Under the pieces are notes generated by a model. It worked only from the letters and a program-made list of their open reading frames with translations. It was not told where the DNA came from and searched no databases. A stretch of 64,000 nt of DNA from contig NC_068347.1 of the NCBI RefSeq assembly GCF_014633365.1, positions 33,894,116 to 33,958,115 of the forward strand, read 5' to 3'. This DNA comes from Diospyros lotus. Its lineage: Eukaryota > Streptophyta > Magnoliopsida > Ericales > Ebenaceae. The translations under genes and the position numbers were made by a program. Below are positions 1 to 64,000 of this stretch, piece by piece; the stretch's first letter is position 1, and each line of letters begins with the position of its first letter.

Positions 1-554
1 TTTTCAACTCAATTATACACCTCATTAGAATTAAGTTAGAGTGTATAATATGCACATTAAAATGTCTAAATTATCTTTATTGTCGATTATCATCTTCACT
101 ATAACTTCTTTTTTCAATAGTCAGCAATGATTGAGATGCGGATGATAGAGAAGAAAATGTGTTAAGGCAAATGGGGTTTGTAGGGGTGGGGATTGGTGGA
201 GATGATTGCTAGCAACGAGGATGGGTGAGCAATGTGTTAGGACAAGAAGTAACTGGCGACAAGGGAGGGAAGAAAGGTAACAAGCGACAAATACAAATAA
301 TTAAGGAGAATGTATAGCAAATATGGTGGCTACCAAGAGGTTGGGTAGGCAATATGGGTAATTTGAGTATTTTAATTAGCCTGTGTTGTATGTTCTAATT
401 CAATTTTGGTGAGATTTGTAATTAATTTAAAATTATATGATCTAGACGTGTAATTGAAATAATAAAAAATTTAAATAATAACATAAATAAAACGTAAAAA
501 TACAAAAATAAAAATATGAATTTGATCATGATTAATTCAATTCTTTATGGTGTT
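1..554. other. AT-rich spacer, nothing recognised
   Basis: No open frame of note, no terminal repeats and no similarity to the other repeats of this window that I could see. It lies beyond the 3' end of UGT1. Confidence 0.5.
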
Positions 555-889
555 ACAGTTCAACATTTGAAATTTCAATTTTAAATGTATAACTAAGTAT
601 AAATAGATATAAATATTTAAATTTAACATTACAATTGATCGGATTTGTTATATTACTTATATCAAGTAAGATAACATTTGCTCGACGAAAATAAATTGAA
701 AAAGAGAAGGCCGAGTAAGGGGGCAGGAGATAAAACCCACACACCGATCCCTTATACATCAATCCCCTGTTAGCCAATGTGCGACGCAAACTAGAGATAT
801 CTCCTAAAATTGGTTATCCCCGTCTCAATTAGCTTCAATTTAACATTATAATCGATCATCGCACCCTAAATCTGATACCGGCGTAAAAT
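555..889. repeat. 3' flank of UGT1, duplicated downstream of UGT2
   Basis: This flank beyond the UGT1 stop codon reappears, diverged, at about 6700-7062 beyond the UGT2 stop codon. Shared stretches include the AT-rich block at 555-650 (copy at 6703-6800) and the stretch with TAGCTTCAATTTAACATTAT just before the stop. It marks one edge of the tandem duplication that produced UGT1 and UGT2. Confidence 0.75.
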
Positions 890-2272
890 TTAAGGTAACG
901 TGGACAAGAAGTGGTTCAAGTTGGAGTGTGAAGGACCACCGCTCTTGACAGCTTCCATGGCCAGCTGCTTCCACTTCAATGCATTCCTTCTGATCTCTTC
1001 CCCTCTCTCTCCGCTGCCCATCACCGCCTCCAAACACCGCTTCATCTCTTCTCTCTCCACCACCCCTTCTCCATTCGCCGCCGCTCTCACGCCGGTGCCC
1101 CACACCTCCTCCACCGCCTTAGCATTCGTGGTCTGGTCGGAAAACTGCGGACACGCCACCACTGGCACGCCGGCGACAAGGCTCTCCACCGCCGAGTTCC
1201 ACCCGCAGTGCGTCACAAAACACCCGATCGACCGGTGGCGCAGCACATCCGTCTGCGAGCACCACGGCACTATCAATCCGGTTTCTTCGCTCAACTCTGG
1301 CTCGATCATGTCCTTCACTTCTCCTCCGTACTCCGACGATCTAATCACCCACAGGAACGGCCGGTGACTCGCCACGAGTGCTCGGAAAATCTCTTCCGTT
1401 TGCTTCTGCTGTAACGCCACCAGGCTTCCGAACGAGACGTAGATCGCCGAGGAATCTGGCTTTGAGTTTAACCAGTCGAGGTACTCTCTGGACTGCTCGA
1501 AGAGATCAATTCTCATGGACGAATCTGAGATCTCTCTTTCTTCATCACTGAAAATAACTGGAACTAACGGCCCGATCGCGATCAAGTTCATGGAATCGAC
1601 GGCTCTGATTGCGTCTTCTTCCAACGCATCAAACGTGTTGACAAGCACGCAAGGGTTTGGATCGTCTTCTAGGGTTTCTATGTGTTCTTGGAAGGACTTG
1701 ATCGCATAATTGTGTGGACTGTTCGGCAAGAGAAACGTCGGGATGTCGTTGGATGATAGCAACGGCATTCCGGCTAATTTTATCGAAATGGATGGGTCAA
1801 TATCGGCGGTACCGCCATGGCAGAGACCGTCGCTTCTGTTGAAGAACCTGTGGTATATAGCGAAACAAGTTGCAGACTGAACGGAAAGGTAAGCGGAGGG
1901 CACCTGCATGTCACGAGCCACGGAGGCGGCCCAGCCGAGGAGGAGGGAATAGACAAGGAAACTCACCCGACGGCCGTCGTCGGCGAGGGTAGTGATCAGT
2001 TCGGCCAGTGATTTGCTCCCGGCGCGCCGCAGCTCGTCCATCACCCGGCCGGGAACGTCCTTCTGTACGTTTCCGTCGTCGTAGCCGTCGGAGAAGGCGG
2101 CGTAGGAGAGGCCGTCGATTTCAGGGAGGGTGGGCATTGAACGGAGGCCACGGACGGTGGTGGCGAGAGTGACGCGTGCTCCGGCGCGTGTGAGGCGCTT
2201 GGCGAGCTCGAAAGTGGGGTTGAGCTGGCCCTGGGCTGGGCAGCAAACGAGAAGGAAGTGGCGGTTGGTCAT
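890..2272 (-). CDS. UGT1: UDP-glycosyltransferase, UGT75-like, catalytic His replaced by Gln
   Basis: This is a complete intronless family-1 glycosyltransferase of 460 aa, of the soluble cytosolic kind that moves sugar from UDP-sugar to small acceptors such as phenolics. Residues 337-380 form a full 44-residue PSPG donor-binding box, starting WCSQ, containing HCGWNS and ending in Gln, which in the family usually goes with UDP-glucose. The phrase FSDGYDDG near residue 62 and LVYSLLLGW near 107 point to the UGT75 group. Oddity: the N-terminal motif that normally reads GQGHINP reads AQGQLNP here, so the catalytic His is Gln16 (codon CAG). Sugar-transfer activity is therefore doubtful, although the frame is intact. 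The ATG at 2272 gives the normal N terminus. A TATA-like TATAAT lies on the minus strand at 2391-2396. The acceptor cannot be told from sequence. Confidence 0.9.
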   Translation of the reverse strand: MTNRHFLLVCCPAQGQLNPTFELAKRLTRAGARVTLATTVRGLRSMPTLPEIDGLSYAAFSDGYDDGNVQKDVPGRVMDELRRAGSKSLAELITTLADDGRRVSFLVYSLLLGWAASVARDMQVPSAYLSVQSATCFAIYHRFFNRSDGLCHGGTADIDPSISIKLAGMPLLSSNDIPTFLLPNSPHNYAIKSFQEHIETLEDDPNPCVLVNTFDALEEDAIRAVDSMNLIAIGPLVPVIFSDEEREISDSSMRIDLFEQSREYLDWLNSKPDSSAIYVSFGSLVALQQKQTEEIFRALVASHRPFLWVIRSSEYGGEVKDMIEPELSEETGLIVPWCSQTDVLRHRSIGCFVTHCGWNSAVESLVAGVPVVACPQFSDQTTNAKAVEEVWGTGVRAAANGEGVVEREEMKRCLEAVMGSGERGEEIRRNALKWKQLAMEAVKSGGPSHSNLNHFLSTLP

Positions 2273-2399
2273 GGCTATGGCGGACGACCTTACTGTCCGG
2301 CGTTAATGGCAGAGTTGCAGAAGATAAGATAAGACTGAGAGTGATAAGAAACAAAGACTCGGCCGTCATCTTTGACTATTTAGACTCTCAATTATAGAA

Positions 2400-3252
2400 G
2401 ATGTGTCGTTGCAACGTGGTTTCATGGTATTGGTGTATTTATATATTAACTATTTTTTTAAGGTAATTTGTGATTGAATCCCTTTGTTTCGAAAACATCT
2501 TTGTTGTCTCTTATATTTCAATTCCGTCAATATCCCTTACCAAACTGTTGTGGTGGTAATTTAGTCTTTAAATAACTTATCAATAATCTTACAAATGTCC
2601 TTATTTTTAATAAAATTCTATAAATTATATATACTTTGTTAATAAAAATAATTAATGTGATATTTTCCTAATTTTTATTAAAAATACTGATCAAATCAAA
2701 ATTTAAGAGGTTAAGAGGGATAATTCTAAAAACAGGGATGTGAATTAAGAATTTTAAATTGATAAAATTAAAGTCTAAATTCTAAATTTTATCTAAAAAT
2801 AAATAATATAATATTAAAAATATATATCAATAAATTATACAATCGACGTATTTTCATATTTTAATAACGCCGTATAATAACATCATTATCAATTTTATTA
2901 AATATTTATTTTTCAATATACGAAGTTATCGTTCAATCATTAATCTCCAATTCAATTGCATAGCCTATTAATAAGACTATTATTTAATTATTGATTTCTA
3001 ATTCAATTAGGTAGTCGAATCTTGACAAATTTCATGATAGAAAATATGTTTTCTGTCATAGTTTCAAATATGTAATTGACAAATTTGTAATAAAAAATAA
3101 AAACATTAATCCCTTTAATTAAAACATAGTTAAAGAAATGGTCAAGAGAGGTTAACATACACAAAAGAAAAATGAGTCAAATTTTCATATATCTTACTTT
3201 AAATTTTCAGCCAATATTGAAAAGAGCACCAGTAGTCGGCACCAGCCACCAT
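2400..3252. other. UGT1 upstream region with a three-copy upstream block
   Basis: About 300 bp at 2450-2765 recur, diverged, at 8635-8940 (upstream of UGT3) and 60110-60420 (upstream of UGT4). The shared block contains TAACTTATCAATAATCTTA. It suggests that UGT1/UGT2 and UGT3/UGT4 descend from a divergent gene pair sharing this spacer. The rest, 2766-3252, is AT-rich with nothing recognised. Confidence 0.7.
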
Positions 3253-6200
3253 TGTAATACTCGAGAACTTTGGGTTAATTGAGAAATAACAATTTTATTA
3301 GAGAAATGGGATTTGAGGAAAATATGTACCAGAATAGCCAGATAAATTGATTGAATCGACTGCAGAGAGTATCTTGGAGACGAGATGCCTAAAGAAAATG
3401 ATATGATAGTGTCGAGTATTTTGAGATATGATTTATAGCATCGAAAGAAATTGGATCAGAAATAATTTTTGGTATAGTTAAAATACAACTGTGGGATAGG
3501 CAATAAAATCGAATAATTGTAGGGGGTTTTCGGTAAGTCCACGGAACCCCGAGGATGGTCATACTTGGCATGAAGAACAACCCTTCAGTGGTTTTGAAAG
3601 AAACGAATGGGTTTGTGGCCAAAATAAATATTCGAGCCAAAGTGCAATTTTTTGAATTTACTAGAGAGATGTCGAGATCATGAATTTTCGGAATCTTCAA
3701 GGGTGAAATTGAAGTTTTAGGACTTGAGGGTCACAATAGCAATTATGGAAAGTTCAAGGGCTTTGTGAAAATGGGCCAAAGCATCAGAGACAAAATAGGT
3801 GGGGTGAAAATGTAATTTTCCAAACTTGAGGAAGGAGCAACAACCATGGATGACCAACAACTTTTGGTCGCCGACCAGCCACATCCAACCATTGGGGTTT
3901 CGAGGAAACAGGTAGGCCCTAGGGTCGGGTTTGGACCGACAAGGAAGCATGGGTTGGCCGGAATTTGAAGATTTCTGACCAACTTTACTGCCGAATTTGG
4001 GAAGCAACAAAAGTCATCATTGTGGTTGATTTTTGTAGAAATTAGGTCAATCCAGGGGCGGTAGAAGCATTAGAGACGTCAGGTTAGCAAGCCTTGAACG
4101 TTTGGAAGCTCGATTCACCTATAAATAGAAGTGATCGAATGTCTTTAAAAATTAGAATTTTAGATCCAAGCATTTGAGAATAAATTGCGAGAATTAGATA
4201 AGGGGTTTTTGTTGTCCATGTCCAGATGAGCAATTCTGGAAAAATGAGCTTCGCCAGAAAACGAGCTTAAGCAGTTAGAAAATGGCTCCGTTCGAGGGAT
4301 TTTAAGCTATTATCCGGCAGAAGGCGAAAAGAAGAAGCTATAGGTTCAAATAATAAGCAAAATAGAGTTCAAATGAAGGAGAGATGGTCAAAAAATTAGG
4401 CGCATCGCGGGCTGTCTGGCGAGTTGAAGGAGGAAGAACACCGGCGTATGAAACACACACGCCAGTAGCATGCGTGAGTGGGGCGCGTAATGCAGGCTTG
4501 CGGTGGCTCATGGGGGAGCGTGAATGGCAGAAAAAATTTGAGAAAAATTTATAAATTCCTAGAAAATTGAGATAAGGTGCTGGTGCAAAAAGTTTTGGAT
4601 TTAGCCTCTCTGATGTCTCGATTTTAGCATCGATCAGCCTCATTTTGTGTGCAAACGAGTCAACGAGGTAAGTTCAATAATTTTCTCTTGAAGTTCTTAG
4701 GTTATTATGATTTGTTGTGAAGAAAGATTAGAGAAAATAGTTTGGGAGATATTTATTTGGAATTTTAGAGGCGAAAATGGGAGAAAAATGAAGAAAATGA
4801 AAAAATTGTTAGAAAAATAGGTTTTTAATGATTATATGTTGATTAGGGTGCTTTGAGGTTTAAGATGAAGTGATTTGTGCGAATTTTGAGATTGGCACGA
4901 AAATCGAGGTCGCATATGCAAACCGAGGTGGTGCGCTTTTTTCAAGGTTCCCTGAATTTTGTTAAAGGTGAGAGTTTTAACCCCCAAAATTGGTTTATTG
5001 AAAATGGTTCTTTTAAATTTCATTTGATCCATGCAAAGGTTTTGTTGTATGCGAATGGTTTTAATTTGTGATGGTTGGTTTCATTGGGTTTGTCCCGAAA
5101 TATTTTATACATGTGCATTGAATTTTATGCGATAAATTATGTATATGAAATGTTGTTTCATATGATGCATTGAATTATCTTTTGTGGCATTGGCTTGTTT
5201 TTATGGAATGTCAACTTTGGATGTTGCCACGATAGGAGCCGTAATTTCTCAAGGGTGTTTCTTGAATAGGGGTATCTCGGATTATGTGCTGGGATGACGG
5301 CCTAAGATTCCGTGCCAGGCGACTAGGGAAGTTACACTAGGGTGACAGGTTGTACATATGGGATAAGATGTTAACTTATGATGTGACACTTGAAGTAATA
5401 GCATTAAGGAAGCGTGCCAAGGAAAAATGCCCATTTGTGACGGGGGTTGAGAGTGGACACCACCCTCGAGAGTCGACAAATAGCAGGCCTAAGAGTGGAC
5501 ACTAACCTGGATTGGCTTAAGTGGCGAGGTTGAGATTGGACACCACCCCAGGAGGCCTTTGAGCGGTAGTATTGTTTCTAATCTGGACATGGATTCCTAG
5601 GATGGTGCCGATCATCATTTGGCCAGGATTTGTATTGACGTGCTCCGAAAGCTTCTGAGTGGGAATGTAATGATGATGGGGTGATTCTCGGATTCATGCA
5701 TTGATATTGGCCTTCTTAAGCTATGATTGTGTTATGCTAATGTGTCGATGTGGTTGTGTTACCTTTAAAGATATTGCATTTTCCTTGGTTAGGGTTAAAT
5801 GCTATGTGAGATTCTATTAGGCTGGGATTTGTCATGATATTTCAATTGTTTCATGTCTTGCATACATTCATGAAAATGTTTTTGAATTCTCACTTAGATG
5901 ATTCAGTATCTAATTTTTGAACTTTGTCCCTGAAATATTTTACGTTTCAGGTAGAGGCAGATATGCCAAAAGGAAATGAATTATTGAGGATTGACGGTAA
6001 CTTATAGGTGGATCGTAGCATATATTTTGAATTATATGTATTTCATTTTGATGATGTCATGTTAGACGATGGTACGATCTTGATGGTGCGATCTTGATCT
6101 AGATTCCGCATTTATGATGATATTACCTGTCTTAGCTTGATGGTTTTAAGTTTGATGTGATGAAAAGATAATACGGAATTGTCGAGAAAAGATTTATATT

Positions 6201-6284
6201 ATATATTTGTGAAAAAAATATATTCCCGAAATTCCTGAATTGTTTATTCATTTGTAACGCCTTCAGATAGAACGGGGTGTTACA
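3253..6284 (+). mobile_element. Solo LTR of a Tekay/Del-like Ty3/gypsy retrotransposon
   Basis: It starts TGTAATAC and ends GGGGTGTTACA. The 5-bp target duplication accat is at 3248-3252 and 6285-6289. No internal domain and no second LTR remain, so it is a recombined solo LTR of about 3.0 kb. A TATA box (TATAAATA) lies at 4120-4127. The double stem-loop common to all LTRs of this family is at 5894-5951. It sits between the two units of the UGT1/UGT2 tandem duplication and roughly doubles their spacing. Confidence 0.9.
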
Positions 6285-6289
6285 ACCAT

Positions 6290-6699
6290 GACCGATGACC
6301 TTCGACGATCAGAGACAACCACTCGAAATTCTTATTCCCATCAACCAACATATCTCAAAATCAATAAAATCTAATTCCCAAAATTTGTAAATCAAAGTTT
6401 AAACTTCTGTCCAAACCCAATACGCGTAAACGCACTGAAAATTGCCACCAGTCACCGTGACCGGTGATTTTTGGCAATAAAAGACAATCACTTGATACAC
6501 TTATTTTCATTGACTAATATATTCAAAATTTAAAATGTTTTAAAAATTTAGGGTGGACATTTACAAAAAGAAAATTAAAAAATACTAAATTATTATATAT
6601 AATAAATTTTTTAAAAATCCAGGGTGGGCTTGCCCACCCATGGCTCCGCCACTGCTTATATAATTAAGTATTAAGTAGATACAAATATTTGAAATTACA
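6290..6699. other. Spacer, transposon scraps possible
   Basis: No gene seen. A short stretch at 6620-6655 (GGTGGGCTTGCCCACCCATG, then GGCTCCGCCACTGC) has the look of a degraded transposon terminus, but I cannot assign a family. Confidence 0.35.
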
Positions 6700-7062
6700 A
6701 TTTCAACATTTGAAATTTCAATTTTAAATGTATAACTACGTATTAAATAGATATAAATATTTAAATTTAACATTACAATTGATTGGATTTGTTATATTAC
6801 TCATGTTGGATAGGATAACATTTGTTTGACAAAGATAAATCAGACAAATTGAGAGAGAGAAGGCTGAGCGAGAGGCTAAAGGGGTGACACCCACACACCC
6901 ATCCATCCCTTGTTAGCAGCGACCCATCCCTTGTTAGACAGCGTCGAACGTGATCAGCAGATCATGTCCTAAAATTGGCTATCACTATCTCAGTTAGCTT
7001 CAATTTAACATTATAATTGTATCATAGCACCGTAAATCTTATACCCTAAAGCAGCGTAAAAT

Positions 7063-8224
7063 TTAAGGTAACGTGGACAAGAAGTGGTTCAAGTTGGAGT
7101 GTGAAGAACCACCGCTCTTGACAGCTCCCATGGCCAGCTGCTTCCACTTCAATGCATTCCTTCTGATCTCTTCCCCTCTCTCTCCGCTGCCCATCACCGC
7201 CTCCAAACACCGCTTCATCTCTTCTCTCTCCACCACCCCTTCTCCATTCGCCGCCGCTCTCACGCCGGTCCCCCACACCTCCTCCACCGCCTTAGCATTT
7301 GTGGTCTGGTCCAAAAACTGCGGACACGCCACCACCGGCACGCCGGCTACAAGGCTCTCCACCGCCGAGTTCCACCCGCAATGCGTCACAAAACACTGGA
7401 TGGACCGGTGGCGCAGCACATCCGTCTGCGAGCACCACGGCACTATCAAGCCTGTTTCTTCGCTCAACTCTGGCTCGATCATGTCCTTCACTTCTCTTCC
7501 GTATTCCGACGATCTAATCACCCACAGGAACGGCCGGTGACTCGCCACGAGTGCTCGGAAAATCTCTTCCGTTTGCTTCTGCTGTAACGCCACCAGGCTT
7601 CCGAACGAGACGTAGATCGCCGAGGAATCTGGCTTTGAGTTTAACCAGTCGAGGTACTCTCTGGACTGCTCGAAGAGATCAATTCTCATGGACGAATCTG
7701 AGATCTCTCTTTCTTCATCACTGAAAAGAACTGGAACTAACGGCCCGATCGCGATCAAGTTCATGGAATCGACGGCTCTAATTGCGTCTTCTTTCAACGC
7801 ATCAAACGTGTTGACAAGCACGCAAGGGTTTGGATCGTCTTCTAGGGTTTCTATGTGTTCTTGGATGGCCTTGATCACATAATTGTGTGGACTGTTCGGC
7901 AAGAGAAACGTCGGGATGTCGTTGGATGATATCAAAGGCATTCCGGCTAATTTTATCGAAATGGATGGGTCAATATCGGCGGTACCGCCATGGCAGAGAC
8001 CGTTGCTACTGTTGAAGAACCTGTGGTATATAGCGAAACAAGTTGCAGACTGAACGGAAAGGTACGCAGAGGGCACCCGCATGTCACGAGCCACGGCGGC
8101 GGCCCAGCCGAGGATCAGGGAATAGATAAGGAAGCTCACCCGACTGCCGTCGGCGGCGAGGGTAGTGATCAGTTCGGCCAGTGATTTGCTCCCGGCGAGC
8201 CGCAGCTCGTCCATCACCCGGCCG
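7063..8224 (-). pseudogene. UGT2: 5'-truncated tandem copy of UGT1
   Basis: The frame is nearly identical to UGT1 from its residue 77 to the stop (384 codons from the first remaining Met at 8217). It lacks the first 75 or so codons, including the acceptor-side motif around the catalytic residue, and the proximal promoter. The PSPG box is present with two changes from UGT1: QCF for GCF and FLDQ for FSDQ. At 8219-8224 the coding sequence runs straight into what is upstream sequence in UGT1. The junction hexamer CGGCCG occurs at both UGT1 break positions (2046-2051 and 2360-2365), so a 314-bp deletion between short direct repeats explains the loss. A protein made from the internal Met would not be a working glycosyltransferase. 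Confidence 0.9.
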
Positions 8225-9270
8225 TCATCTTTGACTATTTAGACTCTCAATTATAGAAGATGTGACGTTGCAACGTGGTTTCATGCTATTGGAGTATTTA
8301 TATTAATATATGAATATTATTAAAAAATGTTATAATTAAATTACTATTTTTTTAACAAAATACATATTTAAATTTTATTCTAACATGTTTCCTTCATGTA
8401 TATATTCGAGCTTTTTATTAATTTAAAAACACGTCTAAACGTATAATTTTAAATCAATTATATAAATAAATTTTTTATTATTCTAATTATATTTTTAAAA
8501 TTATTATTTAAAAAAAAGTATAATTACCTCAAAATTATATAATTTAAAAATATTTTTAAAATAATAAAAAATTAAATATTAAAAAAATATAAATACAAAA
8601 GCAAAATATATATTTGATTATTTCATTTCTGTGATTCCTGTATGTTGGAAGCATCTTTGCCCTTTATATTTTAATTTCGTCAATATTTGTTAGCAAAACA
8701 GTTGGGGTGGTAATTGAGTCTTAAAATAACTTATCAATAATCTTATAAATGCCCTTATTTTTAATAAAATTCTATAAATTATATATACTTTGTTAATAAA
8801 AATTATCAATATGGTATTTTTTTAATTATTGTTAAAAAAATAATCACCAAATTGAAATTTAGGAGGTTAAGAAGGATATTTCTAAAAACAGAGATATGTG
8901 AATTAAGAATTTTAAATTGATCTTTATATATATTATTAATAAAGATGGGTAAAAAATACTTTTATTAAAAGTTATGTTTTCAAAAGATAAGAATGGGACG
9001 ACCAATTTTACTTAACCCTGGTGATTATCCAAAGGACAATATCAACATGTGGTTAGATCCAGCAGTGAATCCATCGTCAGCACTGATGAATGTGTCAATT
9101 CAACCGTGAATCCATTGATTCGTCATTGCGGAATGCTGCAGACTGATGTTTCCAACCCTAGCTTTGTCAATCCAATCCAATCCAAGTACGCTACAAGGAT
9201 GATAAATAGTGATCAATCATTTAAAGCAACCGGAAAGACTCGGCCCAAAATGGCGTCCAATCGTCACCGT
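8225..9270. other. Divergent spacer between UGT2 and UGT3
   Basis: It begins with sequence equal to the UGT1 upstream region (2366 onward) and is followed by AT-rich DNA. The upstream block at 8635-8940 is shared with UGT1 and UGT4. The last 200 bp match the UGT4 promoter. No gene seen. Confidence 0.65.
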
Positions 9271-9297
9271 TGACGTCATTGTCTCGGGGTATATGTA
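9271..9297 (+). promoter_or_regulatory. UGT3 core promoter: TGACGTCA element and TATA box
   Basis: The palindrome TGACGTCA (bZIP/TGA-factor type, overlapping a TTGAC W-box core) is at 9271-9278, followed by TATATGTA at 9290-9297, 71 bp before the ATG. The same arrangement is conserved in front of UGT4 (60703-60710 and 60722-60729). Factor binding is inferred from the motif only. Confidence 0.6.
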
Positions 9298-9367
9298 TGT
9301 GTGAATAGAAACGGTGTTCGTTTGTATCAGAAGCGTCCATTGAAGAAGCAAATCCAAAAGCTCGAAC

Positions 9368-10741
9368 ATGGACAACCATCTTCGAATCCTTCTGGTTTTC
9401 TTCCCGGTGCAAGGCCACATCAACCCGTCTCTCCAATTGGCCAAGCGGCTCCGCGCCATGGGGGCCCAAGTCACTCTTCTCACGGCCTACTCCGCGCTTA
9501 ATCGCATGGCCGGCTCCAGGAACCCGCCGGAAGGCCTGAGCTTCGCTGGATTCTCCGACGGATACGACGACGGGTGGCAAAAGGCCGACGACATGAAGCT
9601 CTACGTTGCAGAGCTTAGGAGACGGGGGTCGGAGGCGGTGGCGGAGGTCATCAATTCCGCCGCCAGCGAGGGGCGGCCGTTCGTCCATGTCGTTTACACA
9701 ATTTTTCTTCCGTGGGTCGGCCGGGTTGCTCATTCGCTTCACGTTCCGTCGACGTTTCTCTGGATTCAACCGGCTACCCTTCTAGATGTCTACTTCTACT
9801 ACTTCAACGGCTATGGCGACGAGATAAGGAAAAATTCAGGCGACCCTTCATGGTGCCTCGAGATTCCCGGGCTGCCCCGGCTCACCGGCGGCGAGCTCTC
9901 CTCCTTTGTGCAATCCCAGGATGGGATTTTGCTTCCAGTATTTAAGGAGCACTTCGATGTTCTCAAATCTGAAACAAATCCGAAAATTCTCGTCAACACG
10001 TTTGAGGCATTGGAATCCGAAGCTTTGAAAGCCATCAAGAACCTGAAAATGGCGGCTGTTGGGCCGTTGATTCCGTCTGCATTTCTAAACGGGAAGCATC
10101 CGTTGGACACTTCTTTCCGCGGCGACATCTTTGAGAAATCCAGAGACTATGTCCACTGGTTGAACTCACAGCCCAAAGAATCCGTCGTTTATGTATCTTT
10201 CGGAAGCATTTTTGTTCTATCGCAGCCACAAATGGAGGAGATTGCAAAAGGGTTGGTGAAATGCAACCGGCCATTTCTGTGGGTGGTGAGAAGAAACGAA
10301 AATGGCGATAAGCAGGAAGAGAGGCTGAGCTGCAAAGACGAGCTGGAAGAGAAGGGTTTGATCGTGCCATGGTGTTCGCAGCTGGAGGTTCTGCAACACG
10401 AATCCTTGGGGTGCTTCGTGAGTCACTGCGGGTGGAATTCGACGGTGGAGAGCCTGGTTTCTGGCGTCCCGGTGGTGGCGTTCCCTCAGTGGACCGACCA
10501 GCCGACGAACGCGAAGCTGGTTGAGGATGTTTGGATGACGGGAAAACGAGTGGGAAAGAATGGGGAAGGAATTGTGGAAAGTGAGGAGATTTACAGATGT
10601 ATAGAGATGGTGATGGGAGGGGATGAGATGAGGAGAAATTCCAAGAAATGGAAGGTTTTGGCAATGGAAGCTGCCATGGAAGGTGGGTCGTCGGACTTCA
10701 ATCTCAAGGCTTTTCTGGATGATGTGAGAGCAGCGACATGA
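9368..10741 (+). CDS. UGT3: UDP-glycosyltransferase, UGT75-like, intact
   Basis: A complete intronless family-1 glycosyltransferase of 457 aa, expected in the cytosol and using a UDP-sugar (probably UDP-glucose, since the PSPG box ends in Gln). The catalytic His is at residue 17 in QGHINPS. FSDGYDDGW is near residue 62 and VVYTIFLPW near 107; the Thr in that second motif, where many UGT groups have the Asp partner of the catalytic His, is usual in UGT75. The 44-residue PSPG box is 335-378 (WCSQ to WTDQ, with HCGWNS). It is about 94% identical to UGT4; I counted 27 differences. Known UGT75 enzymes glucosylate anthocyanins, crocetin or auxin-like acids, but the substrate here is unknown. The ATG is fixed by the conserved LRILLVFFP start and the promoter 71 bp upstream. 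Downstream, two Mutator-like elements separate it from its former convergent neighbour. Confidence 0.93.
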   Translation: MDNHLRILLVFFPVQGHINPSLQLAKRLRAMGAQVTLLTAYSALNRMAGSRNPPEGLSFAGFSDGYDDGWQKADDMKLYVAELRRRGSEAVAEVINSAASEGRPFVHVVYTIFLPWVGRVAHSLHVPSTFLWIQPATLLDVYFYYFNGYGDEIRKNSGDPSWCLEIPGLPRLTGGELSSFVQSQDGILLPVFKEHFDVLKSETNPKILVNTFEALESEALKAIKNLKMAAVGPLIPSAFLNGKHPLDTSFRGDIFEKSRDYVHWLNSQPKESVVYVSFGSIFVLSQPQMEEIAKGLVKCNRPFLWVVRRNENGDKQEERLSCKDELEEKGLIVPWCSQLEVLQHESLGCFVSHCGWNSTVESLVSGVPVVAFPQWTDQPTNAKLVEDVWMTGKRVGKNGEGIVESEEIYRCIEMVMGGDEMRRNSKKWKVLAMEAAMEGGSSDFNLKAFLDDVRAAT

Positions 10742-13700
10742 TCATGTGAGGTTCAAATCAACGTTTAAGATATCGTGGTTATTTTTTGGGTACAGCACTT
10801 TTTGATATTTAAAAGGGCTATTAGCTAAAAAAAAATCAAACGTTTTGAATTTTTGTAATTTTATTTAATATTTTTAATTTTGACCCAGAAGAATCTAATT
10901 TTTGAAATTAGTTGTAATTTTAACAAATGTTAAAATTAATTTTGATCTGCGTGGGGTTTGCGCATGTGACATGCCACTTGATATTTAATTTAATTTTTAA
11001 TTCTTTTTATTACTTTTTAAAAAAAATGCTCTCTCTAACATATACACCAACATATATATATTCCTGCACAGAGCAACATATATATATATACACATAGGAA
11101 AAGTCCGATCGTGTAGTATCCCATATCTGTGTGAGGTATCATGTAATTTTAATGAGTTTAAAATATCGAAAAGTGGATTTGATAATAGAATAAATCACCA
11201 AATTAGCTGTAGGGAATGTCCCGAGGCTGAGATTTCAAAGGAAAATAATATGTCGTTGATAAGTCTCCCGAGATAGGATTTTTAGTATCAAAAGAAATTG
11301 GATCAAAGTTAATTTTCGATACAGCTTCAATTCGGGCCGAAAATTGAATTGTCGGTAGGGAGCGCCTCAAAATTTAGATATTTACAAGAAATGATATATT
11401 AGATTATAGTTATTTTTTTTATAAAAGTTATTATAGTTTTTCATGTAAAAAAAAAAATCAAATTGCAGCGTGAAGCATGGTCACCTGCTGCAAATCGTGG
11501 AAGGCAATTTCGGCCATGGGGCAGCTGTTCTCTGTCAGGGCATGGTCGAGCATGGGCCAAGGTCGCGTAAGGGCAAAGCAACGGCCTTTGATTGATCGAA
11601 GAACGGACGAATTTGGCTATAAATAGCCGAGCTTTAGCCAAGGGTTTTCACAAGTTTAAGCTTCGATTTGGTCAAGTTTTGGGAAGTTTCTGAGATTAAG
11701 ATTAAAGGGCTTTTGTTCCCTAAGAGTAGAGGAGTATTTCTGAAGATTTTGAAACATTTTGGAGTGTGTTTGAAGGGTGTTCGAGGGTCACCGAAAAGTC
11801 CCGCGCTGTGGTCGAACCGAGCCTGATTTTGCTCGATTTGGAGCCTTTCGGTGGTTGTTTCGAGCACCCAAGGGTGCCATTGTGATCGACTAGGAGAGAG
11901 CTTTCAGCTGGTGTGATCGGGGGCAAATTTCGATGCCGGCTGACGAATTGCTCGCCGGAGAAGACGACGCGTGTGCATTGCACACGCGACTACCACATGC
12001 AACACCACTCGCCCGCACATAAGGGCGCGTGGAGGCTCAGGTATTTTTGGAATTTTTTTTTTTTTGAGAAAAATAAATTAGAAATTATGGTGGAAGAAAA
12101 TTTTGAAAACTGTTGGAGGAAATGATCATTTTGTAATTTTCAAGGGAAATAAGACTTATGAAAAACAGGAAAAAGTATAGGAAAATTTTAAAAAAATTCT
12201 AGAAGTCAAGGAATATTGATTTATGAATTATTGTGAAGAAAAATCGAGGAAAAACCTTGAGTATTTATTTGAATTTTTTAAGAGAAATATAGTGGAAATA
12301 AGAAAAAAAATTGGAGAAAATAGATATTGATATGCTTTTATGAACAAATATGATTCTTAGGGTGTCTTGAAGTTTGAGGTGAAAAGACTCATGCAAAGTT
12401 GCGTCTAAAGGTGAGTGTTATTCCCGATGGCTTAGTTTATTGTGAGTGGTTCTACCGGAAAAGCTTAAGTTGTTCAAACCAATTCTTGTACATATTCTTG
12501 TTACTTTGATCACTTTGATTTATCGTGAGCAACTGGTTTCGTGCGATGGTTCGTCTAAACGATTATTTACACATGTATTGAATTTCGTACAGTAAATTGC
12601 ATACATAGAAATGTTGATTTTATATTATGCATGTTATGATTTTCGGCATTGGCATGTTATGTGTTGTCCATGTAAGACGTGGGTTGTTAACCTGTGACGT
12701 AGCGCTTGAGTGACAGCACTCAGGATGTGTGCCGAGGATTAATGCTATGTGACCCACTTGGAATGGGGCTGAGACGGACTTTACCCTACGGTACTCAAGT
12801 GGCGGGGCTGAGTGTAATGCCCCGGCCCCACAAACGAGTGCCACCATAACCCATATTACAACCTCGGCCAAACTCGAAGGACAGTTATGCCCCTACTAAT
12901 ATAAATCTCTAAAATAATATGGGCACCCTGGGTGGGGTCCAGGCTTCGTCGCCTTTGACCGGACGAGAGCTCAGGAGTAAATTGCGAGGACAGCGGAAAC
13001 TCACTCGAGCCTCGTACCTGATTAGGCCCTTGGAGTGTTAATCCAATTTCAAACGAATATCAACAAGCCCAATAAATTACTTCAACCACCAAACATAATT
13101 AAACATATCACAGTTTTTGGCCGTAGTTGACAGGTATAAGTTCCCTACCCTACCGGGTTTACTCAAAGTGGGAACCTTAACTTGGTTCCAGCTTACTTTA
13201 GGTTAAACCATAACCAACACCCATAGCTAACACATAGTAGTTATATTACAATATTAACATTTGGGGTTAACCCACACCCCCACGGTTAACAGTCGCTGCC
13301 AACTGGCGGCTCCTCTATTAGTACCGCCTTTCCTTTCTTAGATCCCGAGCCACCTGCTGGGTTAGTGAAAAATACAAGGGTGAGTCCCGAGGACTCAGTA
13401 AGGGTAATATGAGTTGCAGTAAATTAAAATGCATGACAATTATAGAATAATGTGAAGTGCATTATGCATGTTGGCTTGTCCATCTCAACCTAAACCGGAT
13501 TTTAGTGGCCCCACTGATTTCATTTAGGACTCCATCTCGAGACTCACACGGCCCAAATCTACAACCTTATGCCTAGACACTTCTCCCACAATCTAATACA
13601 AGCCATGCCAAAGTAAATTTACATGCAAACCATATTAAACCTTACCACGTGTTAATCTCGTGTTACGCGTTAGTTTCACGTTCCAATTTCCTAATTAATT

Positions 13701-14015
13701 TAGCTAAACATGCGACTGACTCATAAATAGCACTATTAAATAAATTTAAAACATTTTTATACCTCGCGTACACATACAGGCAGAGTTTCGGCGCTTTAAA
13801 AATTACGGAGCATTCACAACGATGAAACATCGCTATTTATAAGCGCCAGAAGATGAGGAATCGGCCAAGGGAGGGAAATTTGGGTTGCCAGGGGCCTCCC
13901 TTATGCTGCCACGTGGCAGCAAGGGAGAAGGGGTGTATGGCCACCCACGCAGCACAGCCAAAGGCGCACGCCTGGAGCCCTGGCCGCGTGGCTGCGCACG
14001 GCCTTGTTGCGCGCG

Positions 14016-16053
14016 TGATTAGTGGTTAATTTTATAAAAATTTTGTTATAATTATACCCTTCTTTTGATCTTAAAAATGGTTTAAATTAGATATTAATAT
14101 ATATTTTATGGTTATATGCAAGTTTAAATTGAAAAATGAATGAAATGAAATTTTAAAGTAAAATTTAATAATAATAATAATAATATATAAAATTATATAT
14201 AATACATATACATCATTATATGCATGCATGTAATATATATATATAATATAATCTAATATATATATATGTGTGCCATGTGTAATACATATATATAATATAT
14301 AATTTATTAATAACATTAAATTATTATTTTTTTTTTTTAGGCATGAAGAATTCAAGCCCATGAAGATTTAAAGTCCATGAAGACATCAAATCCATAAAAA
14401 ATTCAAATCCATGAAGAATTCAAGCCCATGAAGATTTAAAGTCCATGAAGAATTAAGGCCCAATTTGAGCAACCCATGGAAGATATTATTTGGAGAAGGC
14501 CCAAGGATTATTTTTAATCCTAATAAAGATTAAAAAACCAATTTATAGAAATCTATTTTTATTTTTTATGTGAGAGCTTTATTAGGTATGTTTTTTAGCT
14601 AAAATCCATTTAACTATTAGGTGGATATTATAGCTAAAATCCATTTAACTTTATGAGTGCTTTATTAGGTATGTATTTTAGCTAAAATCCATTTAATATT
14701 AGGTGTGTATTATAGCTAAAATCCATTTAACTTTAAGTGTGTGAGTGCCCATTAGATATAATTATGTCTAGTTGAATAATTGAAATTGTGTGGTTTGTAT
14801 TGCATCTTGTGGCCTATAAATAGCTCACTTGATTGCATTTGTAAGTGTGATTATTATTCTTGAATCAAAGTTTAGTTATTTCCTTAGAATTCTCTCTTTG
14901 AGAATTGCTTTTGTTCTCTCTCATTTTCTTTAGTATTTTCTCTTGTGATCTTACTTTCTTCCTTTCTTCCTTTCTTCTTTTCTTCTTTTAAATTCTTATG
15001 TCATTTATTATTACTTTATTATTCACCGCCTAAATGGACGGTTAGTTTATGCCTTTAAATTCTTGCAATTTTAATTCTTGTATTTTAATTGTTCACCGCC
15101 TAAATGGACGGTTAGTTTCTTGCCTTTAAATTCTTGCAATTTTAATTCTTGTATTTTAATTATCTACCGCCTAAATGGCCGGTTAGTTTCTTCTATTTTA
15201 ATTCCTGTCATTTAAATTCTGTTATTTAAATTATGTCATTTAAATTGTTGTCAATTAATTTAATAGAGATGAGTAGCTAAATCTAATCTTGGGTTAAGGC
15301 AAGGACAGTGTCTAACGCCAATGATTCCCAAAGAAAGCTACGCTTTAAATGAGTAACATTGGTTTAAACTTCAATATGAGTGTGTTTTGATTATTGAAAA
15401 ATCACTAGGTTTGGATTGGAGCGTAAGCCTAAGAGCTTTCATGTCACGCATGAGAGTTACTAGAACTGGAAACGCTATCATACCCAAACCCGGATGATTA
15501 ATTTAGTTGTTTTGTGTATTAATTGTAATTGAATTTATGGTAGTTTCTTAAATTAGAATCCCGCATATCATGTATGGGGATTGCTTAAACTAGAGCTATC
15601 ATTATCTTTAATTGCATTTAATAACAAATCCTCATATCTGAAATTAAATTAATGTTGCTAATCTTTTATGCTAATATTTGGGAATCAACGGGTTGGCACT
15701 GAAATTGTCTTAACTCAAGTACTTTCCAATTTCATATTCTCACGTTTAGTATTTATTTCAACTTCTGTCTTGCTTTATTTTCTAGTATTTGTTATCTAAA
15801 AAAATCATAAAAAAATCATGTTATCAATCCATCTAAATGCGTGTGCGTGTGTGTGACATTCTTTTTTCTTTTGCCATAAATAAATCTCTCAGTGGACGAC
15901 CTGGACTTATCCAGAAAGTATAAATTTAAATTTGAACTACAACTGCACTCGTACACTGACGAGTATAAACCTCTCGCCTAAATAAATAAATAAAATATAA
16001 AATTTTTATTGTGTTTTGTTTTGTGTTTTAATTGCAGGGTGAGAGTGCAGTCA
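14016..16053 (+). repeat. 5' LTR of the Athila-type element
   Basis: 2038 bp, TG to CA. It holds several internal tandem arrays: short units around GAATTCAAGCCCATGAAG (14343-14460), AGCTAAAATCCATTTAA units (14600-14735) and three units with CCGCCTAAATGGACGGTTAG (15027-15190). Confidence 0.93.
14815..14822 (+). promoter_or_regulatory. TATA box of the 5' LTR
   Basis: TATAAATA after GGCC, upstream of a pyrimidine-rich leader. The same box is at 26641-26648 in the 3' LTR. This is the likely start region for the genomic RNA. Confidence 0.6.
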
Positions 16054-16058
16054 AATTT

Positions 16059-16075
16059 TGGCGCCGTTGCCGGGG
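16059..16075 (+). other. Primer binding site, tRNA-Asp
   Basis: TGGCGCCGTTGCCGGGG starts 5 bp after the 5' LTR and is complementary to the 3' end of plant tRNA-Asp including CCA. This is the usual primer for Athila-clade elements. Confidence 0.85.
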
Positions 16076-16189
16076 AGATTGAGGCAAAAACAAAAAGAAA
16101 AAAAAAAAAAAAAAGAGAAAGAAGAAGCATCTCCTGATAAATTCGGTAACTCTGTTTCTTTTTACTTTATTTTTGTTTGTCCATTGTGT

Positions 16190-19100
16190 ATGATACTTAG
16201 GTCTGGTAGAACTGTAGAAAATCAATCGCTCATGTCTCAACACAATGAGAACATACCACTTGCACACAACATGTCTGCACGTGGTAGTGACCACGGTGAC
16301 CCTGATCCCATTGATCAGGAGATGATCAGACCCCTCAGAGAGTATCTTCATCCTCCTAGGCAGACAACCCCCTCTTGTATTATTCTTCCCATCAACCACC
16401 ATAGGTTTAACTTCAAACCTGGCACAATCCAATTGTTGCCAACTTTTCATGGCATGGATTCTGAAAATCCATATACTCATATGAAAGAATTTGAGGAAGT
16501 ATGTAGCACTTGCATGGACCATACAGTAAATGAGGATGTCATCAGATTAAAACTCTTTCCATTCTCACTGAAAGATAAGGCAAAAATATGGTTAAGCACT
16601 CTCTCACCTAGATCTATAGGAACTTGGAGAGAAATGCAAACAACTTTCTTAAAAAAATACTTCCCTGCCAACAGAACTGCTACTCTTCAAAGACAAATCA
16701 TGAACTTTGCCTGTAAACCAAATGAGAATTTTGCTCAAGCGTGGGAAAGGTTTAAAGACCTTCTTCACACTTGTCCGCACCATGCTTTTGAGCAATGGAG
16801 AGTGGTCAGTTTCTTTCATGATTCACTCACTCCACAATTGAAAATGCTAGTTTCTACAATGTGCAATGGAGAATTCTATGAGAAGACTCCAGAAGAAGCT
16901 TTCCACTTCTTTGACACATTGGCTGAGAATACAAGAAACTGGGAAGTTGGTCCAACATCTGCTCTTGATTCAAGAGAAAATCCACAACCTAGAGGGAGAT
17001 ACCAACTAAGTGAGAGTGATGATTTAAATGCAAGACTAACTGCTTTAACAAAGAAAGTTGAAAACATGCAACCCAAAAAGGTGCAATCTGTTAATCAAGT
17101 GGAAGTAAAGTGTGTTGTGTGTGATGCAATAGATCATTCAACTGAAGAATGTCCTACCCTACCTGCTTTCAAGGAGGTATTGTATGGGCAGACTAATAAC
17201 AATCATTCACACAACTTTGAGGGGAGACAAAATCAAAATCAGAGTGGAGCCTATTATGGGAATAATCAGAACTACAATTCATACCATCCCAATAATAGAA
17301 ATCACCCCAATTTTTCTTGGAGAAATGATTTTGGAAATCATTCTCAACCTCCCTTCCCTGCACAACAGCACACTTTCCAACAAAATCAAGGTTCTTCATC
17401 CAATACTTACCAACCTCCTCATAGGAGATCTTTGGAAGATACCTTGCACCAGTTCATCCAAAGTCAAACAGGTATCAATAATCAGGTTGCTCAGCTTGTC
17501 AAAAATCAAGACCAAACAAATAGAGCTGTAGAAGACATTAGGAGCCAGTTGACCAAGATAACACAAACATTGAGTGTGAGAGAACCCGGAAGGTTTCCAT
17601 CCCAAACTAATCCTAACCCAATTAGACAAACCAACCAGGTAGAAGCTTCAAATAGTGAAACCAACACTCATGAACAAGTGCAAGCAGTGACTGCCCTAAG
17701 AAGTGGAAGAATAATTGAGAAACCAACTGATCCTAGGATAAACCAACATGTTGATGAAGAAAAAGAACCAAAAGATTATGAATCCACCGTGGAAAAAAAT
17801 GAAAAAAATGAAAAAAATGAAAAACAAAAAGAAAATGAGAAAGAAATTCAATACAGGCCCAAACCACCTTTTCCACAAAGGTTGAATCATTTGAAAAAAG
17901 AGCAACAAAATACAGATATATATGAAGTGTTTAAGCAAGTGAGAATCAACATCCCGCTGTTGGATGCAATCAAACAAACACCTTCATATGCAAAGTTTTT
18001 GAAAGATCTGTGCACTGTCAAAAGGAAAACAAATGTGCATGAAAAGGCATTCTTGACTGAACAAGTCAGCGCCATTCTCCAATTGAAAACTCCTCCCAAA
18101 TACAAAGACCCAGGCTGTCCAACCATTACATGCATCATAGGAAGTCAAAAGGTTGATCGGGCACTCTTGGATTTAGGAGCTAGTGTCAATTTGTTGCCAT
18201 ACAGCGTGTATCAACAGTTGGGATTAGGTGAGCTTAAACCCACTAGAGTGACCCTTCAGCTGGCTGATCGATCAGTCAAAGTTCCACGAGGAATTGTGGA
18301 GGATGTTCTGGTACAAATCGATAAGTTCTACTTTCCAGTAGACTTCATCGTTTTGGACACCCAGCCACATCAGGGTCCTCAACCTCCTGTGCCAGTCATC
18401 TTAGGTCGACCATTCCTTGCCACATCAAATGCCATCATCAACTGTAGGAATGGTGTGTTAAAGCTATCTTTTGGGAACATGACTGTAGAAATGAATATCT
18501 TCAGGGTAGCCAAACATCAGGACACTGAGAGTGAAGTGGAGGAGGTAGACTTGATCCAAACACTGACCAATGACTGTTTTGAAGAGTTCATGAGAAGACC
18601 CAAAGAAGGAAATCAAGATCTTGAAGAAATAAAAGAAGTGGAAGTCATAAGCAAAGAAAGTGAGAAGCCTACATGGATGCCTGGTTTAGAGCCATTAAGG
18701 AACTTGGACAGTAAGCTCATGGCTCCTGATAGCCATCAGTCCACGCCTGAGAGAAAGCCATTGCCCAGTGATTTGAAGTATGTCTTTCTAGGAGAAGGGG
18801 AAGCATTCCCAGTAGTGATCTCTTCAAGTTTGACACCTCAGCAAGAGCAACAATTGATAGAAGTTCTAAAAGCACACAGGAAGTCATTAGGATGGACCAT
18901 TTCAGATTTGCAAGGTATTAGCCCTTTGATATGTACTCATAAGATATTCTTGGAAGAAGGAGCAAAACCAGTTAGGCAAATGCAAAGGAGATTAAATCCC
19001 AACATGAAAGAAGTTGTCAGAAAAGAAGTGCTTAAGCTATTGGATGCTGGAATAATTTACCCAATCTCTGATTCTAAGTGGGTAAGTCCAACACAGGTAG

Positions 19101-21670
19101 TACCCAAAAAGTCTGGAGTCACTGTTGTAAAAAATGAGAACAATGAACTGATTCCCACGCGCATCCAGACAGGATGGCGTATGTGCATTGATTATAGAAA
19201 GCTCAATTCTGTGACAAGGAAAGATCATTTTCCTTTGCCTTTCTTGGATCAAGTTCTGGAGAGAATAGCAGGCCAAGCCTACTATTGTTTCTTAGATGGG
19301 TACTCAGGGTACAATCAGATAGAAATTGCATTAGAAGATCAAGAGAAGACAACTTTCACATGTCCATTTGGGACATTTGCATACAGGCGCATGCCATTTG
19401 GGTTATGCAATGCTCCAGCCACCTTTCAAAGGTGTATGATGAGCATTTTCAGTGAAATGGTTGAGCAGATTGTTGAAGTATTTATGGATGACTTTTCTGT
19501 TTATGGAAGTAACTTTGAGGCCTGTTTGGAGAATTTGAAAAAGGTTTTAGCAAGATGTGAGGAAACAAATCTGATACTCAATTGGGAAAAATGTCACTTC
19601 ATGGTGAAACAGGGCATAGTCTTGGGGCACATCGTTTCATCTAGGGGGATGGAGGTAGACAGATCAAAAATTGAAACAATTCAAAAACTCCCCATCCCTA
19701 GGAATGTGAAAGACATCAGAAGTTTTTTGGGACATGCAGGGTTTTATAGGAGATTCATTGCTTCCTTTAGCACCATAACAAGACCCTTGTGCCATTTGTT
19801 GTCTCAAGATGTTCCGTTTGAATGGAGTCCTGCCTGTCAAAATGCTTTTGATAAATTGAAAGATGCACTCATTTCAGCACCTATCATTCAGTCCCCTGAT
19901 TGGTCCCTCCCGTTTGAACTTATGTGCGATGCTAGTGATTACGCGGTAGGAGCTGTGTTAGGGCAGAGGAAGGATAAGAAACCTCATGTGATATACTATG
20001 CTAGCAAAACTCTTAATGAGGCACAAAAGAATTACACCACTACAGAGAAAGAGTTACTAGCAGTTGTCTTTGCCCTGGACAAGTTCCGATCTTACCTCGT
20101 AGGGTCACTAGTGATCATTTTTACTGATCACGCTGCTCTGAAGTATTTGTTCACAAAGCAAGATGCAAAACCCCGTCTGCTCCGATGGATCTTACTCCTG
20201 CAAGAGTTCAACATTGAAATCAGAGACAAGAAGGGAGTAGAAAATGTGGTGGCTGACCATTTGTCAAGGATTCCAAGTCAAGATCTCACACAATTTGATG
20301 AACCAATTCATGACAATTTCCCTGATGAGCAACTGTTTGAAGTGAATGTTATTCGTGCATCATCTGTTGTCCCTTGGTATGCTGACATTGCGAACTACCT
20401 GGCAACTGGTCTGATCCCAGACCATTGGAGTAAGCAAGATAGGCATAAATTTTTCAGAAAAGTCAGAACCTTCTTTTGGGATGAGCCCTACCTCTTCAAG
20501 TATTGTCCTGATCAAATCATCCGTAGATGCATACCCGATCATGAGCAACAAAGTGTCATCAATTTCTGTCATACTCTTGCATGTGGAGGCCATTTTTCTG
20601 TCAAGAAAACAGTTGCAAAAATTTTTCAGAGTGGATTTTATTGGCCGATATTGTTCAAGGATGTGTACAAGTTCTGTTCAAATTGTGATCGATGTCAAAG
20701 GATAGGAAGTCTGTCAAGGAGAAACATGATGCCATTACATCCGATCCAAGTGTTAGAAGTTTTTGACTGTTGGGGTATGGATTTTATGGGCCCATTTGTC
20801 AATTCATTTGGTCATGAATATATCTTACTTGCTGTTGACTATGTGTCCAAATGGGTAGAAGCAATCCCGGCCAGAACAAATGACCATAGGACTGTCGTGA
20901 AATTTTTGAAAGAAAACATATTCAGTCGATTTGGGATGCCACGAGCAATCATCAGTGATGGGGGTTCCCATTTTTGTAATAAAGTTGTGGCAGGATTAAT
21001 GAAGAAATATGGTGTACTGCATAAGGTTGCAACACCATACCATCCCCAAACCAATGGTCAAGCCGAGCTAGCCAATAGGGAGATTAAGCGCATATTGGAA
21101 AAGACTGTTGCTGCTAATCGTAAGGATTGGTCCTTAAGACTAGTAGACGCTCTTTGGGCATACAGGACAGCTTACAAAACAATTTTGGGAATGTCTCCCT
21201 ATAGGCTAGTATACGGTAAATCTTGTCATCTGCCGGTGGAAATTGAGCATAAAGCATATTGGGCAATTCATAAGATCAACAAGAGTCTAACTGAAGCAGG
21301 CTTATCCAGGAAGCTCCAATTGAATGAACTTGAGGAAATTCGGAATGAAGCATTTGAAAATGCACGATTGGCCAAGGTTCGCATGAAAGAGTTACATGAT
21401 CGGCATATCATTCGAAAAAGCTTTCAGGTAGGGCAACAGGTACTCTTGTACGATTCTCGATTGCATCTATTCCCAGGAAAATTGAAGTCTCGATGGGTCG
21501 GCCCTTTTGTAATCAAGTTCATCTCAGGATATGGGTCATTTGAGATAGAAAATCCGGAGTCAGGACAGCTTCTAACAGTCAATGGTCATAGGTTGAAACC
21601 ATACCAGGGTAGTGTTGAGGAGAATGAAGGAGTTGTGGATTTGGATGATCCACCATCATCTGATGAATAA
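16190..21670 (+). CDS. gag-pol polyprotein, Athila-type Ty3/gypsy
   Basis: One uninterrupted frame, 1826 aa from the first ATG at 16190. The frame is open further upstream but has no earlier ATG. Order: gag with a retrotransposon gag domain; one CCHC knuckle at 17111-17152; aspartic protease with DLGAS near residue 661; reverse transcriptase with FMDDF near 1100; RNase H with [13 protein letters not shown] near 1247; integrase with an HHCC region and catalytic D1531, D1590 and E1626 (D-X35-E); no chromodomain. It would supply particle, processing, copying and insertion functions. All motifs look intact, so this copy may be competent for its own movement. No frameshift or stop separates gag and pol. 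The accessory genes lie 840 bp and more downstream. Confidence 0.95.
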
Positions 21671-22510
21671 GGGAAGTTTCATGTCGTCTGGGAATCTGAC
21701 GTTAAAAGACCACCTTTCCATTTAGGTTAAATGGATGTTTATAGATCTGAAAAAAAAAATAAAATAAAAATAAAAATAAAAAAAATAATAATAATAATAA
21801 TAATAAAGAAGTATATATATAAGTTGTTCATTTTCTGCATTACTTAATTAACTTTGATTCAAATAGTGTTTCTCTGTATGCAGTCTAAATAAAAATTTTT
21901 CCATACGAGTTCATGTATTGAAGACCGTCAGGTATGCCTATCTTCTATCCTTTTATTGCCGATTGAGGACAATGCGCAATTTAAGTTGGGGGGTAAGGTG
22001 TACTTATTGATTTATTAGTGAAATAATTTTGATTGACTTGATAATATTGTCTTGTGTGATATATATGATTTTATTGGGCCCCTACTAAAAAAAAAAAATA
22101 AAAAAAAAAAAATAAAAATTTACCACAAAAAAAAAAAATTAAAAAAAAAAAAAAAAAAATTTGAATTGAGAGAGACAGAATTGACGCTGGTGGTAGCTAT
22201 CTTTTCTTGGGCAGTGCAATCACACTGCCCTATAAAGGATAAGGCACACTGCCAAATGTTGAAAAATGAGGCACCAAGCGTTGAAAAAGAGACGCCAAGC
22301 CTGACCCTGTAATTGTGACATGTCTCGACTCGAGTGTAGAATAGTGATGACCGTTGCTCTATAAGAGACTCCACATCTGTATGAGGCAAGTCACCCTTCT
22401 TGAGCTCAATCTTCTCTCCTTTGTGTTATCCTTCGATCAGGTACTCTCATCCCTTTTGCAAAGTTTATAGTTCTTTACTTTTTTTTTCTTAGTATAGTTA
22501 AAAAAAAAAA
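21671..22510 (+). other. pol to accessory-gene spacer with polypurine-like tract 1
   Basis: A-rich simple sequence (21750-21820, 22088-22160). AAGTTGGGGGGT at 21983-21994 follows TTGAGGACAATGCGCAATTT. A pyrimidine tract ending in AG at 22470-22492 is a possible splice acceptor 18 bp before the next ATG. Confidence 0.6.
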
Positions 22511-23056
22511 ATGGATCTTTATCTCTCAAAAATTCACAAGTACTATCCATCTCTCCCGCAGAATGATTTGAAAAAAATTTATGTTGCTAGGTGTGAAAGA
22601 CTTAGGTTGTTGATGCTTAATAACATCCCTGAAGATATTCGTTGGCTGATCGAAGCAAAAGTTCGATTAGCTGGTGAAACTTCACCTAGTTTTAAGCATT
22701 TTCCAGGCTTAGGGAAGAGTAGTTTTGCGAAGAAAAGAAGAGCGAAAAGAGTGAATGGTTGTTACAAATGTGCTCGATGGACCTGTAACACACGATGCAA
22801 ATCTGTGGGGTTTACGTCCATAAATCGAGAAGATAAAATTAGTTTCATAAAGGATGGACTGAGTAAGGAGTCTCTGGATGATATCCGATTGACTCTTGAG
22901 ACGCATCCGTGTGGAATAGTGCAAAGAGAACTTCTTGCTTTATGGACCCAGTTCAGAAGTGACCACCAACGCTATAGTCTTGGGAATCTGACTAAAAACG
23001 ACCCTGTTTGCCAATCTATAAGAAAATTGGATGGGAAGCTTATCCCCGCTTCATAG
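22511..23056 (+). CDS. Basic Cys-rich zinc-finger-like protein (virus NABP-like)
   Basis: An intact 181-aa frame inside the retrotransposon. Residues 73-81 are a strongly basic arm (AKKRRAKR region). It is followed at once by C84-X2-C87-X4-C92-X3-C96, and then by a segment with FIKDG near 112. A basic arm running into a compact Cys cluster and a short FI-x-x-G stretch recalls the Cys-rich nucleic-acid-binding proteins of carlaviruses and related plant RNA viruses, some of which counter RNA silencing. That is pattern resemblance, not proven homology. The N-terminal third (residues 1-60) is helical-looking and unassigned. It sits where Athila elements have an env-like gene, but no signal peptide or membrane segment is seen. 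Alternative: a captured host zinc-finger fragment. Start chosen at the only N-terminal ATG, directly after an A-run. Confidence 0.75.
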   Translation: MDLYLSKIHKYYPSLPQNDLKKIYVARCERLRLLMLNNIPEDIRWLIEAKVRLAGETSPSFKHFPGLGKSSFAKKRRAKRVNGCYKCARWTCNTRCKSVGFTSINREDKISFIKDGLSKESLDDIRLTLETHPCGIVQRELLALWTQFRSDHQRYSLGNLTKNDPVCQSIRKLDGKLIPAS

Positions 23057-23223
23057 AAAGTGTTTAAGCCGTTTTTGGACGTAAAACCAGAGGAAGATGT
23101 GAGCCACAATCACAACTACTTATACATACGCATGATTTTTGTTTGTATTTATTTCTTGTTGAATTGTTGTATAGCTACTTTTGATCGCTAAATCTCTTTC
23201 CAGGGCATACAAAAGGAACAAAC
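23057..23223 (+). other. Spacer between the accessory genes with a possible splice acceptor
   Basis: 167 bp. CTCTTTCCAG ends at 23203, 21 bp before the LOG-like ATG, with a branch-point-like GCTAAAT just upstream. It may serve a spliced RNA for the second gene. Confidence 0.4.
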
Positions 23224-23883
23224 ATGGAAGGTCAGTTAGTTCGTCGAATCAAAACCATATGTGTACTTTGTGGCTCTCAACTTGGGAGTGATATTTGTTA
23301 CGCACTTGCAGCAAGCGAACTAGGCAAAAAATTAGGAGAGAAAAAAATTAATTTGGTATATGGAGGGGGAAGTCGTGGATTGAATGGTTATGTTTCACAA
23401 GCTGTACATCTTGGAAATTCATCTGTGGTAGGTGTAATGCCATTCCCTTTAGCTGAACCACATATTTCTGGGATTACACGCGGTTAACTTATAGAAACGA
23501 CTTCTATGTCTGAGCGTATGGCTTGTAAGATTTATCAGTCAGACGCCTTCATTGCTTTACCAGGAGGTTTTGGAACACTTGAAGAAATGTTTTGTATAAT
23601 CTCCTGGGCCAAGAGTAATCTCCATACCAAACCAATTGGACTTTTAAATGTTAACCATTTTTTTGATGGGTTGCTCTCTTTTCTTGATCAGGCTGTGGAT
23701 CAAAAGTTCATTTCTCTTTCAGCAAGAAAGATTCTCATTTCCGCATCCACCATTGATGAGCTGCTAGAAAAATTACACACTTATGTTCCACAGCACGATC
23801 CTTATGAGCCTTGGATAGACTGGTCTAAGGCAATTAGTAACAAGCGCCAAAGGGGTCCGATTAATTTAGATTTATCACTGTGA
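23224..23883 (+). pseudogene. LOG-type cytokinin riboside 5'-monophosphate phosphoribohydrolase, intronless, one in-frame stop
   Basis: LOG enzymes release active cytokinin bases from their riboside monophosphates in the cytosol. The frame is 219 codons plus terminal stop, the normal LOG length. Seen: CVLCGS at the N terminus, a nucleotide-binding VYGGGSRGLNG near residue 40-50, an Arg (98) aligning with the catalytic Arg, and the signature PGGFGTLEE at 113-121 with Glu121. A single TAA at 23485-23487 (codon 88) interrupts it. The same frame stays open to 23883, with an internal Met at codon 95 (23506). Plant LOG genes normally have several introns; none is present here, so the copy came through RNA. 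As it stands only an N-terminal piece would be made, barring readthrough. Other active copies of the element may carry an unbroken gene. Confidence 0.88.
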
Positions 23884-25162
23884 GAAATGCTCTTTATTAA
23901 GATGGCTGAGTAAGGAGTACTTTTTGTACTCTTGAGACGCATTTTAAGTATTGAACAACTTGCAGGATTTTTCTTGGTTGTGTTCTTAAAAAAAAAAAAA
24001 AAAAAAAAAAAACTGTGGAATGTTGTTAGGCAAAGTCTTTGATAAGATGGCTGAGTAAGGAGTACTTTTTGTACTCTTGAGACGCATTTTTTTATCTTAT
24101 GACTTGCATGGAATTTTTATTTTGGTGTGAAAATATAAATATATATATATATATGGTATGCTCATTTGTTGTTTAAGTTTTAGCAGTTCACAGCAAATCT
24201 ATGGACTTGTGGAGTTACAGGTATTCCTAACAACCCTAGTTTATTACTGCAATTCAAGTTGGGGGGTGTAAGGTCTAATTATGAATTATCTGGTTCATAT
24301 TTAACTGTGAGTTTGCTATTGCTAGTTTGTAGTATTGTGTGATTTTGATTATCTTTATCTGCTCTTATTAAAAAAATAAAAAATAATAATAATAAAAAAA
24401 AAAAAAAAATTATGTGTTTTAAATAATGCTATTCCTAAAGCTTGAAGTTATGCACTGATAGCCGGTTAAGTTTGCAATACAAAACATGAATGCATTGATT
24501 TCTTATTTGAAAACGTATATGCATTAGAATAAGTAATTTGCATTCATCGGGGATTCAAAATTTAAAAATTAGTTATCGGTCATAAAGTCAAAGGTAACAG
24601 TAATTAGCTGATTAGTACACTGTATGATCTCTCAACAAAAGTGGAGACTATTACCCAAGTGAGTGTTTGAGCCTAATAACCGTTAATTCTGAGTGAAATA
24701 ACACTTACTCTAAATATGCTTTATTGTTTATCTTATCTTTTCAATGGCTTCAAAACATCAATTCGCATTGAATGTCTAGTATGATAACGGATAAGTTTGA
24801 CTGGTTTCAAACTCTGAATTAGATGACTGAGTATCATCGTTTTGTAGAAGCATGATAAGGGGATCAATTTCTTTCATTTTGAGCTTATTAAACCTTTTTC
24901 TTTCTTTAAATTAACCTCCTTTGGTAGCCCTTTTGAGCCATTTGTAGTACAACTTTCTTCGCTACCTTCGTTTTACCCAAAACAATATGAATTTTGACCA
25001 ACCTGGTGTGTTTTTGGGAATTAATCTGTCTATCTATTTTCATATTTAAAGAGAAAGAAAAAGAGAAAAAGAGAAAAAAAAAAAAGAGAGAAAAAAAAAA
25101 AGAAAGAAAAAAAAAAGTGAAAAAAAAATGGGGCAACTTCTCTTAGCTATTCAGCATAACTG

Positions 25163-25203
<41 letters not shown>

Positions 25204-25773
25204 GACACACACACTTTCCATAATTTACCTTTTCTTTGACAACCCGTATTAACCTCATAGCCCCATTACAACCCAGTCTGGTCCCATTTTATGCTATAAA
25301 TCATGTGATCTCAGAATTCGAGTTTGGAGTAGGGAATCATGTTTAAATTCAGAAGTTACTCATCTAGAGCATTATTCCAATCATGAAGCTATATCAATTT
25401 CCTTGTTCTTTCATGAAAATACGTTCCTTGTATTTGGGATGACACTGAGTTTTGAACTTGTTCTGCATTTACTCTTATAACGGTGCACCCCCTTGTGTGT
25501 ACACCTGAGAAATCCTTTTTATTGGAGGGAAAATCCATAGTGAGATTTGAGTCAAAACTTCAAGAGAGTAAGTCTGTGTGTTGGTCATCCTAATTGCTAT
25601 TCCTGAGATTGTATGATCTTTAACCAAAAATCTGATTTAGAATGCTAAATTATTTATTCAATTTTATGCATTTCGATTTCAAATTTGAAATTTTTACATT
25701 CATACAGTTATTAAAACTTGGCATGTGTATAGTCTGATTGCTAAGGGACTAGCAATGTTTAAGTTGGGGGGTG
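23884..25773 (+). other. 3' untranslated region of the Athila-type element
   Basis: Noncoding. It contains a 43-bp direct repeat (23901-23943 and 24046-24088), a long A-run (23990-24011), polypurine-like tract 2 (AAGTTGGGGGGT, 24256-24267), A/G-rich simple sequence (25040-25200) and the true polypurine tract (25761-25772) abutting the 3' LTR. Confidence 0.75.
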
Positions 25774-27887
25774 TGATTAGTGGTTAATTTTATAAAAATT
25801 TTGTTATAATTATACCCTTCTTTTGATCTTAAAAATGGTTTAAATTAGATATTAATATATATTTTATGGTTATATGCAAGTTTAAATTGAAAAATGAATG
25901 AAATGAAATTTTAAAGTAAAATTTAATAATAATAATAATAATATATAAAATTATATATAATACATATACATCATTATATGCATGCATGTAATATATATAT
26001 ATAATATAATCTAATATATATATATGTGTGCCATGTGTAATACATATATATAATATATAATTTATTAATAACATTAAATTATTATTTTTTTTTTTTAGGC
26101 ATGAAGAATTCAAGCCCATGAAGATTTAAAGTCCATGAAGACATCAAATCCATAAAAAATTCAAATCCATGAAGAATTCAAGCCCATGAAGATTTAAAGT
26201 CCATGAAGACATCAAATCCATGAAGAAATCAAGCCCATGAAAAATTCAAATCCATGAAGAATTCAAGCCCATGAAGAATTAAGGCCCAATTTGAGCAACC
26301 CATGGAAGATATTATTTGGAGAAGGCCCAAGGATTATTTTTAATCCTAATAAAGATTAAAAAACCAATTTATAGAAATCTATTTTTATTTTTTATGTGAG
26401 AGCTTTATTAGGTATGTTTTTTAGCTAAAATCCATTTAACTATTAGGTGGATATTATAGCTAAAATCCATTTAACTTTATGAGTGCTTTATTAGGTATGT
26501 ATTTTAGCTAAAATCCATTTAATATTAGGTGTGTATTATAGCTAAAATCCATTTAACTTTAAGTGTGTGAGTGCCCATTAGATATAATTATGTCTAGTTG
26601 AATAATTGAAATTGTGTGGTTTGTATTGCATCTTGTGGCCTATAAATAGCTCACTTGATTGCATTTGTAAGTGTGATTATTATTCTTGAATCAAAGTTTA
26701 GTTATTTCCTTAGAATTCTCTCTTTGAGAATTGCTTTTGTTCTCTCTCATTTTCTTTAGTATTTTCTCTTGTGATCTTACTTTCTTCCTTTCTTCCTTTC
26801 TTCCTTTCTTCTTTTCTTCTTTTAAATTCTTATGTCATTTATTATTACTTTATTATTCACCGCCTAAATGGACGGTTAGTTTATGCCTTTAAATTCTTGC
26901 AATTTTAATTCTTGTATTTTAATTGTTCACCGCCTAAATGGACGGTTAGTTTCTTGCCTTTAAATTCTTGCAATTTTAATTCTTGTATTTTAATTATCTA
27001 CCGCCTAAATGGCCGGTTAGTTTCTTCTATTTTAATTCCTGTCATTTAAATTCTGTTATTTAAATTATGTCATTTAAATTGTTGTCAATTAATTTAATAG
27101 AGATGAGTAGCTAAATCTAATCTTGGGTTAAGGCAAGGACAGTGTCTAACGCCAATGATTCCCAAAGAAAGCTACGCTTTAAATGAGTAACATTGGTTTA
27201 AACTTCAATATGAGTGTGTTTTGATTATTGAAAAATCACTAGGTTTGGATTGGAGCGTAAGCCTAAGAGCTTTCATGTCACGCATGAGAGTTACTAGAAC
27301 TGGAAACGCTATCATACCCAAACCCGGATGATTAATTTAGTTGTTTTGTGTATTAATTGTAATTGAATTTATGGTAGTTTCTTAAATTAGAATCCCGCAT
27401 ATCATGTATGGGGATTGCTTAAACTAGAGCTATCATTATCTTTAATTGCATTTAATAACAAATCCTCATATCTGAAATTAAATTAATGTTGCTAATCTTT
27501 TATGCTAATATTTGGGAATCAACGGGTTGGCACTGAAATTGTCTTAACTCAAGTACTTTCCAATTTCATATTCTCACGTTTAGTATTTATTTCAACTTCT
27601 GTCTTGCTTTATTTTCTAGTATTTGTTATCTAAAAAAATCATAAAAAAATCATGTTATCAATCCATCTAAATGCGTGTGCGTGTGTGTGACATTCTTTTT
27701 TCTTTTGCCATAAATAAATCTCTCAGTGGACGACCTGGACTTATCCAGAAAGTATAAATTTAAATTTGAACTACAACTGCACTCGTACACTGACGAGTAT
27801 AAACCTCTCGCCTAAATAAATAAATAAAATATAAAATTTTTATTGTGTTTTGTTTTGTGTTTTAATTGCAGGGTGAGAGTGCAGTCA
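25774..27887 (+). repeat. 3' LTR of the Athila-type element
   Basis: 2114 bp, matching 14016-16053 except for an extra 68 bp of the GAATTCAAGCCCATGAAG-type array near 26205 and an extra TTTCTTCC unit near 26800. No base substitution was noticed on visual comparison. Confidence 0.92.
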
Positions 27888-29120
27888 GCGCGCGGCCACG
27901 TGCATAGGCACCGCCTGGCGCCTAGCTGTCACACTGAGAGTGGACACCACCCCAGTTGTTGGTTCAAGTGGCGGGGCTGAGAGTGGACACCACCCCAAGT
28001 TCCTTTGAGCGATAGCATTAATACCGATGTGTTGTTAATTCTGGGGATAGTGTTGATGTGATACTCTTGGGGCTAGGATTGCGTTGGGTTTTGGAATGCT
28101 TTTGAGTAGGAGCGTAATGCCTAACAATGATAATGGGGTGATTACCGGGTTCATATGTCGAGGTCGTCCTTCTTAAGCAGGATTGTGTTTGCTAATGGGT
28201 CAATGTGGTTGTGTCGCCTTTAGAGATATTGCATTTTCCCCGGTTAGGGCTAAAGGCTATGTGGGATTCTCTTAGGCTAAGGTATGTCAGGATTTTTCGG
28301 TTTTATACATGATTTTGCATATATTCATGAAATATTTTTGAACTCTTACTTAGATGATTAAGCATTTAATTTGGACTATGTCCCTGGAATATTCAAACGT
28401 TCCAGGTGAAAGCAGTGGCGCTAAGGAAAAGGATGTCGTCGAGATGTAGCTGCTATGTTTAGTTTTCGTAAGTCTTTGTCTATGATTACAATGTTCAGAG
28501 TTTATGTAATATTTTGATATTTTCATGTGAAATATCTATTTGGTTATTTAACTCTGAAAGGAATTTATCGGTTATATATCATTGAGGTTTTGATCTTGCT
28601 TCCGCTGATGTGATTGATAATACATGTCTTAGTATTAATTTTTAAATTTTGATATGCTAAGAAGGTATAATTGGGATTGTCGAGAAATGATTATGATGAG
28701 GGTATGCATATCGAGAGACTTATGTTGTGTGTATAATGTTGGAAAAAAAATATTTCTAAAATCTCGAGGTAATGCACGTTTTGGGAAGACGGGGCGTTAC
28801 AGATCGGAGAAGCCCGATAATGAAGGGCACAGAAGTCTGATAAGGAAGGCTAGAAAAGTCTGATCGAAAAAGCCCGATCGGAGAAGCCAGATAATGAAGG
28901 GCGTAGAAGTCTGATAATGAAGGCTGGAAAAGTCCGATAGGAGAAGCCCGATAATGAAGGATGGAAAAGTTCGATCGAAAAAGTCTAATCGGAGAAGCCC
29001 GATAATGAAGGGCGTAAAAGTATGATAATGAAGGCTGGAAAAGTCCGATCGGAGAAGCCCGATAATGAAGGGCGTAGAAGTCTGATAATAAAGGCTAGAA
29101 AAGTCCGATCGGAGAAACCC

Positions 29121-29760
29121 TGTAATACCACGAGAGCCCATAGGAGAATAGAATATATTGAGGATAAGTAAGGAAGGAAACAACACCAGCTGGATATCTT
29201 TTGGGCTGAATGTTGGCAAAGAACCACTAAGTTAAGCGTGCTTAACCAAGAGTAATCCAAGGATGGGTGACCCTCCTGGGAAGTTCGCGTAGGTCCATCA
29301 AAGTAAGTTATTCTGGTTCTTCTTATCGCTCGATACGGGATGTTACAGGTGGTATCAGAGCCAACCCTTGGCGAAGGCGGTCCGATGAGGGCGGGGAGTG
29401 GTGCCGGGGCTCGAGAGCCTATACAATGAGCGTCTTCTGGCAGGCTTCTAGGATGGCAGCCCCCAAGGGGAGAAGATCTGGGACCAGTTATAAGGTCGCA
29501 TGACGAGAACGTCATGTGCTCAAGGAGGGAGAATGTAATACCCCTAGAGCCCAGAGGAGAATAGAATATATCGAGGATAAGTAAGGAATGAAACAACACC
29601 AACTAGATACCTTTTGTGTTGAATGTTGGCAAAGAACCCCCAAATTAAGCGTGCTTGACCTGAGGTAATCCAAGGATGGATGACCCTCTTGGGAAGTTCA
29701 CGTAAGTCCATCAAGGTAAGTTATTCCGGTCCTTGTTATCGCTCGATACGAGATGTTACA
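29121..29760 (+). mobile_element. Cassandra TRIM retrotransposon with 5S-like LTRs
   Basis: 640 bp. LTRs 29121-29347 and 29534-29760, 227 bp each, TGTAATACC to GATGTTACA. PBS TGGTATCAGAGC (tRNA-Met) is at 29350-29361. Target duplication aaccc is at 29116-29120 and 29761-29765. The interior of about 186 bp codes for nothing. Each LTR holds a stretch resembling the 3' half of plant 5S rRNA, the defining mark of Cassandra. It must move using proteins from other elements. Confidence 0.9.
29229..29292 (+). ncRNA. 5S rRNA-like domain in the Cassandra 5' LTR
   Basis: Wording such as GTTAAGCGTGCTT and GGATGGGTGACC followed by TCCTGGGAAGT matches the 5S rRNA internal control region (pol III box A to box C). 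A second, more diverged copy is at 29643-29704 (GGATGGATGACC, TCTTGGGAAGT). Transcription by pol III is known for Cassandra and is not shown here. Confidence 0.8.
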
Positions 29761-30075
29761 AACCCGATCGGAGAAGCCTGATAATGAATGGTGTAAAAGT
29801 CTAATAATAAAGGCTCGAAAAGTTTGATCGGAAAAGCCCGATCGGAGAAGCTTGATAATGAATGGTGTAAAAGTCTAATAATAAAGGCTCGAAAAGTTTG
29901 ATCGGAAAAGCCCGATCGGAGAAGCCCAATAATGAAGGGCATAGAAGTTTGATAATGAAGGCTGGAAAAGTCCGATCGGAAAAGCCCGATTAAAAAAGTC
30001 CGATTAGAAAAATCCAATAATGAAGGTTGTAGAAATCCGATTAGAGAAGTTCAATTGGAGAATTCCAATCGGATT

Positions 30076-30579
30076 TCTCCGATGAAGGTCGTCGAACTTC
30101 TTCATCAATCTCTCTCTTTCACCCTCTCTTTCCCTCATGCCAGCGCTGCCGTCATCCCCCACCACTGTATATATATTATTGTGTGTACATGTTTATATAT
30201 ATAAATGTTGTTGTGTGTAAATATTTCTGTATGTGTGTGTATATATATGTTGCTATGTGCGTATATAAATGCATGTTGTTGTATGTGTATATATATATAT
30301 TGTTGTGTGTGTATATGTGTATATATATATGTTGTGTATGTGTAGAAAAGAGAAGAGAAGATAGAGCATTTTTTTTAGAAAATAATGAAAAAAATAAAAA
30401 ATAAATTAAATGACAAGTGGTATGCCACCTGGGCAAAGCCACATGCTAGTCAAAATTGATTTCAGCATTAACTAAAATTGTAACTAATTTCAAAAATTGG
30501 GCTTTTCTTGCCAAAATTGAAAGCATTGGAAAAAATTGCCAAAACTCGAAAACATTTGGTTTTTTGGTACTAATAACCC
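30076..30579. other. Right part of Mutator-like element 1
   Basis: A TG/TA-rich microsatellite stretch (30165-30345), then the right terminal inverted repeat (about 30380-30579). The open frames here on both strands are low-complexity artefacts. Confidence 0.65.
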
Positions 30580-30613
30580 TATTTAAAATATTAAAAGGTA
30601 TTGTTTTAAGTTT

Positions 30614-31530
30614 GGGCTATTAGCACCAAAAAGTCAAAAATTTTCGAGTTGTGGCGATTTTATCTAATCTTTTTAATTTTGGCAATTAGGGCCAAATTTG
30701 TAAAGTTAGTAGCAATTTTATCCAAATTGAAAAACGGGTTGCCTGGCCCGTTATTTCATTTTTTTATAATAAAATCTTAAATACATTTTTTTGAGTGTGT
30801 GAGTTTCATTTTTTTTTTTTTTAAGGAAGATCAGCTAAATAAATCACCCTTACGGGCTACCCGGTCGTGGCCGTATAATTTTGTTAAAATACAACTTTGT
30901 ATAACAGTTTAATATTTTTTTATAAAAAAAATACCATTCAAATGTAATATATTTGTTGTGTGATTCTAAAAGGAAATGAACTATTTTAACATTTATGTGT
31001 AATATAGCAAAAGAGTTTATGTTTTTTTTTTTTTTTGTACCTTTTTAAGGGAGTATAATATTCTATTATCTATTTCAAAAACTTCTAATAAATGTATATG
31101 TGTGTTTGTTACTTTAGTTGTCTTCATGAAATAATTATTTATTATTGCTTATAAAATGATTTTGTTGTCTGTTGATTTTTTTTTCATAAATTTATGTTTG
31201 GGCTTTCTAAGTAGGATAATTTTTTTTTTTTTTTGTCCTTAGACCACTATCGTAGTCAATGACAGTGACAATTGTTTGTTTGGAGCTATTTAAAAGGAAA
31301 GCGAGGGTGATTTATTTATCTGATCTTTTTTCAATAAAAAAATTAAACTCACACATTTAAAAAAATGTATTGAACATTTTATTATAAAAAAAATGAAATA
31401 ATAGGTCAGGCAACCCGTTTTTTCAATTTGCATAAAATTATAACTAACTTTACAAATTCGGTCTTAATTGTCAAAATTGAATAAAATAGCCAAAACTCGA
31501 AAAGTTTTAGTTTTTTGGTACTAATAGCCC
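30614..31530. mobile_element. Mutator-like element 2, non-autonomous, long inverted repeats
   Basis: 917 bp. It starts GGGCTATTAGCACC and ends with the complement of GGGCTATTAGTACC. Inverted repeats of about 230 bp (30614-30845 and 31300-31530). The 9-bp duplication tttaagttt is at 30605-30613 and 31531-31539. The UGT4 flank has one uninterrupted copy at about 62263-62271. No transposase. The termini resemble element 1, so both belong to one family. Confidence 0.9.
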
Positions 31531-31539
31531 TTTAAGTTT

Positions 31540-31972
31540 TTGTTGTGATAGAATATTTATACATGCATGAATGTGTATTGATACATTACGTGAATGATTA
31601 GTTAATTGTGTTTCATCAATAATTTAAAAATATAATATTTAATTTTTAATATATAAACATATGAAGATATTATCTTTTTTAATTATTAAATAATATCTTA
31701 TCTTATGTATTAAATCTTTTCTCATCTGTAAATCTAATTTTTGTGGCCTAAAAACGACATCAAATAGGTTAAATGTATCAGATTATAGATAGTAAAAGAT
31801 ATATTTGTAACACAATAATATAATATAAAATGACACAAATACCCTCAGTTCGAGAGCTTACAATATTTTTAGATATTTTAATATCAGGGCTCTTCAAAGA
31901 ATATAATTCATGAATAAAGTATGAAGGGGTTGCAAGAAGAAACATATCTGCCATTTTTTTAATATTACTCAT
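31540..31972. other. Convergent spacer, homologous to the UGT4-UGT5 spacer
   Basis: It matches 62272-62960 in order, except that a block of about 245 bp (62511-62755) is absent here. No gene seen. Confidence 0.75.
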
Positions 31973-32304
31973 TTATAATGTTAAAGGAGATAAAAAAGGG
32001 ATTATCGGGCTCTCCCCCAGCTTTGATCTCACCCAAAAAAGCCCTAAGATTCATGGCCGATGATTCGTCGTCGTCGGCGACTTCCATAGCCAAATCCTTC
32101 CACTTTTTCGCATTCCTTCTCATCTCCTCCCCTTCCATTGCCATTTCTATGCACCTCTTAATCTCACCACCTTCAACTATTCTTTTCTCGTTTTTCGTTA
32201 ATCTGATCCTCGTCTTCCAGACATCTTCAATAAGCTTCCTGTTCGTTGCCTGGTCCGACCATTATGGGAAACCCACCACGAGGACATCGGAAACCAAACC
32301 TCTC

Positions 32305-32976
32305 TGTTCGCGTATTTTTTCTCGCAAGTGATCGGAATCGTAACAAATAATATAATGATAAATAAAATATCATTCTCACGAGGATTAGCTTTTGATCTCT
32401 ACTTTAACCACTATTAACTTTAATAAGCCACACACAATAAAATAATTACTCATTGTAAGTATTATATTGATTAAAACTGAATGACTAACTAAAAACGCAA
32501 AACAACTCCTTAGATTTTTAAATGTAGAAATTTAATACATTAGGGTTCATGAATCCACCGTAGTTCTTCAATTGATTTAATCTTCTAGTGATCAGGTTTT
32601 ATAATCCTTGCTTTGAGCTGAAAATCGATGATTCTAAGTTAATTAAAAGCATCTCTTGATGGTCAATCGAATTTATGCTCACATATGAAATTAGTTATCT
32701 TTAATTAATCTATAAATACACAAACATGTATTTATCCACAATGATCATCTAAATGAGATTTCACAAGGCATAATCGTATCTCTACCTATTATCAAACCTT
32801 ATGTCGTTTATTACCAAGTGTTAATCTATATTAAATCTCTCGAAAGCAATATAAATCCCAAATCTCTTCACATCTACATAACCACATATAAAACCAAATC
32901 AAGTAGAAATCATACTCATTGAATATATAAATGCTAAGTTTATAGACCAAAATAAGTGTATAAAAAACACTTATCA
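32305..32976 (-). mobile_element. Solo LTR, 672 bp, within the UGT pseudogene
   Basis: It starts TGTTCGCG and ends CTTATCA on the plus strand (TGATAAGTG to CGCGAACA on the minus). It is flanked by ctctc (32300-32304) and ctccc (32977-32981), a 4-of-5 target duplication. UGT5 shows the unbroken site at 63288-63296. Family not assigned; orientation uncertain. Confidence 0.65.
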
Positions 32977-33438
32977 CTCCCCAATGATGAATTCCAGCCA
33001 CAATGGCTCACGAAACATCCTAATGATGGGTGTTGCAGAACCTCTACTTGCGAGCACCATGGCACTATTATCCCAAGCTCTTCAAGTTCCTCATTACAGC
33101 TCAGCTTGTCTTCTTGCTTCTCGCCGTTATCCGTTCTTCTAATCACCCATAAGAACACCCGGCGGCTCTATATTAGCCCCCGAGCAATCTTCTATGTTTG
33201 TCAATTCGATAGAACCGAGAGGCTCCTAAATGAAAAGAAAACAACGGATTCTTTTGGCTAAGAATTCAGCCATTCGATATCGTGATCTTTTGATTTCTAA
33301 AACAAGTCTCCTCCGAATGAAGTGTTGGATGGATCTTTCTGGTCCAAGAAAGCCGAGGGGATTAACGGCCCACGGTGACCAGGTTGATGTTCTCCATGAC
33401 TTTTAGTGCCTCCGATTCCAATGCATCAAAGATGTTGA

Positions 33439-34691
33439 CACTACAAGAATTTGAGAGTTTTACCCACACACGTAAATGTGGGTAAAAATTACCTTATGTG
33501 TCAACTATACTTTTTCCTTACACATAATGCAAATGTCAAGATGTGTGGGTAAACAGGGGTTAGAAAATAACTTTTACCCACACATATATTTATGTGTGGG
33601 TAAAGCCTAATATATTACCCACACATATATGTATAGGTAAATATTTCTGTATGTGTAGGTATTTTTATATTAGGAAGTTGAAATTGTGACGTGACTTTAA
33701 TTGGATGATGATGTGGCATGACACGTGTATTTGTTTATGTGTAGGTAAAATTAAGATTATGTGTGGGTAATAATATAAAAAATAATTTTCATATGTGTGG
33801 GTAAAAAATGTTATGTGTAGATAAAAAAAATATTATGTGTGGATAATAATTTTAAAAAAAATTGAATATGTGTGGGTAAAAAAAATATAATGTGGGTAAC
33901 AAACATATTATATGTGGATAATAATATAAAAAATAATTTCCGTATAAGAAAATAATTTCCATCTGTGTGGCTAAAAAACATATTATGTGTGGACAAAATT
34001 AAAAATTTTATATTTAAAATTTCAATTGTTGCAACATCTATTACAATATAATTCAAACATATACATACCAAAAATGTCATAAAGTCACAAAATAAGCATA
34101 AAATCATGAAGTTGCCTAAAAGGTTCAAACATATAAGAAAAAAAGAACATAAAACAAATTATTAAATCTCGTCACCAAACTCCTGTTCAATAGAATGGAG
34201 GGAATGGCTGGAGCTGGATGGGTTGAGGCGAGAAAGGTTGAGGCAGGATCGTCTTGAACTATATATATGATCCGATGGTACATGTGGAGTAGACAGAAAA
34301 GGCATAATATTATTGTCAATCAACACTTGTCGCAACATGTTTACATTTCCCTGAAGCTCTCGAAAAAGACACTTGTATTGGTTCAAATCTTCAACCAATT
34401 GATTATAGGTTGGACGACTAGACTTCTCACTAGTGCATGTTGTCCCGGAAGTACTAAGAGATCATCCCCAACCAAACAAACGAATAGATTGTCGTCTAAG
34501 GATCTTTTCTAAGATATTCTTATCAGTCATTTTATCTGGAGGATTATCTCACCTCAACTACATCATCTGTTCCTGTAAAAAAATGCAACGTATTCTTAAT
34601 CAACTATTTTTAAATTAAAAATATAGTCTCAATTATGCCAATGTAAAGTTGTTAAATCATCAAAATCAATCATAATTTTTCAAAAGTAGTG
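33439..34691 (-). mobile_element. CACTA (En/Spm-type) element, defective
   Basis: The left end is CACTACAAGAA at 33439-33449 and the right end is GTAGTG at 34686-34691. Many inverted subterminal units of TACCCACACA and TGTGTGGGTAA type lie at 33455-33990, typical of CACTA elements. A minus-strand fragment at 34162-34398 with a coil-like region (RELQGNVNMLRQ) resembles the C-terminal part of plant Ptta/En/Spm proteins and is frameshifted from its upstream part. The flanking 3-mers differ (tga and tac), fitting a deletion of adjacent UGT sequence. Confidence 0.7.
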
Positions 34692-34848
34692 TACGTCGGC
34701 GGCAGTTTTAAAGCCGGCGGTGGCGCTATCGGAGAAGCCGACGAAGCTTAGGCCTGGTGGCTTAGCCGTGGCGACCTTGCTCATGAGGGTAAGTGCCGAG
34801 GAGGTGGTGATGAAGGTGACCTTGAGGCCCATGATGACGAGGCGCTTG

Positions 34849-37259
34849 TGTAATACCCAGGAATGATTTGAGGTCATAAATAATATTTGATAAATGGTAC
34901 AAGTGGAATTATCAAAAGAATAAGGCTTTAGGACACACTATTGCAGTCTTAAAAGACCGAAGTGGCTCGAGGGAGTACCCCAGACCTTAGATAGCCAAGG
35001 AAAATGGTATAATATCGACAAGTGATTCGAATTATGATTTTTAGTGATTAAATAAATTGGATCAGGAACAGTTTTCGGTACAGCTATTGACCGGGCTGAG
35101 GAAAACCGAATCGACGTAGGAGACATCCAAAAAGTCAACGGAGCATGTTGGGGACTAGTATTTAATGTGTAGAACAACCCTTAAGCGATTTCGGGTTGAA
35201 TCAAATGGATTTAAGGTCAATTTGACCAATCGGGCCTAAGTGCAATTTTCTAATTTTACCCGAGGGAGGTCAAAACGGTAATCTTTCAGGAATCTTGAGG
35301 GTCAAATGAGATGTACTAAACTTGTGGGACTTAGAGGTATATTTGGATTTATTAGGGGTGCTTTGGAAGGGGGCATAAATGTCATTTGGAAAGTCAAGGG
35401 GGTGAAAGTGCAAATTATCAAACTTGCATAGTGTGAACACAACAACCAGATTTCGGCCGCCGCAAATCTTTGCACGTGGAGGCCGATCTCGGCAAAGGGA
35501 TGGCCAAGGGCGACCTGGGGGAGGTGGTAGCCGGCGCAAGGATGCTTGGTGACCAAGCTATGGCCGGTGATTGGCCAGATTTCGACCGGTTTTTGGGTAT
35601 AAAAGGGGCCGAGGGTTTCGGATTTTGGAGCTCAAAATCGATCGTGTTTTTGGATGTTTTTGAGAGAGTGATTAAGGGGCTTTTGATCCTTGCATCGAGG
35701 AGAAGAGATTGGGAGTAATTTGAAGCATTTTGGTGTGAGTTTGAGGGTTGTTCGAGTTCGGCCAAGAATCGGAGGCGGTCCGCCACCGCCAACCTGCAAC
35801 TGGCCGTTTGGGCCATTTTTCGGCGAGCTTTCGGCCTAAAAATGGTGCCGTTGGGATCGACTCACCGAGGGCTTGAAGGGGGTGTGCTTAGATCGGTCAT
35901 CGGAGGGGTCGTCGCCGGCGGGTCTTGAGGAAGAAGACGACGCGCGTGGCTGCACGCGCCAGCCTCCACGCGCAGGGCGCGTGAGAGCGCGTGCGAAGGG
36001 CTATTTTGGTAATTTTAATTCCAATATTTTTATTTAATTATTCTAGGAATTATTGTGTTGAAATATTTCGAAAAATAGTTGAAGAAATAATTATTTTGGA
36101 ATTAACGAGGAGAAAGTTGGGAGAAAATAGAGGAAATTATGGAAAAATTGAGGAAAATAGATTTTAATGCTTCCTTAATTAAATATGATGTTTAGGAAGT
36201 ATCTTGGCTTGAGGTTGAGCACAAGTTCAAGTATTTGGGGCTTGGCACGCAAATCGAGGTCGTGCACAAGGATCGAGGCAATCCAAATTCGTTCAAGGTG
36301 AGTGGTTTGATTCCAACTTTTTCCTTGTCTTGGAAGTGTTTTTAGGTGCCTGTGGTGAGTTCTAGTGAGCGGTTATACCCTCCTAGACATAGATTGTTTT
36401 ACAAGGCTTTTGCTTATGATCATTGTGTCGATATTTGCTACATTGCATTAACTGTTTTATTTTAAAATGTTGGTACATGGCATGTAATTTTCATATCATT
36501 TAAATTGCATCGTTGGGTCCGTATGGGGCGGGATGGGGTCTACTTGAGATTGGGACAATATTAATCCAGGTGAACGGGTGTCACACTGGGGCACTCGAGG
36601 GAATAATGTTAAACCAGGTGAACGGGTGTCACGACGGTGCACTCGAGGGATTAACGTTGGACCAGGTGAACGTGTGTCACAGTGGGACATTCGAGGGATT
36701 AAGTATGTCAAGGTGATATCTCGAGTTAGACGTGTCTTGCATGTTGTCGTATAGTATGTCATGTTCGTATGTCTTTCATGCATTGTATAACTGTTTCATA
36801 CCTTCACTTAGATGTTTATCATCTAATCTGGGTTATGCCCCTGGAACGTTTAATGTTCCAGCCAGGGACTGCTGCGAAGGCAAGGATGTGGCCGGTTGAG
36901 GGCCAATGGTGCTTAGTTTGTTAGTCGTTGTATCGTTTGGAGGCTTTAGTATGTATTTCAGGTTGTAAATGAACAGTTGTATAATAGCGATTTTATCATT
37001 TGATCTGTATTAAGTATTTTGCTATGGAAATACAATGGTGTTTTGGTATTAGTGTATCCGCTGCGTTGTATTAAGACTCGTTTAGTTTAAGATTATTGAT
37101 CTTGATAGTTAAACGGGCAAGACTGGGGTTCGCGGGGTTTTGTTTCTGCATGTGAAGATTGTTCTTGAAATACCGCGCGTGTGTAACTTAAAGAGAAAAA
37201 AAAAAAGAAATCCCGGGAATACCCTTATAGTGACACGCCTGGCGAGACGGGGTGTTACA
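34849..37259 (+). repeat. 5' LTR of the LARD-like element
   Basis: TGTAATACCC to GGGGTGTTACA. TATA box TATAAAAG at 35598-35605. Three tandem units around CCAGGTGAACGGGTGTCAC at 36568-36680 (two in the 3' LTR). Double stem-loop at 36808-36861. Confidence 0.9.
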
Positions 37260-40200
37260 ATTGGTATCAGAGCCCTAGGTTAAAACCCTAGGACGATTTG
37301 ACTAGGTTGTTGAACTTAGCATGATTTGAACTATTGAATGAGAACTTAGAACGGGATTATGGATTCTAGAAGACATTCGGCACATAGTCGAAATAGTATG
37401 GAGACTCTAGAGAGGTGAAATTTGAGGTTTTCAATTTGAATATACTTTCAGCGTCAAAAGAAGACGAACAAGTTCTGTTCACATCTTTTGGAAATTAGGA
37501 AGCTAGTGAAGAGGGTCGTCGAAATGAAAGAGATATATAATCCAAAACCTTTGAGGAATAAATACTTTGGTAATTCTGGTACAACTTGAAGTATAGTATA
37601 AAATCTCTTTCGGAAGAATCTTAGTGAATTGTCTTAGTACCCTCCCGTTTGGGACATGGTAAATAATGGTGGTGTCATGCCTTGACAAAGATAATCGAAA
37701 CGATGGAGATTATTAGGAGAACCTGTCAAGGGCGTGGGAAAGAAAAACGACTTGAAGATCTTAAGGTTAAGTTAGATATCCAAATTGAGGACTTAAGAAG
37801 AACGGATTCAGTTAGGGCTAACTAGTGAAAATCTCGAACGGAGACTTAGAGGAGGGGAGCCGATAGGTCATAAAGATAAAATCCCTGCTTAGAGATTTGG
37901 GGGTTTGTCGGTTGAAGTCTTTGACATTATTAATTGAAGAATACTAGATTTTTGCTGAGTGATGAAACGTTGGATTGGGAGTTAGCATCAAACAATATGG
38001 GTCGAATGTAAGGTTGGTTCGACAAACCATAACTGAGGATTCGTAAGAATCGAAAACCGTAGATTGAAGATCATTAGTTAAAATCAATCTCACTAAATGT
38101 TGGGATAACTGGTGGTTATTAAAAAGAAACAAGTTGTGGACGATTAGTTTAATATGGCATATCCTAATTGTAAGTCAGGTTTGATCGAATGGTATAAGGA
38201 TTCAAGGAAAAGAATGACTTGGTATAGATTGAGGATCCTAAGGAACGACCCGATAAGAAACTCAGGATGATTCGATAAGTGCTTTAGAGAACAGAGCTTG
38301 AGGATTTTAGGAATCCAGAAGTGTTGGTAGGGATATTGAGATAGAAAAATCGGAATTGATGACAGAGATAATAAAGAAATAATACCTTAAGAAAACGACT
38401 CATAGGGACGAGTCATATGTTATTCAAGGACAGAGAGAGTTAAGACGTAGATTTAAGTTTTATGGAAGTTTTGGGAGATGATAAAAAAAAAAAAAAGAAA
38501 GAGAACTGTATCGAGGATATTAGTTTAGGATTAGACAAGAAAAATGAATCGAAACTAAGTAAGGATCAAATTCTTGTTTGAGGTGTTAGAAGTTTTTCTC
38601 GATAGTAATTAGCTTGAATAAAATGCTCTAGGTTATAGTGGGAATTTTCCTTTTGAATAAAATCTTGATGATATAGGATTTTCGAATAGTGACTACGAGA
38701 CAAAGAGGGATCGACCGTAAATTGGCTATAGTTAGGATCAAGCTATGATCGGAAGTTAATAGGATGTAGAACGTAAAGTTTGCATGTTTCGAGGATTAGG
38801 ATTTTCCCTTGGAAGTTAAAAGAATCTTTTGGCTTAAAGAGAATTTGCAAAATGGAGCCTTACTCGATGATTTTGAGATTGTAAATAATATAGGGAACAA
38901 CGATAGATTAGAGATTTGTGATTTAAAACGAACATTGGAAATTAGAAAAAAAAAAAAATCTTGGGATAAGGGAATTATGCGTATTACTATTGAGGCTTGC
39001 TAAAGCTTGATTAAGCTCATAAAGATATCTTGGAATTTGATTAGGTCTTAGCAAAATTGAAGTTGGTCCTAATAGATTCAAAGCAATAGGAATGATTGAC
39101 ATATTAACCTGTATAGTGAGTGTTAGTTGAAAGTCAATCGAGGAATAAATCTTGTAATAGATTAAGCATACGGCCGTGACGAAAATATGGTTGAACTATC
39201 TAGTATAAATTTAGAAAATAATAAACTGGAAATACAATTGATGCTGGAGTGTTTGATAAATTATGAACGTCTGCAAGAGCAGCAATAGGAGCGTGAGGTT
39301 CCGTCACATGCATAACAAATTTGGAAAGTAAAAGAGATTAAATTGTGGGAAAGAAATCCGAAGTCTTAGGAATGGTTAGGATAAGGGTGCTCGATACGAT
39401 TGAGTGTTACTCTGGAAAAGAACATTAGGAAGCCAAAAGATCAGGGAGTTGGATTAGTACCAATAGAACCACTGTAGCTCTCAGAGATAGAATGAGGAAT
39501 TCTAAGCATAACAATAACACCATTGGTGTTGGTTTGTAACAATGGATCTGAGCCTAAGGACCAAGGCAGAGGACTGGTGGTTGGCTCGCGGTTTGGAGTG
39601 TGATACCTACAAATTGGAGCAACACAGTGAACTGTGGAGACAGTCAGGTGCCAAAGTTTGGGACAACACTGAGGATGTTATGTATGGTTTAGAGTCCAAG
39701 TTCCTAGGGACCAGAGCATCGTGGTAGGATCCCTAAATCATTATTGAAAGGTAGAAGGATTGGAAGATGACCTAAGCAGGTTAATTGCTATGTGGAATAT
39801 GGTAGTCGATAATCAAAAAAAAAAATCGAAAGAAGGAAAAGTAATCTCAAGTGACAAAACAAAATCTGGCAAGATGTTAACAGAGATTTGTGAAGGATTC
39901 TTCTAGGATAATTTCATTCACGACAGAAATTCGTGAAGTTAAGGTTACTAAGAAATGATTAGTTAGCCTGGGAATTCAGGAGTTGTGATGAAATAATAAT
40001 TATGCTCCTAGGTCGAGGTAGAATAGTCCTTGGTATAGACATATGTTGTGGAGTTGCTTCCAGATTAAGCAAATGGTGGGACAATTGTTTTTTTTGATAT
40101 GGCCTTTGGAAGAATTTAATTACGATTATTTACCTGGTTTTGGTAGTGTATTTAATATTACGCGCCCCAGAAATTGTGAGCAATAGGCTCTATTTAGTTG

Positions 40201-41503
40201 TCTCAAATTTTACTTTTGGTGATATAAAAAGATTGAAGCAACAATAGGTATATCTTGATACTCTCGAAAACATGAGTTGATCTTTAAAAGAGACAAAATC
40301 AACATGAGGATGTGGTAAGTTATATGTTGGTAAGTAAAGAAAAGTGTTGCTCTTTCCAAGAAACATGTTGCGATTTTGAGAAAACATATGAGTGAGTTGT
40401 TATAAAAGAAGACGTGAGTTTCCAATTCCACTAAGGAAATTTTATTTGGGTTAAAAGACAGTAGGTCAAGCTATTAAGGTTATGCTAGGTGTTGCTAAAG
40501 ACTCGGTAAGAATCAAAGGTTATTCAATAAGGTTTTCATTTAAGGAAGTAGTATGAAAAGTAGATCGCCTAGGGAGGAACGAGATTAAATCTATTCCAAG
40601 AATCAAGGATAAGAGGAATCTTGTTTAACTCAATAGAAAAATTGTTTCTCATGTGGAAGAATATGGAAAGCACCGTTTAGTTGAAGTAAAGCATTTGGCG
40701 GTACTAGGTTGAGGAGTCACAAGTGATGGACGTACATAAAAAGGGAATGTTGTCAATAAATTGAAACGACACGAGAATTCTGTGTTGAGATAAATTGATT
40801 TGATTGATGGATGGTGTTTGAAAGAGAAATAGTAACATGTCAGGATGTTAGGTTCCAGTAAAAGAAATTGTGTTTTGAGAGACCTAAATGGATAATTTGC
40901 ATGACCAGCTGTAAGAGGCTAAGAAGTTATTTTTTTAAAGTTAATATGCAACCAAGGTAATGATAATTGAGAAAGATACGTTGAGTTCATTCAATGTTAT
41001 CAATTTCTGTGCAATCATGACAGCTGGGTAAGTTTAATGTTATCAATTTCTGTGCAATAATGGCAGATGGGTAAGTTCAATGTTATCAATTTCTGTGCAA
41101 TGATGGTAGCTGGGTAAATTCAATATTATCAAATTCTGTGCAAAAATGGCATCCAAGCTAGTTCAATCTTTGCATGATCATGACATATGCATTAACATAA
41201 GAGTGGTTGGGAGAATTATTAGTCAAATAAAATAGGTTTTGTGGACCCAGTTATAAGTGATATTGGATTTTATAAATTATTTTGGGATTCGAGTAGCCGT
41301 AGGTATAGAGCTACAATGGGATATTCTGGAAGATCAGAAATGAGTCTGGTAAACCCAAACCCTATGGAGATAAAAGTTATGAAAGATTACTAGGAACTAG
41401 AAATGGTATATAAGGCATTACATTAGGGAGTCATTAACACCGGTGGTGATACAATTGTCACGGACAAAATTTCGAGGACGAAATTTCTTAAGGGGGGGGA
41501 GAA
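37260..41503 (+). other. Noncoding interior of the LARD-like element
   Basis: Stops in all frames; the longest frames are short and unrecognised. About four tandem 50-bp units with TTATCAATTTCTGTGCAA at 40990-41150. The 3' part (41265-41400) is similar to the reverse complement of 54060-54300 in the minus-strand element further right, so the two are relatives. Confidence 0.75.
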
Positions 41504-43866
41504 TGTAATACCCAGGAATGATTTGAGGTCATAAATAATATTTGATAAATGGTACAAGTGGAATTATCAAAAGAATAAGGCTTTAGGACACACTATTGCA
41601 GTCTTAAAAGACCGAAGTGGCTCGAGGGAGTACCCCAGACCTTAGATAGCCAAGGAAAATGGTATAATATCGACAAGTGATTCGAATTATGATTTTTAGT
41701 GATTAAATAAATTGGATCAGGAACAGTTTTCGGTACAGCTATTGACCGGGCTGAGGAAAACCGAATAGACGTAGGAGACATCCAAAAAGTCAACGGAGCA
41801 TGTTGGGGACTAGTATTTAATGTGTAGAACAACCCTTAAGCGATTTCGGGTTGAATCAAATGGATTTAAGGTCAATTTGACCAATCGGGCCTAAGTGCAA
41901 TTTTCTAATTTTACCCGAGAGAGGTCAAAACGGTAATCTTTCAGGAATCTTGAGGGTCAAATGAGATGTACTAAACTTGTGGGACTTAGAGGTATATTTG
42001 GATTTATTAGGGGTGCTTTGGAAGGGGGCATAAATGTCATTTGGAAAGTCAAGGGGGTGAAAGTGCAAATTATCAAACTTGCATAGTGTGAACACAGCAA
42101 CCAGATTTCGGCCGCCGCAAATCTTTGCACGTGGAGGCCGATCTCGGCAAAGGGATGGCCAAGGGCGACCTGGGGGAGGTGGTAGCCGGCGCAAGGATGC
42201 TTGGTGACCAAGCTATGGCCGGTGATTGGCCAGATTTCGACCGGTTTTTGGGTATAAAAGGGGCCGAGGGTTTCGGATTTTGGAGCTCAAAATCGATCGT
42301 GTTTTTGGATGTTTTTGAGAGAGTGATTAAGGGGCTTTTGATCCTTGCATTGAGGAGAAGAGATTGGGAGTAATTTGAAGCATTTTGGTGTGAGTTTGAG
42401 GGTTGTTTGAGTTCGGCCGAGAATCGGAGGCGGTCCGCCACCGCCGACCTGCAACTGGCCGTTTGGGCCATTTTTCGGCGAGCTTTCGGCCTAAAAATGG
42501 TGCCGTTGGGATCGACTCACCGAGGGCTTGAAGGGGGTGTGCTTAGATCGGTCATCGGAGGGGTCGTCGCCGGCGGGTCTTGAGGAAGAAGACGACGCGC
42601 GTGGCTGCACGCGCCAGCCTCCACGCGCAGGGCGCGTGAGAGCGCGTGCGAAGGGCTATTTTGGTAATTTTAATTCCAATATTTTTATTTAATTATTCTA
42701 GGAATTATTGTGTTGAAATATTTCGAAAAATAGTTGAAGAAATAATTATTTTGGAATTAACGAGGAGAAAGTTGGGAGAAAATAGAGGAAATTATGGAAA
42801 AATTGAGGAAAATAGATTTTAATGCTTCCTTAATTAAATATGATGTTTAGGAAGTATCTTGGCTTGAGGTTGAGCACAAGTTCAAGTATTTGGGGCTTGG
42901 CACGCAAATCGAGGTCGTGCACAAGGATCGAGGCAATCCAAATTCGTTCAAGGTGAGTGGTTTGATTCCAACTTTTTCCTTGTCTTGGAAGTGTTTTTAG
43001 GTGCCTGTGGTGAGTTCTAGTGAGCGGTTATACCCTCCTAGACATAGATTGTTTTACAAGGCTTTTGCTTATGATCATTGTGTCGATATTTGCTACATTG
43101 CATTAACTGTTTTATTTTAAAATGTTGGTACATGGCGTGTAATTTTCATATCATTTAAATTGCATCGTTGGGTCCGTATGGGGCGGGATGGGGTCTACTT
43201 GAGATTGGGACAATATTAATCCAGGTGAACGGGTGTCACGACGGTGCACTCGAGGGATTAACGTTGGACCAGGTGAACGTGTGTCACAGTGGGACATTCG
43301 AGGGATTAAGTATGTCAAGGTGATATCTCGAGTTAGACGTGTCTTGCATGTTGTCGTATAGTATGTCATGTTCGTATGTCTTTCATGCATTGTATAACTG
43401 TTTCATACCTTCACTTAGATGTTTATCATCTAATCTGGGTTATGCCCCTGGAACGTTTAATGTTCCAGCCAGGGACTGCTGCGAAGGCAAGGATGTGGCC
43501 GGTTGAGGGCCAATGGTGCTTAGTTTGTTAGTCGTTGTATCGTTTGGAGGCTTTAGTATGTATTTCAGGTTGTAAATGAACAGTTGTATAATAGCGATTT
43601 TATCATTTGATCTGTATTAAGTATTTTGCTATGGAAATACAATGGTGTTTTGGTATTAGTGTATCCGCTGCGTTGTATTAAGACTCGTTTAGTTTAAGAT
43701 TATTGATCTTGATAGTTAAACGGGCAAGACTGGGGTTCGCGGGGTTTTGTTTCTGCATGTGAAGATTGTTCTTGAAATACCGCACGTGTGTAACTTAAAG
43801 AGAAAAAAAAAAAGAAATCCCGGGAATACCCTTATAGTGACACGCCTGGCGAGACGGGGTGTTACA
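41504..43866 (+). repeat. 3' LTR of the LARD-like element
   Basis: A copy of 34849-37259 lacking one 48-bp unit. Double stem-loop at 43415-43468. Confidence 0.9.
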
Positions 43867-44531
43867 GCTTGGCTAGTTGGAGTGATGGATTGATGTGACC
43901 TTGGCCTGGGAACATCACGAAGAGAACTCGAAGCTCTTCCATGGAAGTAGCACCAGCAGCTTTGAGAGTTGTTCGCCCTTAAGCTGCTCCTTCTCTAGGA
44001 CTTTGGCGAAAGTACCTAAGATCCCATCCAAGCCATCGAGAAGAGTGTCGAAGTACACCTTCCCAGGCATGACCTCAGGTGCAGCCTTCTCAGACGAGGC
44101 TGCCACCTTTTTTCTTTTCCCTGCTTGGCTTGGATGAGATGGGGCGAGATAGAGGAAGGATTTCTTTTTCTCCTGGTAACAGGAAAAGCTCGGCTGCAGC
44201 CGCGGTCGCCTCATGTGCGAGGTAGGGGTAGGCTGCGCATTAAAGATCGACGCTGGCAGAGATAGTGCGACTGTTCTCGTTGGGACGGGGCATCTAGAGC
44301 GATGACATAACGATTCTCGTTGGTTCCCTAGGAACGAGATTCCGCTTTTCGAACACTGGTAGGAGAATGAGATGAAGAAACGACAATAGGGGAAGTCGCG
44401 GATTGGTTGGGCTTGCGGAGCTTCAGCTTCACCATTACAACAATCTCAGTCATCGCTTTACAAGCCACCTCGCATTTCCCGCTCAAGCTTTCACTTACGG
44501 CCACCGCCTCGAAAACGAAGTAGATCTCTCA

Positions 44532-47500
44532 TGTAATACCCAAGAAATTGGGATTATTTGAGAATAAGTGTTTTATTAGAAAAATAGAATTTCGGGGAAG
44601 ATTGGTATCTAAATAGCCTAAAAAATTTACTAAATCAACTGCAAGGAGTGCCTTGGAGCCGAGATATCTAAGAAAAATGATACGGTAGTGACAAGCATCT
44701 CGAGGAATGATTTTTAACATAAAGAGAAATCAGATCATAGACAATTTTTGGCACAGGTTTTAATCTTGCTGAAAAACTAAATTGTCTTAAGATACTTCCA
44801 AAAAGTCAATGAACCCCTTAAAAGAGTCAAATTGGGCTGATAAACAACCCTTAAAAGTGGTTTCTAGGTGAAACAATGGTGTTTTGCAAGCAAAGTATAA
44901 GTCCGGGCCAAAGTATAATTTTTAAAAATACCCGAGGGAGGTCAAAATGACTTATTTCTGGAAATCTCGAGGGTCAAACGAGAAATTTAGAACGTAAGGG
45001 TCTCAACAGTAATGTGAGAAAACCCATGGACCTTGTGGAAATGGCCAAAATGCAATTCAAGAATAAGAGAGAGTGATAGTGTAATTTTTAAAAGAGCTTG
45101 GAAACCATAGCCGACCAAGCTCCATCCCATCACCGAAATCAGCCATGAGAGGCCCAAGAAAGTGGTAAGGGACCTCAGGGCAAGGCCCTAGACCCAATCT
45201 TGGCCGACAATCGGCCTTAGCATGATCGAAAATAGTCAAACTTTTCGACCGAAAGTGTTGTAACGCCCCGCTTTCCCGAGCGCATTATAACTTGGGACAA
45301 TTTCGAGATAATAAAATTTTTCTTTCAAACACTAAAGCTAAACCACATCATTCGTTGAATCCGTCCCAGAATTCTCATATATTAATCTCGAAAGAGAATC
45401 ATTACACACATTAAATGCAGAAGCAAAGATTGAAACCTAATATCTTAACATTAATCATAAATAAATTCAACATTCGTCAAAACGTTCAAAATTCAAAGTA
45501 GCAGACTTAAATACATGGGCTACATAACATACATTTCATTCTTCATGCACCCTGCTAAGTGCCATTTCATGCTTTATTTATCCTCGAATCTGCTACAATC
45601 TCCACTTGTAACGTTTGAATATTTCAAAGGCAAAACCCAAGTTAAATGATGAATCATCTAAGTAAGGGTACATAATGCTATGTCATGTGTGTATGCAATG
45701 TCTTTCATCGTAGGTTTCAACTGCACCCCTCATGCTACCTACCATTTTTGCGGCCACCTCTTTCGAAGTCGGGGTGTATAGGTGCACTATTGGTAAAGCA
45801 GCAGTGCCAGATCGTACTCCCTACGGCCTCAAATGCGAGTGATCAATGATATCAACATGTATTCATGCATTTCATAGTCATGTCACGTATGCAGTCTACG
45901 TGATGGATACATATCAGGGCATGTCAATATGATAAAAACATTTTCGAGAAACATAAACCACTTACAAACCAAGCATTTTTCATAAAACTAACTTTAATTG
46001 GGGAGTACCACTTACAAACCAAGCATTTTCCATAAAAATAACTTTAATTGGGGAGTACCACTTACCTTCTCAAGCTTATCGGGCTACCTCAAAACATCCT
46101 AATCACCATAATTATTTAAATAAATATTAAAACCTATTTTTTCATAATTTCTGGCATTTTCTGTAATTTTCTCTCTATTTCTTCCTATTTTTTCTCAATA
46201 AATTCAGATTAAATATTTCTAAAATATTTTCTCAAATATTTCACTACGAAAATTCATAAAATAATATTCTTGAATTTCTGAAATTTTCTAAAAAAATTTA
46301 CTTACCTTGACTTAGCCTCTCTAGTTTTCTCGGTATGCGTGCCCTAATCTCAAAAAGCATGCCAGGACAATTTTTCTTTGCCAAAATCTCCGGAATAATA
46401 ATAAATCACTAAATCCTATTTTTTGAAATTTTTTCAAGAATTTTTCCTATTTTTTCTTCTTTTTCTTTCTTTTATTTTATTTTCTTTTCTTTTCTTTTTT
46501 CCTTTTTTTCTTTTCTTATTTTCTTTATTCTTCTTCTCCTATTCACCTTCTTCTTCCCTGCTTCCACGAATCAGCTTTTTCTTCCTCTCTTTTTTTTTCT
46601 TTTTCTTTCTTTTTTTCTTCATTTTCTTTTCTTTTCTTTCTTCTTCTTCTCCTTCTTCTTCTGCACCCTGCGCACAACCACTGTGCGCCATCACCGCGGC
46701 CACTCACAGCCTGCCTCCGCCACTGCCAGCCGCAACCACGGCCTCCTCCGGCTGCCTCTAGCCAGCCGCGTCACCCCTCGTCGTGATCAACCTTCTCTGC
46801 GTCACTTGTTGCCGCGTCTTCCATCGCTGCTGCTTTGCTGCTGGAGCTCACGCTTGAGCTGCCATGGCCGCAGCTTGCGGCCATGGTTGCTGTCCGCCCC
46901 TTGCAGCTAGCTTCGGCTGCTTCCGGCCACCTCTTTCTCACTTCCCGGCTCTCCCTCGTCCTCCGGTTGGTTGCTCGTTGCCTCAGTCGATTTTGCCATT
47001 ACTCTAAGCTTCACTCGACTATTGGCTTGCCCTTTGCTTCTCAACCCTCCTCTCTATTTATAAGCGCTCGACTACTCTCTTTCCTCACTGAGGCCATACC
47101 TCATTACGTGAGAAACACTCACAAATCTTACAGAACGTGGCTGATCTGGAGTTGCAGGGCATGGGGGTGAAGATATGGAGTTGCAGAGGAATGGGTTGCT
47201 TCCATCCCACGCACACACAGCACATCCATATTTATATATATATACATACTATATATCACAATAATAGATATAGAAAATTGCATATTAATCCTCAATTTTC
47301 TCATAATATCACTAGGGAAATTCTTTTATTACAATTATGCCCCTTAAACCTTAAATTAATTTGTATTACAATACCGAAAATACAAAATTAATAACTTCAA
47401 AGTTACTCAATTTGGACGATTTTGTCCCAGTGTCCTCACTGGGTTATTGTTTCATCCCGAAACTACTGAAGGATTACTCATTATGCAAAATCGGAGCCCC

Positions 47501-49140
47501 CCTAGGGTTCCGTTGATTTTTTTGGGAGTCCAATATGACGATTCGATTTTACAGCCTAAATGGCAGTTACATTTTGGCTGTACCAAAAATCGTTCCGAAT
47601 TTGATTTCTTTCGATACCATAAATCCTATCTCGATACGCTCGTTGAGACCATATAATTTTTCTTAGATAATTTCACTCCGAGGCATTCCCTACAGTCGAT
47701 TCGGTACGTATAACTACTATCAAACCAATTTTTCGGTGTTCTAAACTCATTGAAATTCCGTCGCTAGAGAAGTAGGCCAAAGCGTGGCCTTCACGCACGG
47801 CTTTCACACATAGATGCCACGCGCGGCTCATGGGGGCACATGCGTGCATGGAAAAATGTGAGAAAAATTCAAAAATTCCTAGAAAATTGTATTCTAGAGG
47901 GTTGTGAAATTTTTTTTTGTGTTTGCCTTCCTGATTTCTCGATTTCTGCATCGACCAGCTTTGTTGTGAAAAAAGATTGGAGAAAATAGTTAAAGAGGTA
48001 TTTATTTAGAATTTTATAAACGAAAATGGGAGAAAAATGTAAGGAAATTCGAATATTGATATATTCCGTGATAAATATGTTTTATAGGATTGTTATGCTC
48101 GAGGATTAGTGATTTGTGCAACTTTTGAGATTTGACACGAAAATTAAGGCGGTGCACGTTTTTTGAGATATTCCGAACTTCATGCTAAAGGTGAGTGGTT
48201 TTTTCTAAAAACTTATACATGTTATATTTTGCCTAGGTTAAGCATAATAGTCATGAAAGTGGCTAAGTTAAATGTATTATATGAGCATCCTGTCATATTT
48301 ATACATGTATTATTGCATCGATGGATTATGATTTTTTGTATGGCTCGATATTATTGGCATATTGATACTCGTGCATGGGATTGGGATGTCGCCCATATAG
48401 TGTAGCCGTAATTCTTCAAAGAAAATTGATAGAACAACATTAGGATTATCCTAAAAGCAGGTCGGGATTCTGCCTAGGGTTCTGTGCCATGCTGGAAGGC
48501 CAAGGAAGTTATACTAGGGCATATGATTGTTCATATTATTGCATCATGCATTCATGTGTCATGTTTCTAAACACTCACTAGAAGATTCATCCTCTAATTG
48601 GGTTATGCCCCTAGAATATTCAAACGTTCTAGTTAGGATTTGCAAGTATGGCAAGGGGATGATTGAGATGTAACGGCACGTGATGACGTGGCCAATAGGT
48701 TCAACGAGTTATTTTCGATATTTGGCTCCTTCATGAGGATTCAGGATATATTTTTAGTCATGTTTAGAAAATTATACTATATTGATGATCATGTATAATT
48801 GTTACGATTTAATGTATTTTTGAGGCATCATTAGATTGTATCTGAGGTGCTTAGTAGTTATTTCGAGAAATGAGTCTCCACGCATTTAAGTATTTTATGA
48901 TACAATGGTACGGATTCTTGTGTTATGATTAAAGTAAATTCGGTTATGTACCATATCAGGTTTCGATTATTGCTTCCGCATTTATGATAATTACCTGTCT
49001 CAGCTTATTGATTCTTATTTTGGTATGCTGAGAAGGTAGAACGGGATTGTCGAAAAATGATTATATTGAGTTTATGTTGAAAAAAAAATATTCTCGAAAT
49101 TCCTAAGTTATTTAACACTCGAGAAAAGCAGGGCGTTACA
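44532..49140 (+). mobile_element. Solo LTR D (Tekay/Del-like), split by a reverse LTR
   Basis: TGTAATACCC to AGGGCGTTACA. Flanked by tctca (44527-44531) and tctcg (49141-49145). Its own sequence is 44532-45258 plus about 47744-49140. Double stem-loop at 48577-48632. Confidence 0.8.
45259..47743 (-). mobile_element. Reverse solo LTR F nested in LTR D
   Basis: The plus-strand start TGTAACGCCCCGC is the complement of the family's GGGGCGTTACA end. The other border, near 47743, is mutated and placed only by alignment to relatives. Minus-strand TATA (TTATAAATAG) at about 47055. A long pyrimidine tract (46423-46660) yields artefact frames. Decayed double stem-loop at 45606-45661. No clear target duplication. 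Confidence 0.65.
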
Positions 49141-50863
49141 TCTCGTGTGTCTCGAACTCTAATATCCTTCTTGTCCCTAATGGACTTACAATCAAGAAGA
49201 GGAGCGAGCTAGTAGGAACGAAGCAGTAGGTCGGTGAGCTTGAGGTCGTCCGAGTCTGTCTTTCCCTTTGTGAGAACTTCGAGCTCCTTAACCTCAGTGT
49301 TGGTAAGCTCAGGTTTTGCGTCGGTGACATTTGCGAAATAGAGTATAAAAAAAAAAGTAAGCTAAAGTTCTTGAGGCTTTGAAGGAAAGGATGATGCGAC
49401 CTAAGACTCGCCTACCTAGAACGAGGACAAAGCTGAAGCTCCTCGGGCTGTGAAGGGAGGAACTTGAGATGTAAAACCAATGGGTTTTATAATCGCCCAC
49501 ATTGGACTTCCCCTTGGCTTTGCCTTGGGGAAAAAGTTTCTTATAGTTAGATGAACAAGCCAACATGTAGTACAACCTGTCTTTCATACCCTTAAAAGAG
49601 TAGAGATGTCTAAAGATTTTTGGTGAAGGAGGGGGAAGATTTTTCCTTTTGAAAAGGATGCCTAAAGAAGTAAGCTGAGCATAAGAATTTGGAGTGAGTT
49701 GAAAGGGGAAAAATTCGAGGTTGTTTAGGAGGTCTATGAGGTAGGCTGGAACAGGGAACCTGAAGCTGAACTCCAAGTGTTAGGGACTAATGGCAATGAA
49801 CCCCAGTAGAGGATAGACCGTGTGATCATTTGGGGAAGGCACCATGATGCGGCAACCTCTAGGTAGTCGGTACTCCGAAGCGTACGCCTTGAGATCGCCA
49901 AATGTTGCTTTGGAGGGGTAGTGTTTGAACACCTCGCAAGCTTGGTGCTTATCCGCAACTCGTAAAATGGCTGTAATATCCCAAATTTTTTAAAGGAATC
50001 AAGAGTAATTTTAACTTAGGCCATAGGTGAAATTATCAAAAGATTAGGGGCTTAAATATAAATTTTTACAGTTATAAATACCGAATCAATGGCAGGGAAT
50101 GTCTTGGAGTGTAAATGTCTAAGCAAAATGATATGGTATCGATGAGCATTCTGAGATAGAATTTATCGTATTAAAAGACATTGAAATTGAGATTGTTTTC
50201 GGTATACTTAAAATACAGCTATGATTTAGGCTGAAAAATCTAATTACCGTATGGGACTTTCGGAAAGTCAATGGGACCTCGAGGGGCTTCAATTTTTTGT
50301 AAATATCAACCCTGAATTGGTTTCGGGATGAAACAAAGGTCTTGTGAATGCGTAGGGACGAAATCAGTCTTTATCGAGTAAATACCGATTATTAATTTTG
50401 ATAAAATGAGATATTGTGTGGCTTGAAGGTAATTATTTTAAGGTCTTGGAAGGTCCAAGAGTTATTATCAAAATCCCTAAGCGAAATTAAGGAATTTTGT
50501 GAGGATAATTAACAAGAGGTTGGGGTTAAAATGTGTAATATGTATATATGTATATATATGTATGCGCATGCTGCCTGCCTAGGATTCTCTCATATCTGAG
50601 ATCTAAAATGCAAGAAGAAAGGCTGAGAGCTTGGCTTGGTTGTGAGGTTGAAGAGAGCAAATGCAAGAGAAAAAGATAGAGAGAGTGAAAGAGATGAGGG
50701 ATCGAGAGGAAGGGCCAATCGGCCATGGCTGGCCGAGATGGAAGCTGGGCAGAGCGAGGATGGGTGGCGGCGAAGCGGGAGAAGCAGAGGTGACCGCAGC
50801 AAGTGGCCAGCAGCCATGGTCAAGAGTAGCAACCATTGCCACATGGAAAAAGGTAAGTCGTGT

Positions 50864-53800
50864 TGTAACGCCCCGTTTTCCCAGAACGTGCATTACCTCG
50901 AGATCTCGGGATTTTTTTTTTTTTTCAATATCATACACACAACATAAACCTCTTGACATACATACCCTCATCATAGACATTTCCCGACAATCCCGATCGT
51001 ACCTTCTCAGCATATCGAAATTTAATAGACTAAGACAGATATTATCAATCATATCAACGGAAGCAAGATCGAAACCTCAATGATATATATAACTGACAAT
51101 TCTTTTTACAATAACCAAATCGATGTTTCACATGAAAATATCGAAATATTATATCATCTCTGAACATCGTAATCATAGACAAAGACTTACGAAAACTGAA
51201 CCTAGCAGCTACATCTCGACGACATCTTTTCCCTTGGTGCCATTGCTTTCACCTGGAACGTTTGAATATTCTAGGGACATAGTCCAAATTAGATGCTGAA
51301 TCATCTAAGTGAGAGTTCAAAAATATTTTCATGCAGAAACGCAAAATCATATGCATAAAACCGATAAATCCTGACATGCACCAGCCTAAGAGAATCCCAC
51401 ATAGCATTTAACCCTAACCGGGGAAAATGCAATCTCTCTAAAGGCGACATGACCACACCGATCCATTGGCAAACCAGCCCTGCTTAAGAGGAACAACCTC
51501 GACATATGAACTCGAGAATCACCCCATTGTCATTGTTAAGCTTTACGCTCCTACTCAAAAGCATTCCAAAACCCAACGCAACTTTAACCCCAAGAGTGTC
51601 ACATCAACACTATCCTCTGAATCGACGTCACCTCGGCATTAATGCTATTACTCAAAGGAACCTAGGGTGGAGTCCACTCGCAGCCCCACCACTTGAGCCA
51701 ACAACCGGGGTGGTGTCCACTCTCAGCCCCGCCACTTGGGTCCCGTAGGGTGAAGTCCATCTCAGCCCCGTCCCAAGTGGTCACTTAGCATTAATCCTAG
51801 GTACGCATCCCGAGTGCTGTCACTTTGGGCTACATCACAGTTTACCAACCCACGTCCCACATGGACGACACAAAACAAGCCAATGTCGAAAATCATAACA
51901 TGCATAGCTTAAAACCAACATTTCAATGTATGCAATTTACCGTACGAAATTTAATGCATGTGTAAATAACCGTTTGGACAATCCATCATAATAAACCAAG
52001 CCATAGGAAAGAACACTCACAGTAAACCATTCACATGTTACTTAAAGTCTTTTCGGGTAGAACCACTTACCTTGGGCTAAATTCAAAATTCCTCAAAAAG
52101 CGAGCCCGATCGACCTCGATTATCGTGCCAGGCACTCTCTAGTTCAACCTCGAGCTTTAATGATACCCTAGACATCGTATGCATTCAAAGGAAAATAAAT
52201 ATCTATTTTCTCAATTTTCTCATAATCTTATCTAATTTTCTCCTTTTTTTCTCTCGATAATTCCAAATAAATATCTATTCAAGCATTTTCTTCAAATTTT
52301 TCTCCATAAGAATTCATAAAAAAATATTTATAAGCCACTGGAATTTTCTGGGAATTTTCCAGATTTTCTCAAATTTCCATAATTGCTTTTTCTTGAGAAA
52401 ATTTATTTCTTCTTGATTTACTTCGAATCTCCTCCAAAAAAATCACCAAAACTCATAAAATAAATCCCTTATCCTTCTGGAATTTTCTCAGAATTTTATA
52501 AAAATCCCTCCCATTTATTTTCCATTTACCTTTCCTTTAAAAAATCCAAAATAATTATCTCCTCAAGAAATTTCCAAGATAAAAATTTATCAAAATAAAC
52601 TATTCATCTTTATTGAATTTCTGGATATTTTTTCATAATTTTATTCCCTTTAATTTTATTTTTTCTTGAATTTTCTATATTTTCAGTATTTAAAAATTAC
52701 AAAAAATACCTCCGGTCATCTTCTCCGGCGACCTGCTCCGATGGCTGATCCGACGACACGACCTTGAAGCTCTCCTCAATTCGATCACAATGGAACCATC
52801 ACATGGCCGGAAAAGTCACCGAAAATAGCCTGATTTGACGATTTACAGTCCGGCTCCGGCGAAGCTTTACGTTTTCCGACGAGCCAAATTCACCTTCGAT
52901 TCGAACTCCAATTGACACGAAACCTTCCAGATCAGTTACCCATAACCTTGCGACCAAAAGCCCCTTATTAGCTCCCTCGATCGATCACTCTACAACCCGA
53001 TTTCACCTTTACTCGTTATATATATATACATACGGCCGAATGCAAAAACACATCTATACCGCCCCAAAAATTCCCAAAATCTCCAGAAATGATCCTCTTC
53101 CCTCAAGGATCAAAAGCCCCTTATTGGTTTCCCTCGATTCGCTCTCAAACTTGAGCGATTTGATGATTCAAATTCGGCCGAAACCTTTGGCTAATTATAG
53201 CCAAAATCTGAACCCCCCGTGCCCAATTTCCGACCAAAGCTTCATCGCCACGCCTCCTAGACTACCCTAGGCCATGCCCTGACGAACCTAGGCTGCCAAA
53301 TCGTCAGATTTTCCGGCCAAATCGGCCATACATGTACAACTTTCTAAAAATTGCAGTTTAACCCCTTAGAATTTCTCTTTTGCATTTTGGCCCTTATCCT
53401 CAAGTCCCTGATCTTTCTAGCACCATCACTAAGACCCTCAAGATTAGAACTTGTCATTTCTCCCTTGAAATTCTTGAAAATTTACCGTTTTGACCTCCCT
53501 CAGGCATTTTTAGAAAATTATACTTAGACCCGATTGATCGATTTGACCTCAAATCCATCCGATTCAACCCGAAACCACGTAAGGGTTGTTATATACATTA
53601 AATATTAGTCCTAGACACACTATGTTGATTTTTTGGATATCGTTTATAACAATTCGGTAATACGACCTAACTGTCAGCTATATTTTAGCTGTATCGAAAA
53701 TTGTTCCCGATCTCATTTCTTTTATCACTAAAAATCATAATTTAAATCACTTGTCATTACTATACCATTTTCCTTGGCTATCTAGGGTCCGGGTTACTTC

Positions 53801-55690
53801 CTCTAACTAATTCGGTCGTCCAAAACTGTGTTAGTGTACCCTATAGTCTTATTTTTTCTCAAAATTTCATTTGCGCCCTTTACCAAATATCATTTTTGTC
53901 CTCAAATTACTCTCGGGTATTACATTCTCCCCCCTTAAAGAAATTTCGTCCTCGAAATTTGGTCCGTGATAATTATATCACTGCTATCGCTAATGACTCC
54001 CAATTTAAATGTCCTCAGTACCATTCATAATTCTTAGCAATTATTCATAACTTATATCTCCATATGATCCGAGCTTACCAGACACGTCTTTTATTTTCCA
54101 AAATATCCTGTTGTAGCTCTAAACGGCAGTTACATGAATCCCAAAATAATTTATAATACTTATTATTATTTCCAATCGTGTCCTCAAAATACATTTTATT
54201 GACTCCTAACCGATTCTAAGGCTAATGCGTATGCCATGATGATACAGAAATTGATAACATTGAATTAACTCGGCATATCTTTAATCATTGTCGGATGGGT
54301 TTCTTCATCATCTCTTGCCAAGCCAGGGTAGACCTCTTCATCCTCTCTTGTTAAGCAGTAGACTCGTTCGGTGCGAGGTCATGGCGTCATGTTTATCTTC
54401 CCAGGTTGATCCCTCTTTTGTCTTTTCAAACATTCACTAGCGTAGTGACCAGGTTGGTTGCACGAGTAGCATGTGATCCCCGTTCGATCCCCAGTGGGAG
54501 GTACATCTTTCTTTTTAGGGCAGTCCTTTTCCTTATGTCCTTTTTCGGCGCATGAAAAACACGTGATATGCCCTTGAGAACAATTGCTTCCTGGGTGTTC
54601 TTTATTGCATCGGGGACACGGTTTGCTATCTTTGAAATTTTTCCCTCCTGACTTATGCTCCGTGCCTTTCGAATCTCTCTTCTTTTCATCAGATCTTATC
54701 AGTCCTACACCCAGTATATTCATCTCGGTGGTCAGAGCCCTGTCCAGCGCCTCGTTGTAAGTGTTGATGGTACATGAGCTAAGAGCTTGTTGTAGATCCA
54801 CTTTCAATCCACCCACAAATTTTTGTGCCTTCTGTCTCTCGTCAATTTCATACATAGGCACGTATCTGATCAGTTGGGTGAACTTGACATCGTATTGAGT
54901 TACTGACATTTCATCAGTCTGCTTCAACTTCATGAATTCCCAAGTCTTCTCTTCTTTCCAGCTTTGGGGAAAGTACTTAGCATTGAAAGCTTCCTTGAAT
55001 ACTTCCCAAGTTATCGGCTGAGCTCATCTTGGCCTTAGATCTTGCGTTGCTTGCCTAGGTGTCATTTGTAGAGCCCGATGGGCTGATTGCCACCATCGTG
55101 CAGCTTCTTCTTCTAGCATGAATGTAGCGCAATTAACCTTCTCTTTGTCACTGCATTGCAGATGTTGGAGCAGCTTCTTAGTTTGCTCTATCTAGTACTC
55201 AGCTGCACTGGGGTCATCTCTCGCTTTTCCTCTAAACACCGGGGGTCTTTGCCGACGATACTGATCCAGCACATGGGGTGTGTGCCTTGGCGGCTCGTTC
55301 CTTGTTACATGTGTCAGCACGCCCTCTAAAATTCACTCTATTCGATCAAGCCTACTTTCACTAGGACCTGATTGCTCTTCTTGTCATCTACTGCTCGTGG
55401 CGCGATTTGTTGAACGGCTACGGTGATTACTCGTAGAAGAATTTGTAGAGCGACTACGGCAACTGCTTGTGGCGCGACTCACTGAGCGACCACGATGACT
55501 GCTACTACCATTTTCCTCATCTCGCTCATTGAGATCCAAGATTCTTCGAGTCCTCTCCATCTGAGAAAGGCAAACATCAATACTTGAACCTTAATGATTC
55601 TAATAAATACCAAACCATTCTAATACTCGGACCTCAATGATTCAAACCTATCTTGATAGCTAAACCGTTACTGTCTCAGTTATTCTCAAT
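50864..55690 (-). mobile_element. Truncated minus-strand Tekay/Del-like element: 3' LTR and gag only
   Basis: LTR at 50864-53924 (3061 bp, minus strand TGTAATACCC to GGGGCGTTACA), then polypurine tract (complement of TTCTCCCCCCTTAA) at 53925-53938, 3' untranslated region, and gag at 54379-55560. No pol and no second LTR, so pol and the 5' end are deleted. The right border, at about 55690, is approximate. Double stem-loop at 51252-51308. Confidence 0.75.
54379..55560 (-). pseudogene. gag of a Tekay/Del-like retrotransposon, broken
   Basis: ATG at 55560 (METR-like start reading MERTRRILDLNERDEENG, then Ser/Arg repeats). A stop at about 55385 and further damage follow. The last 184 codons (54933-54379) are open and contain three Cys knuckles: a CPRC type, then CFSCAEKGHKEKDC and CYSCNQPGHYASEC (both CX2CX4HX4C). 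It is a nucleic-acid-binding capsid protein remnant. The frame ends in a stop directly before the 3' untranslated region; pol is missing. Confidence 0.85.
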
Positions 55691-57152
55691 TTCCACTAGT
55701 ACCCCTGAGTCTTCAATGGCCGGTTGTGACTATTGTACGATGGCAGGTGGCCGAGGGCGAGGCTGGTCGCGTGCAAAAGGAGGGAAGAAGGAAAGAAGAA
55801 AAAGAAAAGGAAGAAAAATCTCTAATAAATTTCAAAAAATTCTAGGAATTAATTTAGAATTTGAGGAGTATGCCCGGAGCCAGAAAATTGATCGATCACG
55901 CGTTTAGGGCACGCATGTCGAGAAAGCCTGAGAGGCTAAGTCAATGTGAGTAAAATTTCCTAAAAAATTCTAGAAATTCAAGAATGTTATTTTATGAATT
56001 GTTATAGTGAAATATTCGAGAAATATTTAGTTTGGATTTATTGAGAAAAAATAGGAAGAAAAAAAAAGAAAATGCAAGAAATTATGAAAAAAATAGGTTT
56101 TAATGTTTATTTAAATAAATATGATTATCAAGGTACTTTGAGGCTTAAGTTGAAGTGAATTGAGCGAATTATCAGTTTGGCACGCAAATCGAGATGATGC
56201 ACATATTTCGAGACAATCCGCGAATATCGAGATAGCCCAATAAGATTGAGAAAGTAAGTGGTTCGACCCAAAAACCTGATTTTATCATGTTGTCATATCT
56301 TGATGTAAACCTGTCATGTAATTTGCATTTACATGTATTGATGATGAAATATGCATATGAGCACGATGAGATTCATGGTCATACGTTGCATAGGTTTAGG
56401 ATTAGGGACTGGCGTCGTTACTTTGCCAAGGGTGCACCCATACACCTCAATCTAATAAGGAGACTGTAAAAATGACGGGTAATAGTAAGGTACGGTTTAC
56501 CCAAACATAAGAGTAATGATGTTATGTGCATTAAATGTTTTGTTCCTTAGTTAGATGTTAATCATCTAACTTAGGCTTTGCCCCTGAAATATTCAAATGT
56601 TTCAGATGGAGATTATAGCAAAAACGAGGAAGAATGAGGTATGAAATGACACTTAGCAAAATGCATAATGAATTGAATGTAGTTATGTAGCCCATATATT
56701 TAAGTTCTACTACTTCGAATTCTGAACATTTTGAAGAATGATGATATATAACCTTATTTATAGTTAATGAGGATATAAGAATTGATTTATGATTAATGTT
56801 AAGATGTTAGGTTCGATTCTAACTTTTGCATTTGATGTTTATGATAATTCTCTTTTGAGATGATGTATGAAAATTTTGGTATGAATATGAGGAATAATAT
56901 GGTTTAGCAATAGTTTTTAAGAAATAAAAAATTTATTATCTCAGAATTGTCCTAAAATATAACCAGCTCGAGAAAGTGGGATATTAATGTGGCAGCAGGA
57001 TCGGAGGCTACAACGAGTTCCTTAGCGACCTCAGTATGTTGAGAGGTCGCTTCTTGCGCAGTTTACACCCCCTCTCCGCTACGATCCAAAGGGCTTGGGG
57101 TGTCATCATCTCCTATTGTGTGGTTGCAGCGCTTCTGACCCGAGGTAGACAT

Positions 57153-57940
57153 CTATAATGAAAGAAGACGAGGAACAGAGTCAGGCCACTGGAAGCGGAC
57201 CAAGCCCCACAAATCAAAGTTCCTAAGGATACTTCCTATCTATCAGGTAACGTGTTTTGCAACAGGGAACTGCTCTAGGCAGGGGGGCTAGGTCTACCAG
57301 CCCGTCAAACCTCTAAAGCAAAATAAAGCTACCCTTATAGTAGGTTAGCTCGAAGGCTGGACAACACATCATCAGACGCCCTAAAAACACACAACCATTA
57401 CCAGGAGGCAATGCGTGGATAGAAACTTAGTAGGAAGGAATTAAAGTAGTTGTAAAACGAGTTACGAAAACTTACCGTTTCAGTTGATCATCGCAAATGC
57501 TTGAGGTGAAAGGCAATATCTAACAGAAATGCGACAATGATCTTTACGGAGTAAGACAAAAAGTTTCGAAGCACTCAGCAATGGAGTCTCAGAGTCAGAA
57601 ATAAGGAGAAAAGGACGTGAGCAAAAAGTCTTTTCAAAATGGCATGATAAAAGGGAAAAGAATTCTCTCTCACTTATATAGGTCGAGTTGTTCCACTATT
57701 GGATCGAGACACCGATGAGTTGCCCTAAATCTAACGACAACACATAAAGTCATGGGGCCCGTGAGCATAATGACTCAGTAGTTACGGGAAACGTGCGCAT
57801 TAAATGTCTCTAAAACAAAATGTGCAGCCTGAAAACGAGCAAGGTTGAAGTGATTGGACAGAAACCAAAAAGGCGACTCGGTAGCCCACACAACCCACCT
57901 CGCCTAATATGCTTCAGCTCTCAATCCACAGATCGCACTA
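57153..57940 (-). promoter_or_regulatory. Promoter and leader of the Transposase_28-like gene
   Basis: On the minus strand a TATA box (CTATATAAG) lies near 57673-57681, followed by a leader. A possible intron runs from GTAAG at 57475 to an AG at 57154-57153 just before the ATG. Splice sites are read by eye only. Confidence 0.4.
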
Positions 57941-58590
57941 AGCGTTGGGGGGCTAGCGTTATGGGTATTTTCTAGACCGCATGATTGTGGGTCGAGGGCA
58001 GCCCAACAGATCGGCCCAATCATCCGAAGCCCGATTAGCCCTGGCTCGAAACCAACAAAGCAAGCTCGCAGGTCACTTAAACTAAATCCAATTTGCAAAA
58101 TGGTGTGTACAACAAGCTACGTCTTTAGCTCCTCGCAAGCCTGCTAAGCTCGCATAATGCAGTAGGAACGGGTTTATCGAAAATTCTTAATAACCTAATT
58201 GGAGAATGAGTCATCTTTCCCGATTTTAAACAAATCAAATCTCTACTAAAGCGAAATATGTTCTTGATTAGAAGGAATAAGAGAGGGAAGCGTTATCAAT
58301 GTGATAATATCTTCTTATTTTGGAATCTCATCTCAATTATAAACACCTCACGCTATAAATAGGGGTCAAAAACCATTATATGAAGAACAACAAACAATAA
58401 CATATTGTGACTCTGCAAGAATAATCAGATAAACAATTGTGAACTAAGCATCGTTAAGAGCAAACCACGTGAAAACTCTCTTGCATACTTTCTCTTCCCT
58501 TCTTTTTCTTTAAAATCGTGTTTACTTTTTCAGTGCGTGTAAACGAACTACAGTTGACCAATCCTCAATGTCAACATGTATTAATACAAT
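57938..58590 (+). mobile_element. Possible 3' end and LTR of a Tat-like element
   Basis: A G-run (GTTGGGGGGC, 57944-57953) is followed by GTTATGGGTATT, the usual start of Tat/Ogre-type LTRs. A TATA box (TATAAATA) is at 58354-58361. The end is not defined and no target duplication was found. Confidence 0.35.
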
Positions 58591-59362
58591 TTTTTCATTT
58601 AAATACTTAAAATTTTTGGTATTTTATAGACACGTCTAAACTTATTATTTTGAGTCAATTACATAGTTAAACTTTTTGTTATTTTAATTATATCTTTGAA
58701 TTAATTGTTCTCAACAAATATATTGTCGACATGCAAAAATAGTCAACCGAGATTTGTCAAACCGTATTGATCTAGTGATCACGAACGCAAAGGGAAGAGA
58801 ACAACAACATTATCCACAAACAACGCGCAAGAATTTTTTTACGTGGTTTGGCTGGAATGGTGCCTAGTCCACGACTATTCTCTGATTTTCTCTTATAGAG
58901 TGACAATATATATTTTTTGTCATGCCTATACAATAGCTTTTGATTCCCTTTTTACAGTGTGGGATATAGACAATTTACACAAAGTTAATTGTGGTGAGGA
59001 CACCTCTTGAGGGACAAAGTGCCCTTCTTATCTCCTTAAAACTGGGAGTAAAAGTTTCACACCATGTGAAGTCTGGCCTTCCAAGGATAAGGACAAATAG
59101 ATATCAGATTCGGTTATTCTATTTCGTGGTCTTCTTTGCGAGCTGATCAGGTTGACTAGCGAGCTAAAGCCATTGCCGAGAGCTCGATTACTGTCGTAAT
59201 CAGAGCTTGCATTTTAGCAATTATGCAACCTCACAAAATCATCTTTGTTCTTGAGCCTGTTATACTCCGAGAGGTTGGCCTTTATCATTGGACCACTCCT
59301 AGCCCAAAGTTGTCTTGTCAATAGCCCAAGACAGTTCACGAAATGCCCATAACATATACTAA
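58590..59362. other. UGT4 upstream region with a probable transposon insert
   Basis: 58590-58700 resembles 8400-8510 upstream of UGT3. From about 58705 to 59355 the sequence has no counterpart there and includes wording common in plant retrotransposon LTRs (TTTACGTGGTTTGGCT). Family and borders undetermined. No gene seen. Confidence 0.4.
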
Positions 59363-59977
59363 GGGACGTTTCGTATTGGAGAAATTTTTAGATTCTTGGA
59401 AATATTAGATTGAAAATTTATATTCCCGTGTTTGGTATAATTTGTTTAAAAATGAATATTGAGAAAATAACATTCTCATGATACTTTCCCACAAAAAAAT
59501 TTTATGAGGGGTTAGAAATCCTAAATTCTCATAGACTTTACAAAGTTTTTAACAAATAAAAAGTTTAAAACACCATTTACCGTCTTACAACCCCATAACC
59601 CTTTTACAATTATTTTTATCATAACTTTCTTCTAACAAGTACACACACACATATATATATAATGTATAAAAAATAAAAAAAAATTACTTCTTAAAAAGTT
59701 GTAAGTCCCAATATTTTATATACTATAAGTAATTCATTTTTTAAATAAAAAATCAAATAAAGATAATTTTGAAAAAATATATATATTCTCACGAATGTTG
59801 CATTTAAATCAAATATAAGAATGTAAAATTTCAAAAAAAAATACCAAATATTTCTGAGAATGTTTAAATCTAACAAAATATAAAAATACATAAATCTTGG
59901 AAATCAAAGATTTTCAAGAATATTATCAGAAATCATGAAACCCACAAATTTAAAAATTTCTCCCGAACCAAACGTCC
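59363..59977. mobile_element. MITE-like element with short inverted repeats
   Basis: The left end GGGACGTTTCGTATTGGAGA and the right end (complement AGGACGTTTGGTTCGGGAGA) agree over about 27 bp, continuing AAATTTTTA. 615 bp, AT-rich, noncoding. No convincing target duplication, so the superfamily is open. Confidence 0.55.
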
Positions 59978-60702
59978 TGAGATATGCAATTGACTTAAAA
60001 AAAATTATTTATTTTTTAAGTACTTAAATTTAAAATAATAATTTAAGTACTTAAATAAAAAATATAAATATAAAAATTAAAAATATATTTGACTATTTAT
60101 TTTTTAAGGTAATTTGTGATCGAATTCCTATGTTTTGCAAATATCTTTATTGCCCTTTATATTTCAATGCCGTCAACATCCGTTAGCAAAACTGTTGCCG
60201 AATTGAGTCTTAAAATAACTTATCAATAATCTTACAAATGCTCTTGTTTTTAATAAAATTCTATGAATTACATATACTTTATTAATAAAAATGATCAATA
60301 CTCACCAAATTGAAATTTAGGAGGTTAAGAAGGATATTTCTAAAAACAGGGATATGTGAATTAAGAATTTTAAATTGATCTTTACATACATTATTCATAA
60401 AGATGGGTAATATACTTTATTAATAGTAATGTTTTCAAATGATAAGAATGGGACGACCAATTTTACCTAACCCCAGTAATTCTCCAACGGACAATATCAA
60501 CATGTGGTTAGATCCAGGCTCCAGCGGGAGGATAAGGTGGAAGCCAGCTCAGCAGTGAAACCATCGTCAGCACTGATGAATGTATGTTCAATTTAACAGT
60601 GAATCCATTCGTCATTGCAGACTGATGAATGTATGTATCAATCCAAGGACAGTTAAACTAACCGGAAAGACTCGGGCCAAAATGGCGTCCAATCGTCACC
60701 GT
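59978..60702. other. UGT4 upstream spacer
   Basis: 60110-60420 is the third copy of the upstream block seen at 2450 and 8635. The remainder aligns with 8950-9270 in front of UGT3, with small indels. Confidence 0.7.
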
Positions 60703-60729
60703 TGACGTCATTGTCTCGGGCTATATATA
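60703..60729 (+). promoter_or_regulatory. UGT4 core promoter: TGACGTCA element and TATA box
   Basis: TGACGTCA at 60703-60710 and TATATATA at 60722-60729, 68 bp before the ATG, the same layout as UGT3. Confidence 0.6.
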
Positions 60730-60796
60730 TGTGTGCATAGAGACAGGAGTTTGTATCAGAAGCGTCCATTGAAGAAGCAGATCCAGAAGCTCGAAC

Positions 60797-62170
60797 ATGG
60801 CCAGCCATCTTCGAATCCTTCTGGTTTTCTTCCCTGGGCAAGGCCACATCAATCCGTCTCTGCAATTTGCCAAGCGGCTCGGCGCCATGGGGGCCCATGT
60901 CACTCTTCTCACGGCCTACTCCGCGCTTAATCGCATGGCCGGCTCCAGGAACCCGCCGGAAGGCCTGACCTTCGCCGGATTCTCTGACGGATACGACGAC
61001 GGGTGGCAAAAGGCCGACGACTTGAAGCTCTACGTTGCAGAGCTTAGGAGACGCGGGTCGGAGGCGGTGGCGGAGGTCATCAATTCCGCTGCGGGCGAGG
61101 GGCGGCCGTTCGTCCATGTTGTCTACACCATTTTTCTTCCGTGGGTCGGCCTGGTTGCTCGTTCTCTTCACGTTCCGTCAACTTTTCTCTGGATTCAACC
61201 GGCTACCCTTCTAGATGTCTACTTCTACTACTTCAATGGCTACGGCGACGAGATAAGGAAAAATTCAGGCGACCCTTCATGGTGCCTCGAGATTCCCGGG
61301 CTGCCCCGGCTCACCGGCGGCGAGCTCTCCTCCTTTGTGCAATCCCAGGATGAGATTTTGCTTCCAGTACTTAAGGAGCACTTCGATGTTCTCAAATCTG
61401 AAACAAATCCGAAAATTCTCGTCAACACGTTTGAGGCATTGGAACCCAAAACTTTGAAAGCCATCAAGAACCTGAAAATGGCGGCTGTTGGGCCGTTGAT
61501 TCCGTCCGCATTTCTAAACGGGAAGCATCCGTCGGACACTTCTTTCTGCGGCGATATCTTTGAGAAATCCAAAGACTATGTCCACTGGTTGAACTCACAG
61601 CCCAAAGAATCCGTCGTTTATGTATCTTTCGGAAGCGTTTCTGTTCTATCGGAGCCACAAATGGAGGAGATTGCAAAAGGGTTGGTGAAATGCAACCGGC
61701 CATTTCTGTGGGTGGTGAGAAGAAACGAAAATGGCGAAAAGCAGGAAGAGAAGCTGAGCTGCAAAGACGAGCTAGAGGAGAAGGGTTTGATCGTGCCATG
61801 GTGTTCGCAGCTGGAGGTTCTGCAACACGAATCCTTGGGGTGCTTCGTGAGTCACTGCGGGTGGAATTCGACGGTGGAGAGCCTGGTTTCCGGCGTCCCG
61901 GTGGTGGCGTTCCCTCAGTGGACCGACCAGCCGACGAACGCGAAGCTGGTTGAGGATGTTTGGATGACGGGAAAACGAGTGGGTAAGAATGGGGAAGGAA
62001 TTGTGGAAAGTGAGGAGATTTACAGATGTATAGAGATGGTGATGGGAGGGGATGAGATGAGGAGAAATGCCAAGAAATGGAAGGTTGTGGCCATGGAAGC
62101 TGCCATGGAAGGTGGGTCGTCGGACTTCAATCTCAAGGCTTTTCTGGATGATGTGAGAGCAGCGATATGA
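60797..62170 (+). CDS. UGT4: UDP-glycosyltransferase, UGT75-like, intact
   Basis: 457 aa, intronless, the close paralogue of UGT3. Catalytic His17 in GQGHINPS, FSDGYDDGW near 62, VVYTIFLPW near 107 (Thr in the usual Asp position, as in UGT75), PSPG box 335-378 ending WTDQ. Differences from UGT3 include G14 for V14 in the first motif, R122, the EPKT segment near 217, C255 and E288; none removes a known catalytic residue. It is expected to be a soluble UDP-glucose-dependent transferase with an unknown acceptor. Its 3' flank lacks the Mutator-like insertions found behind UGT3 and continues into the convergent UGT5. Confidence 0.94.
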   Translation: MASHLRILLVFFPGQGHINPSLQFAKRLGAMGAHVTLLTAYSALNRMAGSRNPPEGLTFAGFSDGYDDGWQKADDLKLYVAELRRRGSEAVAEVINSAAGEGRPFVHVVYTIFLPWVGLVARSLHVPSTFLWIQPATLLDVYFYYFNGYGDEIRKNSGDPSWCLEIPGLPRLTGGELSSFVQSQDEILLPVLKEHFDVLKSETNPKILVNTFEALEPKTLKAIKNLKMAAVGPLIPSAFLNGKHPSDTSFCGDIFEKSKDYVHWLNSQPKESVVYVSFGSVSVLSEPQMEEIAKGLVKCNRPFLWVVRRNENGEKQEEKLSCKDELEEKGLIVPWCSQLEVLQHESLGCFVSHCGWNSTVESLVSGVPVVAFPQWTDQPTNAKLVEDVWMTGKRVGKNGEGIVESEEIYRCIEMVMGGDEMRRNAKKWKVVAMEAAMEGGSSDFNLKAFLDDVRAAI

Positions 62171-62960
62171 TCGTGTGAGCTTCAAATCAAAGTTTAAGAT
62201 ATCGTGGTTATTTTTTAGGTATAGCACTCTTTTGATATTTAAAATATTAAAAGGTATTGTTTTAAGTTTTTATTCTAATAAAATATTTGTACATGCATGA
62301 ATGTGTTGTGATATATGACATGAATAATCAGTTGATTGTGTTTCACCAATAATTTATAAATATAATTTTTAATTTTTAATTTATAAAAATATAAAAATAT
62401 TATATTTTTTAATTATTAAATAATATCTTATCGTATATATTAAACTTTTTGTCATATGTAAATCTAATTTTTGTGCCCTAAAAACAACATCAAATAGGTT
62501 AAATATATCAAAAAATATTGCTATGTTGTCTACTATCGAATAAGTAATTGTCTGACTAATAAAGAGAGAGATTGGCCATGCATGTGATATGGGCCCACCC
62601 ATTTCTCTTAGTCGGGCAATTGTTATGGTGTCTAATTACCTGACTAATAAAGAGAGAGATTGGCCATACATGTGACATGGGCCCACCCATTTCTCTTAGT
62701 CGGTCAATTGTTATGGTGTCTCTCAGTGGAGTAAGATAACAGTTGCCGTGTATCGGATTATAGACAGTAAACTTTTTATTTGCAACACAATAATATATTA
62801 TAAAATGACACAATATTTTTAGATATATTAATATCACAATTCCTCAAAGTATATAGTTTAAGAATGAAGTATGATGTGACTTCAAACAATATTTTTTTAA
62901 TTGAAATATGATTCATAAGTAATGATACGGTCACAGTGATTATTTTGTAACATTACTCAT
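62171..62960. other. Convergent UGT4-UGT5 spacer with a 245-bp insert
   Basis: It preserves the empty sites for both Mutator-like elements (tatttaaaa near 62236, tttaagttt near 62263). A block at 62511-62755, flanked by tatca and tatcg, is absent behind UGT3. It holds two 88-bp direct repeats (62552-62639, 62640-62721) containing CTGACTAATAAAGAGAGAGA and TATGGGCCCACCCATTTCTC-like wording. Confidence 0.75.
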
Positions 62961-64000
62961 TTATAATGTTAACGGAGATAAAAAGGGCTCATCCGGCTCT
63001 CCCCCGGCTTCGATTTCACCCAGAAAAGCCCTGAGATTCACGGTCGATGATCCGCCTTCGCCGGCGGCTTCCAAAGCCAAATCCTTCCACTTTTTTGCAT
63101 TCCTTCTCATCTCCTCCCCTTCCATCGCCATTTCTATGCACCTCTTGATCTCACCGCCTTCAACTATTCCTTCCTCGTTTTCCGTCAATCTGATCCCCGT
63201 CTTCCAGACATCTTCAATAAGCTTCGCGTTCGTCGCCTGGTCCGACCACTGTGGGAAACCCACCACCGGGACGCCGGAAACCAAGCTCTCCAATGATGAA
63301 TTCCAGCCACAATGGCTCACGAAACATCCTAATGATGGGTGTTGCAGAACCTCCACTTGCGAGCACCATGGCACGATCATCCCAAGCTCTTCGAGTTCCT
63401 CCTTGCAGCTCAGCTTGTCTTCTTGCTTCTCGCCGTTCTCCGTTCTTCTCATCACCCACAAGAACGGCCGGCGGCTCTGTATTAGCCCCCGAGCAATCTC
63501 CTCTGTTTGTCGATTCGATAGAACCAAGAGGCTCCCGAATGACAAGTAAACAACGGATTCTTTCGGCTTCGAATTCAGCCATTCGATATAGTGATCTGCT
63601 GATTTCTGAAACAAGTCTCCTCCGAATGAAGTGTCGGATGGATCTTTCCCGTCCAAGAAAGCCGAGGGGATTAACGGCCCGACGGTGACCAGGTTGATGT
63701 TCTCGACGACTTTCAGTGCCTCCGGTTCCAATGTATCAAAGGTGTTGATGAGAATTTTTGGGTTTTTTTCTGAAGCAAGAAAATCTAGATGCTCTTGGAC
63801 TAACGGCACTGCAAAGTCATAGACGTTTGAAGGTTTTATGACAGAGGGAAGGTCGCGGCTATGGAGTTGGGGCAGACCCGGCAAGTGGATGGACCACGAC
63901 GGGTCGACGACATTCTCTCTGATGGCGTCGCCGTAGCCGTTCAAGTAATGGTAGTAAACGCCGAAAAGGGCGGCGGGCTGAATCCACAGAAATGTGGACG
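62961..64000 (-). CDS. UGT5: UDP-glycosyltransferase, UGT75-like, 5' end outside the window
   Basis: The minus-strand frame is open to the right edge; about 345 C-terminal residues are visible, starting in the STFLWIQPAALFGVYYHYLNG segment. The PSPG box is complete ([20 protein letters not shown] onward, ending WSDQ; Trp codon at 63366-63368), Gln-terminated as in glucosyltransferases. The C terminus has a tail of about 17 residues beyond the UGT3/UGT4 end (EAGGEPDEPFLSPLTL). The visible part has no stop or frameshift. It is convergent with UGT4. It is the intact relative of the split pseudogene at 31973-43942. The N-terminal catalytic His lies outside the window. Confidence 0.9.
   Translation of the reverse strand, partial: STFLWIQPAALFGVYYHYLNGYGDAIRENVVDPSWSIHLPGLPQLHSRDLPSVIKPSNVYDFAVPLVQEHLDFLASEKNPKILINTFDTLEPEALKVVENINLVTVGPLIPSAFLDGKDPSDTSFGGDLFQKSADHYIEWLNSKPKESVVYLSFGSLLVLSNRQTEEIARGLIQSRRPFLWVMRRTENGEKQEDKLSCKEELEELGMIVPWCSQVEVLQHPSLGCFVSHCGWNSSLESLVSGVPVVGFPQWSDQATNAKLIEDVWKTGIRLTENEEGIVEGGEIKRCIEMAMEGEEMRRNAKKWKDLALEAAGEGGSSTVNLRAFLGEIEAGGEPDEPFLSPLTL

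Follow-up and report, generated by a model that had tools for sequence, protein, structure and literature searches.

The young Athila-like LTR element found at 14016-27887 of the window (the whole 64-kb stretch of the Diospyros lotus genome analysed here) carries after pol a gene for a carlavirus-type Cys-rich protein (CRP) and then a LOG-like gene. These two genes and a repeated RNA motif look as though selection has kept them, in contrast to an accidental acquisition. Our preferred reading, to which we give a probability of roughly 55%, is that the retrotransposon has in this cassette an accessory module under selection, in which CRP acts on the element RNA alongside a LOG fold put to new use. 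All features given below lie on the + strand, except the target-site duplications, which are unstranded.

The element is bounded by a 5' LTR (14016..16053) and a 3' LTR (25774..27887), with the target-site duplication GCGCG on the left (14011..14015) and on the right (27888..27892). The primer-binding site, TGGCGCCGTTGCCGGGG, is at 16059..16075. Two polypurine-tract-like repeats, the first 3' of pol (21976..21994) and the second at 24249..24267, precede a third polypurine tract which adjoins the 3' LTR (25754..25772). In alignment the two LTRs differ only in one 8-nt repeat unit and in a tandem-repeat stretch, where the repeat number is unequal and 11 mismatches are found; the LTR pairs of two other genome copies show 8 mismatches over 2025 columns and 0 over 2152. 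A Pfam scan of the single gag-pol open frame (16058..21670) identified Gag, protease, RT, RNase H and integrase domains. With its two LTRs, target duplication, primer-binding site, polypurine tract and integrase placed after RT-RNase H, the element is a Ty3/gypsy LTR retrotransposon. Neither a chromodomain nor a Tat-type second RNase H was seen in the scan of the element (E<=1), and the Athila clade is defined as the part of the OTA group that has neither (PMC6317226); on this domain content the element is assigned to the Athila clade and is called Athila-like here. The matching LTRs and the target duplication described in the first-pass annotation are confirmed. Athila-clade elements are described as having a single gag-pol, large noncoding regions and extra sense ORFs between pol and the 3' LTR (PMC7264820; PMC6317226), features which the window element shares. 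It departs from them in its accessory region, where CRP and LOG occur with a recurring RNA motif and a conserved TATA stretch instead of ORF-1 or an env-like ORF: neither Athila ORF-1 (PF03078) nor an env-like ORF was present among its Pfam matches or ORFs.

The CRP gene (22511..23056) encodes 181 aa, with a basic stretch followed by a zinc-finger-like CX2CX4CX3C motif. The protein matches the Pfam families Viral_NABP (E 1.4e-8, 35.4 bits for a curated cut-off of 23) and Carla_C4 (E 3e-4, 21.1 bits for a cut-off of 20.9), which bears out the earlier description of a basic zinc-finger-like protein resembling those of plant viruses. It shares this profile match with the Cys-rich nucleic-acid-binding proteins of carlaviruses, allexiviruses and mandariviruses, and its basic stretch and Cys cluster follow each other like the viral NLS and zinc finger, as described in PMC12172455. 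It differs from the viral proteins by its location inside an LTR element and by a long conserved C-terminal part which overlaps the RNA motif. CRP had no matches in viral contigs, and its structural model, a weak one (pLDDT 73), gave no Foldseek match at E<=0.001 in the viral or PDB libraries. Among 580 candidates 527 were CRP homologues at E<=1e-3. A scan of genome contigs gave a single locus, L001, which is labelled Nomurabacteria; because it encodes a plant-type pol and CRP, it is taken as plant contamination. LOG is absent from the 3330 bases of L001, so that LOG would be dispensable for some relatives.

The LOG-like gene (23224..23883) is cut in the window copy into 87 and 125 codons by an in-frame stop (23485-23487), and its second piece matches Lysine_decarbox (LOG) with an E of 7.2e-27 in Pfam. 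The LOG-type frame announced by the first-pass annotation is thus present as a family match and is not one open frame here; the annotation had passed over the stop, as well as the repeated RNA motif and the conserved TATA box. The stop is private to the window copy (0/29 other copies selected by CRP). The element-type LOGs keep the PGGxGTxxE motif, the catalytic Arg (56/59) and Glu (58/59), and the nearest solved chain is 2a33 (target TM 0.95, 48% identity); fold and catalytic residues are therefore shared with the plant cytokinin riboside 5'-monophosphate phosphoribohydrolases (At2g37210, At5g11950). Two characters set them apart from these plant LOGs, namely the absence of the adenine-binding Lys that follows the catalytic Arg and the presence of a C-terminal LxLxL tail (23866..23880, found in 46/46 full-length genome copies). 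The lysine occurs in 0/58 full-length element-type LOGs, compared to 4/4 solved chains and 120/120 host LOG matches, and the tail in 54/59 full-length element-type matches compared to 0/120 host matches, the latter being mostly LOG1/LOG3-like, with only one LOG8 chain and P0219 beyond these. LxLxL is an EAR-type repression motif, and the peptide of the LOG tail conforms to it. A tree built with 59 of 120 element-type matches (200-225 aa), 35 of 120 host matches and one solved plant chain separates the 59 element-type LOGs from the 36 host LOGs with support 100/98. One of the element-type LOGs, P0121, carries the public-record name "probable ... LOGL10 [Diospyros lotus]".

Because the adenine-binding lysine is gone and the LxLxL tail has been gained, the label "cytokinin-activating" given to this enzyme by the first-pass annotation appears doubtful from sequence, even with its fold and catalytic Arg and Glu in place. 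This bears on the model of the first-pass annotation, in which silencing would be dampened by CRP and the local cytokinin level of dividing tissue raised by LOG. The conserved fold and catalytic motifs and the purifying selection described below are consistent with it, and the CRP of citrus yellow vein clearing virus is reported to suppress local silencing (PMC12172455). Against it stands the replacement of the lysine in all 58 full-length element LOGs, since a Lys to Ala change at the adenine site of a bacterial type-II LOG abolished AMP activity according to PMC5379747. The residues found in the element clade are Met, Leu, Ile, Thr or His, mostly the first three rather than Ala, so that these enzymes may still act on a prenylated substrate. 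As a whole we regard this alternative as rather unlikely.

The number of copies and their pattern of substitution argue for a maintained cassette. In the Diospyros lotus genome there were 994 candidates for CRP and 926 for the LOG domain; the best 150 of each set were scored, with 150/150 matches for CRP and 150/150 for LOG, and CRP was present in 48/48 copies fetched via their LOG; the cassette is not a one-off. Copies picked by best LOG score and copies picked by CRP identity constitute two separate samples, the former leaning to intact LOG and the latter to intact CRP. The dN/dS analysis (NG86) used 46 LOG frames and 38 of 39 full CRP frames, including that of the window and leaving out L002, which has a 4-codon deletion. 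Between the two subfamilies dN/dS was 0.29 for CRP (dS 0.154, dN 0.045) and 0.28 for LOG (dS 0.205, dN 0.057), and 95% intervals bootstrapped over four pairs fell within 0.10-0.76 for CRP and 0.14-0.61 for LOG. Judged by these ratios, both genes evolved under purifying selection between subfamilies, and neutral evolution of the two frames, which the first-pass annotation had named as grounds for giving up the idea of a working system, was not observed. Within subfamily A the ratios were 0.63 (CRP) and 0.95 (LOG), and within subfamily B 0.47 and 0.37; as those of subfamily B are also below 1, only subfamily A contrasts clearly with the between-subfamily values in the direction of neutral decay. 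A chance capture, carried along without function, could account for the broken LOG of the window copy and of 9 of the 29 other CRP-selected copies. It is contradicted by the between-subfamily ratios of about 0.3, by the 20 of these 29 copies in which LOG is open and by the occurrence of homologues in several eudicot families, and we hold it to be very improbable.

The third component is a predicted hairpin-like RNA motif made of a stem, a conserved asymmetric internal loop and a stem. It has three matches per locus in 48/48 loci, once within the CRP frame (22850..22911) and twice in noncoding DNA after LOG (23897..23947 and 24042..24092). The noncoding copies are 0.946-1.000 identical between subfamilies, compared to 0.79-0.86 for adjoining noncoding DNA. 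Since the second and third copies are almost the same sequence (96% identity over 55 nt), independent instances of the motif are few. The pair counts come from an alignment that had been fitted to the structure: both positions vary in just 2 of the 13 pairs, and the number of additional pair types (7) lies below that of shuffles (9). The stretch of CRP around the motif is constrained at the nucleotide level: between subfamilies dS falls from 0.252 in codons 1-100 to 0.050 in codons 101-181, a four- to five-fold reduction of synonymous change in the 3' half, with 10 and 1 fixed synonymous codons respectively. Compared to the distant L001, codons were identical at 47/59 shared degenerate residues in CRP codons 101-181, at 33/68 in codons 1-100 and at 144/309 in pol (Fisher p 3e-6 for codons 101-181 against pol). 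Directly 3' of the CRP stop, a conserved noncoding block (23057..23118) has 0.984-1.000 identity between subfamilies and is also present in L001; no unusual fold was found for it. A hammerhead ribozyme was also considered and set aside after comparison by eye with its core letters. The motif pattern had no matches in viral contigs.

Two further explanations concern this motif. It could be a constitutive transport element that, like those of simple retroviruses, engages the export factors of the host on its own, CRP then having another role. The predicted hairpin, its conserved internal loop, its repetition and its position near the 3' LTR are compatible with this, given that such an element has two internal loops and that the direct repeats of Rous sarcoma virus flank src and bind NXF1, according to PMC7551171; the likeness to the window motif is one of layout only, with cis-acting RNA elements that recur close to the 3' LTR. 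Arguing the other way, one motif copy lies within the CRP frame, and a search of positions 13900-28000 against Rfam at E<=5 gave 8 weak matches, none at the motif. This possibility appears unlikely to us. The noncoding copies could otherwise be remnants of an old CRP duplication, with the synonymous constraint due to codon usage, to exchange of sequence among the subfamilies by recombination or to an overlapping frame. A second CRP-like stretch (22981-23003) is echoed directly 3' of pol, at 21689-21711. The noncoding copies, however, retain the stem and internal loop without the coding loop and are more conserved than the surrounding coding DNA. The synonymous suppression is also seen against the distant L001 and is therefore not explained by recent recombination within the genome, and none of the other frames stays open over the full length of the constrained stretch. 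We judge this origin improbable.

Sites that may serve separate expression of the two genes were found between pol and LOG. In the 78 loci of the promoter and LOG residue counts, which represent 77 distinct copies (L035 and L071 are the same copy; L078 is the window), a TATA-box stretch, CTCTATAAGAGACTCC (22357..22372), is exact in 72/78 and is conserved across subfamilies, and a donor-like GATCAG|GTA (22435..22443) is exact in 75/78. An acceptor-like TTCTTAG (22486..22492), located 5' of CRP, has the best value of 230 AG sites in an ad hoc scoring scheme and takes a different form in subfamily A; the acceptor-like site 5' of LOG (23196..23204) ranks 12/230, its motif being present in 73/78 loci. 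The conserved TATA box and the splice-like sites suggest an internal promoter. Under our preferred reading, this promoter and alternative splicing would provide CRP and LOG messages separate from the gag-pol RNA. CRP, basic and with a zinc finger like the nucleic-acid-binding proteins of plant viruses, would act within the nucleus on RNA of the element itself via the repeated motif, in export, protection from silencing or packaging. LOG would be a captured plant LOG whose pocket has been altered and which is probably no longer an ordinary cytokinin-activating enzyme, and its LxLxL tail may contact host co-repressors of the TOPLESS type.

Foamy viruses have an internal promoter. Their accessory genes near the 3' LTR, served by a promoter of their own, are similar in layout only to the window element, where the promoter is a proposed one. 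A bolder and doubtful extension is that plants possess "complex" LTR retroelements comparable to complex retroviruses, where an internal promoter would drive two proteins, one with a zinc finger of RNA-virus type and one with a repurposed LOG fold and a tail that binds co-repressors. The zinc-finger protein would recognise a thrice-repeated RNA element, one copy of which lies in its own gene, and so govern what becomes of unspliced RNA from the element, as a plant counterpart of Rev and its response element.

A LOG domain in gypsy elements is not new. A YgdH/LOG domain in Ty3/gypsy elements of Citrus and Populus is already in print (PMC9289625, citing Steinbauerova 2011), which qualifies the earlier statement that no described retrotransposon has this pair; the portion of that account at hand mentions no CRP partner, lysine change, LxLxL tail or RNA motif. 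Our literature search found no report of the CRP-LOG pair, nor of the RNA motif or the changes seen in LOG, and for the pair itself the statement stands to that extent.

The use of the extra ORFs of plant LTR elements is mostly unknown. Here one ORF is of plant-RNA-virus type and the other probably a host hormone enzyme whose pocket changed after capture; as both are accompanied by an RNA element acting in cis, the parts lend themselves to separate testing. For annotation, a warning is that an element-type LOG (P0121) bears the name of a probable LOGL10 in public records. If our reading is true, plant retroelements would steer their own RNA and host transcription via dedicated proteins.

The window contains a single LTR element carrying this cassette (14016-27887), flanked on both sides by GCGCG. 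Its gag-pol is one open frame encoding domains for Gag, protease, RT, RNase H and integrase; a domain search (E<=1) detected no chromodomain and no second RNase H in it. This domain content is consistent with the definition of the Athila clade in PMC6317226, in agreement with the first-pass annotation of an Athila-type element with a target duplication. The interval from pol to the 3' LTR contains CRP (22511-23056), a gene for a Cys-rich, carlavirus-type zinc-finger-like protein, and a LOG-like frame (23224-23883). The element has three polypurine-tract-like repeats, at 21976, 24249 and 25754, the first two of which bracket the cassette. The first repeat lies in a 38-nt context that L001, a distant relative, shares at 95% identity; there it comes after CRP, whereas in the window it precedes CRP. 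L001 is catalogued as a Nomurabacteria MAG contig; it codes for a plant-type Athila pol and CRP, and is probably plant contamination in a public bacterial assembly. Just 3' of pol, a 23-nt stretch (21689-21711, TGGGAATCTGAC...) is an 83% echo of window positions 22981-23003 within CRP; it could be another repeated cis motif or the trace of an older CRP. Elsewhere in the window a further pair of direct repeats (34849-37264 and 41504-43872; 2.4 kb, 97.6% identity) possibly represents the LTRs of a second element.

Searches of the genome yielded at least 926 LOG-domain and at least 994 CRP candidates, both counts being lower bounds. Among the best 150 of each, a sample biased to good matches, an internal stop was present in 1 LOG and 8 CRP rows. 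The window's cassette is not a single copy: a CRP match accompanied all 48 copies retrieved via LOG; the CRP frame was full in 40 of them, the LOG frame in 46, and both frames in 39. The first-pass annotation had two accessory frames in the window; CRP stands, but LOG is broken by a stop at 23485-23487. This stop is found in none of 29 other copies chosen by CRP identity, and LOG is open to full length in 20 of them. The closest named homologue of the window's LOG is P0121 from Diospyros lotus, which matches the second piece of the split frame at 93%. Public plant annotations label both P0121 and P0232, which are element-type LOGs, as host genes (LOGL10). Three CRP copies with an identical stop, spaced by about 7.3 kb (G000 C11:16478565, 16485827 and 16493276), are likely a local tandem duplication.

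The copies sort into two subfamilies, A and B, and neither frame evolves neutrally between them: dN/dS is 0.29 for CRP (dN 0.045, dS 0.154) and 0.28 for LOG (dN 0.057, dS 0.205), with bootstrap intervals remaining below 1 (four pairs), as purifying selection predicts. Within subfamilies the ratios are 0.63 (CRP) and 0.95 (LOG) in A, and 0.47 and 0.37 in B. The climb toward 1 in the youngest copies matches what selection in the replicating lineage, followed by drift of inserted copies, would produce; it is less clear in subfamily B. Against L001, CRP codons 1-100 give dN 0.25 and dS 1.8.

Part of the cassette is also conserved at the nucleotide level. Between subfamilies, CRP dS is 0.252 in codons 1-100 versus 0.050 in codons 101-181; the latter are 0.972 identical, and codons 1-100 and LOG about 0.917. 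Identical codons are used at 47 of the 59 degenerate residues that CRP codons 101-181 share with L001, and at 144 of 309 in pol. An RNA motif, made of an outer stem, a conserved internal loop (5' CUGAGUA, 3' GAGACG) and an inner stem, occurs once in CRP and twice 3' of LOG. Its model matched exactly three times per locus in 48 of 48 loci, a result that shows conservation and not independent discovery, the model being derived partly from the window. Noncoding motif copies are 0.978-1.000 and 0.946 identical between subfamilies and the block 3' of CRP 0.984-1.000; other noncoding DNA reaches 0.79-0.81 in the spacer between these two motif copies and about 0.85 past the second polypurine repeat. 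The motif has fold z-scores from -2.0 to -3.1, with weak support from covariation; the block 3' of CRP folds no better than shuffled sequences. A TATA stretch 5' of CRP (CTCTATAAGAGACTCC) recurs letter for letter in 72 of 78 loci and is invariant in ten compared rows covering both subfamilies, its surroundings being about 84% identical between subfamilies overall. A donor-like sequence (GATCAGGTA) is exact in 75 of 78 loci, and an acceptor-like site lies 5' of LOG in 73 of 78. The proposed arrangement would be a single internal promoter with two alternative acceptors.

The CRP protein exceeds the Pfam cut-offs for both Viral_NABP and Carla_C4. A protein search (580 candidates) gave 527 homologues at E<=1e-3; the best 120 include proteins from Populus, Orobanche, Xanthoceras, Acer and Rhamnella. 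Aligning 63 sequences gives a mean identity of 71% per column, with conservation of 90% or more at the four cysteines; L002, a locus outside the window, has lost four residues from its Cys cluster in a frame that is otherwise open. CRP and LOG domains are fused in three Orobanche gracilis predictions (P0044, P0071 and P0105). The longest contig is of equal length for CRP P0004 and LOG P0154 (8723 bases each), and likewise for CRP P0052 and LOG P0150 (2128 bases each), an indication, short of proof, that each pair is on a common contig. Gypsy elements of Citrus and Populus with a LOG domain are already published (PMC9289625, which cites Steinbauerova 2011). On the pair in one retrotransposon, which the first-pass annotation took to be undescribed, our literature searches listed no paper, the last of them being too broad to exclude one.

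The LOG itself is altered. In a tree of 59 element-type LOGs, 36 host LOGs and two bacterial chains, the element-type sequences form one side of a branch (support 100/98). The most basal, P0219 from Xanthoceras, has the ordinary lysine at the adenine site and no LxLxL tail, and is possibly a host gene. In the remaining 58 this position is occupied by Met, Leu, Ile, Thr or His. Lysine is present in 120 of 120 host hits and all four solved chains, and in none of the 77 readable genome loci out of 78 (74 SERM and one each of SERI, FERM and SEHM). According to PMC4979012 and PMC5379747, this lysine touches adenine in CgLOG, and its change to Ala in CgLOGII abolished activity on AMP. The catalytic Arg (56/59) and Glu (58/59) are retained, in line with a LOG-type enzyme; the loss of the adenine-site lysine makes the cytokinin-activating role named in the first-pass annotation doubtful. 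Of the full-length element-type hits, 54 of 59 have LxLxL among their ten C-terminal residues, versus 0 of 120 host hits; LxLxL also forms the C-terminal end of all 46 full-length genome copies. LxLxL is an EAR-type motif, which binds TOPLESS. In the predicted structure of P0121 the core is confident (mean pLDDT 86) and closest to 2a33, and the tail is of low confidence. Judged from these residues, the element LOG may be a LOG fold turned to another use.
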